DNA of 64,000 nucleotides from Medicago truncatula (taxonomy: Eukaryota; Streptophyta; Magnoliopsida; Fabales; Fabaceae), in assembly GCF_003473485.1 (NCBI RefSeq), contig NC_053046.1, positions 38,587,832 to 38,651,831 of the forward strand. The letters are read 5' to 3'. The notes under the pieces were generated by a model. It saw nothing but the letters and a program-made list of their open reading frames with translations, did no database searches and was not told where the DNA came from. Both the position numbers and the translations under genes were made by a program. Below are positions 1 through 64,000 of the stretch, one piece after another (the first letter of the stretch is position 1; each line of letters starts with the position of its first letter).

Positions 1-350
1 TCTTATATTTGTGTGTGGACAATGGTAGAAAGAAACTACAAATAAATACATGAAAAGTGGTTTTTTTTTTTTTTTTTTTGACAAAATGAAAAGTGAGTTT
101 TATTCTTTCAAAAATATGTGAGTTTTTTTATCGTCAAATACATTATTATTATATAATTAGACATTGCAAAATTTGGTGCCAATTTCTACGTAGGATGTAT
201 AGTGTAAAATTGATGTTAGAAGCTAAATCTTTTTAATTTTGAATTTTTTACGCAAGATTAAAAACAGGTGGAAAATATCCCTCTTTACGACATCTCTAAT
301 GCATTAAAGTCGGTATCCTATAAAGTATTGATGCTAGTAAAACAGTGAAG
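1..350 (+). repeat. Duplicated RLP 5' flank, distal part
   Basis: Segments of this stretch recur in order at 9776-10030, upstream of the next RLP gene. Shared landmarks are a 'gtagaaagaaact' tract and 'ggtggaaaatatccctcttt'. The duplicated unit of the RLP array therefore reaches well upstream of the coding sequence. In this copy later insertions, including the LTR at 858-1799, separate it from the gene. Confidence 0.6.
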
Positions 351-857
351 TAAGTGTATCATATATGTTTCTGGTACACATATGATACTTGTTTGAATTG
401 TTTGGTACTCCATTTTGTCTAATTATTATGTTGCAAGTGAAATGGGTAACTTTTTTCATATTTAGGAGTCTAATATTTAAATCATGTTTTTTCTTAAGAA
501 AATAAATTAATTGCATGAGAACTTTAATCTTGTTAGAGACTAATTTGATTGATAATTAATGTTTTTTAAAAGACTTTGGCAATTAATATTATTAAAGACT
601 AAATTAACATTTTTCATATTTTAAGGGTAAAAAAGGTCTTTGCTCAAAAAAAAAAAAAAAGAGGGTAAAAAAGGTCTAATTTTTTTCGAAGATTAGAGAC
701 TAATTTGTTCGAATGCAAATATGTGTCTTATTATCAACTGCAAGGATGATTTAATCCGTAATTTTGTATAAATAAATCATAATTAATGTCGTAAATAGTG
801 TTACATCTGATTAAAAGATCCAGTCATCCCTTCTAGAAGACGATATTTAATTCAACG
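351..857. other. AT-rich spacer, no gene seen
   Basis: Contains homopolymer runs and short scattered ORFs with no recognisable protein. Nothing supports a gene here. Confidence 0.6.
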
Positions 858-1799
858 TGAGAAAAACACAAGAAGGAAGTTGAATTGTGTCCTTTTAAAA
901 AAAATTAGAGAGAGAGTAGTCTAGTCCCCTTGTACTTCCAAATGCTAGAGCATACAAACAATATACTTCTAATGCTCAATCACAACCGATCTAACTTAAT
1001 CAAATAAAATATTGTTTTCTTTTCCCACTTAATTTACAATAAGTGGTGTAATCAATTACAAAATTGAATAAGACTCTTCCAACTTTAGAATTTTTAAGAT
1101 AATAACTTGGTAAGAAATTTTTAAGTGTTTATGCGCAAGTAATTTTGATAGAGTAACAACACTTTCAAAATATGCTTATTCTTGTTTTTTTATTCATCAA
1201 GTCTTCAGTTCCTTATATAGTGAATGATATGAGAGACGTTGGAGATGTGTCAACACATGATTTAGAGTCTTTGAGAAGCTTGATCATAGACGTTGGAATG
1301 TTTCTCGATTCGGTTAATATCGTTGAAAAGACATTTGAAATTCCTTTGCTTGAAAAGGAATTATCTGTTTCATTCCAATTATCCTTGAAGTTCTTTGTTT
1401 GTTTCTGCATGTGGTCAGAAGAAGATAAAATGTACTATCAAAGTCTGATAGTGACTTAATTTAAAAAACAACAAATTTGATGTGTCCTTCAAAGTCTTCA
1501 CACTTCAGAGTCGGATGACCTTCAAAGTCTTCAGTCTTTAGATGCTTCTAACCTTCAGATTCTGATGGCCTTTAGAGGCTAGGAATATTCTTTAGAATAT
1601 TGTCCAGAACTTCAGATCCTCTTTAAATTCTAAATGTTCTTGTATATGTTCTTTCAGTACCAAAACTTGATTTAACACATTGAATTTTAGTCTATGGTCA
1701 TTCACATTTGAACATGCATTAGCATAACCAATTGTTCTGTAATACCTTATCATCATCAAAACTTTAAAGACATTATACAAAGCCCATTTTGTGTCAACA
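858..1799 (-). mobile_element. Copia-type LTR, solo, minus orientation
   Basis: Read on the minus strand, the segment begins TGTTGACACAAAATGG near 1799 and ends in the 'cttcttgtgtttttctca' signature near 858. The LTR at 17379-18661 has the same architecture and the same end. No internal retrotransposon domains lie beside it, so it looks like a solo LTR. I could not find a matching target duplication, so the 858 end is approximate. It is an old, broken fossil. Confidence 0.6.
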
Positions 1800-2189
1800 A
1801 TCCAAATATCTATTGAAATAAATTTATTTTTTACTTTTTGAGAAAAAAAATGGCATCATTTTTATTTTTGGTATATTAACATGTTAAGGTTTCCACATGT
1901 TAGAAAATGCATGTTTTCATATTCTTCGATCCCTATCCATCTTTTTTTTTTTTTTTTTCTTGCGATGATATTTGAATGAAGTTTCCACCACCGTTAAGTA
2001 ATGATTAATCTTCGTCGGAAAATTTGTAGGACATATAAAATGGATTCTCCCCTTTCAATGTCATTTTTTTTCATACACGTGAACTATAAATTAAACCATG
2101 ACCACATGCTTAAGAGGTCTATATCCCTTACCACTTAGACCAAACCATGATTGGATATCCCTACCCATCTTAATTATACACTAAAATGT

Positions 2190-2467
2190 TTCGATGAATA
2201 CTAACGAATTAATGTTATCGTCAATTAGTATAATGGACTCAAAATACTCCATCACTAAAATTGCAACCACAAAAAATCAATCTTCTTATGGAGTGCCTCA
2301 TACGGTTGAAGAAAAGCACCCCTTACTACATAACAAGAGCATGCCAAGACTTGTTCGGTTATGTTTCCTATATATATAGATTGAGGCTAATCAATTGGTA
2401 CATTCAAAATCATCAACTAAAAACGAAAGACTATCGAGAAGAGATTTTTAAGTGTAAGTTGCTCTAA
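2190..2467 (+). promoter_or_regulatory. Conserved RLP upstream/promoter block
   Basis: This block recurs upstream of most RLP copies in the window. Shared pieces are 'gcaaccacaaaaaatc', 'catacggttgaagaaaagca' and 'caagagcatgccaagactt', followed by a TATA-like run at 2369-2378. The ATG of the signal-peptide segment follows about 90 bp after the TATA-like run. A promoter role is inferred from conservation and position. Confidence 0.6.
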
Positions 2468-2640
2468 ATGGGGTCCTTGTTTATTTTATTGCCTTATTTT
2501 ACCTTTCACTTGTTCATGTTGTTGTTGCTTACTCATTTTACTTCCTATACTCTCTCATTGTGCAACCTTCATGATAGCTCTGCCTTGCTACAATTCAAAA
2601 ACTCATTTTTTGTCAACACTTCATCAAAACCTATCCTTTT
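2468..2640 (+). pseudogene. Signal-peptide/N-terminal segment of RLP copy 1, out of frame
   Basis: ATG at 2468 opens a frame reading MGSLFILLPYFTF and continuing through the RLP cap up to SSKP. This is nearly identical to residues 1-49 of the intact gene at 10347. One base is missing near 2632 relative to that paralogue ('cctatcc' against 'cctgatcc'). The frame then hits TAA within a few codons. The signal peptide and first cap residues are thus out of frame with the main LRR frame that follows. Confidence 0.75.
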
Positions 2641-2742
2641 TTAATTTCAAACTTTGGTTGGTGTTCCTCTTTTTCTTTCAAGACAGAATCTTGGAAAAAC
2701 AGTACAAATTGTTGCAAGTGGGATGGTGTCACGTGCGACACC

Positions 2743-5478
2743 ATGTCAGATCACGTGATTGAACTAGACCTCAGTTGCAACAATTTGAATGGTGATTTAC
2801 ATCCCAATAGCACTATCTTTCAGCTTAGACACCTTCAACAACTCAACTTGTCTTTAAATTTTTTTTTTGGGTCTTCATTGCATGTTGGTATTGGTGATTT
2901 AGTGAATCTCACATATCTAAATCTATCAAATTGTTACCTCAGTGGTAATATTCCCTCCACAATCTCTCATTTGTCAAAATTAGTATCACTTGATCTTAGC
3001 AATTACCGGCACTTGGAACAACAACTCAAACTTGATACATTGACATGGAAGAAACTCATTCATAATGCTACTAATTTAAGGGAGCTTCATTTGAATAGAG
3101 TGGATATGTATTCCATTAGAGAGAGCTCTTTGTCTATGCTAAAGAATGTGTCATCCTCTTTGGTTTCTCTTAGGCTAGGAGAAATTGGGTTGCAAGGAAA
3201 TTTGTCAAGTGCCATCCTCTCTTTACCTAATCTTCAAAGACTAGATTTGTCAAATAATGAACTTAGCGGTAAACTTCCAAAATCAAACTGGAGCACTCCT
3301 CTAAGGTACTTGGACCTATCTGGCATCACTTTCTCAGGTGAAATTCCCAAATCTATAGGCCATTTGAAGTATCTTACTCAATTAGTCCTTTCATATTGCA
3401 ATTTAGATGGGATGGTTCCTCTATCTTTGTGGAACCTCACTCAACTAACACATTTGGACCTTTCACAAAATAAACTTAACGGTGAGATCTCACCATTATT
3501 TTTGAACCTCAAACACCTCATTCATTGTGATCTTGGATATAATTACTTTAGCGGTAACATCCAAGTTCCATCATCACTTTTTCATCTACCCAACCTTTCT
3601 TTTTTAGATTTATCATCTAACAAACTAGTTGGCCCAATTCCAGTTCAAATCACAAAACGCTCAAAATTGAGCATTGTGAATTTAGGTTCTAACATGTTTA
3701 ATGGTACAATTCCGCAGTGGTGTTATTCTTTGCCTTCATTAATAGAGTTGGACCTCAATGACAACCATCTCACAGGGTTCATTGATGAGTTTTCAACTTA
3801 TTCTTTGCAATCTTTGTATCTCTCAAATAACAACCTACATGGTCATTTTCCAAATTCAATATTTGAACTCCAAAATCTTACCAACTTAGATTTGTCTTCA
3901 ACAAACTTAAGTGGTGTTGTGGATTTTCACCAATTTTCAAAATTAAACAGACTATGGTATCTCTATCTTTCACACAATGGTTTTCTTTCTATCAACATTG
4001 ATAGCAGTGTTGACACCATCTTACCTAACCTTTTTTCATTAGATTTATCATATGCCAATATTAATAGTTTTCCTAAATTCCAAGCACGAAATCTGGAAAG
4101 CTTAGATCTCTCCAATAGCAACATTCATGCGAGAATTCCCAAATGGTTTCATAAGAAGCTCTTAAACTCATGGAAGGACATTATACACATTGACCTGAGT
4201 TTCAACAAGTTACAAGGTGATCTTCCAATTCCACCTGATGGCATTGAAGACTTTTTACTCTCAAACAACAACTTCACAGGAGATATTTCTTCAACATTCT
4301 GCAATGCTAGTTCCCTTTATATCCTCAATTTGGCTCACAACAATTTGACAGGTATGATTCCACAATGTCTAGGAACATTTTCTTATCTCTCTATTTTGGA
4401 TATGCAAATGAACAACCTCTGTGGAAGCATTCCTGGAACCTTTTCCAAAGGAAATATATTTGAGACTATAAAATTGAATGGAAACCAATTGGAAGGACCA
4501 TTACCACAATGTTTGGCTTACTGTTCATATCTTGAAGTATTGGACCTTGGTGACAACAACATAGAGGATACTTTTCCCAATTGGCTAGAAACTCTACAAG
4601 AGTTACAGGTGCTAAGTTTACGATCAAATCATCTTCATGGGTCAATCACATGTTCTAGCACCAAGCATCCATTTCCTAAGTTGAGAATTTATGATGTCTC
4701 TAGTAACAATTTTAGTGGCCCCTTGCCAACATCATGCTTCAAGAACTTTCAAGGAATGATGGATGTGAATAACAGCCAAATTGGTTTGCAATACATGGGT
4801 AAAGCCAGATACTTTAATTACTATAATGATTCTGTGGTGATCATAATGAAAGGTCTTTCCATAGAGTTAACGAGGATATTGACTACTTTTACAACTATTG
4901 ATTTATCAAATAACAAGTTTGATGGAGAAATTTCAGAAGTCATTGGAGAATTAAATTCTCTCAAAGGCCTTAACCTCTCAAACAATGGAATCACAGGAAC
5001 CATTCCACAATCTTTAAGTCATTTGAGAAATTTAGAGTGGTTGGACCTCTCAAGGAACCAATTGAAGGGTGAGATTCCCGTGGCTTTGACAAATTTGAAT
5101 TTCCTCTCATTCTTAAACCTTTCACAAAACCACCTTGAGGGAGTCATACCTACAGGTCAACAATTTGATACATTTGGAAATGATTCTTATGAAGGGAATA
5201 CAATGTTGTGTGGATTCCAATTGTCTAAATCATGCAAAAATGAGGAAGATCTTCCACCGCATTCAACATCTGAAGATGAAGAAGAATCAGGATTTGGCTG
5301 GAAAGCGGTAGCAATCGGATATGGATGTGGGGCAATATATGGGTTGCTGTTGGGATATAATGTATTCTTCTTCACTGGAAAACCCCAATGGCTTGCAAGA
5401 CATGTTGAAAATATGTTTAACATAAGATTGAAAAGATCAAACAATAGAGCCAACTTAAATCGTAGAAGGATGAATTAA
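2743..5478 (+). CDS. Cf-9-like LRR receptor-like protein, copy 1 (5' frame break)
   Basis: A 911-aa frame encodes the LRR ectodomain, a single membrane helix and a short basic tail, with no kinase. It starts at an internal Met (MSDHVIELDLS) that corresponds to residue 88 of the intact paralogue at 10347. The signal peptide and the CCEWDGVTC-type cap lie upstream and are broken by a one-base loss near 2632. The island region before the last LRRs carries NDSVVIIMKGLSIELTRIL, a motif typical of SOBIR1-partnered RLPs. The helix is the GYGCGAIYGLLLGYNVFF stretch, preceded by an acidic EDEEESG spacer. Relative to copy 2, one 22-aa LRR is missing in frame near 3561. As read, the product would lack a secretion signal, so the gene is probably non-functional unless splicing rescues it or the break is an assembly error. 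Confidence 0.8.
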   Translation: MSDHVIELDLSCNNLNGDLHPNSTIFQLRHLQQLNLSLNFFFGSSLHVGIGDLVNLTYLNLSNCYLSGNIPSTISHLSKLVSLDLSNYRHLEQQLKLDTLTWKKLIHNATNLRELHLNRVDMYSIRESSLSMLKNVSSSLVSLRLGEIGLQGNLSSAILSLPNLQRLDLSNNELSGKLPKSNWSTPLRYLDLSGITFSGEIPKSIGHLKYLTQLVLSYCNLDGMVPLSLWNLTQLTHLDLSQNKLNGEISPLFLNLKHLIHCDLGYNYFSGNIQVPSSLFHLPNLSFLDLSSNKLVGPIPVQITKRSKLSIVNLGSNMFNGTIPQWCYSLPSLIELDLNDNHLTGFIDEFSTYSLQSLYLSNNNLHGHFPNSIFELQNLTNLDLSSTNLSGVVDFHQFSKLNRLWYLYLSHNGFLSINIDSSVDTILPNLFSLDLSYANINSFPKFQARNLESLDLSNSNIHARIPKWFHKKLLNSWKDIIHIDLSFNKLQGDLPIPPDGIEDFLLSNNNFTGDISSTFCNASSLYILNLAHNNLTGMIPQCLGTFSYLSILDMQMNNLCGSIPGTFSKGNIFETIKLNGNQLEGPLPQCLAYCSYLEVLDLGDNNIEDTFPNWLETLQELQVLSLRSNHLHGSITCSSTKHPFPKLRIYDVSSNNFSGPLPTSCFKNFQGMMDVNNSQIGLQYMGKARYFNYYNDSVVIIMKGLSIELTRILTTFTTIDLSNNKFDGEISEVIGELNSLKGLNLSNNGITGTIPQSLSHLRNLEWLDLSRNQLKGEIPVALTNLNFLSFLNLSQNHLEGVIPTGQQFDTFGNDSYEGNTMLCGFQLSKSCKNEEDLPPHSTSEDEEESGFGWKAVAIGYGCGAIYGLLLGYNVFFFTGKPQWLARHVENMFNIRLKRSNNRANLNRRRMN

Positions 5479-5848
5479 TTTGATGAGGGTGTTTTCAAAT
5501 ATATAAATACAACTGTTTGTATGTAATCTAAACATCCCAGTTTAAGGGATGTAGCATTATATATATATCTTTTAGTACCAGTGTGTTATATATTTCAAGT
5601 TGATGAATAAATAAGGAATTTATAGTGATCAATTGCTTTTATGATACTTTCAAAACAAAATTATGTATATACTATAAAATTTTCAAGACTTAATTTGATG
5701 TTTTTAATTTCTATGATGGATATAGATGTTTGTGCTTCAATTGAAGGATGGTGATGTTTTTTACCTTTTGAAGAATGTTTATTCGAAACCATATCCTCAG
5801 TGTGTCATAATCAACGCCCAGCACACACACAATAACTCAAGGAATTCA
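5479..5848 (+). other. 3' flank of RLP copy 1
   Basis: A 3' UTR-like sequence follows the stop. The block 'tttagtaccagtgtgttata' (about 5570-5590) is also found after the copies ending at 13589 and 24985, so it belongs to the duplicated unit. No further gene is seen. Confidence 0.5.
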
Positions 5849-5856
5849 GTACTAGG

Positions 5857-6048
5857 CAGGGGCGGATCCATCACCCGGCGAGCCCAGGCTCAATCAATAC
5901 TTTTTTTCATATTTTGTCCAACCCAATAGTCCATTAATCCACTCAATTTTTTTTTGGGCAAACTCAATATTTTTACATGCGCCCGCACAAGAATTCTTGA
6001 CTCTATAATTTTTGCTCAGACTCTATAAAATTTCTGGCTCCGCCACGG
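5857..6048. mobile_element. hAT-type MITE with perfect 8-bp target duplication
   Basis: The element starts CAGGGGCGGATCCA and ends TGGCTCCGCCACGG, giving imperfect terminal inverted repeats. It is flanked by an exact 8-bp duplication GTACTAGG at 5849-5856 and 6049-6056. An 8-bp target duplication is the hAT hallmark. At 192 bp with no coding potential it is a non-autonomous element. Confidence 0.88.
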
Positions 6049-6204
6049 GTACTAGGTGATGCAGCCATTCAAAAACCAAGAGCTTGAACCAGGCTATCAA
6101 AGAATCAGATCTAGCAGCCATTCAAAAATGCATTAGCATTCATTCTTCAAAAAAATCTTTTTTAGTACCATCATTATGTTACTTACCTTAGTAGAATAAA
6201 AGCG

Positions 6205-6438
6205 GAGATTCCACAGAATCTTCTTTGTTCTGAATCCACTCTAGTGCATTTTCAGAGTTCGATTCCAATATAATCTCACCATCTTTTAACCAAATTTTCT
6301 CTAAGGATACTTCAAGAGCGAATACAGTTGCTAAAAACTCTGCCTCATTGGAATCCCGAACACCTACTTATGCCATAAAGCTTCCCATGATTGTACCTTT
6401 GTCGTTTCCAAGTACACCAGCTGGACCTGGTTTGCCTT
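6205..6438 (-). pseudogene. RNase H-like domain fragment (LINE-type, RVT_3)
   Basis: The minus strand reads KPGPAGVLGNDKGTIMG, then RDSNEAEFLATVFALE and ILESNSENALEWIQ in one frame. This matches the plant RNase H-like domain found at the C terminus of LINE polyproteins and in derived host genes. One TAA interrupts the frame after the GSFMA stretch. No upstream reverse transcriptase is present, so this is an isolated remnant. The LTR fragment abuts its 5' side at 6439. Confidence 0.7.
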
Positions 6439-6690
6439 TGAAGGTGAGAAAAACACAAGAAGGGGGGTTGAATTGTGTTTACTTTTTCTTCTTCTTCTCC
6501 TAAGCTGAAAACACTGATTAGAAGCAGATAGAATTCTATTTCTGAAGTGATGTTCAGAACTAGTTGCAGCGGATAAAACAGAAAGAAAGAGAAGAAAAAC
6601 ACATAGCAATTTATACAGGTTCCTTCCACAAACCGGAAGTCAGTCATGCCCCCTTGCACTTCCAAGAGAGTCTAGATGTCACATATATGT
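6439..6690 (-). mobile_element. Truncated Copia-type LTR end
   Basis: Starts TGAAGGTGAGAAAAACAC, the reverse complement of the 3' end of the LTR at 17379-18661. It continues through the shared 'cccccttgcacttccaag' motif near 6649 and then loses similarity. Only the terminal part of the LTR remains; it is a broken fossil. Confidence 0.65.
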
Positions 6691-6754
6691 GTTTCAAAAA
6701 AAATATATATATCATTTTTCTTCATGGACTTGGCTCATTCGGCTAAAGTCAAGT

Positions 6755-6990
6755 CTTGTCATATTTCTATGGATGCTAATGAATTAATTATCGTATCACT
6801 AAAATTGCAACCACAAAAAATATTTCCACTGGAGTGCTCCATACGGTTGAAGAAGACATACTACCAAACAAGAGCACCGCAAGACTCAATTTCTAAAACG
6901 TTTACTCGGTTTTCTACGCAAAATACCTTTCATTCATTGGCTCAATTTATTTTCTTAATTTCTTTTAAATTAAAGGTAACTCTTCCTTCA
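6755..6990 (+). promoter_or_regulatory. Orphan RLP upstream block without an RLP
   Basis: 'ggatgctaatgaattaatta' is followed by 'gcaaccacaaaaaatattt', 'catacggttgaagaa' and 'caagagcaccgcaagact'. These reproduce the promoter block of the RLPs at 2468, 10347 and 22832. No RLP coding sequence follows, and a MULE-type element begins about 100 bp later. This is most likely the remnant of a lost RLP copy. Confidence 0.65.
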
Positions 6991-7642
6991 ACTTTAGAAT
7001 TAATTTGTTAAAGTAATTTTTTCAAAAAAAATAAAAAATACTTTACTCAAAATAAATTCTAACAATTGCATAACCAAATTTAGTTGAATATTGCTTTTCT
7101 CACATTGAATTTTTCTTAAAAACACATCGAAATGATGCAAATACCCCCAATGGTAGTTAACTACCATTGCAATAAAATCGGCGGTAGTTAACTACTGTCG
7201 TGCTTATTTCTTAGCCGTAGTTAACTACCGTTGAGATTTTTGTACAAATGACAGAAGCACCTGCAGTTCTGCATACTCTCAATTTTCATACTCTCAAAAT
7301 CTCTACAAAAATTCCCCAATCTCATTTTCACGAAATTCATCAAAATTTCTTCAACAAAATTACAAGTAAGTAATCATAGTGCTATTAACCTATAATATAG
7401 TTAGTACAAGGTGTTTTTTTTTATAATTTTAGTTTTAGGGTTTATTGAAATTTTGATTTTTTTTTTGGTAAGAAATGGTTCAATGTTTACATGTAAATGA
7501 TTTATGTTGATTAAATGTTTAGATGTTTATGTTGTAGTTTTAAGTTTTAGGGTGTATAATTTGCACTCCAAATGTTTGATGAAATGTTTGAATGAGTTGT
7601 TCATTGATTATTTTTAATTTTTTATGGTGTAGATCTGAAGCA

Positions 7643-7995
7643 ATGGACAATTTGTTCAGCGCTCAAATATGCTTTAACGGTGGAAAGTCCAATTCGTTTA
7701 GGGTTCAGGACAATGCCACGTTAAAATATCTGAAGGATCAACTGGATGATCAACCAATGACTCAACCACGAAGACACAAGGAGGGTGAATAGGTTTGGTA
7801 TGAACGTCATCGTTCGACTTAGAGGGGTGATTGATGTTCAATCGGCTAGAGTTAACGAACGAGGACGACGTGAATATCATGTTCTCGATATTTGGTCAGC
7901 ACAACATGTTCCCAACGATCGAGATGGATGCTACGTTGCTGAGATCACCTGAAGATATTCTCAAGAGTTTGATTCGGCTAGATAAAGATGTTTAG
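7643..7995 (+). pseudogene. MULE-associated N-terminal coding fragment
   Basis: An intron-like junction (…gtgtag) precedes an ATG at 7643 that opens MDNLFSAQICFNGG and continues to TLKYLKDQLDDQ. After a frame change the downstream part reads LTNEDDVNIMFSIFGQ and ends SLIRLDKDV at 7995. The layout (short beta-rich start, 'LKYLKDQL', then 'MFSIFGQ') resembles the N-terminal region of plant Mutator-like transposases. The catalytic DDE region and zinc knuckle are absent. The family call rests on my recollection of such proteins and on the surrounding inverted repeats, so it is moderate. Confidence 0.45.
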
Positions 7996-8062
7996 GTAGT
8001 ATTATTATGTAGTGTCTTTATTTGGTTGGAATTAAGTTTAATTCATGGTAGTCTGTTGAGAG

Positions 8063-8483
8063 TGTTGGGATTAAAGTGTCTTATACTTAGTATAAAGGTG
8101 TGCATATATGTTTCAAAATTCACAAGAATGAAGAGAACATAACATTTATTTTGTTGAATCAACTATATAGGTTCTCACATCGAACTCTTTGGTATAAGAT
8201 GAGTGTCACAAACAGGAATGCATTTATAAGATGTTGTTTTGAGCTTGATATGCTCATCTGTTAATTGAAACTTGTCAGTTGACATGGCAGTATGATTAAT
8301 TTTAAAAGAATATATTGGAATGCATTCATGTTCGTCATTGCTCATCTTATATGAATAAATTCGGCATGAGAACATGTATAATTGATTTGGTAGAATACAT
8401 GTGGTGTTCTCTTTATTCTTTTGAGTTTTGAAAGAGACTTGCAAATTTTTAAACTAAGTATAAGACACTTCAATGCCAACATT
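8063..8483. mobile_element. TIR MITE nested in the MULE-type element
   Basis: The left end TGTTGGGATTAAAGTGTC and the reverse complement of the right end TGTTGGCATTGAAGTGTC pair over about 70 bp, including 'cttatacttag' and 'agaatgaagagaaca'-like stretches. Length is 421 bp. Flanks 'gttgagag' and 'tttgagga' are only partly alike, so the target duplication is uncertain. It has no coding content. Confidence 0.65.
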
Positions 8484-8784
8484 TTGAGGAAACAGCCATA
8501 AATTTTATTTAAATCCGGCCAACATCATGAAGATGCAACATCCTTAGAGATAATGTAATGTAGCACAACACTTTGTTTAAAAGTAAATAAATTTGTAGTA
8601 TTCTATTGTTTTAAAATTGATTTTGCGTACTTTTGTATAAATTGAATTGATTTTTCAAAGACATGCTTACCATTAAGCAAATGAATGTTTTTAAAAGGTA
8701 TTGAGAATGATTGAATGAATGTGGTAAATGAGAATGATTAAGCAATTTTCAACAAACAATAGTGTTAAAATGCACCAAATGTCA

Positions 8785-8926
8785 ACCTATTTGGGGTTGG
8801 TCTAGTGGTTGGCTTGTGATCTTGGAGTTTGCTCCTCCAAAGGTCTAAGGTTTGATTCCCCCTGGTGTCAATTTTGGTGGACTTAGTCGATTTTTAGATC
8901 GGATACCGAGTTTTTTAAAAAAAAAA
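8785..8926 (+). mobile_element. tRNA-derived SINE with exact 12-bp target duplication
   Basis: The body contains an A-box-like GGTTGGTCTAGTGGTTGG and a B-box-like GGTTTGATTCCC and ends in a poly(A) run. It is bounded by a perfect CACCAAATGTCA duplication at 8773-8784 and 8927-8938. Length is 142 bp. The same family occurs at 32361-32491 and, more diverged, at 60123-60224. Confidence 0.9.
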
Positions 8927-8970
8927 CACCAAATGTCATAGAATAGAACCAAGTTTTCAAAAAAAAAAAA

Positions 8971-9243
8971 GTGCTTTTTCACATACAGAAGTTCTTAAAA
9001 ACACATTGAAATGACACAAATAAATAAATTTTGGTGCCTGATTAGAACAGAGATGAAATTAAAACTAATTTAGTTTTACGCAATTGTGTTTTTTGTAAGT
9101 TATGATTTTTAAAAATTTATCAAATGAATGTTTTTTAAAAATGCAAATTGCTGTCAATATTTGAAGAAAGGCAACGGTAGTTATACCGTCGGGGATATTT
9201 GCACCATTTCAATATGTTTTTAAGAAACTTTGAATGTGTGTGG
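8971..9243. mobile_element. Second copy of the MULE-type TIR; possible short derivative
   Basis: 8971-9020 (core 'ttcttaaaaacacattgaaa') is another copy of the left inverted repeat of the 7090-9243 element, facing the same right end. Either a 273-bp non-autonomous derivative sits here, or the left end was duplicated. Confidence 0.4.
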
Positions 9244-9255
9244 AGCAAATTTCAA

Positions 9256-9385
9256 ATTTTTTGGTCATGTAGTCTGTTGGTTAAAATTCACTTTTATCAA
9301 AATAAACGAGTAGGGTGCTGGAATTCAAACTTCAGCTCCTACGTATAATAATGCATATCTCTATCAACTGAGTTATGTGAAAGAA
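9256..9385 (-). mobile_element. tRNA-derived SINE, minus orientation
   Basis: A second SINE family. The 3' end here reads as a tRNA-like start ('ctcagttgatagag'-like, complement near 9350-9375). An exact 10-bp duplication CAAATTTCAA flanks it at 9246-9255 and 9386-9395. Related copies are at 27770-27860 and 28170-28306. Confidence 0.7.
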
Positions 9386-9399
9386 CAAATTTCAATTTA

Positions 9400-9775
9400 G
9401 TTTATGGGAAAAATGGTTTGGACCAATGTTTTAAAAACTAGACTTAACCAATTAATTGAATTGGTAATCATTCAGTTCACGGTTTAATAATGACTACGAT
9501 AGTAAATCGAGAATCAACTTGTTGGAAGTATCAATAGAGTTTCTAATATTTTTTATTTTTCAAAAATAAGAAGAATGTAACTATGTTTGATATTATCAAC
9601 TGCAAATATATTATATGGTCACTATTATATTAAAGAAATCTATTTTTTAGATGTATTGAATAATGCATGTTTAGACTTTAAGATAGACCACATATATTAA
9701 TTTCTTTTAAGGAATATTTTTCTTTATTTTTGAAAGTTCATAACTGAAATTTACCATGGGTTTTGATGATCTGAT
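9400..9775. other. AT-rich spacer with MITE-like remnant
   Basis: The 'accaattaattgaattggta' stretch near 9450 resembles a degraded hAT-MITE end. No gene seen. Confidence 0.35.
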
Positions 9776-10030
9776 TCTCAGTCTTATATTTAATTATGGA
9801 CATTGGTAGAAAGAAACTAAAAATAAATACATGAAAAACTGCTTAATTTGATGATTTGATTTTGATGAATTTTTTTTATATAGAAAAAGTGTAAAACTGA
9901 TGTTTAATCTGTTTAATTTTAAATTTTTTACACAAGATTAAAAATAGGTGGAAAATATCCCTCTTTACTGATACATTAACATTGGTATCCTTAAAAGAAT
10001 TGATGTTTGTAAAAGGTGAAGTAAGTAAGC
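9776..10030 (+). repeat. Duplicated RLP 5' flank, second copy
   Basis: Collinear with 1-350, sharing 'gtagaaagaaact' and 'ggtggaaaatatccctcttt'. It places the left border of the tandem-duplicated RLP unit at least 0.57 kb upstream of this gene's ATG. Confidence 0.6.
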
Positions 10031-10134
10031 TTATCAAATAGTAATTAATTTGGACAAAAATTGATAGAATAAATAAAATTGCAGCTTAAGTATTACATAC
10101 GGTTCAAAAGTTTTGGTCTTCCCTTATAAAATAA

Positions 10135-10346
10135 AGAAAATTGCAACCACAAAAAATCTTCTTATCGGAGTGCCTCGTACGGTTTGAAGAAAGCACCCCT
10201 AACTAGAAAACAAGAGCATGCCAAGACTTATTCAGTTATGTTTCACATATAAATAACTAGAGTGTAATGGATTGGTACATACAAAATCATCATAAAGTAA
10301 AAAAGAAATAATATTGGTAAGAGAGTATTAGTCTAAGTCGCTCGAA
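10135..10346 (+). promoter_or_regulatory. RLP copy 2 promoter block with TATA box
   Basis: Carries the shared 'gcaaccacaaaaaatc', 'gtacggtttgaagaaagca' and 'caagagcatgccaagactta' motifs. A TATAAATA follows at 10248-10255, 92 bp before the ATG. Confidence 0.65.
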
Positions 10347-13300
10347 ATGGGGTCCTTTTTTAAATTTCACTTGTTCTTGTTGTTGTTGATTACTCATTTT
10401 ACTTCATACACTTTCTCACTATGCAACCATCATGACACCTCTGCCTTGTTACAATTCAAAAATTCATTTTTTGTTGACACTTCATCAAAACCTGATCCTT
10501 TTTTTATTTCATACTCTGGTCCTAGTTGTTCCTCTTTTTCTTTCAAGACAGAATCTTGGGAAAACAGTACAGATTGTTGTGAGTGGGATGGTGTCACGTG
10601 CGACACCATGTCAGATCACGTGATTGGTCTGGACCTCAGTTGCAACAAACTAAAAGGTGAATTACATCCCAATAGCATCATCTTTCAGCTTAGACACCTT
10701 CAACAACTTAATTTGGCTTTTAATAATTTTTCTGGGTCTTCAATGCCTATTGGTGTTGGAGATTTAGTGAAACTCACACATCTAAATACATCATATTGTA
10801 ACCTCAATGGTAATATTCCTTCCACAATCTCTCATTTGTCAAAATTAGTATCACTTGATCTTAGCTTTAACTTTGTCGAACTTGATTCATTGACATGGAA
10901 GAAACTCATTCATAATGCTACTAATTTAAGGGAGCTTCATTTGAATATTGTGAACATGTCTTCCCTCAGAGAGAGCTCTTTGTCAATGCTAAAGAATTTG
11001 TCATCCTCTTTGGTTTCTCTTAGTCTATCAGAAACTGAGTTGCAAGGAAATTTGTCAAGTGACATCCTCTCTTTACCTAATCTTCAAAGATTGGATTTGT
11101 CATTTAATCAAAACCTTAGTGGTCAACTTCCAAAGTCCAACTGGAGCACTCCTCTAAGGTACTTGGTCCTCTCTTCCTCTGCTTTTTCAGGTGAAATTCC
11201 CTATTCCATAGGCCAATTGAAGTATCTTACTCGATTAGATTTTTCACGGTGCAATTTAGATGGGATGGTTCCTCTATCTTTGTGGAACCTCACCCAACTA
11301 ACATATTTGGACCTTTCATTTAATAAACTTAACGGTGAGATCTCACCATTACTTTCAAACCTCAAACACCTCATTCATTGTGATCTTGGATTTAATAACT
11401 TTAGTAGTAGCATCCCAATTGTTTATGGAAATTTAATCAAATTGGAATATTTAGCACTTTCCTCTAACAACCTAACAGGCCAAGTTCCATCATCACTTTT
11501 TCATCTACCTCATCTTTCTCATTTATATTTATCATCTAACAAACTAGTTGGCCCAATTCCAATTGAAATCACAAAACGTTCAAAATTGAGCTATGTGTTT
11601 TTGGGTGATAACATGTTAAATGGAACAATTCCACATTGGTGTTATTCTTTGCCTTCGTTGTTAGAGTTGTACCTCAGCAACAACAATCTCACAGGGTTCA
11701 TTGGTGAGTTCTCAACATATTCTTTGCAATATTTGGATCTCTCTAATAACCACCTCACAGGGTTCATTGGTGAGTTTTCAACATATTCTTTGCAATATTT
11801 GCTTCTCTCTAATAACAACCTACAAGGTCATTTTCCAAATTCAATATTTGAACTCCAAAATCTTACTTACTTAGATTTGTCATCAACAAACTTGAGTGGT
11901 GTTGTGGATTTTCACCAATTTTCAAAATTAAACAAACTATGGTTTCTCCATCTTTCCCATAATAGTTTTCTTTCTATCAACATTGATAGCAGTGCTGACT
12001 CCATCTTACCCAACCTTTTTTTATTAGATTTATCCTCTGCTAATATTAATAGTTTTCCTAAATTCCCAGCACGAAATCTGAAAAGATTATATCTCTCCAA
12101 TAACAACATTCGTGGGAAAATTCCCAAATGGTTTCATAAGAAGCTCTTAAACTCATGGAAGGACATTCAGTACTTAGACCTCAGTTTCAACAAGTTACAA
12201 GGAGATCTTCCAATTCCACCTTCTGGCATTGAATACTTTTCACTCTCAAATAACAACTTCACAGGATACATTTCTTCAACATTCTGCAATGCAAGTTCCC
12301 TTCGTACCCTCAATTTGGCTCACAACAACTTTCAAGGAGATCTTCCAATTCCACCTTCTGGCATTCAATACTTTTCACTCTCAAATAACAACTTCACAGG
12401 ATACATTTCTTCAACATTCTGCAATGCCAGTTCCCTTTATGTGCTCGATTTGGCTCACAACAATTTGACAGGTATGATTCCACAATGCCTGGGAACATTA
12501 ACTTCTCTTAATGTATTGGATATGCAAATGAACAACCTCTATGGAAGCATTCCTAGAACCTTTACCAAAGGAAATGCATTTGAGACTATAAAGTTGAATG
12601 GCAACCAATTGGAAGGACCATTACCACAATCTTTGGCTAACTGTTCATATCTTGAAGTTTTGGACCTTGGTGACAACAACGTTGAGGATACATTTCCTGA
12701 TTGGCTAGAAACTCTACCAGAGTTACAGGTGATAAGTTTACGATCAAATAATCTTCATGGTGCAATCACCTGTTCTAGCACCAAGCATACATTTCCCAAG
12801 TTGAGAATTTTTGATGTCTCTAACAACAATTTTAGTGGGCCCTTGCCAACATCATGCATCAAGAACTTTCAAGGAATGATGAATGTGAATGACAATAACA
12901 CTGGTTTGCAATACATGGGTGACTCTTATTACTACAATGATTCTGTTGTGGTCACAGTGAAAGGTTTTTTCATTGAGCTAACAAGGATATTGACTGCTTT
13001 CACAACTATTGATTTATCAAATAACATGTTTGAAGGTGAAATTCCACAAGTCATTGGAGAATTAAATTCTCTCAAAGGACTTAATCTTTCAAATAATGGA
13101 ATCACAGGTAGCATTCCACAATCTTTGAGTCATTTGAGAAATTTGGAGTGGTTGGACCTCTCATGCAACCAATTGACGGGTGAGATTCCTGAGGCTTTGA
13201 CAAATTTGAACTTCCTCTCAGTCTTAAACCTTTCACAAAACCATCTTGAGGGAATCATACCTAAAGGTCAACAGTTTAATACATTTGAAAATGATTCTTT

Positions 13301-13589
13301 TGAAGGAAATACAATGTTGTGTGGATTCCAATTGTCTAAATCATGCAAAAATGAGGAAGATCTGCCACCTCATTCAACATCTGAAGATGAAGAAGAATCC
13401 GGATTTGGCTGGAAAGCTGTGGCAATTGGATATGGATGTGGGGCAATATCCGGGTTCCTCTTGGGATATAATGTATTCTTCTTCACTGGTAAACCTCAAT
13501 GGCTTGTTAGAATTGTTGAAAACATGTTTAACATAAGACTGAAAAGAACAAACAACAGATACTGTGCAAATCGCAGAAGAATGAATTAA
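10347..13589 (+). CDS. Cf-9-like LRR receptor-like protein, copy 2 (intact)
   Basis: An intronless 1080-aa cell-surface receptor of the Cf/RLP type. Such proteins sense apoplastic ligands and signal through partner kinases such as SOBIR1 and BAK1 (family knowledge). Residues 1-26 are a signal peptide ending in FSLC. The N-terminal cap has CCEWDGVTC at 77-85. About 30 LRRs follow, with LDLS..N.L.G.IP consensus repeats. An island (YYYNDSVVVTVKGFFIEL) precedes the last LRRs. Then come an acidic EDEEESGFG spacer, a GxxxG-rich helix at about 1022-1046 and a 34-aa basic tail without kinase. Two internal tandem LRR duplications (22 and 45 aa) make it longer than its paralogues. The start is fixed by the signal peptide and by agreement with all paralogues (MGSF…). 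It is probably functional. Confidence 0.95.
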   Translation: MGSFFKFHLFLLLLITHFTSYTFSLCNHHDTSALLQFKNSFFVDTSSKPDPFFISYSGPSCSSFSFKTESWENSTDCCEWDGVTCDTMSDHVIGLDLSCNKLKGELHPNSIIFQLRHLQQLNLAFNNFSGSSMPIGVGDLVKLTHLNTSYCNLNGNIPSTISHLSKLVSLDLSFNFVELDSLTWKKLIHNATNLRELHLNIVNMSSLRESSLSMLKNLSSSLVSLSLSETELQGNLSSDILSLPNLQRLDLSFNQNLSGQLPKSNWSTPLRYLVLSSSAFSGEIPYSIGQLKYLTRLDFSRCNLDGMVPLSLWNLTQLTYLDLSFNKLNGEISPLLSNLKHLIHCDLGFNNFSSSIPIVYGNLIKLEYLALSSNNLTGQVPSSLFHLPHLSHLYLSSNKLVGPIPIEITKRSKLSYVFLGDNMLNGTIPHWCYSLPSLLELYLSNNNLTGFIGEFSTYSLQYLDLSNNHLTGFIGEFSTYSLQYLLLSNNNLQGHFPNSIFELQNLTYLDLSSTNLSGVVDFHQFSKLNKLWFLHLSHNSFLSINIDSSADSILPNLFLLDLSSANINSFPKFPARNLKRLYLSNNNIRGKIPKWFHKKLLNSWKDIQYLDLSFNKLQGDLPIPPSGIEYFSLSNNNFTGYISSTFCNASSLRTLNLAHNNFQGDLPIPPSGIQYFSLSNNNFTGYISSTFCNASSLYVLDLAHNNLTGMIPQCLGTLTSLNVLDMQMNNLYGSIPRTFTKGNAFETIKLNGNQLEGPLPQSLANCSYLEVLDLGDNNVEDTFPDWLETLPELQVISLRSNNLHGAITCSSTKHTFPKLRIFDVSNNNFSGPLPTSCIKNFQGMMNVNDNNTGLQYMGDSYYYNDSVVVTVKGFFIELTRILTAFTTIDLSNNMFEGEIPQVIGELNSLKGLNLSNNGITGSIPQSLSHLRNLEWLDLSCNQLTGEIPEALTNLNFLSVLNLSQNHLEGIIPKGQQFNTFENDSFEGNTMLCGFQLSKSCKNEEDLPPHSTSEDEEESGFGWKAVAIGYGCGAISGFLLGYNVFFFTGKPQWLVRIVENMFNIRLKRTNNRYCANRRRMN
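11691..11822 (+). repeat. 66-bp in-frame tandem LRR duplication in RLP copy 2
   Basis: The 22-aa unit TGFIGEFSTYSLQYLDLSNN-HL occurs twice in a row (11691-11756 and 11757-11822) with few differences. The paralogues at 2743 and 45460 have it once, so this gene gained one LRR recently. Confidence 0.85.
12198..12467 (+). repeat. 135-bp in-frame tandem LRR duplication in RLP copy 2
   Basis: A 45-aa, two-LRR unit starting QGDLPIPPSGI is repeated at 12198-12332 and 12333-12467. It is absent from the other copies and reads in frame, which suggests recent unequal exchange or slippage. Confidence 0.88.
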
Positions 13590-13899
13590 TTTGATGTTTG
13601 TATTTTCAAATATGTAGTTACAGCTGTTTGTAATTATATACTATATCTTTTAATACCAGTTTATTATATATTTCAAGTTGTTAAACAAATAAGAAATTTA
13701 TAGTGATGAATTTATACTATAAAATGCTCAAGACTTAATTGCTTCAACTTTTTTTTTTTTTTTTCTTCCATCTCATTGTCTCCTGGTTGTTAGTTATCTC
13801 ACGTATATCAATTTGATGTTTTTAACCTTTTGAAGAAAATATTTTGAAAGCATATCCTCATTATGTCAATAAGTGTTGATATTTTACTATTTTGTACAT
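13590..13899 (+). other. 3' flank of RLP copy 2
   Basis: A 3' UTR-like region sharing 'atcttttaataccagt' and following sequence with copies 1 and 3. A poly(T) run lies at 13749-13764. No other gene is seen. Confidence 0.5.
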
Positions 13900-14360
13900 A
13901 GCTTCAAATGGCAAGTAAGCTTGCTATGTACCTAGTGGCAGCACAGGTACAACTTTCAGGAATCTAATTACAACTATAAAATTGTTCAGAAAGTTCTTAA
14001 GCTGTGCAGTGAGGTTTAGAAGACACTTCATTCTGTTCTAGTTGATATATAATATTAGCTTTGGGTTCTCCTTGAATATGTTTTCTTCTTGAATTAAACT
14101 CTATTCTCCAACTAGTTTTTGGACTCTAAATACACCTACTTTTAACAACTTTTAAGGTGGAAGAGCAAAGCAGACAAATTTTGGAATTGAAAAGTGCTTT
14201 AAGTGCTCACGTCAGTGAGATATAGATTGCGGAAAAGTAGATGATGAATCACATCACTATTTCAAACTATTTTGCATGAAATCTGATACTGCAAAAGTAG
14301 ATGTTTTCGATGTTACCACCGACATGTGGAAAACAATGGCTGATGAAAACAAGTAGAAGT
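13900..14360 (+). pseudogene. Unrecognised coding-like remnants
   Basis: Short coding-looking patches include MASKLAMYLVAAQVQLSG near 13908, VEEQSRQILELKSALSAHV near 14158 and TAKVDVFDVTTDMWKTM near 14290. They lie in different frames, separated by stops. They may be exons of a decayed gene or separate fragments. I do not recognise the family. Confidence 0.25.
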
Positions 14361-14439
14361 ATGCATAAGAATGTATATTCCATTAACACATAAATTACTA
14401 CATTAAAAAGGTTAAACTAGGCTACAAGAAAATTGAACC

Positions 14440-14665
14440 AACATAGTTTATTTTTGTCAAACCGGCTGATCGTCTACAACAGGAAACCTTGCAACAGATG
14501 TCTCGAATACTTACCATACATTAAACTGCTCGATGGCTGCTAGCGTGGGGTGAATATTTTCAATGCCTGAGGGATTTGACCAAACTTTGGACCAGTTGTC
14601 CTCGTGAACCTCCACAGTCTTCATGCAAGAGATAGAGCAAACATGTAATTTTGCTCCATGATCAT
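14440..14665 (-). pseudogene. Unrecognised coding-like fragment, minus strand
   Basis: The minus strand has an open stretch reading LDKLGHNHDHGAKLHVCS, then KTVEVHEDNWSKVWSNPSG and ENIHPTLAAIEQFNVW, before a stop. Residue composition looks protein-like. No start codon or neighbouring exon is convincing and the family is unknown to me. Confidence 0.3.
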
Positions 14666-16134
14666 GATTATGACCCAACTTATCAAGCTTTTTTTTGGGA
14701 GTACATAGCTTTTTTTTTCCTTCTACTTTTTTCTCTTATGGTTGTTTTAAACCGAACCAAACCGTTATAATACACAATTTTTGTGAACCGAACCATTTGT
14801 TTTTGTGAACCAAACTGTTAACCTTTTCTGAATTACTTTTTTTTATTGACAAATTATTTTGTTTATTTGACCTATTTTCTACTCTCTTTTTTTCAGGATA
14901 ATTAATCCTACATTGATCATTGAAATCATTTATGATATAAGAAAAAAGTAGGGAAGACCGAAGGATTGGTTCAACGTGTTTTTTGAACTTTGAAGTAGCT
15001 TTGTTGAATCCCAACAATGTTTCAATTACATGTATAATGTAAAAATCATTTTTATCACTATATTCAACAAAAAAAAATGTACCGTAAATTACATGTGTCA
15101 TAAACGAACCATTGAGTAAATTGTATTTTAAATTGACCATAAAAAAAAAATGATTTGTAAATTACTTGTATAATGAAAATAAAATCATAATATATGCAGA
15201 GGTGACATAAAATAAAACCCACCCATTGTACTGTTGTGAAGTATTTCTGCATCAAAGTTTCTAAGTTGAGAGGGGGGAAAAAAGCAAGATAGAAATTGAC
15301 CATTGAGTGTAGCATTCCACAAGAAATAGCTGATAAAAGGATTATTACACACACTCACATCAATCCCCAATAATAAGACACAAATTGAAATAATTGGAAT
15401 GGATCGTTCATTTGTATTTTGCAGGGAAATTCATTTAATCCCCTGCTTTAAAACATAAACTTCGGACCATACATGAAATTTTTTTTAAGGTCTGTTAGGG
15501 AGAAGAATCATTTTATAAATCAGACAGACTGTGAGTGAAGGAGAAATCAGGCGAAAGTTGTATACTATTCTCCATTTTCTCTGTTTTTCACTTATCCTGA
15601 AGTTTATATTGACAAATCATACCGATTACATCATGTAATATTCAACAAAACATATGCATACCTGAAATCCCGATCATATGCATTTTAGACATGCTATTTT
15701 TCGATAAATATTGCAAGTCTAATTCCTGTAACTCATAAGTCTTTTGATTATAAAAATTAAACAAAAAACAATTCATTTGACCCTTGAGACATTGTTACAA
15801 GTGTAAGTTCACTTACATACTTCAATGGTAAGTAAAATTACTTGCTTATCAAAATTATATGGGTCAGAATGTACAAGGTAAGATAAAATCAATTCAACTA
15901 TGATTACTTCTCAAAATGATGACCCAGGTTGTGCAACTAAGGATCAATTTCACTCCATGAACCATATTTTAAGCCTTATCTCATTAATGAATGTTTGGAG
16001 TCATAAGGTACATGCCTACGTTGACAAAGCTCTAATAAATTTATCAGTGTCAAGAAGGATCAGCAAGCCTATTAAGCATCAATTCTATTATGATTATTAA
16101 TTTGAAGACTGATTTTTTAGTGAGGGAGAAGTGT
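14666..16134. other. AT-rich spacer with MITE-like remnants
   Basis: The 'accgaaccaaaccgtt' stretch near 14751 and its repeat 'gaaccgaaccatttg' near 14786 resemble degraded hAT-MITE ends. Scattered short ORFs here have no recognisable similarity. Confidence 0.35.
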
Positions 16135-16250
16135 TAAGAGTCCCACATCAGTTGAGAGATGGTCTGAAAAAGTGTTTGTAAGTGGGGGCAATCCCCACCT
16201 CAAAAGCCGGTTTTGTGGGGTTGTATTAGACCCAACCATAAATTTTAAGA
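16135..16250 (+). mobile_element. LTR-type fragment of a small retroelement
   Basis: 'gtcccacatcagttgagaga' followed by 'gcaatccccacctca' and 'gccggttttgtggggttg' matches a motif series common in short legume LTRs (TRIM-like). Only about 115 bp remain; it is a fossil. Confidence 0.45.
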
Positions 16251-17373
16251 AAAGAGAACTGCTAATTCTTGATTAAAGCAAACAACCAGTCACATCATAA
16301 GAGAGGAAATACCTGAAAAACAACGAAGGTTTTCCGGGCTTAATACATTGTTATTATAACTATAAGTTCATTTACACACTTAAACAGCACGTAAATAAAA
16401 TTATTTGATTAACAAAAAAATAATGAATAATTAATGATTAAATCAGTGGACCAATCAATGCAAAACTGGAACTCTCATTTTTGGAAGAATAATGGGTAAG
16501 AAACCTGGAGGAAACATTAACTTTAACATTGATATTGTCATTTTTGGAGTGAGTTGAAAGTGACCATGTGAATATGTGATGCATTGAACATATAAATTTA
16601 CAATATAAATCCTAACATTCTTGTCATCAGACTAACGATTATGTTGCATTACAGAAAGCAACTATTCAAGAAATATATAGAACCTGAGATTTTACGACAT
16701 CTGCAGCTTTAACACGAACTTTCAACTCTCTCATTTGACGATAGGGGGGAAATAATAACAAAAAGATGACAAATAAATACAAAAAGATGAGAATTCAAAA
16801 GACAGAAACTAATCAAGGACAAGGAAGCATATGATCAGAACTTGACAAGTATGCAATCTACCGATTTGATCTGTTTAGTATTATTTCATTATTCCTATAT
16901 AATTCTGCAAGCAACTACTTCTCAATATGTAGACTCACAAAAGTATATCATAATAACACACATCTAATGCAATAGCAGTGATCTCTAACCCCTAAGTATG
17001 CTCAAATTAATTTTCAATTCAGTATAGAACCATAAGTCCCTGATTTGTCGATCTAACTACAGCCTAAAAAAGCGAGAATCAGCATTAACATACCTTCATG
17101 TTCTCAACACTTTTCTCAAGTGATTTCTGAAAGCTTCCATGATAGGTAGATCAAGCCTCAAAAGAACACAATACCATCCACACAATTATCAAGCTGTTTT
17201 AGCAACTGCACTGAAACTAGTATAATAGCCTTTGTAATATTCAATTCATTGAGACACAAACGCAAAATTAGATTCAATGTTCTCTCGCTCTCTGCATATT
17301 TTCTCTCAATTGTTTTCTCCTATTTTCTGATCATAGCTTGTATACTGCATATGATTTTCAATTTTTAAGGGTA
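16251..17373. other. Spacer, no gene seen
   Basis: AT-rich sequence without convincing ORFs, splice-linked exons or terminal repeats. Confidence 0.45.
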
Positions 17374-17378
17374 TAATG

Positions 17379-18661
17379 TGTTGGAACAAAATGTGTTTCA
17401 CAATAAACCTTAATGAGTTTTGATGATAACAAGGTATTAAAAATTGTCAATTAGTTATTGCTAATAATTGTTCAAGTGTACAGGATCAAAGGCAAGTCAA
17501 TCAATTTCAATAGGTCTTGGAAGAACAATGGAGAGCAAAGGAATCCGAAGCATCTCAAGAAAACTGCGTCTGAAGCTAAAGTGCTTCTGAAGCTGGAGTG
17601 CTTCTGAAGTAATGACGTCATCAGAAGCAGAAGCTCATCAGAAGCAGAAGACCATCAGAAGCAAGGTTTTCATCAGAAGCAACATCATCACCAGAAGCTA
17701 CAATTGATCAGTAAATTTAAACTGAAGATTCAAAGTAGTTGTTTAACATTTCAACCTCGTCTAAGAAGAACGAAGAATTGAAAGGGAGGTATCAACGGTC
17801 AAACACTGAGTACTTGTCCTTCGTTATCAGAGTTGACAAAGTACAAGTGTACAACCACTATCTCCACTACTCTATTTTTGTCTACGCTACAAGACAAGAC
17901 AACAGTTATGCCTGCAGAATTGTTCCTTCAAGATGAGAATTAATTTGAAGCTAATTCTTCAAAGGACTACACCCAAATCAGGCAAAGGATTACTGGTGAA
18001 TGATCAAAGGAACTCAACGACTCTTTAGACGTGTTATTCATCTCAACGTCTCTTTCACGCCTCTATATAAGGGAGTGAAGACTTGAAGATTGTAGATAGA
18101 GATATACAAGTTAAAAAGCGCCAAAACTCTGTCAATTTGATTCTACAAAGCACATTGAATTTCTGCACTGATTTGATACATCTTAGAAATTCACAAGTCT
18201 AGAGTCTTTATTGCATTATATTTGTGAACACCACTGATTATATATCAAGTGTTCAAGGTCAAACATTTTCTCTGTATTTTTGTTTGAATAGAAGCCTCTT
18301 GCCTGCGTGCTTGAGCATTAGAAGACTCTTGCTTAGTGCTTGAGCATTGGAAGACTCTTGCCTGCGTGCTTGAGCATTTTGAGAAGTCTCATACTTAGAG
18401 AGTATTGAACATTTGTAATCTTTGTGATTATAGTGAAATCTCCTTGGAAGTGCAAGGGGGACTGGACTACTTCCAATTTGTGGAAGGAACGAGGATAACT
18501 GCTTGTGTCTCGCTTTTCTTTTCTCTGCTTTGATCTTTTCCGTTGCATATCTGATTCTGGTCATTACATCAGAAGCATTCCCAAACTGCTTCTGAAGTAT
18601 TATCAGAAGAAGTATTTTTAGAGAAAAAGAAACCAACTTTCTTGTGTTTTTCTCACCTTCA
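17379..18661 (+). mobile_element. Solo Copia LTR (SIRE/Maximus-like) with exact target duplication
   Basis: Starts TGTTGGAACAAAATGTG and ends TTTTTCTCACCTTCA, 1283 bp, with the canonical TG…CA ends. A perfect 5-bp duplication TAATG flanks it at 17374-17378 and 18662-18666. The interior has clustered 'catcagaagca' repeats and a TATA-like 'ctatataaggg' near 18062. No gag-pol follows, so this is a solo LTR left by recombination. The lineage name is inferred from end sequence and length. It is a fossil, with ends well preserved. Confidence 0.85.
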
Positions 18662-18666
18662 TAATG

Positions 18667-19293
18667 AACCATGTCTTGTTAGCCAGGTAGCATATTTGCA
18701 TGCATACAAAGCAAATAAACCAACTCTAGTTTAACAAAACATCTCAATTGAGAAATTTCTCATTTGTCATTGATCAGAAGCTAAACCGAAAACCTCCACT
18801 TATAAACTATTGTTATTAAACATTAATACTTGCACACAGTTTTTTTGTGCATTTGAAATTCTGCCTTTTGTTTTGGTATGCTTTGATTTTATTAGCTAAT
18901 TTGGAACGTAAAAGAAACAACTAAAACACAAAACTAAGCATAATGGCATAGATATTTTAAGTAGAATAATGAAATTCAAACGATGATATGTTGCTCGTTA
19001 CATGATCAACCTTCCCAAATATAAGCTATTTTACATGAAATCGGAGACGATTGAGTAAAGGAAACAAATCATTCTTACAACTGAAATTCAAATAGAAACC
19101 ACATCAAATACTAAGGGAGTAAAACTTTAAAATAAAATAGATAAAAAAAGATATGGGCATTTGACAAGCCGCCACTTTGAGTACAGGAAAAACTCTTAAT
19201 AGGCATAATCATATATCTATTGGGTGAAAACAAGAAGGAAAATTTGTATATATTCCTCCAATTGGAAGTAGGCTTTCTTTGTGGAATAATATC
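18667..19293. other. Spacer, no gene seen
   Basis: AT-rich. It probably includes the 3' flank of the minus-strand F-box remnant at its right edge. Confidence 0.45.
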
Positions 19294-20250
19294 TTAATAA
19301 AACCTCTCTGTTGTAACACCAATCATCCCGGTAATTAAATCAAACCAGGCTAGTTCACTGTCTTTTTTCCTGAGGAGTATATTGCCCTTCTTCCCTGCTC
19401 CAACAAAATGGCCAAGGCAAGGTAAGGGTCCAACAACGAATAGCTTCGTCCATGATTCCTTTACACCGAGCTCACCCAAAATTGAAATGTGAAATGTAGA
19501 AGCCTCAGTATCATGTACCATAAAAGCAATAGATCCATTCAATACCATCAAGCGTCTTCGGACCAAATGAAAATCCAAACTATCATATACGTAAGAGGGT
19601 ATGGGTGTTGTAATAAAAGATTCCTTGCAGAAGTCAAACGACACCAAATAGACATCTGTTTCAGTTTTATCCAACCAATGACACACTCCATTCAAGTATG
19701 CGTGTTCAATGCTACAGTAAGAATGTGGCACATCAGCATCAATTTTCTTCCAAGAGTTACTGTTTAGGCTATACATCTCCCACAAGTGTTCAGATGGCAC
19801 ATGATAGATAGGAACGATTTTTGGAGAATAACGTGTGCACCGAATCATCTTATAATCATCTTTAATATGATCATAACCAATTTGATAATGATCGGCGAAA
19901 AGTTTCCATGCAGGATTTTTCTCAGGCAAAGGAAGGAGCCTGAATTCGTTGGTAGTTGGATTCCACAATACAACTCTCCTTTTCCCATAGAATTCAGATT
20001 CTAGACAAAGAATGCCATTGAAACTAATGGAAAGTGAAATTTCAAAACCAAGATCTTTTCAAAACTACAACAGGACGGACACACTGTTCCTTTTGAAGTC
20101 GATGGACATCCTCAGTCAAAGCCTTTGGCCAATCTAGTTTGACTCTATTCTCAAACCTCTCGCCCGAAAGAGAATACAAATAATAATAAATTTCGCGAAC
20201 CTCTTGTGGGTCATCATCTACTCTTTTTTTACATCTCTTATAGGACTAGG
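19294..20250 (-). pseudogene. F-box-associated domain gene remnant
   Basis: The minus strand encodes a long open stretch. It includes VVLWNPTTNEFRLLPLPEKN, then GYDHIKDDYKMIRC, SNSWKKIDAD and HAYLNGVCHWL, and ends ITGMIGVTTERFY at 19294. This is the F-box-associated interaction domain of the large legume F-box family. Upstream, YYYLYSLSGERFENRVKLDW (about 20210-20150) is the normal preceding part but lies in another frame. A TGA interrupts just before the DLGFEISLSISFNG stretch. No N-terminal F-box (LPxxL…ILxRLP type) is found further upstream. Without it the product could not join an SCF complex, so a truncated pseudogene is most likely. Confidence 0.75.
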
Positions 20251-21370
20251 AATGTACTTTGATCCATCATGTCTCTTTTTTTCTAAAAAAGAAAATCAAA
20301 TTTGTTTGAATTTCGGATTTTTATAAAAATAAATAAAAAAATTAAGTGTGGTCCATTTAAAGAACCCAAATGAATATAAATAATAATTCAAAGAATGACT
20401 ATAATTACCGATTGAGTTGTTAAAATGGGTTTGAATTGCAAAAGAGACCACAATCTGAAGTCTAGTTATTCCTCATGTAAACACCGCTACTATTGAGCTT
20501 GATCCAATGCATGTGACTTCTGGAATTTTATTTACACCAATATATATAAGAGAAAAGTATGATGTAGTTTTTTTTTTAAGCTGAGTCAGCCGATACAAAG
20601 TTTTTATTTTGATCTCCTATTAATGGACGGTGAAAACTGATCTTTCAAGTTGTTCAATCTTGGAATTTGATACCAAGTTTTGAATAAATACAAAATCTTT
20701 CAATTCTACTATTTGGATAATAAACTTGGAGAGTTACTTGAAATGGTTATACAAAATTTTCTATACAAATTATACAGGAGTGGTTTATAGTTTTTCGATG
20801 AGAAATTATGAGAAAAGGCTAACTTTTATTGTTTTTATGTGTTGATGAAGAATTGGATGAAAGGTATGGGAAAAGGTTAAATAATCAAATATATGACTTT
20901 TCAGTCTCACCACCCTACTATTTTATTTATTTTGTTGACTATACTTATCTCAAATCAGATGTTAAACCTTTGTCACTATTTGTTGGGCCATTACGGTGAG
21001 TCTCTTAATTTGGATTGGATTATTACATTGCGATAACATAAACCACATAACTGAATTGGATATCATATTTTGACTTTGCATTTATGGGTCCTCTCATTTA
21101 TACGTTATTCACCCAAAATCATTACAGTTCTCCAACATCAAGAATCTCTCTCGCTATCACAACATTCGACTAAAAGAGCAATCCCATAAATGAGTTGGAC
21201 ATCACATTTTCACCTAAAACCATAAAACATAATATACGAGTCATCTCACTTTTATATAGTGTTCAATCTCATCTCTTCTATAATTTGGAGTCTAGGTGTC
21301 AAAAGCCCAAAATTAAGGGACCAGAATTGTTATTAGAAAAGTGCAGGATAAATTAGAGAAAATATTATGT
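20251..21370. other. Spacer, no gene seen
   Basis: AT-rich sequence. No ORF above background and no clear terminal repeats. Confidence 0.45.
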
Positions 21371-21892
21371 GATGGGAACCAAATTTTTGAGAAATAAAAT
21401 AAGATGGTAAAAATAGTGAATTTAAGAAAATAGAGATCAAAACTATGTAAAGCTGAAGAAGTCCAAGTATCAGGTTTTGGATACAATTAATTATGTTGAT
21501 ATTTTGGATACAATTTGGGATAAATGAAACATTAATTTTACTTTTCTTATTATATCCTTAGCTATTTATTACCTTTTCTTCTTTTAATTCTTTCATTTAT
21601 CTTTCTCATATCATTTATTAAGGATAATTTTGATGGGAACCAAATTTTTGAGAAATAAAATACGATGGTAAAAATAGTGAATTTAAGAAAATAGAGATCA
21701 AAACTATGTAAAGCTGAAGAAGTCCAAGTATCAGGTTTTGGATACAATTAATTATGTTGATATTTTGGATACAATTTGGGATAAATGAAACATTAATTTT
21801 ACTTTTCTTATTATATCCTTAACTATTTATTACTTTTTCTTCTTTTAATTCTTTCATTTATCTTTCTCATATCATTTATTAAGGATAATTTT
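21371..21892. repeat. Recent 261-bp tandem duplication
   Basis: Copies 21371-21631 and 21632-21892 both start 'gatgggaaccaaatttttga' and differ at only about three sites by eye. They are non-coding. The near identity points to a very recent event or an assembly duplication. Confidence 0.92.
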
Positions 21893-22604
21893 GTAAAATA
21901 ACTCATAATATCTTTTTTTCACACAATATTAATTACATTTCTTAATATGTGTGAAATGCCCAAAACATCATACAATTTGGGATGGAGGGGGTTAACTTTT
22001 TTCCCATTCATTTTTTGGTTGAATGTAATCTGACACATTAATAGAGAGTTGATTTTTTATACATACAAGAAAAGAATGAATTGAATTGTATTGAAGTGAT
22101 AGTGGGAGACTTGTATATAAAGAGAATAACTTGGTGCAAGTTCAGTAAAAGCAATCTCACGAATAGAAAAAGAAAAAAAAAACTTTATATTTTTGGTATT
22201 CGGAGCAGTATTAGTAATTTTAGGGTGTTGTTTTGGTGAGTTCTCTTTGTGAAGAGAGTACTCATATTTTAAGTTTTGGAAGGCTGTTTTATCCTGGAGA
22301 CGATGAGGTAAGATTGAACTGTTGTGCCTTAGAAGCAGAGCTGCGAATCGTCTTAAAAAAAGCGAACTAATCCGCAACTCAGCCTAATAATTTTTCTAAC
22401 AAATTATTTTGTGTTTGTGTACTAATTTTTGCAGCAACAGCTTCAAGAGTACGAAAATTGTTCCAACAATAAGTGATAACTATAAGGTGAAGCTGAACAT
22501 GCAAAAGAAGTCCAATATGAGTGCTACATGCAGTTCAAAAAGTCTTGCTATTTAATTTAATGCATGTTTTGATTTTCTTCCCATCTTAAATATACACGAA
22601 ACTT
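21893..22604. other. Spacer with Stowaway-like MITE end
   Basis: 'gggatggagggggtt' near 21979 resembles the end of a Stowaway-type MITE. Otherwise no gene is supported. Confidence 0.35.
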
Positions 22605-22831
22605 TTCTGTGGATGCTAATGAATTAATGTTGTTATCAATTGTCATATCATTGAAGCTGCAACCAGAATATTTCTTCCTACAAAGCAAGAGCATGCTTGC
22701 AAGAGCAATTTGTAAACAACCCCCATCTTATACCAATGCTTATATAATAAATTGAGCCTAATCAATTGGTACATCCAAAATCATCAGGTAAAAAAATAAA
22801 AATATCAAGAAGAGAGTTTAAGTTGCTCTAA
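22605..22831 (+). promoter_or_regulatory. Upstream block of RLP copy 3
   Basis: Contains 'ggatgctaatgaattaatgt' and 'caagagcatgcttgcaagag', collinear with the blocks before copies 1 and 2 but with internal deletions. Confidence 0.55.
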
Positions 22832-24985
22832 ATGGGGTCCTGTTTTGTTCTATTGTCCTATTTTACCTTTCACTTGTTCTTGTTGCTGCTGTTTACTCAT
22901 TTTACTTCCTACACCTTCTCATTATGCAACTATCATGACAGCTTTGCCTTGTTACAATTCAAGAACTTACTTCTTGTCAATGGCATTTCATCTCAGCATG
23001 ATATTTGGCCTAGTTGTTCCTCTTTTTCTTTGAAAACAGATTCTTGGAAAAATAATACAGATTGTTGCGAGTGGTATGGTGTCATGTGCGACACCGTTTT
23101 GGATCATGTGATTGGTTTGGACCTTAGGTGCAACAATCTTAAAGGTGAATTACATCTCAATAGCACTATCTTCAAACTTAAACACCTTCAACGACTCAAC
23201 TGGCTTTTAATGATTTTTTCAGGTCTTCGGTGCATGATGATATTAGTGATTTGGTGAATCTCACACATCTTAATTTATCAAACACTGGAATCATTTGTAA
23301 TATTCCTTCCACAATCTCTCACTTGTCAAAATTAGTATCACTTGATCTTAGCAGTAACTGATACATGGATCAAAAACTCAAACTTGATCCCTTCACATGG
23401 AAGGAACTCATTCATAATGTTACAAATTTAAGCGAGCTTCATCTGAATAGTGTTGATATGTCTTCCATCAGAGAGAATTCTTTGTCGCTGCTAAAGAATT
23501 TGTCATCCTCTCTGGTCTCTCTTAGTCTAGGGAACACTAGTTTGCAAGGAAATTTAGCAAGTGACATTCCCTCTTTACCTTATTGTAAAACTTCCAATGT
23601 TCAACTGGAGCACTCCTCTAAGGTACTTGGATCTCTCTTTAACTTTTTTCTCAGGTGAAATTCCTTATTCCATAGGTCAGTTGAAGTCTCTCAACCAGTT
23701 ATCGCTTAAAGCATGTGATTTGCATGGATTGATTCCTCAATCTTTATGGAACCTCACTCAACTAACACATTTGGACCTTTCATTTAACAAACTTAACGGT
23801 GAAATCCCATCATTACTTTCAAATCTCGCACATCTCACTTACTTGGATCTTGAACAAAATGCCTTTACCGGTTTGATCTTGAATATGTTCCATAAGCTTA
23901 TTAAATTAGAATATTTAGATATTTCCTCTAACAACATTACAGGTCAAATTCCCTCATCATTGTTCCATCTAGCTCAACTTTCTTATTTAGATTTATCATT
24001 TAATAAATTAGTTGGCCCAATATCCAAAATTGAGTATTGTGGATTTAAATAATAAAATGTTAAATGGAACAAATCCTCATTGGTGTTATTATTTGTTTTC
24101 TTTATTAGAGTTGTACCTCAGTGACAACCACCTCAGAGGGTCCATTGGAGAGTTCTCAACTTATTCGTTGCAAAAATTGCTTCTCTCTAATAACAAGTTA
24201 CATGGTCATTTTCCAAATTCAATATTTAAATTCCAAAATCTTACTTACTTAGGTTTGTCATCAACAAACTTGAACGGCGATGTGGACTTTCATCAATTTT
24301 CAAATTTTGAAAAACTAACTTTCCTTGATCTTTCCCGCAACAATTTTCTTTCTGTCAACATTGGTAGCAGTGTTGACTCCATCTCACCCAACCTTGAATC
24401 ATTATATTTATCTTCTAGTAATATTAATAGTTTTCCTAATTTCTTCGCACAACTTCAAAATCTGCAAGAGTTAGATCTATCTAATAACATAATTCAAGGA
24501 AAAGTTCCTAAATGGTTTCATGAGAAGCTCTTACACACATGGAGGGAAATTCGACATATCGATCTCAGTTTCAACAAGTTGCAAGGAGATCTTCCAATTC
24601 CACTCATTCAATACTTTTCACGCACAACAATTTAACAGGCATGATTCCACAATGCCTAGGAACATTTCCTTCTCTTTCTATATTGGATATGCAAATGAAC
24701 AACTTGTATGGAAGCTTTCCTAGAACCTTTTCCAAAGGAAATACATTTGAGATGATAAAGTTGAACGGAAATCAATTGGAAGGACCATTACCACAGTCTT
24801 TGGCTTAGTGCATAAATCTTGAAGTTCTGGACCTTGGTGACAACAATATAGAGGATACATTTCCCAATTGGCTAGAAACTCTACAAGAGTTACAGGTGCT
24901 AAGTTTACGATCAAATAATCTTCATGGTGCAATCACCTGTTCTAGCACAAAGCATACATTTCCCAAGTTGAGAATATTTTATGTT
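22832..24985 (+). pseudogene. RLP copy 3, decayed and 3'-truncated
   Basis: Starts MGSCFVLLSYFTF with signal peptide and CCEWYGVMC cap, then LRRs in at least four successive frames. Breaks are visible near 23200 (frame change after LQRLNW), 23361 (TGA), about 23580 (deletion/frame change) and 24025 (loss of the ITKRS segment). A deletion at about 24620 removes roughly one LRR. TAG at 24806 follows QSLA. Coding similarity stops at KLRIF near 24980 and jumps into the family 3' UTR. The last LRRs, island, membrane helix and tail are therefore deleted. It cannot make a membrane receptor. Confidence 0.9.
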
Positions 24986-25085
24986 TGAGTAATGTAGTAT
25001 TGTATTATATATTTTCTAGTACCATTGTGTTATATATTTCAATTATTGTACAATTATTAAAATTATAGTAATGATCAATCTTTCA
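24986..25085 (+). other. RLP-type 3' UTR remnant joined after a deletion
   Basis: 'gtagtattgtattatatatt' and 'gtgttatatatttcaa' match the 3' flank of copy 1 (5550-5600), directly after the truncated LRR region. Confidence 0.6.
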
Positions 25086-25263
25086 TGTTATTTCCATGAT
25101 TTTATATTCATATACTCTCTAAAATGTGCTCAAGACTTCAGATGGTTAGAATGAAATGAACATTCTTTAAAGCAAAACTTGCCAAATAGAAAGTGAACAT
25201 TTGGATATCAATGAGGTCTGAATTATTTAAATATTCGATTTCTCAATGGTGTTTGAACCCATA

Positions 25264-25471
25264 TTAGTGTGTGTTGGAATTTAATCTAAGAATGTATGTG
25301 TATTTTGATTGTGCGGAAAGATTGCAATATGAATATGATGATAGTTGGTATTGGTTTCTTAGATTATGCTGCAAGGTTAAATGGCTTATGAAAAAACTGT
25401 TTTGGAAATTTGGAGTCGAAAATGCGTCGTATATAGAAGCTGATTTTGTTATGACATTGATATCAAAATAA
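25264..25471 (+). other. Unrecognised short ORF
   Basis: An open stretch of about 66 codons includes YFDCAERLQYEYDDSWYWF and KKLFWKFGVENASYIEADF. The composition is protein-like, but there is no domain I recognise and no clear start context. It may be a fragment of a decayed gene. Confidence 0.2.
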
Positions 25472-25704
25472 GATGAAAATTGAAAACAAAAGAAGTTTAT
25501 GAATATATATATATATATTTTATGCAAGTTTATAAATAATGTCGAATTCCCTGTTTTCCTTCTTGATAGAGGAAAGTACATAAATGATGTTCCTTCTTGT
25601 TTCCCTGTTGTAAGGATCACGTGCCAAGCGTGTCCTTAATTTACATCCAACTTACAACACTCATACACACTATGCATAAATCATTTGTACTATACGCGTT
25701 TATT

Positions 25705-25877
25705 TTTTTTTTAACAAATTAAAATGGGATATATTGCTCAAAAGAAAGGTGAATCACCCTGCACAAGGTGTGCAAAAGTGAAAAAACACTTAAAGTCTGT
25801 TACAAACAAAAGCACCTAAAAATGATGCCAAGAAAGCTGAAAGCTACAAGAGATTACATAATATCAATAAAGTCTGT
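25705..25877 (-). mobile_element. 5'-truncated LINE 3' end with 17-bp target duplication
   Basis: A 173-bp insert ends in poly(A) on the minus strand. Perfect 17-bp duplications starting TACTATACGCG flank it at 25688-25704 and 25878-25894. Long duplications with a poly(A) tail are the mark of target-primed reverse transcription. No SINE A/B boxes are seen, so a truncated LINE is favoured. Confidence 0.8.
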
Positions 25878-25894
25878 TACTATACGCGTTTATT

Positions 25895-27118
25895 AGATGC
25901 TGGAAATGATTGATTGACTTAGGAAAACGAGGTTGATATTAATTCCATAAATTCTTTACATGTAATTGTGTTTAAGGTGGATCAGAAACTAAATATAAAT
26001 ATATTTTCCATTGAAATTTTAACATTGATTTGCTATGTATATATATTGTAAGAGTCTAATCTTTTATGTCAATACTAAACTATTTCTACTTTTCTTTCCA
26101 AAACTTCCACATGTGCATTCTTTTGTTTCTTATATCACAAAAGGTTGCTTAATTTGTTATAAGGTGATTATTCAAGCCCTGTTTTAGGCTCGAGGGAAAA
26201 ATACAAAAATAATATGTGTAAATCCATTAATATTTTTACACTCGTTAAAATAAAAAATTTATCTTTCACTTCATATCACATCATCAAATTAAAGTAATTC
26301 CTTATAAAAAAAGTTGCAAATTTTAAAATATATTTATTGCTTAAATGACTTTTATACTGATTTTTTTTCAACTTTTATACCATTCTATATTTATATTTAC
26401 TAAAAATGAAATCAATCATCATATTAGTTGGTGTGAAAACATTAAATGTCAACGATACTTTATTTGAAACTTTTTTTTTTTGACAAATCCTTATTTAAAA
26501 CTTTTAAAATCATCACATCTAACGAATCTCCTTAGTCTTAATGATTTTTTTAAGGAATTATTTTAATTTTTTTCTTTCTATATAAACAGAGAAATATACA
26601 AAATCAGATAATAAATAGTCAACAACACAATTGAAGAAAAAATAATAAAATTAACTAAAATAGTAAAATCCATTGAATATAATAGTTAAACTCTAAAATT
26701 TAGTCTAATGGTAAAAATACACACTTTGAATTTAGAGATTTATGGTTTGAACTCAACCAATGTCTTTAAAAGGATTTTATTTTTAGATGAGTTAAAATTA
26801 ATTTTAACATGTTTGATTCTTCTAAAGTAAAATTAATTTTAACATGTTTCATTCTTCTAAAGTAAAATTAATTTTGCGTCGAGAATTGATTATATTTGAA
26901 GGTATAAATTCTAGCTTTTGATCCTAGAATTGAGCTCAAATTTATAGTTCAACATACTTCTCATTCTAGAATGTATCTGAACATAAGTTATTATACTTTT
27001 TAGCTCTCAAAAAAAAAAGTTATTATACTTTTTAAGATAATTTTACACAAAATCAATTTTATGTAATCAATTCAATCATAGTTATTGTTTCTTATCGTAT
27101 AACCAAACATATACTAAA
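25895..27118. other. AT-rich spacer with one SINE-like patch
   Basis: At 26695-26755 'tagtctaatggtaaaaatac' and 'ggtttgaactcaacc' look like A- and B-box remnants of a tRNA-derived SINE. A short tandem repeat with 'aaaattaattttaacatgtt' lies at 26807-26875. No gene seen. Confidence 0.4.
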
Positions 27119-27331
27119 GAGGAGGAATGCTAGAAACAATCTCTTCTAGCTCTAGCACTCAGTTTAACAATCACTCTCATATTTGGTAAAAGTAAAACAC
27201 ATGTGGTCTCACTATTTTATGTGAGATCCATTTTTAACGTGTGACACCCGTTCGAATTCGACCCAATAAAAAAGTAGATATTTGAGAGTGTTAGAAAGAG
27301 AGTATACATAACATTTCTCTATTCTAAAATG
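27119..27331. mobile_element. Short TIR MITE
   Basis: The left end 'gaggaatgctagaaac' and the right end (complement 'gagaaatgttatgtat') form imperfect inverted repeats, with 'tagaaagagagt' and 'aacaatctctt' inside. About 213 bp, non-coding. Confidence 0.45.
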
Positions 27332-27769
27332 TAAACTCATTTTTAGGTGTGTTTACTCTATTTTATTCTTCTTCCATAAAAGTTAACAAAAAAGAAAGGT
27401 TTTTTTTTTTTTGAACCTTGACCTTAGAAGGAACTGAGTGTATATTAATTTGAATGAATGTTTCACGTTCCATGTGATAAGAGGATAAAAAACGGTCATA
27501 GTTTGGACTGTTGTGAGGAATATGTGAAACTGAATTAATAAAGATAGTAGCCGTTATGGAAAGAAAGAAACGTGACCACAAGGAACAATATTCTCTCTCT
27601 CTATATCTTATGCCATCATTTCCACATGCCACCAATTAAACGCATTGTTTTAGGGAATTTAAAATTTCTTCTCCCAATTACTGAATTGCCCATTTCTTAA
27701 CGTTTTTTCGCAAAGTTGATTTCATGCAATATTTTTCTTTGCAAACCTACAATTGCTTTATTATCGAAA

Positions 27770-27860
27770 AGTTTTTTTTTTTTATGGTCGGGGTTCGAAC
27801 ACGAAACTTATATATATTTTATGTATTGTTCTCTTATCAACTGAGTTAAGCTCACGATAA
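27770..27860 (-). mobile_element. Partial SINE
   Basis: A B-box-like 'ggggttcgaacacg' lies beside a poly(T) run, and 'caactgagttaagctcacg' matches the tRNA-like head of the SINE at 28170-28306. Confidence 0.5.
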
Positions 27861-28169
27861 CACACGACTCATATAATTAAAATTGTTTGAATGAGATGAT
27901 AGAAATCTCTTATAACTTAATTGAAATCTCAAATTTGAATTCAAGTTTAGACGTACAGTAATATTAAAATTTATAAGAAAAAAAAAATCAATCATACATA
28001 TATTATAAGATTTGAGTGATTAATCTATTGCAGTTATTAATAAATATATCGGATTTAAAAGCTAGTTGGTTGGTCGGCATGCAATGAATGAGTAGGCACA
28101 TTTCACACCTCAGCAAATTGAGACGTTTCGTTACAAATATTATTTTATTACCCTTCAAAAAATAAAATA

Positions 28170-28306
28170 TTTTTTTTTTTTTGTCAGATAGCCTAGTGGC
28201 TAGAAATTCACTTTTAAAGTGAGTAAGTGGGGTGTCAGGGTTCGAACCCTGGCCCCTGCATATAATAATGTATTGTCCCTGCCAACTGAGCTAAGCTCAC
28301 GGGAAC
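28170..28306 (-). mobile_element. tRNA-derived SINE upstream of the OSCA gene
   Basis: On the minus strand it starts GTTCCCGTGAGCTTAGCTCA (A-box-like TAGCTCAGTTGG), carries B-box GGTTCGAACCC and ends in poly(A). A 10-bp duplication AAATAAAATA lies at 28160-28169 and 28307-28316. Confidence 0.82.
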
Positions 28307-28439
28307 AAATAAAATAATATTTTATTAGTCAATAATACACTCTTTGAAATGTAAAGCCATAAAGTTTACAACTTTTTGATGATTTTTTACTTATCTTGCT
28401 TCTGGGTTTTGACCATTCTACCCCTGATTGAGCGTTGAA

Positions 28440-28579
28440 CTAACATCAACAACAACAGTGTTCACTCTCATTATCACAATTTTGGATTCTTCAGTTCAAC
28501 AAAACCATTCTCTTCTTTTTCTGTTTCACTTCATTTTCTGTCTTTTTCTCAGAAATTCAGAATTTTGGTGCTACATAAG
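28440..28579 (+). other. Probable 5' UTR exon of the OSCA gene
   Basis: A CT-rich segment ends 'ctacataag' before a GTAATG donor at 28580. The matching acceptor 'ttttgcag' is at 29236, and 31 bases of leader precede the ATG at 29268. The 5' boundary is not visible. Confidence 0.5.
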
Positions 28580-29267
28580 GTAATGTACTCTTGTGTAATG
28601 GATCTTATGGTTTTTCTTAGCATAAATGTTCTGTTTTTTTCAATTTTAGATTTTGGTTATGTATGTTTTTGTAAAACCAAGTGGCTGGAAAAGAAAAATA
28701 AATGTTATGAAATTTGGATTTTGGACTTTTTTTTCTTTTCAATTTTGCTTGAAGAATTGTGATTTTAGTTCATAAAGGATTGTTGCAAATTGGAAAAATA
28801 ATGTTTTTTAATATTATTTATACATTTTTTAAGTGAATTATAGTTTGGTTAGTGATTACTGAGCTAGATTATGTGAAAAGGGATAATTTTTACTTGTTTT
28901 CATGTTTGATGAAGAATTGTATGAAATATATGGTGGAAAGAAAAATAATCAGTTCAATATGAGTTTTCAGCCCCACCACCTTAATTTTTTTTTATTTTTT
29001 GTTTTTTTTGTTGACAATATTATCAGAAGAAATGAAGAAGAAATAAAGATTTACATCAGCTCTAATCAGTTGTTAAACCTTTATGTCACTGTCTTACTTC
29101 AAAAGAACATTGTACTTTTCGCAATATTTCAAAGCTTTTGACATGATTGTGACTGCAATTACTGTTTATATCATTGATTGGAAGATTAGAAATGAAATGG
29201 TATCGATGAAATAATGAAAAGTTGTATGTTTTGCAGGGTGTAGGTTGTTGATAGTAAATTGAAGAAC

Positions 29268-32200
29268 ATGGCTTCACTTGGCGATATAGGACTTGCAGCT
29301 GCAATAAACATCCTTACTGCAATTGTATTCTTACTGGCATTTGCCATACTTCGGATTCAACCTATAAACGATAGGGTGTATTTTCCAAAATGGTATATGA
29401 AGGGTTTAAGGTCCAGTCCATTGCAAGGAGGGGCATTTGTGAGCAAATTTGTCAATATAGACTTCAGGTCATACATAAGGTTCTTGAACTGGATGCCTGC
29501 TGCATTGCAAATGCCGGAACCCGAACTAATTGAACATGCAGGCTTGGATTCTGCTGTATACTTGAGGATCTACTTACTCGGGTATGCTTTAGTACACTTT
29601 GACTCCTCTAAAGTTTGTAGTTCTGAATCGGTTACTAGAAAATCCAGAGAGTAGATTTTAACCAATACTTGATTTATTATGTATACACAAGTAATATCAA
29701 TAACTTTTTTGATAATAGTTGATATTTCTTACGTTTTTCTAGTTTCAAGATTGTTTACTTGTGTCTTTTCTATTTACTAACTGCATAATCTTATTCAATT
29801 GAATTGCAGGCTGAAAATATTTGTCCCAATTTCACTCCTAGCATTTTCTGTTATGGTCCCTGTCAATTGGACCAATGACACCTTGAAACGTTCAAATGTG
29901 GTTTATACCAGCATCGATAAGCTTTCAATTTCAAATATTCCACTTGGATCAAATAGGTACATAATAAGCAAACTTTTCAATTGTTACCATTCTTTTTTTG
30001 CACCTTCTTTGCTATCTATAGTCTATCATTTTAGTATGTATGAACTTCAGATTTACATAATATCCGTGTTTATTTAAATGAATAAGAATAAGGCATTTTA
30101 GCATTTGATGAGAATTTTACACCTCTAACTCTAAACAATTCTATGCAAACTTCTTGATCAATATCAAACAAATTAATACATCTTCTGGTTATTGGTTTTA
30201 CGAGGACTTATTCCCTAACCGAAATATCTGTTAAGCTTTTCATATGAGTATGTTTATCTTCCAGTAACTCATTATATATTGCAGATTTTGGACTCACTTG
30301 GTAATGGCTTATGCTTTTACCTTCTGGACATGTTATATCTTGAAAAGGGAGTATCAGATAGTTGCAGCAATGAGATTGTCTTTTCTTGCATCTGAAAGAC
30401 GCCGTCCTGACCAATTCACGGTAAGATCAAGTTTTATCACACTCACAATATGCTGATAATCATAGTAGCACCGCTTCTATGATAAAGATTTATATTCTAA
30501 AGTGACTTTGTTCTTTCATTTTGTTCCCCCATGCTCCTTCTTCAAGCAATTACTGTGCATTTGTGCAGGTGCTTGTTAGGAATGTACCGCCTGATGCTGA
30601 TGAATCAGTCAGTGAACTAGTTGAACATTTCTTTTTGGTCAACCATCCTGATCAATATCTAACTCATCAGGTCTGATCCTGTTTTCTGTAACTGCACATA
30701 CCTAATTGTCTCTCTTTGCCTGGAGCTTGTAGTAAGAATAATAATGTTGTGTAACTTTCACTATTTAATTACACGTATCAAAACAATCAATTTTACCTGT
30801 TATGACTTCAAATTCATATTCACTTTTACGTATGTACAAATTGATAGTAGTTCTTCTCTAGCATAAGAAGCAAATAATGTGATGTTTCTTAGAGAATTAT
30901 ATCTGGTTAACTGGTACTAAGATTCAAATCTTTGTATTGTTTCCGATACTTTTGGGTAAAATTCAATGCAAAATAACGATACTGGGATGAATTCTTCTCT
31001 AGCATAAGAAGCAAATAATGTGATGTTTCTTAGAGAATTATATCTGGTTAACTGGTACTAAGATTCAAATCTTTGTATTGTTTTCCGATACTTTTGGGTA
31101 AAATTCAATGCAAAATAACGATACTGGGATGAATTCTTATTGGCAGTTTGTTGTGTCTTATCCTACCAAGTTGTTTCATTGTGTTTTCCCTTACTCTAAG
31201 TGATATTTTTGCAGGTTGTTTACGATGCAAAGAAACTCTCTAGTCTAGTTGCTAAGAAGAAGAAACAACAGAATTGGCTTGACTACTATGAACTTAAATA
31301 TTCTAGAAATGAATCCGTAAGGCCAACTAAAAAGGTATGTTGTCGTCTCCTGTAATCCTGTCTCTATGAACTCCAAATCATCTTCCAAATCGGTTGCCAT
31401 CTTTTTAAAGGTATTCTATTTCCTTTTCTTCCCTCTGGCACCATGTAATTATAGTTGGTCATATTGTGCTTGCAGACTGGCTTTTTAGGTCTTTGTGGCA
31501 GTAAAGTGGATGCTATTGATTTTTATACTGCTGCAATTGAGAGACTATCAAGAGACGTAAGCAGAACTGCATGTGCATGCTTTATATCATTATATATACA
31601 ACAATTATTATTTTACCACACTTGTATTATGAAAATCTTAATAAAGGCTGCATGAAAAAGATATATAGATCATATCAAAAGTGTTTTTTATATGATGCCA
31701 TACAAGAGAACTTGTGTCCTCATATTTGTAACCTTTGCTTATTTTCATCATTGCAGTGCATGCTTCTCCAAATTGGTTTTTTAGTTAAATATATACCTTG
31801 AATGATAAGTTATTGAATGTTCATTACTTTTAAAAAAAAAAAAAGTATTTGATATTAGTTGATGTTTTGTTAAAATTTCAGATAGAGCTGGAGAAAGATA
31901 AGGTGACAAAGAATCCTAAATCTATAATGCCAGCAGCCTTTGTTTCCTTCAAAACTCGTTGGGGTGCTGCAGTTTGTGCACAAACTCAACAAACTAGAAA
32001 TCCAACAATATGGTTGACTGAATGGGCTCCAGAGCCCCGTGACATATACTGGGATAACATGGCTATACCATATGTTTCTCTCTCAATAAGGAGACTTGTA
32101 ATTGGTGTTGCTTTCTTCTTTCTTACATTCTTTTTCATGATTCCCATTGCATTCGTACAGTCACTTGCTAATATAGAGGGCATTGAAAAAGCCGCACCAT

Positions 32201-34487
32201 TCCTCAAGTCCATTATTGAAATGTAATGTTATCTTCCTTTTGCCTTTTATTACATTTTTCTCTTTATTGGTTGACATAGTATACAAAATGTGTTGAAAAG
32301 TATGTGTTCAAGTTATGAGTTTTAGATAAAAAAAATAGAGAAATAATAATAGCTTGAATAACCCATCTGGGTTGGTCTGGTGGTGTTGACTCGGGACCTT
32401 AGAGTTTGCTCCTCTCACGGTCTCAGATTCGATTCTCCCTGGTGCTAATTTTGGTGGGCTAGTTTAGTTTATTCAAAAAATAATAATAATGGCTTGAATA
32501 CTATTTATAATAGCTTATAGTAACTTGATACAAAATGCTAAGTACTAATCCCTATGTGTAGGACTACATTGACTCAAACCTAAATAAATAGAAAATTCAG
32601 GAAACAAATCATATTATAATAGCTAATAATAAGTAGTCCTAAAGAGATAATGTAAGATTATAAACTGATCTTAGAATATAAGCTAAGAATCTCTAATATA
32701 ATATGATATTGTATGGAACATTTTGCTATTTTTATGATTAAAAGAATGCTATCTAGTCTGATTACATCACGGAATATGCTGGAAGTTTATGTCTTGGCAA
32801 CTTTGATGTAAAAATAAAATATTGCAGATAACTCTTGTGACTCTTTGATAACTGTCTATCCATGGTAGATGTTAATGTTATGCATTATTTTTATTGCAGC
32901 GACGTCATCAAGTCTTTTATACAAGGTTTCCTTCCTGGGATTGCTTTGAAGTTATTCCTCATTTTTTTGCCAACAATATTGATGATTATGTCCAAGTTCG
33001 AAGGGTTTATAAGCCAGTCTTCTCTGGAAAGAAGATGCGCCTCAAGATATTACATCTTCCAGTTCATTAATGTGTTTCTGGGGAGCATAATTACCGGGAC
33101 TGCATTCCAACAACTAGATAAATTCATTCATCAGTCTGCAAATGAGTAAGTGTTCCTCCTATGCATATATATATATATATATATTTGTGTGTGTGTGTGT
33201 TTGTGTGCGCGCACATGTGTGTGTGAGTGTGTTTGATTTACCTGTACATGATTTGTTCATAATGCAAAACATTTGTATGTATGCAGAATTCCAAAGACAA
33301 TTGGTGTTTCGATTCCAATGAAAGCAACTTTCTTCATAACATACATAATGGTTGATGGATGGGCAGGATGTGCTGGTGAGATTTTAAGGTTGAAGCCTTT
33401 GATATTTTATCACTTAAAGAATTTCTTGTTGGTGAAGACTGAAAAAGACCGTGAAGAAGCAATGGATCCAGGGACTATTGGTTTCAATACAGGAGAACCT
33501 CAAATACAACTTTATTTCTTGCTTGGCCTTGTGTATTCTGTAGTCACACCATTTCTACTTCCATACATCATTGTCTTTTTTGGTTTGGCATATCTTGTCT
33601 ACCGTCATCAGGTAAACATTAGCTCGTAGAACCTTCACTGTTTTGATGCTTTTCATTACTGATTTTTGTATTTTACATATTTACCATGAAAATGAGTGCT
33701 ATGTTATTTGTGTACAACTTTGGTTATTCAAACATGATTTTAGTCCATGAGCATATATTAAAACAACATCCTAAGTATTTTAGTGAATGTATTGTATAAT
33801 ACTAATGTCTGAAACTGAATGGCAGATTATAAATGTGTACAACCAAGAATATGAGAGTGCTGGAGCATTCTGGCCTGATGTCCATGGACGTATTGTATTT
33901 GCATTAGTTGTCTCACAACTTCTGTTAATGGGATTATTGAGTACAAAAGAAGCTGCTAACTCGACTCCATTACTCATCGCACTCCCAGTTTTGACAATAT
34001 GGTTTCATCGGTTTTGCAAGGGAAGCTACGAACCTGCTTTTACTACTCATCCATTACAGGTATATTTTTTTTCTGATGTTGAAATTAGTAATATTTGTGT
34101 CTTCTTTTTTTTTTAACTGCTTTGAGCAATCAAGTAAACAAAAAGCAATATTTTAGGGACACCCTATGTTTTGAACATGCTTCTTATAAAGCTTGAGTTA
34201 ATTTTCTTTTTTTTGTGGTGCGTGAACTTCAGGAAGCAATGGTCAAAGACACATTGGAGCGTACTAAAGAGCCAAACTTCAATTTGAAAGATTTCCTCCA
34301 TGATGCATATATCCATCCCGTTTTCAATGATGACGGAGACACAGACAGTGATGTGATGAGTCAAGAATGGAAGGAAGAGCCAGTAATTGTCCAAACAAAA
34401 CGCCAGTCGCGGAAGAACACACCTGCGCCTAGCAAACATAGTGGTGGCTCATTACAAACCTCTATGCATGGTACTACTGATGTCTGA
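29268..34487 (+). CDS. OSCA1/CSC1-like hyperosmolality-gated calcium-permeable channel
   Basis: A plasma-membrane mechanosensitive cation channel of the OSCA/TMEM63 family (DUF221), involved in osmotic calcium signalling by family knowledge. I read eleven coding exons with GT-AG junctions and consistent phase: 29268-29581, 29810-29956, 30285-30420, 30569-30670, 31215-31334, 31476-31556, 31882-32222, 32900-33145, 33287-33611, 33826-34059 and 34233-34487. They total 2301 bp, or 766 aa, the usual OSCA1 length. The start MASLGDIGLAAAINIL is the OSCA1-type first helix. The cytosolic domain shows VLVRNVPPDADESVSELVEH and WLTEWAPEPRDIYWDN. The pore region shows GFLPGIALKLFLIFLP and MVDGWAGCAGEIL, and the C terminus has the family motif TKRQSRKNTPAPS. 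No break is seen. Introns hold a tandem duplication, a SINE and a microsatellite. The nearest Arabidopsis relatives are probably OSCA1.2-type proteins. Confidence 0.95.
30851..31133. repeat. 141-bp tandem duplication in an OSCA intron
   Basis: 'ttcttctctagcataagaag' starts both copies (30851 and 30992). The second copy has one extra T. It lies between coding exons 4 and 5 and leaves the splice sites untouched. Confidence 0.92.
32361..32491 (+). mobile_element. SINE in OSCA intron 7
   Basis: A-box-like GGTTGGTCTGGTGGTG and B-box-like 'agattcgattctccc', ending in (AAT)n. A 9-bp duplication GCTTGAATA lies at 32352-32360 and 32492-32500. Same family as 8785-8926, in sense orientation to the host gene. 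Confidence 0.85.
33164..33230. repeat. Compound (AT)n(GT)n microsatellite
   Basis: An (AT) run is followed by GT/GC dinucleotides in the intron between coding exons 8 and 9 of the OSCA gene, 18 bases past the donor site. Confidence 0.9.
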
Positions 34488-34792
34488 TGATGAGCATTAA
34501 CAGCCTTAGATTTGAGTTGAAGTCAAAGACTAAGTTAGTGTTGGAGCTTAATTGGTTCAGCATAAATCTATAGACAGATTGAAGGTCCTACAAGAAGCAT
34601 AGAGATGGTTTGGTTCACAAGTTACTCTTGTAAACATTGCACAGTGATTTCCAGATTTTCTTTTGTATATAGATATGCAAAGCAAGAATTTTGGGATGAG
34701 ACAGATAAGAGCAATATTCAGGTCAAATTGTAACGAGTTTTTGCTCTATGGATCTTCTGTATCAAATATACTAGTGTCTTGTTTTATTTTTA

Positions 34793-35060
34793 AAAATTGA
34801 CGGTGAAATCACTCGTAGCGGAGACCACAAGCAGAGGGAGGATAGTCGATGTTATGGAGACCAAAATCTTGAGAATGAGCAGATTGAAAATAAAACAAGA
34901 TAACACTTTAATCTCTTAAACAATCTCTTCCATCTCCTTGACGCAATTATTGAAAACCCTGTTGTTCATAACTTTCCAAATCACCCAAAGAGAAGCATAT
35001 CACACTAATCCATATTCTTTACAAAGTTTCTTATTCCCAATCTCCCCACTCCAATAAACG
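34793..35060 (-). pseudogene. LINE C-terminal fragment
   Basis: The minus strand reads ASLWVIWKVMNNRVFNNCVK, then EMEEIV, a stop and EIKVLSC. This matches the zinc-finger/C-terminal tail of plant LINE reverse-transcriptase proteins (pattern W.IW..RN..IF). It sits about 300 bp after the OSCA stop, just beyond the likely 3' UTR. No RT domain remains. Confidence 0.6.
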
Positions 35061-35336
35061 AAGTGGGAGTTTTAATGATACTCTCTATCTCTCTAATTAT
35101 AAACTTTCATCTTATATTTCGCATATATTAAAAAAAGTTGATAGTTTAATCAATATAAACGGTTTAAATATAATTATTACTAAATTGTCTTTTATATATA
35201 AAATATTCAATATTTACTTGGCACATTTCAATAGTAATTATGGTTATGCTTGAAAATAAAATAGATCTAGTAATTTGAAATAAAGCTTATACTCATAGAT
35301 AAATGAAAAATTCAATCGGTTATATAATATATTTTT

Positions 35337-35790
35337 GGCTTAATTATCTTTTTGATCCTCTAACTATTTATTTGGTATCAGATTGGTCCTCTAACTAAAA
35401 ATTGATTTATTTCGGTCTTCTAAGTTTCTCACTGTTACTACATTTAGTCCTTTCTGTTAGTTTTATTCAAATAAACGTTAGAGTTTGTGTTATTTGGGTA
35501 CCTGACCTCCTGTTTCACAGATACATATGAACCATAACAGTTACCAATAATATCAGTCACTATTTAATCATAATATCTTAACAAAAAATAGGACCAAAAT
35601 GATATTAATAAATAAAGTTAGAGGAGGACCCACATAACACAAACTCTAACGTTTATTTGAATAAAACTAACAGAAAGGACTAAATGTAGTAACGGTGAGA
35701 AACTTAGAGGACCAAAATAAATCAATTTTTAGTTAGAGGACTAATCCAATACAATTAAATAGTTAGAGGACCAAAAAGGTAATTTAGCTT
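35337..35790. mobile_element. Long-TIR (about 165 bp) MITE
   Basis: The arms 35337-35500 and 35640-35790 are near-perfect inverted complements, sharing 'tcctttctgttagttttatt' and 'aaataaacgttagagtttgt'. Flanks on both sides read 'atattttt', compatible with an 8-9 bp target duplication. No coding content. Mutator-type is most likely. Confidence 0.8.
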
Positions 35791-36177
35791 ATATTTTTTT
35801 AGGAGAATCAAGTTTTATAATATGTAATTATATTTGTACAATCATTTCATGATAACTACAATATTTATTTTGTCTCTTATTAGTAAAAAATAATAGAGGG
35901 AAAAAAATGGTAAGAAATATGAGTGTGAGAGTTGAGAGATGTTCAAAAGTTGCATAAAATGACATTTATATGCATCAATTGACTTTCTCATCAATTGACT
36001 TTCTCTTCTATCAGCCGTCACCAAAACCCTAGTTTTCTTTTCCTTCATCCACCAAAGAGGGGTGATTTATGGTCAATTTCTGACCCAAAATCACGCCTCT
36101 AACTCGTTTTATATATATTTCCCTTTTATTGAAATAAGTGATTTTCACATCTATGTTGTTTTTTCTTTCGTGATTTT

Positions 36178-36258
36178 GTCGTCTTTGTGCGACGTTGTTT
36201 TGTTTGTCGTCTTTGTGCGACGTTGTTTTGTTTGTCGTCTTTGTGCGACGTTGTTTGT
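36178..36258 (+). repeat. 28-bp minisatellite, about three copies
   Basis: A unit starting 'gtcgtctttgtgcgacgttg' begins at 36178, 36206 and 36234; the last copy is shorter. The short frame through it (VVLFVVFVRRCF…) is repetitive and not convincing as a gene. Confidence 0.9.
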
Positions 36259-36379
36259 CATTCTTGTTTCGTACAGGTATTTGTTCAGTTTAGATTGTCA
36301 GCTTTGATCCAGTGTAGATCAAATCAATGACTTTGGAGTCCTCAACGTTGCAGATTCGGATGCATGGTTATTCCGGAGA

Positions 36380-36589
36380 CTTAAATATAGTCATGTGTAG
36401 GTTTTAGTGATTTATCATTTTATACTATTAACATAGATGTTGTGAGTTTGATCACATATTCATCATTTTTGTTTTTATCGAATTCTTAAATATAGTCATG
36501 TGTAGGCTTTAGTGCTTTATCATTTTATGCTATTAACATAGATGTTGTGAGTTTGTTCACATATTCATCATTTTTGTTTTTATCGAATT
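36380..36589 (+). repeat. 105-bp tandem duplication
   Basis: 'cttaaatatagtcatgtgta' starts both copies (36380 and 36485), with a handful of substitutions between them. Non-coding. Confidence 0.9.
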
Positions 36590-36599
36590 CTTATTGTAT

Positions 36600-37485
36600 C
36601 GATCTACTCTATCAATTTGAATTAATGAATATCATTTATTTTTATAAAAAAAAATAAAAAATTGCACAAAATAGATGTACAAATTATATCATTTCTTCCA
36701 AAAAAAAATTATGATCTATGATATATGAACAACCGTTGGTGACAACTTCCAAGACAACTTCAATTTTCTCTATTTCTATTGGTCAAAAATAATAAAGAGA
36801 GAAAAAAGAAGAGAGAGAATAAAAATATAATATGAGTATGAAAAAGAAAATTGTCAAAAAATTATTGCAAAAAAAATTATTGCAAAATAGATTTACAAAT
36901 ATCATTTCACAAAAATAATACCATTTCGCTTTTATAATTGAAGACATAATATATGATTCATGATTACCAAATGTACCCTCTACAGTTTTAGACGTAGTCT
37001 TTAATACACACGGACCCACCTGAAATAACGGTATGATTCAGAAACAAATGAGTGTAACGACAAATCAAGCATAACTGTAGACTGTAGAGCATGAAAAGGA
37101 TCGGACCCCAGGACCCATGTAATAAGGTGTGTGGGCCATGTCCCACATTTAGTTTTGGAAAAAATAATAAATTATTCAATGACTTTGTTTTAAATAAATT
37201 TTTTTTATAATAATAAACTGGTGTGCTCATTTCGATCATATTAATAAGCAAAAACAATTTTATATGTACATTGAATAATTAATATATCTGATCTATAATT
37301 ATGATCAGATACATTAATTTTTTTATTAACCTAAAAATTTATTTTTTGCTTATAAATATGATCGAATGGATGTAGTATGTAATGCAAATTGCACAACAGA
37401 GAATATAAAATAAAATTTGACTTTAGCCTACAATATAAAACAATGCTTAATACATATATTTATTATTGCATCAGATAAAATATGC
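36600..37485. other. AT-rich spacer, no gene seen
   Basis: Low-complexity A/T tracts; no recognisable ORF or terminal repeats apart from short local palindromes near 37285-37310. Confidence 0.4.
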
Positions 37486-37489
37486 AAAA

Positions 37490-37840
37490 TATGCTATAGT
37501 TTTTGCCTCATAAGTATTAGAAAGTTGCGACTTTGACCTCTTAACAAAATAAAATACAATTCAGCTCCTTAAGTACCGTACATTTTGCAGTTTTGGCCCC
37601 AGGTCAATGCTGACGTGGACGCCATGTGTGTAATTTTTTTATTTTTTAATTAAAAAATAAAATTTAAAAATAAATAAATAAATTACACACATGGCGTCCA
37701 CGTCAGCATTGACTTTGTCAAAATTGGTATGGGGCCAAAACTGCAAAAGGGGTAGTACTTAGGAATCAGATTGTATTTTATTTTGTTAGGGGCTAAAATT
37801 GCAACTTTCTGATACTTAGGGGGCCAAAACTGCTATTAAG
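37490..37840. mobile_element. Foldback-type MITE
   Basis: The two arms are inverted complements nearly to the centre, sharing 'acacacatggcgtccacgtc' with its complement and 'ggccaaaactgc' with 'gcagttttggcc'. The arms meet in an AT-rich loop near 37640-37680. No coding capacity. Confidence 0.8.
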
Positions 37841-38735
37841 AAAAAAAATACATATATTTATTTCTACAAATGTGTAACCGATGTAAAACCGCGTCGTTTC
37901 AAAGCAAATTATATATTTTTAAAGCGTTTAAATGTGTAATTGGTCTAAAAAGTATATTTGAGAACGGTTTATAACTACCGTTTGTCGCCAAACAATTTAT
38001 AACTCCTAATGAAAATATTTTTGAAAGTTTGAAGTGCTTGTGAGTAATTGTTAGGTAAGGAGGAACTTACAAAATTCACCATTTCCTCAAATTGATCTAG
38101 ACCTAAAGAAGCTCAAATAAAATAAGGTTCATAAGGTTACAATAATCCACACACCTAATAAATTCGTTATTGTAGAATCATTAACACATGTTCTTAGGGC
38201 AAGGTAACATGTTGTCAAGATCCTTAAGATAATTGTTGTCACTATATAACCTCTTTTTTGAAATTTTAGTTGCATTAATTATTTTATTACCAATATACCT
38301 CTGATTATTGTACCTTTTTCTCAATCAGCAAAAATATTGTATTGATTGCATTAAAAATAGATAATGTGTTGAAAACATAAACATATTATCTCTGTTGAAG
38401 GACAACTTGTAAAAATAATATCAATTATTGATAGATTTAATATAACTACCATCTTTCTTAATTTTCATCATTTAGTTAAGAGTCCTAATTTAGAGACAAG
38501 GATAATACATATCACTGTTCTAAGTTAATCATGGTACCAAGTTTGATTCATACTTATAAACAAGTACCGACGTCTAATGCGAGAACGATAATCCCAGCAA
38601 CACAAAGTAGTAACACCAAAACAATTAATCCAACTATGAGAATAACCATTTCAAGAAACCACACAAACTCAATAAAATAAAATAAAATAAAATAAAAAAC
38701 GATATAAGACTGCATTACTCAAACAGAGAAATTCA
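37841..38735. other. AT-rich spacer, no gene seen
   Basis: Contains a pentanucleotide (AATAA)n run near 38670-38695. Its right edge is the 3' flank of the minus-strand RLP copy 4. Confidence 0.4.
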
Positions 38736-38739
38736 AATT

Positions 38740-41542
38740 ACCAACCGTATATATCTTCATATTTGAAAAGACCCTCATCATTCTTCTAGGATTTGCACGG
38801 GCTCTAGTGTTTGTTCTTTTCAATCTTATGTTAAATGTTTGCTCAAAAAGTCTAACAAACCATTATGGTTTCCCAATGAAGAGTACAATATATCCCAAGA
38901 TCATCCCAAATATTGTCCCACATGCATATCTTATTACTACCGCTTTCCAGCCAAATCCTGATTCCTCTTCTTCTTCAGATGTTGAATGTGGTGGTTGATC
39001 TTCATCATTTTTGCATGATTTAGACAATATGAATCCACATAACATTGTATTCCCTTCATAGGAATCATTTCCAAATGTATCAAACTGTTGGCCGGTAGGT
39101 ATGATTCCCTCAAGGTGGTTTTGTGAGAGATTCAAGAATGATAGGAAATTCAAATTTTCCAAAGCGGTGGGAATCTCACCTGTCAAATTAAATGGTTCCT
39201 TGAGAGGTCCAACCACTCCAAGTTTCTCAGATTACTCAAAGATTGTGGAATGCTACCTGTGATTCCATTGTTTGAAATAAGACCTTTGAGAGAATTCAAT
39301 TCTCCAACGACTTGAGGAATTTCTCCTTCAAACATGTTATTTGACAAATCAATAGTTGTGAAAGTTGTCAATATCCTTGTTAGCTCCATAGAAAAACCTT
39401 TCACTATGACCACCACAGAATCATTATAGTAATTGGCCTTACCCATGTACTGCAAACCAATTTGGCTATCATTCACATTCATCATTCCTTGAAAATTCCT
39501 GATGCATGTTGTCGGCAAGGGACCACTAAAAATTTTATTATAGATGTCGAAAATTCTCAACTTGGGAATGGATGTTTGGTCATAGAACAAGTGATTGTAC
39601 CATGCAGTTTATTTGATCTTAAAATGAGAACCTGTAAAAAGTATTTGATGCATGAAGTTGTTGTTAGAGAGTAAAAAGTATTCAATGCCATAAGGTGGAA
39701 TTGGAAGATCTCCTTGCAACTTGTTGAAACTGAGATCAACGTGCCAAATATACTTCCATGAGTTTAAGAGCATTTTATGAAACCATATGGAAATTTTTCC
39801 CATGAATGTTGTTTTTGGAGAGATCTAATTCTTGCAGACTTGGTATTCGAGCTAAGAATTTTGGAAAACTATTAATATTTGTAGAAGATAAATATAATGC
39901 ATTAAGGCTAGGTGAGATGGAGTCAATATTACTGTCAAAGTTGATAGAAAGAAAGCTATTGTGCGAAAGATCGAGGAAAGTAAGTAATTTAAACTTAGAA
40001 AAATTGTAAAAGTCTACTACACCTCTCAAGTTGGTTGATGACAAAGCTAAGTAAGTAAGATTTTGGATTTCAAATATTGAATTTGGAAAAGGACCATGTA
40101 ACTTGTTATTCGAGAGGAATAGATAATTCAATGAACTAGTAGAGAACTCACCAATTGACCCTGTGAGTTGGTTATCATTGAGATACAACCATGACAACGA
40201 AGGCAAGGAATAACACCAGTGTGGAATTGTTCCGTTTAAGTTGTTAGATTGTAAAAGAACAAAATTTAACTTGGAAAATTTGGTGATTTGAATCGGAATT
40301 GGGCCATCTAATTTATTAAACGATAAATCTAACATAGAAAGCTGAGTTAGATGAAACAATGATGATGGAACTTGGCCTGTTAGGTTATTTATTAAAGGAA
40401 AATACTAAAATTTCTAATTCGGTAAGCTTGTGGAACACATCCGAGATCATACCGTTGAAGTTATTATTTCCAAGACCAAAGGTAGTGAGGTGTGTGAGGT
40501 TTGAAAATAATATAATGGTGGAATCTCACCACTAAAGTTGTTAGTAGAGAGGTCTAACTTTGTTAGTTGAGTGAGGTTCCACAAAGATAGAGGAAGAACA
40601 GCATAGAAATTACAGTTTGAAAGGCCTAAATGTGTAAGATACTTCAAATTGCCTATGGAATAGGGAATTTCATCCGAGAAGGCGGTGTATGAGAGGTCCA
40701 AGTACCTTAGGGGAGTGCTCCAGTTGGACAGTGGAAGTTTCCCACTAAGGTCCTCATTAAAAGACAAATCTAGTTCTTGAAGATTTGGTAAAGAGAGGAT
40801 GTCACTAGCTTGGAAAATTTTCTTGCAAGCCAGTGATTGATAGATCAAGAGCGACCAAAGAGGACGATAAATTCCTTAGCAGCGACAAAGATCTCTCTCT
40901 GATTAAAGATATATCCACAGTATTCAAATGAAGCTCCCTTAAATTAGTAGCATTAAGAATGAGTTTCTTCCATGTGAGTGGACCAAGTTCGAGTTTCTGT
41001 TCCATGTTCCAGTAACTATAACTGCTAAGATCAAGTGATACTAATTTTGACAAATGAGAGATTGTGGAGGAAATATTACCACTAATGCCGGTGTTTGATA
41101 GATTTAGATGTGTGAGCTTCACTAGATCACCAATACCAGCATGCACCGAAGACCCGAAAAAATCATTAAAAGCCAAGTTGAGTTGTTGAAGGTGTTTAAG
41201 TTGAAAGATGGTGCTATTGGCCGCTAATTCACCGTTCAGATTGTTGCAACTAAGGTCCAGACCAATCACATAATCGTACATGATGTCGCACGTGACACCA
41301 TCCCACTCGCAGCAATCTGTGCCGGTTTTCCAAGATTCTGTCTTGAAAGAAAAAGAGGAACAGTGAGACCAAAAACCAGGTTGAGATGAAGTGTTGATAA
41401 AAAATGAATTCTTGAATTGTAACAAGGCAGAACTGTCATGATGCTTGCACATTGAAAATGTATAGGAAGTAAAAAGAGTTAGCAGCATCAACAAGAACAA
41501 GTGAAAGGCAAGATAAGGAAATAGAAAACAAAAGGACCCCAT
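38740..41542 (-). pseudogene. RLP copy 4, decayed
   Basis: Begins at 41542 with MGSFCFLFPYLAF, a signal peptide and a CCEWDGVTC cap. It then runs as LRRs in several frames to the ESGFGWKAV spacer, an altered membrane segment (GTIFGMILGYIVLF) and a basic tail near 38770. The frame changes near 40820, 40480, 40380 and 39800. About 300 bp are deleted near 39610-39640, where the ISSTFC to LETLQELQVL segment of the intact copies is missing. Further breaks fall near 39280 and 39190. The usual stop after RRRMN is not preserved. It is a clear pseudogene of the same subfamily as copies 2 and 5. Confidence 0.9.
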
Positions 41543-43440
41543 TTAGAGGAAACTATACTCTCTTCTTGAGGATTTTTTATTTGATTATTTTAGCCTCTAT
41601 CTATAGATGTTATGAAGAGGTTTGAAAGATGCAGAAGCATGACCTACTAAGCATTGATTGCAACCATATAGTAGTTGATAAGCAGAATGAATCAGGGAAA
41701 AGAATATTGCATATATGTCTTATTCTCTTTGTATTTGAAATTGTGGTAGTCTTGTCTTGTGCATTGGACTATTAGTGTTTTCCTGTCCTGGTTTGACAAA
41801 TCTTTTCTGGTGTTCTGGTTTGACAAATCTTAATGCTTTACCTATACAGTGTTTAATTCGTTAATAGAATAATTCCTATGATCACAATTTCCAAATTAAT
41901 CTTGTTTCGTGTATAAATTAAGACATTTACATTCACATTCCATATTTGTTACTGATAAATTTATGCTGCATGCTAAATTTTAGAAGTATTTAATTTGAAT
42001 AAGCATATGCAAATAGTACTTTGTAAATTATAAACCAAATGAAATAATTAGTCATTCAGTTTCATTGTTACTAATATCACAATATACTGTAAAGTTAATC
42101 TTGTTCGAGACATTATTAGACAATCAAATATGAATACTTCTCAAGTTGGTATTCCAATTATTTATCACGTTGCGAGAGACTGGTCCTTCCACTGGACCCA
42201 ACTATGTTTACCATATTTTTTGGTGTATGACTATTGACAACAGCATCAATTCCTTAGCATCCACATAAAAGTTTGGTGTATATTTAAGATGTGCAGAAGA
42301 AAATGAAAATATGCATTAAATAGCGCTCAAGTTGGAATGCTTTTAGTTACAAGGTTTTTTTTTTTTTTACTCAAAAAAGTACTCTTTTTAACTGAAAGAT
42401 GGAAAGAAAAAAACTCTAATTATTGGGAACTTCCGCTGTACACCCGCAAATTAAGGTGTCGTAATACTTCAATTTCTAAAAAATTTAAATTAACTATTAT
42501 TTTTATGAAATAAAGAGCTATTTGTTGATATTTATATTTTAGAAAATGTCATTTCATAAGAAAAATCATCATTTTTTTGTTTATAAAAATCATACTAATT
42601 TTTTTATATTTAATTGTAAACAATAATCAAAATTCTCTATTATGAGTCATAAAAATTCAGAAAAATTAAATTTGATTTCGTCGACGTTTTTGGTAAATAA
42701 GATTTAATTATTATAATCATAGGTGAAAGAAAACAATTTTTTCTCTTCAAAAAATAACACATTTAACTATTAATTTATAATTGATTTGGTGTACCAATAC
42801 ACTCAAATCTTTGAGTGTACTGTAGAAAATATTAGCTCACTTTTAATTTTGAATGAGTCTTGTCATTAAAAAAGTGTTAGCTCACTTATAATGTAGGACA
42901 AATCGAGTATTATATGAAAAATGTGAGTGAGTCTTGTCATTAAAAAAGGAATAGAGGTAGCTGAATTCATAAGTTTGATATGAGAAGACAACAAATATTC
43001 ATTTACTAGAAACCACAGTGTCTCATTTGACCAAAAATTTACACATCAATGAATAACAACATTAATCGTATTAAAAAATAGAGACTTGGACTTTCCTATT
43101 GTACAGAGTGGTCAAGTTGAATTAAGATCATTTAATAGAAACCACAGTGTCTTATTTTATTGAGGAGATGTTACGCAAAGGTGAAAATTAAAATTTGTTT
43201 ATTTTAGAGGTGTAAAGATATTCAATCTTTTAATAAACTACATGATTTTGGAGCGACCAATTCTATGAATAGACTATATAACTTGAAAGATTTTTTTTTT
43301 CCGGTCATTTGATAGGAATATTGAACGATATGCGAAAGAATCGGGTTTCGAACCTTAATCAACTCACTTACGCACTTTAAGAGATAGATTTTTAACCACT
43401 AAATTACTTTACCAAAAAATATTTGAAATTGAATTTCCTT
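41543..43440 (-). other. Upstream region of RLP copy 4 with diverged family flank
   Basis: 42170-42350 ('tattgacaacagcatcaatt', 'agcatccacataaaagtttg') and 42990-43160 ('aaccacagtgtct') match distal upstream pieces of the other minus-strand copies (48690-48990, 52930-53420). A degraded SINE-like patch with 'gggtttcgaacctt' lies at 43300-43420. The proximal promoter block is largely lost. Confidence 0.5.
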
Positions 43441-44029
43441 AAAAGATTACTAACTCCGGTCAACAACCATGTCCTGGTATTTGAACCATAAGTCCAAACA
43501 ACTGGTGCAAGAAAATAAACACTTAATATACCCGCTTTTATAATTTCAGGAAAATGTTAACATGTCCAAATATATAAAAATTGTGTATTGAAAATTACAT
43601 TAATTTATTTTTTAACAGTTTAATAATTATTTTTTCTCAACAAAAAAATTACAATTTATAATAATCAATATGTGCTCTTGTTGCACATCTTAGCATGACC
43701 CATAATTTAAAATCATGTGAGACTTGGATATTAATAAACTCTGGTGAAGACCTTCCTTAAATCAAAACTTTAATGAAGACTTGGACTTCTTCAATGGCAC
43801 GCGTAACACTCAAATTAAAGTTGAAATTGAAACCTCATTAATGATGAAAAAAGACTAAGTATTAATATATAAATTAATTGTTTCTAATAATTTATAAAAG
43901 TTAAAAAAATGTTATCAAATACGTTAACGGTTCATTTGATGATCTAAATCTATTTTTAATTATATCCTATTCATTCTTTGTAAATTTTATCCGTAGTTTT
44001 TAGTGGGTTAGCAACATGATAGCACAGAG

Positions 44030-44770
44030 CTATCACAAGCGCCTTCTTCTGTTACTCAAAAAAACCTTCTTCGACTTCCACCCTCTCCAAGAATTCAATT
44101 CCAAAATTCTGTTTCGGTTCTTACTTGCTCCTAATTTTTGCTTGCCTATTCCCTTTCGTTAGGTTTTTTCCTTTTTAATTTCTTTTTTCCGATTCTCTCC
44201 GATTGATTTCAGTTCCAACCGTGTTTCTTGTTTCATTTTTTTTCTTTCTATTCAATCCAATTGATTTTCAATTCTTCAGGCTTCTTTTTTGTTTGTGCTC
44301 CGTCTTTCAATTTTGTTTCTATTCCAATCGAATTTTTATTTTGTGCTTCTTAATCTGCTATGTTCACAACTTATATAAATTAAATCATGGTTATTCTATT
44401 ATATATAATTTTATATAAGTTTCATGGTTGATTTGATTTTGGAATGGGGAAAGTTGAAGAATTAAGTGCTAAGATTACCCTGAAAACCACCGTGCACAAG
44501 GAAAGAGATGAAGTGCAGAATACCTTGTCGGTGGTAAAGAAAAAATGGGTTGAATCTTTCTTTTTTTTAATAATTATTTTAACCCTAATTTCTCAATGTT
44601 AGATTTGGTTACAGAAGGAGGAGCTGTAGAAGAGGATCCACATCCTATATTATCATATCATGTGTGCACCAAACACATAATAGAGATGGAGAAAAAAGGT
44701 GTTGAATGGTTGTTAGAAAATTTAGGTTTCCAAATTATATCATTGTTTTTCTTGAGCTTATATTGAAATA
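44030..44770 (+). other. Unidentified gene-like region
   Basis: A CT-rich leader (44040-44440) is followed by ATG at 44443 reading MGKVEELSAKITLKTTVHKE and on to VVKKKWVES. A second open patch near 44604-44760 includes EDPHPILSYHVCTKHIIEME. The two could be exons of a small gene or a relic. I do not recognise the family. Confidence 0.3.
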
Positions 44771-45229
44771 GAAGGCATCACTGTCCAAAGGTAAAAAAAA
44801 AACAAGCATTGAGTCTTTGGCATTTGTACACTTTGCTCGCTATCTATCTCTACAAATCACAATAGTCCTGGTTACGCACTTCAATATGGGATCTTTGGCA
44901 TTTGAAACTTAAATACTATGTTTTGGTAGTTAATTTTCTTTCACATGTGCTTAGATAGTATGATAAAGTATTTGAGACAAGATTTTTAACATGTAGTTGG
45001 TTGGTAGAGCTGATGCTTCTTAATGTGAATTAGAGCATCCTTAATTAAATCTCACTTCAAATAGACCTAGGTTTTGGCACATTTTAATACAAGCATTTAG
45101 GAACAAAACTACGTTTTCATTCAGCTTGCATAGAGACCAAGCGCAACATATGCTAGTCATTATCCATTTGAAGTACCAACGCCTATCGAATGAATCCATA
45201 AAAACTAGTAGACAATTGGATAAAAATGT

Positions 45230-45459
45230 TCAAAAACGAAACAATAAAGTCTTGAGCACATTTTAGAAAGTATATGTGAGTCTTTTATGAAAATAACATG
45301 AAAGCAATTTGATCACTAATTTTCTTATTTGTATAACAACTATTTTTTTGACAAACTATTTGTATAACAACCTTAAATAGGCGACATAATAATTTGAGAA
45401 GATATAATACTACATTACTCAAACAGATAGGCACAAATTACAAACAACCTGAAATAGAC
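45230..45459 (-). other. 3' flank of RLP copy 5
   Basis: Collinear with the sequence either side of the LTR at 49799-50585 ('caataaagtcttgagca', then 'gaaaataacatgaaagcaat'). It therefore preserves the insertion-free version of that site near 45280. Confidence 0.7.
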
Positions 45460-48400
45460 TCAATTGTTTGTTCTTTTCATTCTTATGTTAAACGTATGCT
45501 CAACAAGTCTAAGAAGCCATTGGGGTTTTCCAGTGAAGAAGAATACATTATATCCCAACAGCAACCCAAATATTGCCCCACATCCATATCCGATCACTAC
45601 CGTTTTCCAGCCAAATCCTGATTCTTCTTCGTCTTCAGATGTTGAATGTGGTGGCAGATCTTTCTCGTTTTTGCATGATTTAGACAATGGGAATCCACAT
45701 AACATTGTATTTCCTTCATAGGAATCATTTTCAAATGTAGCAAATTGTTGACCCGTAGGTATGACTCCCTCAAGGTGGTTGTTTGAAAGGTTCAAGAATG
45801 ATAGGAAATTCAAATTTGTCAAAGCCACAGGAATTTCACCCGTCAACTGGTTTTTTGAGAGGTCTAACCACTCCAAATGTCTCAATTTACTCAAAGATTG
45901 TGGAATGGTACCTGTGATTCTATTGTTTGAAAGGTTAAGACCTTTGAGAGAATTTAATTCTCCAATGACTAGAGGAATTTTTCCTTCAAACAAGTTATTT
46001 GATAAATCAATAGTTGTGAAAGTAGTCAATATCTTTGTTAGCTCCATAGAAAAACCTTTCATTGTGACCACCACAGAATCATTATAGTAATTGTTCTTAC
46101 CCATGTATTGCAAACCAATCTGGCTATCATTCACATTCATCATTCCTTGAAAGTTCTTGATACATGATGTTGGCAAGGATCCACTAAAATTGTTACCGAA
46201 GATGTCAAAAATTCTTAACTTAGAAAAAGGATGGTTGGTGTTAGAACAGGTGATTGAACCATTAAGTTTATTTGATCTTAAACTGAGTACCTGTAACTCT
46301 TGTAGAGTTTCTAGCCAATTGGGAAATGTATCCTCTATGTTGTTGTATCCAAGGTCCAAAATTTTGAGTTCTGTACAGTGAGCCAAAGATTGAGGTAATG
46401 GTCCTTCTAATTGGTTGCCATTCAACTTTATAGTCTCGAAGGCATTTCCTCTGGAAAAAGTTTTAGGCATGCTTCCATTAAGGTTGTTCATTTGCATATC
46501 CAAAACGGAAAGAAAAGGAAATGTTCCCAGGCATTTTGGAATTATGCCTGTCAATTTGTTGTGGGCCAAATTGAGCACGTTCATGGAGCTTGCTTGGCAC
46601 AATTTTGAAGAAATGTCTCCTGCGAAGTTGTTGTTTGAGAGCAAAAAGTATTCAATGCCATCGGATGGAATTGGAATGTCTCCTTGCAATTTGTTGAAAC
46701 TGAGGTCAATGTAACTAATTTCATGGGCAATATCATTCAATGTGTTTAAGAGCTTCTTATGAAACCATTTGGGAATTTTCCCATGAATGTTGTTATTGGA
46801 GAGATCTAATGTTTGAAGTTTTTGTGCGTGGAATTTAGGAAAACTATTAATATTAGCAGAAGATAAATCTAACATCTCAAGGTTGGGTAAGATGGAGTCA
46901 GCACTGCTATTAGTGTTGATAGAAAGAAAACTATTGTGCGAAAGATTGAGGAGAATTAGATTTTTAAGTTTTGAAAATTGGTGAAAATCCACAACACCAC
47001 TCAAGTTTGTTGATGACAAATCTAATTCAGTAAGATTTTGGAGTTGAAATATTGAATTTGAAAAATGACCTTCTAGGTTGTTATTTGAGAGAGTCAAAGA
47101 TTGAAAAGAATATGTTGAAAACTCACCAATGAACCCTGTGAGATGGTTGTAATGGAGGTACAACTCTAACAATGAAGGCAAATAATAACACCACTGTGGA
47201 ATTGTTCCATTTAACATGTTATATTCTAGACCCACATAGCTCAATTTTAAACGTTTTGTAATTTCAATTGGAATTGGGCCAACTAGTTTGTTAAATGATA
47301 AATCTAAATGAGAAAGGTGGGGTAGATGAAAAAGTGATGATGGAACTTGGCCTGTTAGGCTGTTGGAGGAAAGTGATAAATATTCCAATTTGGTTAAATT
47401 TTGATAAACATTTGGAATGCTACCGCTAAAGTTATTATATCCAAGGTCACAATAAATGAGGTGTGAGGGGTTTGAAAGTAATGGTGAAATCTCACTGTTA
47501 AGTTTATTTCTTGAAAGGTCCAAATATGTTAGTTGAGTGAGGTTCCACAAAGATAGAGGAACCATCCCATCAAAATTGCAACCTAAAAGGTCTAATTGAG
47601 TAAGAGACTTCAATTGACCTATGGAATAAGGAATTTCACCTGAGAAAGCAGATAAACGGAGGTTCAAGTACCTTAGAGGAGTGCTCCAGTTGGACTTTGG
47701 AAGTTGACCACTAAGGTTTTGATTAAATGACAAATCCAATCTTTGAAGATTAGGTAAAGAGAGGATGTCACTTGACAAATTTCCTTGCAACTGAGTGGAT
47801 GCTAGACTAAGAGAAACCAAAGAAGATGACAAATTCGTTAACAACGACAAAGAGCTCTCTCCAATTGAAGACATTTTCACTCCATTCAGATGAAGCTCCC
47901 TTAAATTAGTAGCATTATGAATGAGTTTCTTCCATGCGAATGGATTGAGTTCCAAAGAATCATAATTGTTAAGATCAAGGGATACTAATTTTGACAAATG
48001 AGAGATTTTGGAAGGAATATTACCACTGAGGTCACAGTATGATAGGTTTAGATGTGTGAGTTTCACTAAATCACTAATACCAATAGGTATTGAAGACTCA
48101 GAAAAATGATTAAAAGCCAAGTTGAGTTGTTGAAGGTGTTTAAGCTGAAAGATGGTGCTATTGGGATGTAATTCACCTTTCAGATTGTTGCAACTGAGGT
48201 CCAGACCAATCACGTGATCTGACATGGTGTCGCACGTGACACCATCCCACTCACAACAATCTGTACTGTTTTCCCAAGATTCTGTCTTGAAAGAAAAAGA
48301 GAAACAACCAAAGTACGGATTGGGTTGAGATGAAGTGTTGAGAAGAAAAGAGTTTTTGAATTGTAATAAGGCAGAGGTGTCATGATGGTTGCATAATGAG

Positions 48401-48486
48401 AAAGTGTGGGTAGTAAAGTGAGTAAGCAACAACAACGAGAACAAGTGAAGGGCAAAACAAGGCAAAAGAATAAAAAAGGACCCCAT
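45460..48486 (-). CDS. Cf-9-like LRR receptor-like protein, copy 5 (intact)
   Basis: An intronless 1008-aa frame. It has a signal peptide (MGSFFILLPCFALHLFSLLL, cleaved near FSLC), a CCEWDGVTC cap and about 28-30 LRRs. The island NDSVVVTMKGFSMELTKIL is followed by the last LRRs, the acidic EDEEESGFG spacer, a membrane helix at about 960-984 (GYGCGAIFGLLLGYNVFF) and a 24-aa basic tail. No kinase is present, so signalling would need partners such as SOBIR1 (family knowledge). The start is supported by the signal peptide and by a TATA-bearing family promoter block just upstream. The C terminus is about 10 residues shorter than in copy 2, ending RMKRTNN. It carries the RLP family LRRs without the duplications seen in copy 2. 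Confidence 0.95.
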   Translation of the reverse strand: MGSFFILLPCFALHLFSLLLLTHFTTHTFSLCNHHDTSALLQFKNSFLLNTSSQPNPYFGCFSFSFKTESWENSTDCCEWDGVTCDTMSDHVIGLDLSCNNLKGELHPNSTIFQLKHLQQLNLAFNHFSESSIPIGISDLVKLTHLNLSYCDLSGNIPSKISHLSKLVSLDLNNYDSLELNPFAWKKLIHNATNLRELHLNGVKMSSIGESSLSLLTNLSSSLVSLSLASTQLQGNLSSDILSLPNLQRLDLSFNQNLSGQLPKSNWSTPLRYLNLRLSAFSGEIPYSIGQLKSLTQLDLLGCNFDGMVPLSLWNLTQLTYLDLSRNKLNSEISPLLSNPSHLIYCDLGYNNFSGSIPNVYQNLTKLEYLSLSSNSLTGQVPSSLFHLPHLSHLDLSFNKLVGPIPIEITKRLKLSYVGLEYNMLNGTIPQWCYYLPSLLELYLHYNHLTGFIGEFSTYSFQSLTLSNNNLEGHFSNSIFQLQNLTELDLSSTNLSGVVDFHQFSKLKNLILLNLSHNSFLSINTNSSADSILPNLEMLDLSSANINSFPKFHAQKLQTLDLSNNNIHGKIPKWFHKKLLNTLNDIAHEISYIDLSFNKLQGDIPIPSDGIEYFLLSNNNFAGDISSKLCQASSMNVLNLAHNKLTGIIPKCLGTFPFLSVLDMQMNNLNGSMPKTFSRGNAFETIKLNGNQLEGPLPQSLAHCTELKILDLGYNNIEDTFPNWLETLQELQVLSLRSNKLNGSITCSNTNHPFSKLRIFDIFGNNFSGSLPTSCIKNFQGMMNVNDSQIGLQYMGKNNYYNDSVVVTMKGFSMELTKILTTFTTIDLSNNLFEGKIPLVIGELNSLKGLNLSNNRITGTIPQSLSKLRHLEWLDLSKNQLTGEIPVALTNLNFLSFLNLSNNHLEGVIPTGQQFATFENDSYEGNTMLCGFPLSKSCKNEKDLPPHSTSEDEEESGFGWKTVVIGYGCGAIFGLLLGYNVFFFTGKPQWLLRLVEHTFNIRMKRTNN

Positions 48487-48730
48487 TTAGAGCAACTTAC
48501 ACCGATTCTCTTTTTTTACTTTGATGATTTAGGATATACCAAATGATTAGCCTCTATTTATATAGGAAACATAACTTGAAACTAAGGGGCAAGGACCAAA
48601 AAGTCTGACTTATTAGATTGTTTACAAATTCAGTCTAGCTATTCCCTTGTTTTAATGTGGGGTGCTTTTCATAACCGTATAGTGATATGACAATTGGCAA
48701 CAATATTAATTCAATAACAATCATAGAAAA
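48487..48730 (-). promoter_or_regulatory. RLP copy 5 promoter block
   Basis: A TATA-like run on the minus strand (about 48554-48564, 'cctatataaatagagg') lies 70 bp before the ATG. 'gggtgcttttcataacc' further up is a diverged piece of the family block. Confidence 0.5.
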
Positions 48731-49793
48731 GTTTGGTGTTCATTAAACTAAATAACATATTGGAAGACCAAGACTTTTCGAACGTAATTAGCAAGTTGGA
48801 ATCTTATTGCAAGTTGTGATAATAAGATAACAAATTCATTTAAGTAGCAATCAGAATGAGTAATTTGCTTAAAAATACACCTGAAATGAAGAAAATAATA
48901 ACAACATTAATAATTGTCTTTAGAAGCGGAGACTTCTTCAACTGTATAGACTTTAGCGCTCAAGGTGGATTACTCTTGGCAAGGATACTTTATTTTATGT
49001 GTTTTTTTTTTCTATGGTTCTTAACTAAACTACAAAAATTTCTTTAAATTTATAATTTCCTCAAAGCTTATTATAGCACATAAGAAAATGCACTGAGCAT
49101 ATAAAAAGAAAAAGTATTAAGTGTCATATGATATCGATACTCTACTATTGAGTTCTACTGTAAACCACCTTTATAAGCGGTTCATCATGGATCACTAATT
49201 AAAATTATTAAATAATTCAATGATGGATGACGTTACTATTCAAAAATAAAAACTCATGATGTTTCCTATATTTGCGACTAAGACGGTGACTTGATTGGTG
49301 TATGTTCAGTGCGAGCTAATAATAATTTTACATTCTCCCACATGAGATTTAACATTGTTACATTCCCAGAGTTGGATTCAAACTCACGACATCTGATTAG
49401 GCTGGAAGAGGTCACTTTCATCTTACCCAACTAATCTTGGGTTATTTTATGTTGTTTTAATTAAAATAATATGTCCTCCTTCCCAAATCATAAGTTGCTT
49501 TACAATACTAATAAGATATGTTAGGCTTAGGTGAGATTGTATTCAAAAGATAAACATATTCATATGTACTACCATCATCCATTTTCTTTGATGGCGGCCG
49601 AGATTTGAACATCGAACCTTGTATATTTTTATGCATTGTCTATACCAATTGAACTAAGCTCACGAGGACCTACCAACATCCATTTGAAGAAACAACACAT
49701 ATCCAATCAATTACAGCTAGGAGATAATTGGATAAAAATGTCCAAAAATGAAGCAATAAAGTCTTGAGCATAATTTAGAAAGTATATGCATTA
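48731..49793. other. Spacer: RLP distal flank, SINE and MITE remnants
   Basis: 48850-48990 shares 'gctcaaggtggattactctt' with 53411-53430 upstream of the split RLP. 49588-49672 has 'gagatttgaacatcgaacct' and 'caattgaactaagctcacga', a SINE remnant. No gene is seen. Confidence 0.45.
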
Positions 49794-49798
49794 TTGCA

Positions 49799-50585
49799 TG
49801 TTGTATATGTCTTCAAATTTGTGAAGTTGAGAATGTTGGAATCGTGACATGATTTTGGCATCGTGGTACGATTTTCAAGGCAGTGAGCATGGTTTTCAGA
49901 GTGTCCAATCGTGACATGATTTTGGGAAAACGTGACACGATTTTTGGCTTGTTGGGCAAGATTTTCAGGATAAGGTTTGTCGTACCTTGGGTCGTACGCA
50001 TCAATCGTGACACGATTGGAAAAAAAAACGTGACACAATTTTGATGTTGAAGACTGCTATATAAGTGTTCTTTGCAGATTTTGAAGGAGAGCTTGAAGAG
50101 AGAGAAACTTGGAAAATCAAATGAGGTAACTTTAGGGTTGAGGGTCTCTTGGGTTGGGAAACATTGTAAACACTTTGGTGAGTGAAAATCATTGAGTGTC
50201 TTATTCATTGGTGAGATTGGGAAGGAAAAATAAAAGGTAGAAATTAGGGTTGTTCTTTGTGAACTTGTCAAAGTTAATTTCTTGTAACTCTTTTGTATCT
50301 CTTTGTAAGAACTCATTGATAGTGGATTGGAGAGATCAATCTCTCCTCCAGAGTAGGTCAAGTTTGGACCGAACTGGGTGAACAATCTTTGGTGTGTTTG
50401 TTTCTCTCTTCTCTCCCTTTATCTTATGCTTGTGGTTTTGTGCTTTTCATTTTGATTACTAGATTAGACCTAGGTGTTGTTATTATTGTTGTTGCTTGTG
50501 TTTACTTTGAAATTGGTTACTACTTCTTTTGCTCCACACATCATAGTTTTTTGTATTGGTGTGATTTTGTCCGGAATTCACAACA
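49799..50585 (+). mobile_element. Solo Copia-type LTR with exact 5-bp target duplication
   Basis: Starts TGTTGTATATGTC and ends GGAATTCACAACA, so the 6-bp ends are perfect inverted repeats. TTGCA flanks it at 49794-49798 and 50586-50590. Inside are repeated 'cgtgacacgattt' units and a TATA-like 'ctatataagtg' at about 50055. At 787 bp with no internal domains, it is a solo LTR. The paralogous flank near 45280 lacks it, so it inserted after the RLP duplication. Confidence 0.85.
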
Positions 50586-50819
50586 TTGCATAACAAAGCC
50601 ATGAAAATAACATGAAAGCAATTGTTCACTAATTTTCTTATTTTGTATAACAACTATTTTTTTGACAAATTATTTGTATAACTTGAAATAGGAAAAATAA
50701 TAATTTTAAAAGATATAAGACTACATTACTCAAACAGAGAAGTTCAAATTACAAACAACCGTATCTATATTTTTTAAAGACTTGCATCAAATTAATTCAT
50801 TCTATGTGATTTGCAAGGG

Positions 50820-51310
50820 ATCAATTGTTTGTTCTTTTCAGTCTTATGTTAAATGTATGCCAACAAGTCTAAGAAGTCATTCAGGTTTTCCAGTGAAGAA
50901 GAATAGATTATATCCCAATAGCAACCCGAATATTGCCCCACATCCATATCCGATCACCACAGCTTTCCAGCCAAATCCTGATTCCTCTTGATCATCAGTT
51001 GTTGAATATGGTGGAAGATCTTCCTCATTTTTGCATGGCTTAGACAATGGATATCCACATAACATTGTATTCCCTTCATAGGAATCATTTCCAAATGTAC
51101 CAAACTGTTGACCTGCAGGTATGATTCCCTCATGGTGGTTTTGTGAAAGGTTTAAGACAGAGAGGAAATTCAAATTTGTCAAAGTCACGGGAATTTCACC
51201 GGTCAATTGGTTTCTTGAGAGGTCCGACCACTCTAAATTTCTCAATTTACTCAAAGATTGTGGAATGGTACTTTTGATTCCATTTTTTAAGAGGTTAAGG
51301 CCTTTAAGAG
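50820..51310 (-). pseudogene. RLP copy 6, C-terminal fragment
   Basis: Minus-strand reading runs SLKGLNLLKNGIKSTIPQSL, then the last LRRs, CKNEEDLPPYSTTDDQEESG, the membrane helix GYGCGAIFGLLLGYNLFFF and GKPE, where a stop falls before the tail. Similarity to copy 5 stops abruptly near 51310. Upstream coding sequence is replaced by plus-strand DNA; the matching N terminus is at 52535-52728. Confidence 0.88.
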
Positions 51311-51324
51311 AATGTCGATGTTCG

Positions 51325-51415
51325 ACAATATGCACTCTAACCAATCTTAAATATAGACCACACATTTCTATAATGCTAATGATTTAATGTTGTTGTCATT
51401 TGTCATATCACTGAT
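51325..51415 (+). promoter_or_regulatory. RLP upstream fragment in opposite orientation
   Basis: 'ctaatgatttaatgttgttg' and 'catttgtcatatcactga' match the plus-oriented RLP upstream block at 22575-22660. It sits directly before the LysM-receptor fragment and points toward it. Confidence 0.6.
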
Positions 51416-51427
51416 ACTCAACTAAGC

Positions 51428-52500
51428 CTAGATATGCTCTGTGTTTATTTAAGAGTGAATGTTCCATTCCCTTGTGATTGCATCAATGATGAGTTTCTTG
51501 GTCACACGTTTCTGTACGAGCTTCAGCCAAGAGATACATATGCTTCCATTGCTGAGTTGACTTTTAGCAATTTGACAAATAAAGGGTGGATGGAGAAGGT
51601 CAATAAGCTCTATTCCTGATTCTGTGATGGTTAATGTTACTGTTAACTGTTCCTGTGGAGAAAGACTGGTTTCCAAGGATTATGGTTTGTTCGTAACATA
51701 TCCTCTTAGTTCTGAGGACACTTAGTTTGGAGTCCATTGCAAAGGATACCAAGATGGATGCTGAGTTGCTGCAGAGGTACAACCCAGGTGTGAATTTCAG
51801 CCAAGGAAGTGGTCTGGTTTTTATTCCAGGGAAAGGTAACATATTTTATTTTGCTTTTATTTGAGTTTCGGTATTTTGAATTTCAAAATTTGTCAAAAAA
51901 GTATTTCAGACCTGCTTGAATTGACTTATCTGCGTTTATCTGCTTGTGAGACTGTAGAGAGCTTATGAAAAGAACTTACAATAAGTTATTATTATGCCTT
52001 TATTTTTTTCTTTTACTATAGAAATTACTTATGTGGTAAGCGCTTCATTGAGTTGTTTATCCAAACAAAGCGTTAATGTTTGACTATATTATCCAATTTA
52101 ATATTCATTCTGTTATTGATTTTTTCCTTTTAACTTTGCAGATAAAAATGGAGTTTATGTTCCCTTGCCCCACGAGTAAGTTTTAATCGGTTACCCTTCA
52201 TGCTCAGTGCTCACAACAATGAACATTCATATGTTTTGTTCGATAATCATTATTTCTATTTCCTTTTCTCTCTTGCAGAAAAGCAGGTTTGGCCTTCAAA
52301 CATATCAGAGAATCAGCCATATTGATTCCTATTTGTTTTTGGCATGTCTCTCTGAGCTTAAATTTCTATCTATATAAGCAGGTCATTTAGCTAGGAGTTT
52401 AGCTACTGTTATCGGAGGAATATGCATGGTTCTGTTATTAGCAATTTGTATATATACTAGATACTTTCGAAAAAGAATGCAGAGGAATCTAAATTGCCAA
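51428..52500 (+). pseudogene. LysM receptor-like kinase (LYK/CERK1-type) fragment, kinase missing
   Basis: The first open stretch reads RVNVPFPCDCINDEFLGHTF and on to TYASIAELTFSNLT. After a frame change comes MVNVTVNCSCGERLVSKDYG, then GLFVTYPLSSED. After another change comes SLESIAKDTKMDAELLQRYN, then PGVNFSQGSGLVFIPGK, ending at a GTAAC donor (51835). This covers LysM1-LysM3 with the CxC pairs. Further exons fit in phase: 52142-52175 (DKNGVYVPLPHE), an apparent 8-nt microexon 52279-52286, and one from 52382 with the membrane helix ATVIGGICMVLLLAICIY. Sequence then runs into RLP DNA before any kinase exon. The signal peptide is also missing. LYKs perceive chitin or Nod factors in legumes; this copy cannot signal. 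Confidence 0.88.
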
Positions 52501-52534
52501 AAATATATCGATACTTTCGAAAGAAGAAAAAGAG

Positions 52535-52728
52535 GAAAAATTATGCCCCCAAAGTTGAGAAATATCGGGTTTCGATGAAGTGTTGACTGAAAGAGTTTTT
52601 GAATTGTAACAAGGCAGAGGTGTCATGTTTGTTTCACAGTGAGAAAGTATAGGAAGTAAAATGAGTAAGCAGCAACAAGAAGAACATGTGAAAGGTAAAA
52701 TAAGGCAATAAAATAAAAAAGGACCCAT
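52535..52728 (-). pseudogene. RLP copy 6, N-terminal fragment
   Basis: ATG at 52728 begins MGPFLFYCLILPF. One G is lost in the second codon relative to the other copies, so the signal-peptide region is read in the wrong frame. DNA similarity to the RLP start continues to about 52535 (cap region before CCEWDGVTC), then stops at the LYK junction. Confidence 0.85.
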
Positions 52729-53000
52729 TTAGAGATACTTACACTTTCTTCTCAATATTCTTTCTTTTTTACTTGAGGATTATGTATGTACCAATCCATT
52801 AAACTGTAGTTATTTATATGGGAAACACAGCCGAACAAGTCTTGGCATGCTCTTGTTTTGTAGTAAGGGACGCTTTTCTTCAACCGTATGAGGCACTCCA
52901 TTAAGAAGAATTTTTGTGGTTGCAATTTTAGACTTTTAGTGATATGATAATTGATAAAAACATTAATTTATTAGCATCCATAGACATATTTGGTGTAGGT
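52729..53000 (-). promoter_or_regulatory. RLP copy 6 promoter block
   Basis: The minus strand carries 'caagagcatgccaagacttg', 'catacggttgaagaaaagcg' and 'gcaaccacaaaaattc', with a TATA-like run near 52808-52816. It is one of the best preserved blocks although its gene is dead. Confidence 0.65.
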
Positions 53001-53566
53001 TTAAGAGGGTAACGACTGAAGAAAATGAAAACATGAACTAAATTAAATAACATTTTCTACAAGGGAAGACCAAGACTTTTGAACCATATGTAATACTTAA
53101 GTTGCAATCCTAATTTGCAGGTTTTTTTTTTTGAAGAAGCCCTAATTTGCAGGTTTAATAATATGACAATTGACAACAACATTAATTAATTAGCATCCGT
53201 TGAAATGTATGGTGTATGTACTATATTTAAGATTTAAGATAGCACTCAAGTTGGAATCTTATTGCAAGGTGTAACTTAATTTATGTGATAACAAATATTT
53301 AAATAGAAATCACAATGAGTAGTCTGGTTAAAGAATGACATAGGAAATGAAGAAAATAACAGCATTAATTGTATAGAGAAGCAAAGACTTAGACTTCTTC
53401 ATCTTTATAGAGCGCTCAAGGTGGATTACTCTTCCGAATGGATACTTATTTACCAAAAATTGGTTAATGTTATGATTTATTCAATGGATGATTGCTCACA
53501 TTTTCAGAAAAAATGTCCATTGGGATTACGATCCAATCCATTGAGCAATTTGAAGGGCTTATTGAA
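53001..53566. other. Distal RLP flank
   Basis: 53160-53430 repeats pieces of 48700-48990. Short ORF at 53421-53630 has no recognisable domain. No gene seen. Confidence 0.4.
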
Positions 53567-53577
53567 CAATTACCTTA

Positions 53578-53743
53578 TGAGAATTGTTCTTCTCATCTGT
53601 TTTTGCTCATTCCCGTCCTACATGAGTTAACTCACGCTGAAAAATACACCTACGTGAGTTAACTCATGTTGAAAATACATCTGCATGAGTTAACTCACGC
53701 TCGGCTATTTGACGGGAATGAGCAAAAACAGATGGAAGAAGAG
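53578..53743. mobile_element. MITE with internal 'gagttaactca' repeats
   Basis: Inverted ends share 'catctgtttttgctcattcc' with its complement at 53715-53735. Direct repeats CAATTACCTTA at 53567-53577 and 53744-53754 flank it. The centre holds three copies of the palindrome 'tgagttaactca' spaced about 33-34 bp apart. Confidence 0.8.
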
Positions 53744-54043
53744 CAATTACCTTACCTTATTCTATGATACTTAGGCCCACTAATGATCGATGATATGAAT
53801 GATGCATCAAACAACGGTGCTACTACTTCATATGTTCACCGACACAAAAATTTAACACAACATTAAACTTTGATTCATTTTATGCTTATGCATATAGCAA
53901 TTATCAAGGACACATCAAAGGGAAACAAAGTTATATGATTAAAAATATTCTTAAAAAGATAAAAACTATGAACAATAAGATAGTTACAAGATCTTGCAGA
54001 TGTCAGGGGAAGAAGATTTAAGCTATAAGGCTGAATTCAAAGC

Positions 54044-56671
54044 TCATAACCTTCGGGAATAGCCAGAACCTGCACATTTCTTGCAGAGTACCAATCCTAC
54101 AAAATGTGAATTAGACACGGGTATTAGTAGATTATACCATGAAAATATCTTGTTGGTTTTCACCAGAATCGCAGATCACAGAAAATAACACTTTGTTCAA
54201 ATTTTGCTAAGCTACAATGCTACAGTGACACTAGAGCCACTATTTAACAAAACTATATCGAATAACGTATCGCAAAACAATAACGATTTATTCAAATTCC
54301 AGTATGGCGTACACTATAGCTGCTATTTTACAACACTGGTTTCCTACCAAAAGTAAAAACATTCTACTAAAGACAGTACAGAGAAGCACAACCCAAATTA
54401 TTCATATTAAATCAAGAATGCAAAATAAATGCAATTTTGCTAGATGTCCAATAACAATTTTTGTATATAAGTGATAATGACATAAAGAGATACCTGAACC
54501 CTTGCATACTTTGCAGTCAACCAACCCCATCTCTTTTTTCATCTTGCCGTTGTTGCAAAAAACACATTTTGTTCCACCTGCTTATCAATAATGGCATTTA
54601 AAATTGTAGCTTTTATCAACACTCATTAATACGAATACAAGTTGCCCATTTACTTTATATACAAAGCAGGACTCCTCTTGATTAAGGAACAAACAGGTTC
54701 ACTAGAACAGTTAAAACATTGGGAGTGCAATGGCAATAGAAAATACAATTGTGAATCATAAATATCACTAAAGCATGTATATCACCTTCTTTCCTCATTC
54801 CAGTAACCTATGTAGACATGTCCAACTCGGTGTCCAACACTAATGTGTGTAGTTCGATTCAATTACTTTTATTTTCTCAAATTTTTATGCTATGTCAGTG
54901 TCAGTTTTGTATTAGGTGTTTGTGTCTCTGTAAGTACTTCATAACGGACGACACATAGCCATGCAATGTATCTCCATCTACAGAGGGATACTTCATTGAA
55001 AGGATGAAGCAGATATAGAAAGGGAGGGGTAAGGAAAATAAAAACATTGTAACTAGTGGAATACTATGAAGCACCGTCTACGCGAGGGCATATGGAAGAG
55101 CTTACTAAATGAGATAAGCGCTTTTTAGTGTTCAAATACACACATATTGATAGTAAGCTTTCCAAAAATAGCTTATAATTTTGGTTCAAAATTGGTTTCA
55201 CTCACTCTACCCTCTCTTTTGCACCATCGCTCACTCAATCCTCCTTTTAACAACAGTTACCCTAGCTAAGTCAATGTTTTTAAACAAGTAATTTGTCAAA
55301 CCCTCACTGCTAATATTAAAAATGTTCCTCACACTCTCAGACCAAAATATAAAGCATTAATAATTTCCATTGAAAAACAACAAAAAAGCACAACAATCTT
55401 GAAGTCCAAATGCAGAAAGATAATTACCGTTGCCACCACATCGCTCACAGGACACCGGATCACCCTGCAAAATCCCATCACTCGTTACCAAAAGTCCAAA
55501 ACAAAGTATCAACATTGACCCACAAGTTTATTGTTACCAAACGAAATAACATATTCTGGAAGTTAAACTGATTGCAGTCATGTATGCAATGCATCTGAAT
55601 CCTATAATAGATATCTGAAGTTCCATTCAAACCACAAACCCCCACCCCGAAAAAGGTTTTTTGATCAAAACCGACAGAAACTCAGAATTGAATACAAACT
55701 TATTATCAATAACTGGTTTAATAAAGTTTCACATATCTTAAAAACCACAAAATCATGAATAAGATTGTCAGATTGATTGACTGTGTAAAAAATTTGCAAA
55801 AGACATTGTATATCAAAATCAAACTCATGAATATACAGAATTAGTCCATTTGGACCCACTAAAATAAACACATTTCTGCCTAAGGTTCTTTTTGATTACT
55901 ATAAACGCCTAAGGTTCTGTTTTGGTACAAAAGTATCGGATGGCATATAAACTAACTTATAACAGATAACTAACAAATTAAATTTGAACTGTTTAATAGA
56001 ATTAATGGTTGAATAATTGACAATTATAAAATGTAAAAATGACAAAAAATATATATTTTTTAATTATTATTTTTTTAAAAACTAAGATAATTAGATAGAA
56101 TAAAAATGATACGCTATAAGCTCAACCACTAGAAGTAGCGTCTCAGAAAATGATATAAGATAGTGAAAAAACATTATAACTTCATGAGACAATTCTATTC
56201 TGATCATCCGAGCTAGTGGTTTCGAAAAACTCTAACTATATAACACAAGTGTTGCCATTGCATAACTTACATTTAACAAATACTAATTAGCAAGAACAAC
56301 AAATACATTATTATGGAAACAAAAACAGAAGACAAATAATAGAAGAAATATATATAGTTTGTAGTTACCCTGAAGCCAAGGAAGAGAGAAAGAGCAATGG
56401 CAGCCAAAACACTAACAGTAGCAAGAAGTGTTTGCGTATCAATATAGAAAGCACTGCTACCAAAGCCATTAAACATCAAAATGGGGTCCATGATCATCAA
56501 GAATCTGGATTTTGTTGGTTTCCGTCTGCATTTGGAGGATTGGAAGTAGAACTTGGATGAAAAAGAAGATTGAGGAAGAGTGGGAGAAGATGTAGAAGAA
56601 CATGGAGAAAGATGAACCAAGGTTGAAGATGAAGATAGAGGGTGGAGAGTGCAGTAAGAAAGCGTAGCCAT
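54044..56671 (-). CDS. Chloroplast-type DnaJ cysteine-rich zinc-finger membrane protein
   Basis: Four exons with GT-AG junctions in consistent phase: 56671-56369, 55464-55428, 54577-54494 and 54096-54044, giving 158 aa. Residues 1-55 are rich in Ser/Thr with few acidic residues, like a plastid transit peptide. A single membrane helix spans about 79-100. Four CxxC pairs follow, at C107/C110, C118/C121, C135/C138 and C146/C149. Three of them have GxG-type contexts ([24 protein letters not shown]) as in the DnaJ zinc-binding domain, but there is no J domain. Plant proteins of this build (BSD2, LQY1, PSA2 classes) assist photosynthetic complex assembly or thiol chemistry. Which class this belongs to I cannot decide. 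No break is visible. Confidence 0.85.
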
Positions 56672-56799
56672 TGATAAAAAGAAAAAGAAATATTGTTTTT
56701 ATTTTTATTTGTATGTGGAGCTAAGTTAAGGTCTCTTCTTTTTTTACGTCATATGTCATAATGCATCCCCTTTTTTCTGTTTCTTTTTTTCTTTTTTTA

Positions 56800-57295
56800 A
56801 ATAAAGTTTAAATATGTTTTTTTTATGTAAATATATCAACTTTTTGTTTTAGTACCTTTAAAATTTTCCTTCGACTTTTAATCTCTATAAAATTTTCAAT
56901 AACTACTTTTTGTCCATATTTTTAAGTAATTTTTTTGTATTTTTTGTATAGATTATTGTAAAAATTACTCCAAAAAAAATTAGAATTTTTTAACAAAACA
57001 TAAATCAAATATGAATTTTTTATGGCCAAAAATATAAAAATTTATATTTAATTCATGTTTAGGTAAAAAATTATATTTGTTGTTTTGAAGAGATCCTTAT
57101 AATATTATATATTTTTCTGTAAAAATTTATTCAAAAATATAAATTCTTCATATGAGTTTACTTTAAAGGAGGGATCAAAGGTGAAGATTAAAAAATCTTG
57201 GAGGACTAAAAGTTGAAGAAATGCTTTAGAGAAATTAAAACAAAAAGTTGAAATATTTATAGAGATCAAAAACATATTTAACCCTTAAATAAACC
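56800..57295. mobile_element. TIR element, about 500 bp
   Basis: Left end 'tttaaatatgtttttttt' with 'caactttttgttttagtacc' pairs with the complement of the right end ('gggttaaatatgtttttgat', 'caactttttgttttaatt'). It is the common legume 'gttaaatatgttttt' MITE type. No ORF. Confidence 0.6.
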
Positions 57296-57367
57296 GGTAA
57301 TATTCTCGTGCTTTTGTACGGGTCGAATAGCATTGGTATAGTTATAAAAAATAAAAAATAAAAATAG

Positions 57368-57897
57368 AGTTAAATACGTTTTTGTTCCTATATTAGCCCC
57401 AACTCAATTCAAATATGTTTAATTTATGTTTTAACTCTTAAGTTTTTGGACAGCGCATAATATATGTAAGGTACAGAGTTCAAACCCTGACCACGACAAC
57501 AACAAAAAAACTCTTAAGTTTTTGAACAATTTTTTACAGACATGTTAAGAACGTTACTAAAAGTTCCTTCGCAAAGTTTTATTGCAAAATTTGATTTCTG
57601 CATACAGATTACTTTTATCTTTAACTTTTGTCGTTTTAAAAAATTTATATTTAATTCGTTTCACATTAAAAAAATTCTAAATTTTAGTAAGTGAACCATT
57701 TATATGGTTCTAAACTTGTTTTAAAAAATCTTTCAACAATTTAAGAGTTCAAGGATAATTAAACAAACTTTGCTTTAATAGGGACTAAAATTATAATTAA
57801 ATTTCTTTTAAAAAGACTAAAAAAAACTATTAAAATTAAGTAAGGACTAAACTTAAAAGTTCACAATTTTAAAAGGGTCAAAAACATATTTAACCCT
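57368..57897. mobile_element. TIR element of the same type, holding a SINE
   Basis: Left end 'gttaaatacgtttttgttcc' and right end complement 'gggttaaatatgtttttgac' are inverted repeats. A SINE with its own duplication interrupts the left half at 57449-57509. Confidence 0.6.
57449..57509 (+). mobile_element. Short SINE inserted in a TIR element
   Basis: A 61-bp insert with B-box-like 'gagttcaaaccc' and poly(A) tail, flanked by 15-bp duplications ACTCTTAAGTTTTTG at 57434-57448 and 57510-57524. It is 5'-truncated, since no A box is visible. Confidence 0.8.
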
Positions 57898-57999
57898 AAA
57901 GAATAATTGCATTGTTAATATTGTAAAGTATTTAAAAATATTAAATAAAAATTATCAGTATTAACGTAACGTTTCTATTAAATTTTTTTTTTTTGGTAC

Positions 58000-59010
58000 A
58001 TATATATTTTTCTTATATATAGAAAAATATGTTAAATATTTGAGTCTCGCTTGTGTATTTTATTTTCTTATATATATGCGTAAACAAATTTTTATGTACA
58101 TGTATGAAAAAGTCTATAAGATAAAATTTTAAAAATTCATGATTATTTTTTAAATATCAAAATTAATTTAGTGTTTTTATTAAATAATTTTTTTCATATA
58201 CACGACATTGTTCAATGTTTGCACCGCACCTATTGCAGAGATTTTATGTCATTATATCTACATAAACAAATTTTTATGTAAGGGAAATGCTAACAACTGC
58301 TCTCAGGGCATTGTTTAAGTATCTAAAAGTAGTAATATTTAATTGAAAATTATGCAGTTATGAATTTTATATGTGTTTGACTTATATTTTCAAGACAAAG
58401 TTTCTTTTTGTAGGTTCCTTAAACAATGTTCTTAGGGCACTTGTTAGCAAGACCCTTTATTTAAATATATGAAAAAGTTGATACGATAAAATTGTGGAAA
58501 TTCATGACTATTGTCAAGCTATAAACATTAATATAGTGCTTTTATTGAATAAGTTTTTATTTTATATGCAAAACATTGATAGAATTTTGGAAACTCGTCA
58601 ATATTTTTAAAATAACAACATCAATTTTTTTGAAAGGAAAATATCAACATCAATGTAGTGCTTCTATTCTTCAAAAAAAAATATGTAGCGCTTCTATTAA
58701 ATAACTTTTTATTTTATATTTAAAACAAATTTAAATATTTGCACCGCATTCGTTGAAGATTTATATGTTTACATGTGCAGAAGAAATCTTTTATGTGACG
58801 ATATATTATAGTCAATATGATAAAATTTTGAACACTCATGACCATTTTCAAAATATCAACATTAATGTAGTGTTTCTCCAAAATACCATTAAATAACTAC
58901 ACTCCACTCGTTGCAGATTTTATGTGCTTATATCGCCAAAATCAAATTTTATGTATACCGATATAAGAATATTGATATACTTAAATTTGAAAACTAATGA
59001 TTATTTTAAA
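58000..59010 (+). repeat. Degenerate tandem repeat array
   Basis: A loosely repeated unit contains 'tttgcaccgca', 'ttgcagattttatgt', 'aaacaaatttttatgt', 'gataaaattttg' and 'atgtagtgcttctatt'. Recurrences fall near 58060-58225, 58470-58560, 58600-58760, 58800-58930 and 58940-59010. Spacing is irregular because of indels and a MITE insertion. Confidence 0.5.
58282..58456. mobile_element. MITE inside the degenerate array
   Basis: Ends 'gggaaatgctaacaa' and complement 'gggtcttgctaacaagtgcc' pair over about 40 bp including 'gcattgtttaag'. Flanks 'tttatgtaa' and 'tttatttaa' make a 9-bp target duplication with one mismatch, as in Mutator-type elements. Confidence 0.72.
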
Positions 59011-59049
59011 AATGTCAACATTAGAAGTCTAACCGATGATATTTTGTGC

Positions 59050-59335
59050 AATTTAAAAAATAAAATAGAGTGCAAGGTAACAGCTCAGTTTGGGAGAAAC
59101 CGTGCGATGTGGATGTCGTGTTCCATGACCATAACCATCTTACATCGTTTATATGTTGTGTTAGAGACTCTCGTGGACAATGTATTCGGACTCAAACAAA
59201 ATGGCAGCGTGCAAACATGACAGTGTTGAAAGGGGAGGCGGTAGCCTTACTCGATGTCATTCACTTTGCTGATGTGAACAGATGGAACCGGGTTGTCTTC
59301 GAGTTCAATTCAACTACTCTAGTGCCAAATTTTAT
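59050..59335 (+). pseudogene. RNase H-like domain fragment (LINE-type)
   Basis: The frame from 59070 reads SSVWEKPCDVDVVFHDHNHL, CCVRDSRGQCIRTQTKWQ and VLKGEAVALLDVIHFADVNR, ending FEFNSTTLV. This is the N-terminal two-thirds of the RVT_3 RNase H-like domain. No RT is upstream and the C-terminal part is lost after 59335. Sequence onward to 59590 is open but unrecognised. Confidence 0.7.
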
Positions 59336-59599
59336 TACTCTTATAATTCATTATAATGTTATAAATGAATTATATGAACCAATAATATATGTAGGGTCAA
59401 ATTGCTTAAATATTAAAATGTTAATTAAAAAATATGATAGGCAAGTGGGGTCAAGTGACCCCATTGCGTCCACCCTCAGTCGGTGGATGAATGGGATGGG
59501 TTGGACCGGCATAAAACCGACAGAATTCGAATCGAATTCACTAATATGTTGTCGAATTTTAAGTTTACGTAAGTCTTTCGAAATATGTTAATCATTCTA

Positions 59600-60122
59600 G
59601 TTAACATCTCTAATTGTGGATGCCCTACATACGATTATCATGAATCTCCGGTGGTCGGCCCCCCCGCCGAAAGTTGTTGATCAAGAGCAGGATTTTCCAT
59701 CTCTCAAAAAGGTAGATGGACACTATCTTATAACTAGTTATCATTAAGCCTCTCAAAAACACTAGTAGTAGTTATCATTATTGTGTTTGTTTGTTAGGTT
59801 AAACTTTTTTTTTTTTTTTTTTTGAAAGATTTGTTAGGTTAAACTGTATTCCCCGAATTCATTAAAACAATATTGATACATCTCGCTCACTTTAATTTAG
59901 TTGCTAAATTATAAAATTGACGGATTTTTAAAGTATATAAAATACTTTAATATAATATCTGGTTGGTGATTAAATTGAGGGATTTTTATATACTTTAAAA
60001 AATGAATTGACAAATTTCATATAGCTAAAATACAATCAGTTATGTTTATATAATTTAGAGATAAAATTGAACCCTTAAAAAAAATGAAAAGAGTGTAATA
60101 ATTTATGAACTAAATTGATGGT
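59600..60122. other. AT-rich spacer, no gene seen
   Basis: A poly(T) run near 59807-59823 and a short local duplication ('ttgttaggttaaact') flanking it. No further structure. Confidence 0.4.
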
Positions 60123-60224
60123 CTAACTCATTTGGATTGCTCATGTGGTTTTGTCTTGGATCTTAGAATGTGCTTTTCTAAAGGTTTGAGGTTTTGATTG
60201 GTTTGTTTGACTTCTTAAAAAAAA
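60123..60224 (+). mobile_element. Diverged SINE with 14-bp target duplication
   Basis: A 102-bp insert with degenerate boxes ('ggattgctcatgtggttttg', 'ggtttgaggttttgattgg') and poly(A), between ACTAAATTGATGGT at 60109-60122 and 60225-60238. Same family as 8785-8926. Confidence 0.8.
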
Positions 60225-60238
60225 ACTAAATTGATGGT

Positions 60239-60980
60239 TTATTAAATAAATATTATACCCATTCTGTATATTTTAAAGTATTATTGAAAAATAGTTTTTC
60301 TTTTCTTTTCAAACTAACAAAGTCATAAAAGGTCTGTATTATTTGTTTTTAAAGAGGATAACATATGAGTGATGTTACACCGCGTGAGAAAAAAACTCAC
60401 GAGAACATCATGAATCAAAATTGATTGAATTTAAAGAAGCAAGTGTGATTATAATATGCGACATGTAACGTGAATCAATTTGCTTGTTATTCCTTCGTTT
60501 CAAATAGCATTTTTCATAACATATACCCAATTCGCAATTACACCCAAAAAAAAAATTGTAATTACATTAACTAATTGCAATAATTTCGACATTTATAATA
60601 AAAAAAAATTAATATTTATTTTGGTCCGTGACAAAAATTCAAATAGTATTTTTAGTCATTTACAAGTATGTATGTATATTTCCTTCAAAAAAAGTATGTA
60701 TATATATATTATTATTTTCCCATTAGTTAAGATGGTAAAAGGCTTAATTCCTCATTTCTCAACATTGTTTGTTTAATATGAAGATTCCAACAAAGTGAGG
60801 TCAACAAAAACATTTGCATAATTTAAGGATTAACTTTCCACGAATCGCGCGCGGCTGCTGGTCCCCCACTGCAAGTTAGTTTTGTTTTCTCTGGACTTCT
60901 TTAAAAAAACATATGCATTGTTTTTGTAAATATTTTTTTCTTTTCTTTTTCTTCTTCTTCTTCTTGAAGTGTGTTGGCCC
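60239..60980. other. Upstream region of the TIR-NBS-LRR gene
   Basis: AT-rich with a CTT run at 60951-60965. No other gene is supported. Confidence 0.4.
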
Positions 60981-60989
60981 TTAAGCTGC

Positions 60990-61043
60990 ACAGTATATAT
61001 GTTTTCTAACTAACTAACTATAACATTTGTCATTAAAAAAAAA
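60990..61043 (+). promoter_or_regulatory. TATA-like element of the TNL gene
   Basis: 'cacagtatatatg' near 60987-61000 lies about 45 bp before the ATG at 61044, a short leader containing 'aactaactaact'. The role is inferred from position. Confidence 0.4.
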
Positions 61044-64000
61044 ATGTCGTGTTGGCCGGAATTGAATTCGAACGGTACTTCTCACAGAAAGTACGATGTG
61101 TTCATCAGCTTTAGAGGCGAGGACACTAGATTCGGTATCACAGACCATCTTTATGATGCTCTGATTCATAAATCAATAAAAACATACATAGATTACCAGC
61201 TCAATAGAGGAGAAGATGTTTGGCCAGCACTTTCCAAAGCAATTGAGGACTCATACATCTCCATCATTGTTTTCTCTGAAAATTTTGCTACATCAAAATG
61301 GTGTTTGGAAGAACTCGTCAAAGTGCTCGAATGTAGAAAAGATCATGGTCAAATTGTTATACCTGTTTTTTATAAAGCAGATCCTTCTCACATAAGAAAC
61401 CAGAAAGCCAGTTATGAGACTGCATTCGCGAAACATGAGCGTGAGCTCGGGACCAAAGACAGCATATCCAACAAATCTAAAGTGCTTAAATGGAAAGCTG
61501 CCCTTACTGAAGCAGCCAATATATCTGGATGGGACAGTCACACCTATGAGTAAGCAGTTTTTTATGAATTTGAATCTGCATTTCATTGCATTATGTCTCC
61601 GTTTTCTCATTTGACATTGCCTATGAGCCATACTCAACAGTTTTATATGTGTTTTAACTATTACTAGAATTAAGAAATACATCAAAATTAACATATTTAT
61701 GATAAATTTAATTAATATTTACTTTTTGTGTCATTTGTTCTTTTATTTTTATGATGTTAGGAAAGAATCTATCCTCATTCTCAAAATTGTGAATGATGTA
61801 TTGGAAAAGCTACAACTGAGGTACCCTAATGAACTAGAAGGCGTGGTGAGAAACGAAAAAAACAGTGAATGCGTAGAATCATTACTGAAAAAATTTCGAA
61901 TACTTGGAATTTGGAGTATGGGCGGAATGGGAAAGACAACCATTGCCAAAGTCTTTTTTGCCAAACACTTTGCCCAATATGACCATGTTTGCTTTGCTAA
62001 TGCAAAAGAATATTCACTTAGCAGGCTTCTCTCTGAGCTACTAAAGGAAGAAATTTCTGCATCCGATGTTGTAAAATCTACAATTCATATGAGGAGGCTG
62101 AGAAGTAGAAAAGTTTTGATTGTACTTGATAATGTGGAAAGTTCAGATCAATTTGATTATTTATGCAGAGACTACCATGACCTAACTCAGGATAGTAGAC
62201 TCATTATAACAACAAAAGACAAACAATTGCTGAGAGGAAGAGTTGATTGGATATATGAGGTCAAGCACTGGGAAGATCCAAAATCTCTAGAGCTTTTTTG
62301 TCTAGAAGCTTTCGAGCCAAGTAATCCTCGCGAGAAGTATGAGCATCTCTTGCAAAAGGCAATCACTTATGCAGGGGGCGTTCCACTTGCCCTTAAACTT
62401 TTGGCTTTACATCTTCGTTCAAGAGAGATTGAATTTTGGGTAAGTTCTTTCAAGAAACTCGATAAGTATCCTGATGGCAGATTGCACAAAGTTTTAAGAG
62501 TGAGCTATGATGAATTAGATGCACTGCAGAAGAAGATATTTCTTGACATTGCATTCTTCTTCATAGGAGAAAAGAAAGAGCGTGTGACAAAGATACTAGA
62601 TGCTTGTGGTTTTGAACCAAACAGTGGAATAGTTGTCCTCAAAGACAAGGCTTTGATAACTGTCTCAAATAACCATACAATACAAATGCATGACTTGCTG
62701 CAGAAAATGGGTTCGGACATAATATGTAATGATTGTGGTGAAGACCCTGCAACACATACACGACTGAGTGGAACAGCAGCTTTTGAAGTAATTGAAGAAA
62801 ACAAGGTAAAATTTACTGTTAAATTTGTACTATCTAATAAATGTACTAGCTAATTAATTAATTGGATTCGTTTCACTTATTGCCTTGCCAGGGGAGTAGC
62901 TCAATTGAAGGGATAATGTTGGATTTGTCTCAAAACAATGTTTTACCTTTAACTTCCGATACATTCACCAAGATGAAAGCCTTGAGAATTCTTAAATTCC
63001 ATGCACCCTCTAGCCTGCAGAAATGTACTATCACGTACCCCTACCTTCCAAAATTTCTTAAGCTATTTTCAAAAAAACTTAGGTATTTTGAGTGGTATGG
63101 ATACCCTTTTGAGTCTCTTCCGCAGCCTTTTCATGCTAAGTTTCTTGTTGAGATCCGCATGCCGCACAGCAATGTTAAACAACTGTGGCAGGGGATGAAG
63201 GTAATATATTATATACACACACTTAATAACATATTTTTTCTCTTCTTCAGAATTTGCATTTTGATCATATCTCCTTTTGAATTGTTATAGGAACTAGGTA
63301 AATTAGAAGGAATTGACCTGAGTGAATGCAAGCACTTAATAAAGCTTCCGGATTTTTCTAAGGCGTCAAGTCTTAAATGGGTTAATCTCTCTGGTTGTGA
63401 GAGTCTAGTTGATCTTCCTCCATCTGTTTTATGTGCAGATATGCTTGTTACTTTGATACTGCATAGGTGTACAAAGATTACGAGTGTTAGAGGTGAAAAA
63501 CATTTAAATTGTTTGGAGAAGATCAGTGTGGATGGGTGCAAGAGTCTGAAAATTTTTGCAGTGTCCTCGAATTTAATTGAAAACTTGGATTTAAGCAGTA
63601 CAGGAATCCAAACACTGGACCTATCAATTGGGAGCCTTGAAAAACTCAAACGACTTAATCTAGATAGTTTAAAACTCAACTGTCTTCCAGAGGGGTTATC
63701 TAGTGTGACATCTATTAGTGAGTTGAAAATTTCTGGCAGTGCACTAATAGTTGAGAAACAATTGTTAGAGGAGCTCTTCGATGGATTACAATCCCTACAA
63801 ATACTACATATGAAGGATTTCATAAACCAGTTTGAACTCCCCAACAACATCCACGTTCTATCAAAGTTAAAGGAATTAAACCTTGATGGGAGCAACATGA
63901 AAAGGTTGCCTGAAAGCATTAAGAAACTTGAAGAACTGGAAATTCTTTCTTTGGTGAATTGCAGGGAGCTTGAGTGCATACCAGAGCTTCCACCTCTCGT
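61044..64000 (+). CDS. TIR-NBS-LRR immune receptor, 5' part (runs off the window)
   Basis: An intracellular NLR of the TIR class. Exons with GT-AG junctions in phase are 61044-61549, 61761-62805, 62892-63200 and 63291 onward, open at the window end. TIR: KYDVFISFRGEDTR at 16-29 and SKWCLEEL at 84-91, whose E90 fits the NADase catalytic glutamate. NB-ARC: P-loop GGMGKTT at 223-229, kinase-2 LIVLDNV at 288-294, RNBS-B SRLIITT at 314-320, GLPL-type GGVPLAL at 374-380 and MHD at 478-480. LRRs start in exon 3 (SSSIEGIMLDLS) and continue in exon 4 (LEGIDLSECKHLIKLPDFS). Exon order TIR / NB / linker / LRR matches the usual TNL gene. All key motifs are intact, so it is probably functional; the C terminus is not in the window. 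Confidence 0.95.

Follow-up and report, generated by a model that had tools for sequence, protein, structure and literature searches.

A decayed receptor-like protein gene in a Medicago truncatula cluster whose lost middle was probably patched with antisense LysM receptor kinase DNA during break repair

The stretch of Medicago truncatula DNA that we analyzed (the window, 64,000 nucleotides) contains six copies, R1 to R6, of one type of LRR receptor-like protein (RLP) gene. The copies were delimited by homology matches of more than 150 bases, those of 150 bases or less having been left out beforehand:

2358 to 5449, plus strand: RLP copy R1
10234 to 13555, plus strand: RLP copy R2
22747 to 24979, plus strand: RLP copy R3, truncated
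38802 to 41590, minus strand: RLP copy R4
45201 to 49000, minus strand: RLP copy R5, adjoining R6
50877 to 51313 and 52524 to 52728, minus strand: RLP remnants of R6, the locus of interest, with ends and flanks kept

Other features of the window were recorded along with the cluster. R3 is without homology to the final part of the R5 coding sequence, while 25109-25138 matches R5 downstream DNA, and this copy may carry a deletion of its own. Between R1 and R2, 6761-6886 is 72% like RLP upstream DNA (52838-52989); no RLP copy was found there and the stretch is perhaps a relic of another one. A TIR-NLR resistance-type gene with TIR, NB-ARC, winged-helix and LRR_3 domains lies beside the cluster at 61014-63290. 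The open reading frame at 59064-59591, with an RVT_3 (reverse transcriptase-like) match of 27 bits against a cut-off of 21.6, is likely a retroelement remnant, and 53594-53734, where a perfect 24-base inverted repeat flanks repeated TGAGTTAACTCA units, is perhaps a small inverted-repeat element.

At R6 the two ends of the RLP gene enclose DNA of other origin, and the parts follow one another along the forward strand in this order, with the basis of each assignment in brackets:

50877 to 51313, minus strand: 3' coding remnant of the RLP with its last LRRs (open reading frame; LRR_1 and LRR_8 models above cut-off; blastn)
51314 to 51340, minus strand: joint A, weakly continued RLP homology or short filler (gapped alignments only)
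51341 to 51417, plus strand, inverted relative to the host RLP: RLP upstream (promoter-region) element of 77 bp (union of blastn matches; inverted repeats)
51413 to 51835, plus strand: 5'-truncated exon 1 of a LYK gene, with the end of LysM1, LysM2 and LysM3 (Pfam LysM_RLK, PDB matches, frames)
51836 to 52141, plus strand: LYK intron 1 (GT and AG ends)
52142 to 52175, plus strand: LYK microexon of 34 bp encoding DKNGVYVPLPH (DKNGVYVPL lies within alignments to solved LysM receptors)
52176 to 52278, plus strand: LYK intron 2 (GT and AG ends)
52279 to 52500, plus strand: part of LYK exon 3, with a hydrophobic helix and the start of the cytoplasmic stretch (frames, repeated AAGCAGGT; helix and end near 52500 by inspection, provisional)
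52501 to 52523, plus strand: filler-like second LYK copy (52510-52522 repeats 52460-52472; alignment; exact ends inferred)
52524 to 52728, minus strand: frame-broken 5' coding remnant of the RLP, covering the signal peptide and the first part of the N-terminal cap (open reading frames, blastn)
52729 to 53451, minus strand: upstream region of R6, partly still collinear with the R5 upstream region (blastn)

An earlier note on this DNA had placed the start and end of the RLP in order on the minus strand, and comparison with the paralogues agrees. Homology of the 3' part stops at 51313 and extends in the other direction to 50601-50747, with 81-86% identity to R1, R2, R4 and R5. The 5' part is 71-81% identical to R1-R5 by blastn, its homology running rightwards from 52524 in the comparisons with R2 and R3 and beginning at 52560-52568 in those with R1, R4 and R5. 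The flanks are homologous to those of R5 on both the 3' side (49678-49788 and 50601-51313) and the 5' side (52564-52827 and 53153-53451). The RLP interior absent from R6 amounts to 2365 bp relative to R5, 2075 bp to R4, 2323 bp to R1 and 2523 bp to R2 (four of the five other copies were compared, R3 being left out), and the place of this lost 2.1-2.5 kb of coding sequence is occupied by approximately 1.2 kb of plus-strand DNA. Because RLP homology, including the flanks, is kept outside the gap, R6 is an RLP duplicate that is foreign in its interior alone. A working LRR receptor-like protein, with an N-terminal cap, a long LRR array, a membrane helix and a short tail in one frame, was not found at R6, where only both ends are left. 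The 3' remnant encodes an acidic stretch and a membrane helix (by inspection) and is disabled by a premature stop after FFTGKPE, and the 5' remnant is partly out of frame relative to the paralogues.

The RLP downstream flank also contains an LTR-like stretch of about 750 bp (49834-50585) that starts with TGTTG, ends with CAACA and carries repeated CGTGACACGAT-like motifs. It fills a gap in the R5 homology (49788/50601 against 45276/45287 in R5), and no target duplication was seen at it by eye.

The plus-strand guest between the RLP ends, from approximately 51413 to 52500, is a fragment of a LYK-type (CERK1-like) LysM receptor kinase gene, which upholds the reading first given to it. The Pfam LysM_RLK model matches it with 56.3 bits against a cut-off of 27, while two LysM2 models stay below cut-off on the frame-broken sequence (18.6 against 36 and 18.0 against 27.4). 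The best seven of 11 PDB matches are LysM receptor kinases with E values from 2.2e-48 to 8.5e-32. Read as a composite, the guest is identical to 5ls2 at 80 of 137 aligned residues and to 9h24 at 78 of 137; for 6xwe (LysM domain receptor-like kinase 3), two stretches were counted, with 25 of 54 and 25 of 37 residues identical. PFPCDC and NCSC are present in the translated frames, which gives the CxC spacing of LysM repeats described as a LYK-type feature in the accessible text of PMC6207691. LysM2 and LysM3 are encoded in one exon, followed by two GT/AG introns and the 34-bp microexon, so that three exons are present in the guest; for PsLykX, the accessible text of PMC5694491 gives 12 exons with the three LysMs encoded in exon 1.

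The guest thus resembles the LYK/CERK1-type kinases 5ls2, 9h24 and 6xwe in its LysM2-LysM3 pair with CxC motifs and in its microexon, and differs from them in being frameshifted and in having no signal peptide, little of LysM1 and no kinase, none being present in the insert. Of the three LysM domains that the earlier note had assigned, LysM2 and LysM3 are there and LysM1 is mostly absent, the homology beginning near 51413 at the end of that domain; the microexon was borne out, and the membrane helix in exon 3 is assigned by inspection, the sole model match being below cut-off (14.5 against 28.9 bits). A working LYK member, with signal peptide, three LysMs, kinase and open frame, was not found at this locus. 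Exon 1 contains at least two frameshifts, near 51605 and 51722, as judged from frames and alignments. We assume a probable third one near 52475 in exon 3, a region covered by no solved chain, and our assignment of the helix, of the KLPK end and of the guest end near 52500 is provisional. The word AAGCAGGT occurs twice in this exon, at 52281 and 52376, and 52281-52375, the approximately 95 bp that separate the two words, is probably an additional segment. Inverted ends are not evident by eye at this segment (52281-52383), which is perhaps another small repair patch.

With tblastn, no second LYK ectodomain piece was found in the window, the only matches besides the guest being 8050-8127 (E 0.36) and 46374-46219 (E 7.4), and a local donor within the window was therefore rejected. 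No kinase domain was found in the 9 open reading frames examined out of the 18 of at least 75 amino acids between 52800 and 64000, a weak test that short exons escape. No relative was found either among viral contigs (query of 55 residues of the LYK piece) or among genome contigs (135-residue composite).

The appearance of a foreign gene fragment at a new site is what a retroposed LYK transcript would also produce, and we give this explanation a next to negligible probability. Retention of both introns contradicts it, the LYK 3' part is absent from the insert, and no run of seven or more A is found in 51300-52600, where a single T7 lies inside intron 1. The insert was accordingly not classed as a retrocopy, for which lost introns and a poly(A) tail were sought. 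The kept introns and the missing tail had both been recognized in the earlier note, which favored repair-mediated insertion at the DNA level over retroposition; the composite insert, the repeat and the shared bases at its joint now point the same way.

The earlier note had left 51341-51417 unexplained. This segment is an inverted RLP upstream element: its best blastn match is 22580-22654 upstream of R3 (84%, E 4e-16), it also matches 53161-53234, 52938-53006, 42226-42290 and 48677-48737 at 80-82%, and all of these matches fall upstream of RLP copies. The element is oriented against the host RLP and with the LYK piece, so that the order at the locus is RLP 3' end (minus), RLP upstream (plus), LYK (plus) and RLP 5' end (minus). 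From this order and orientation it follows that inverted copies of the element enclose both the LYK piece and the 5' end of the RLP, as seen in the pairs 51343-51408/53161-53234 and 51345-51412/52938-53006. The upstream region of R6 itself contains two direct copies of the element (52935-53000 and 53154-53219) that are 82% alike and 219 bp apart.

These inverted copies bear on the possibility that the locus records independent events, in which a deletion or inversion in the RLP first left an upstream element in inverted orientation, and a LYK fragment arrived afterwards. The similarity of the element to the copies upstream of the host itself is about 80%, and R3 is another damaged RLP in the cluster. 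However, the top match of the element is the R3 upstream region (84%) and not the host's own (80%), and no more than about 27 bp are left unaccounted for where the element links the end of the RLP to the start of the LYK piece; on balance we consider such a history improbable. At the left joint, homology to the RLP is firm as far as 51313 and continues only weakly up to about 51340. Matches to the element extend to 51414-51417, and codons of LYK type are seen from about 51413, so that the two pieces appear to touch or to overlap by a few bases.

The right joint is not clean. The word GATACTTTCGAAA at 52460 recurs at 52510, giving 13 exact bases repeated 50 bp apart, and the repeated LYK copy passes into the RLP antisense strand with GAAA and AGAGGAA common to both. 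None of 3000 dinucleotide shuffles gave a shared word of at least 13 bases, but 74 of 5000 positions drawn at random from the window did (1.5%); because of the latter, the repeat is only suggestive of templated filler.

The insert ends provide little for a gene-capturing transposon (Pack-MULE, Helitron or CACTA), which might otherwise have brought the LYK piece. The ends (51300-51440 and 52440-52540) share an inverted word of at most 5 bases, at the bottom of the range of 5-14 bases obtained over 1000 random pairs, and no target duplication was found there, the longest direct word being 5 bases; the marks of a Pack-MULE or other element with terminal inverted repeats, namely those repeats and a target duplication, were thus not seen. 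Helitrons are recognized by 5' TC, by 3' CTRR after a hairpin and by insertion between A and T; the scan of the insert ends covered inverted and direct words. Inverted copies of the upstream element do occur in the wider flanks, but one of each pair is host upstream DNA and not an insert end, and plain insertion leaves the more than 2 kb of missing target unexplained. Such elements do take up genes and gene fragments (summarized in the accessible text of PMC3445842), and the LTR-like element at about 49834-50585 is nearby; even so, we regard this origin as very unlikely.

Our preferred reading, to which we assign a probability of roughly 70%, is that R6 is a decayed RLP pseudogene whose lost middle was patched with templated filler while a double-strand break was being repaired by a process that switched templates. 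A DNA double-strand break in the RLP would have led to the loss of 2.1-2.5 kb. Into the gap, the RLP upstream element would have been copied first, in opposite orientation, from another RLP or from the gene's own upstream region, followed by a genomic stretch of a LYK gene about 1.1 kb long; a short stretch of the same LYK DNA would then have been copied again and joined to the other RLP end at the shared bases. Such a route corresponds to filler-DNA repair, by synthesis-dependent strand annealing or polymerase-theta-type end joining. The points in its favor are the flanks collinear with R5, the deletion, a patch that draws on an RLP upstream region and a LYK gene and thus has two sources or more, and the bases shared at the right joint, with the repeat as a suggestive addition. 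All parts may have arrived in a single event, though separate arrivals of the LYK piece and the upstream element are also conceivable. Uptake was apparently at the DNA level, with neither a transposon nor an RNA step. Gene conversion, which the earlier note had offered as a second route, requires homology and was rejected: when 50501-54000 was compared with the window by blastn (E up to 1e-3), no LYK/RLP homology was found and 51418-52523 matched itself alone.

A false join of unrelated DNA during assembly or cloning was also considered, as RLP clusters are repetitive and difficult to assemble. Nevertheless, decay has affected the guest as well as the host and the local repeat at the joint has diverged; both features point to an old structure of natural origin, and we judge an artefact highly improbable. 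The structure is real in the assembly, from which alone its contiguity is taken, it is well preserved, and it is of a known kind.

Wicker and co-workers reportedly found in 2010 that gene fragments are moved as filler in plant break repair. In the accessible texts, plant pseudogene patterns fit the copying of gene fragments as filler (PMC7935947), the mechanism is summarized in PMC3445842, templated insertions are a hallmark of polymerase-theta end joining in Arabidopsis (PMC10923293), and the maize p2/p1 chimeric gene carries complex mosaic filler DNA, with filler sizes from 1 to 131 bp (PMC2686159). Because of that size range, a patch of about 1.2 kb draws its precedent from the gene-fragment literature. 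As far as the text of PMC2686159 goes, maize p2/p1 resembles R6 in its paralogue cluster, deletion, mosaic filler from nearby sequence and end joining; it differs in having related partner genes and 50 bp of filler, whereas the R6 patch measures about 1.2 kb, derives for the most part from a different gene family, lies antisense and has a dead product. Gene-fragment filler of the Wicker type, as cited in PMC3445842, is similar in placing a fragment at a foreign site without transposon ends of its own; at R6, in contrast, the receiving site is inside another receptor gene and the patch has a second source, the RLP upstream region. The Arabidopsis polymerase-theta joints in the available text of PMC10923293 share with R6 a deletion, shared joint bases and a short copy of flanking sequence; there, induced breaks were followed directly, and R6 is comparable only in the copy of about 20 bp at its right end. 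In a limited open-licence search, the titles and abstract beginnings listed showed no case of an RLP fused with a LysM receptor or of LysM gene capture.

The R6 locus probably makes no receptor and is, judging by its sequence, most likely a silent pseudogene. The suggestion that ectodomain chimeras could arise in this way is only partly apt: no fusion receptor is to be expected from disabled parts of which one, the LYK piece, runs antisense to the RLP. The RLP upstream element stands before the LYK piece in the same orientation, and we raise, as a tentative and rather doubtful idea, that one break-repair event with serial template switching left the relic of a "promoter plus ectodomain" swap, made in one step, between the RLP and LYK families. 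If this were true, the order from promoter to LYK would be the one needed by a new gene under RLP control; the LYK start is absent here. R6 holds no evidence of a functional chimera; rather than a hybrid receptor in working order, it looks like the clear fossil trace of a process that is ordinary in plants. The locus is well preserved and illustrates how fragments of unrelated receptor genes can enter plant receptor clusters at the DNA level, and how the upstream part of one pattern-receptor family can end up next to the ectodomain part of another.
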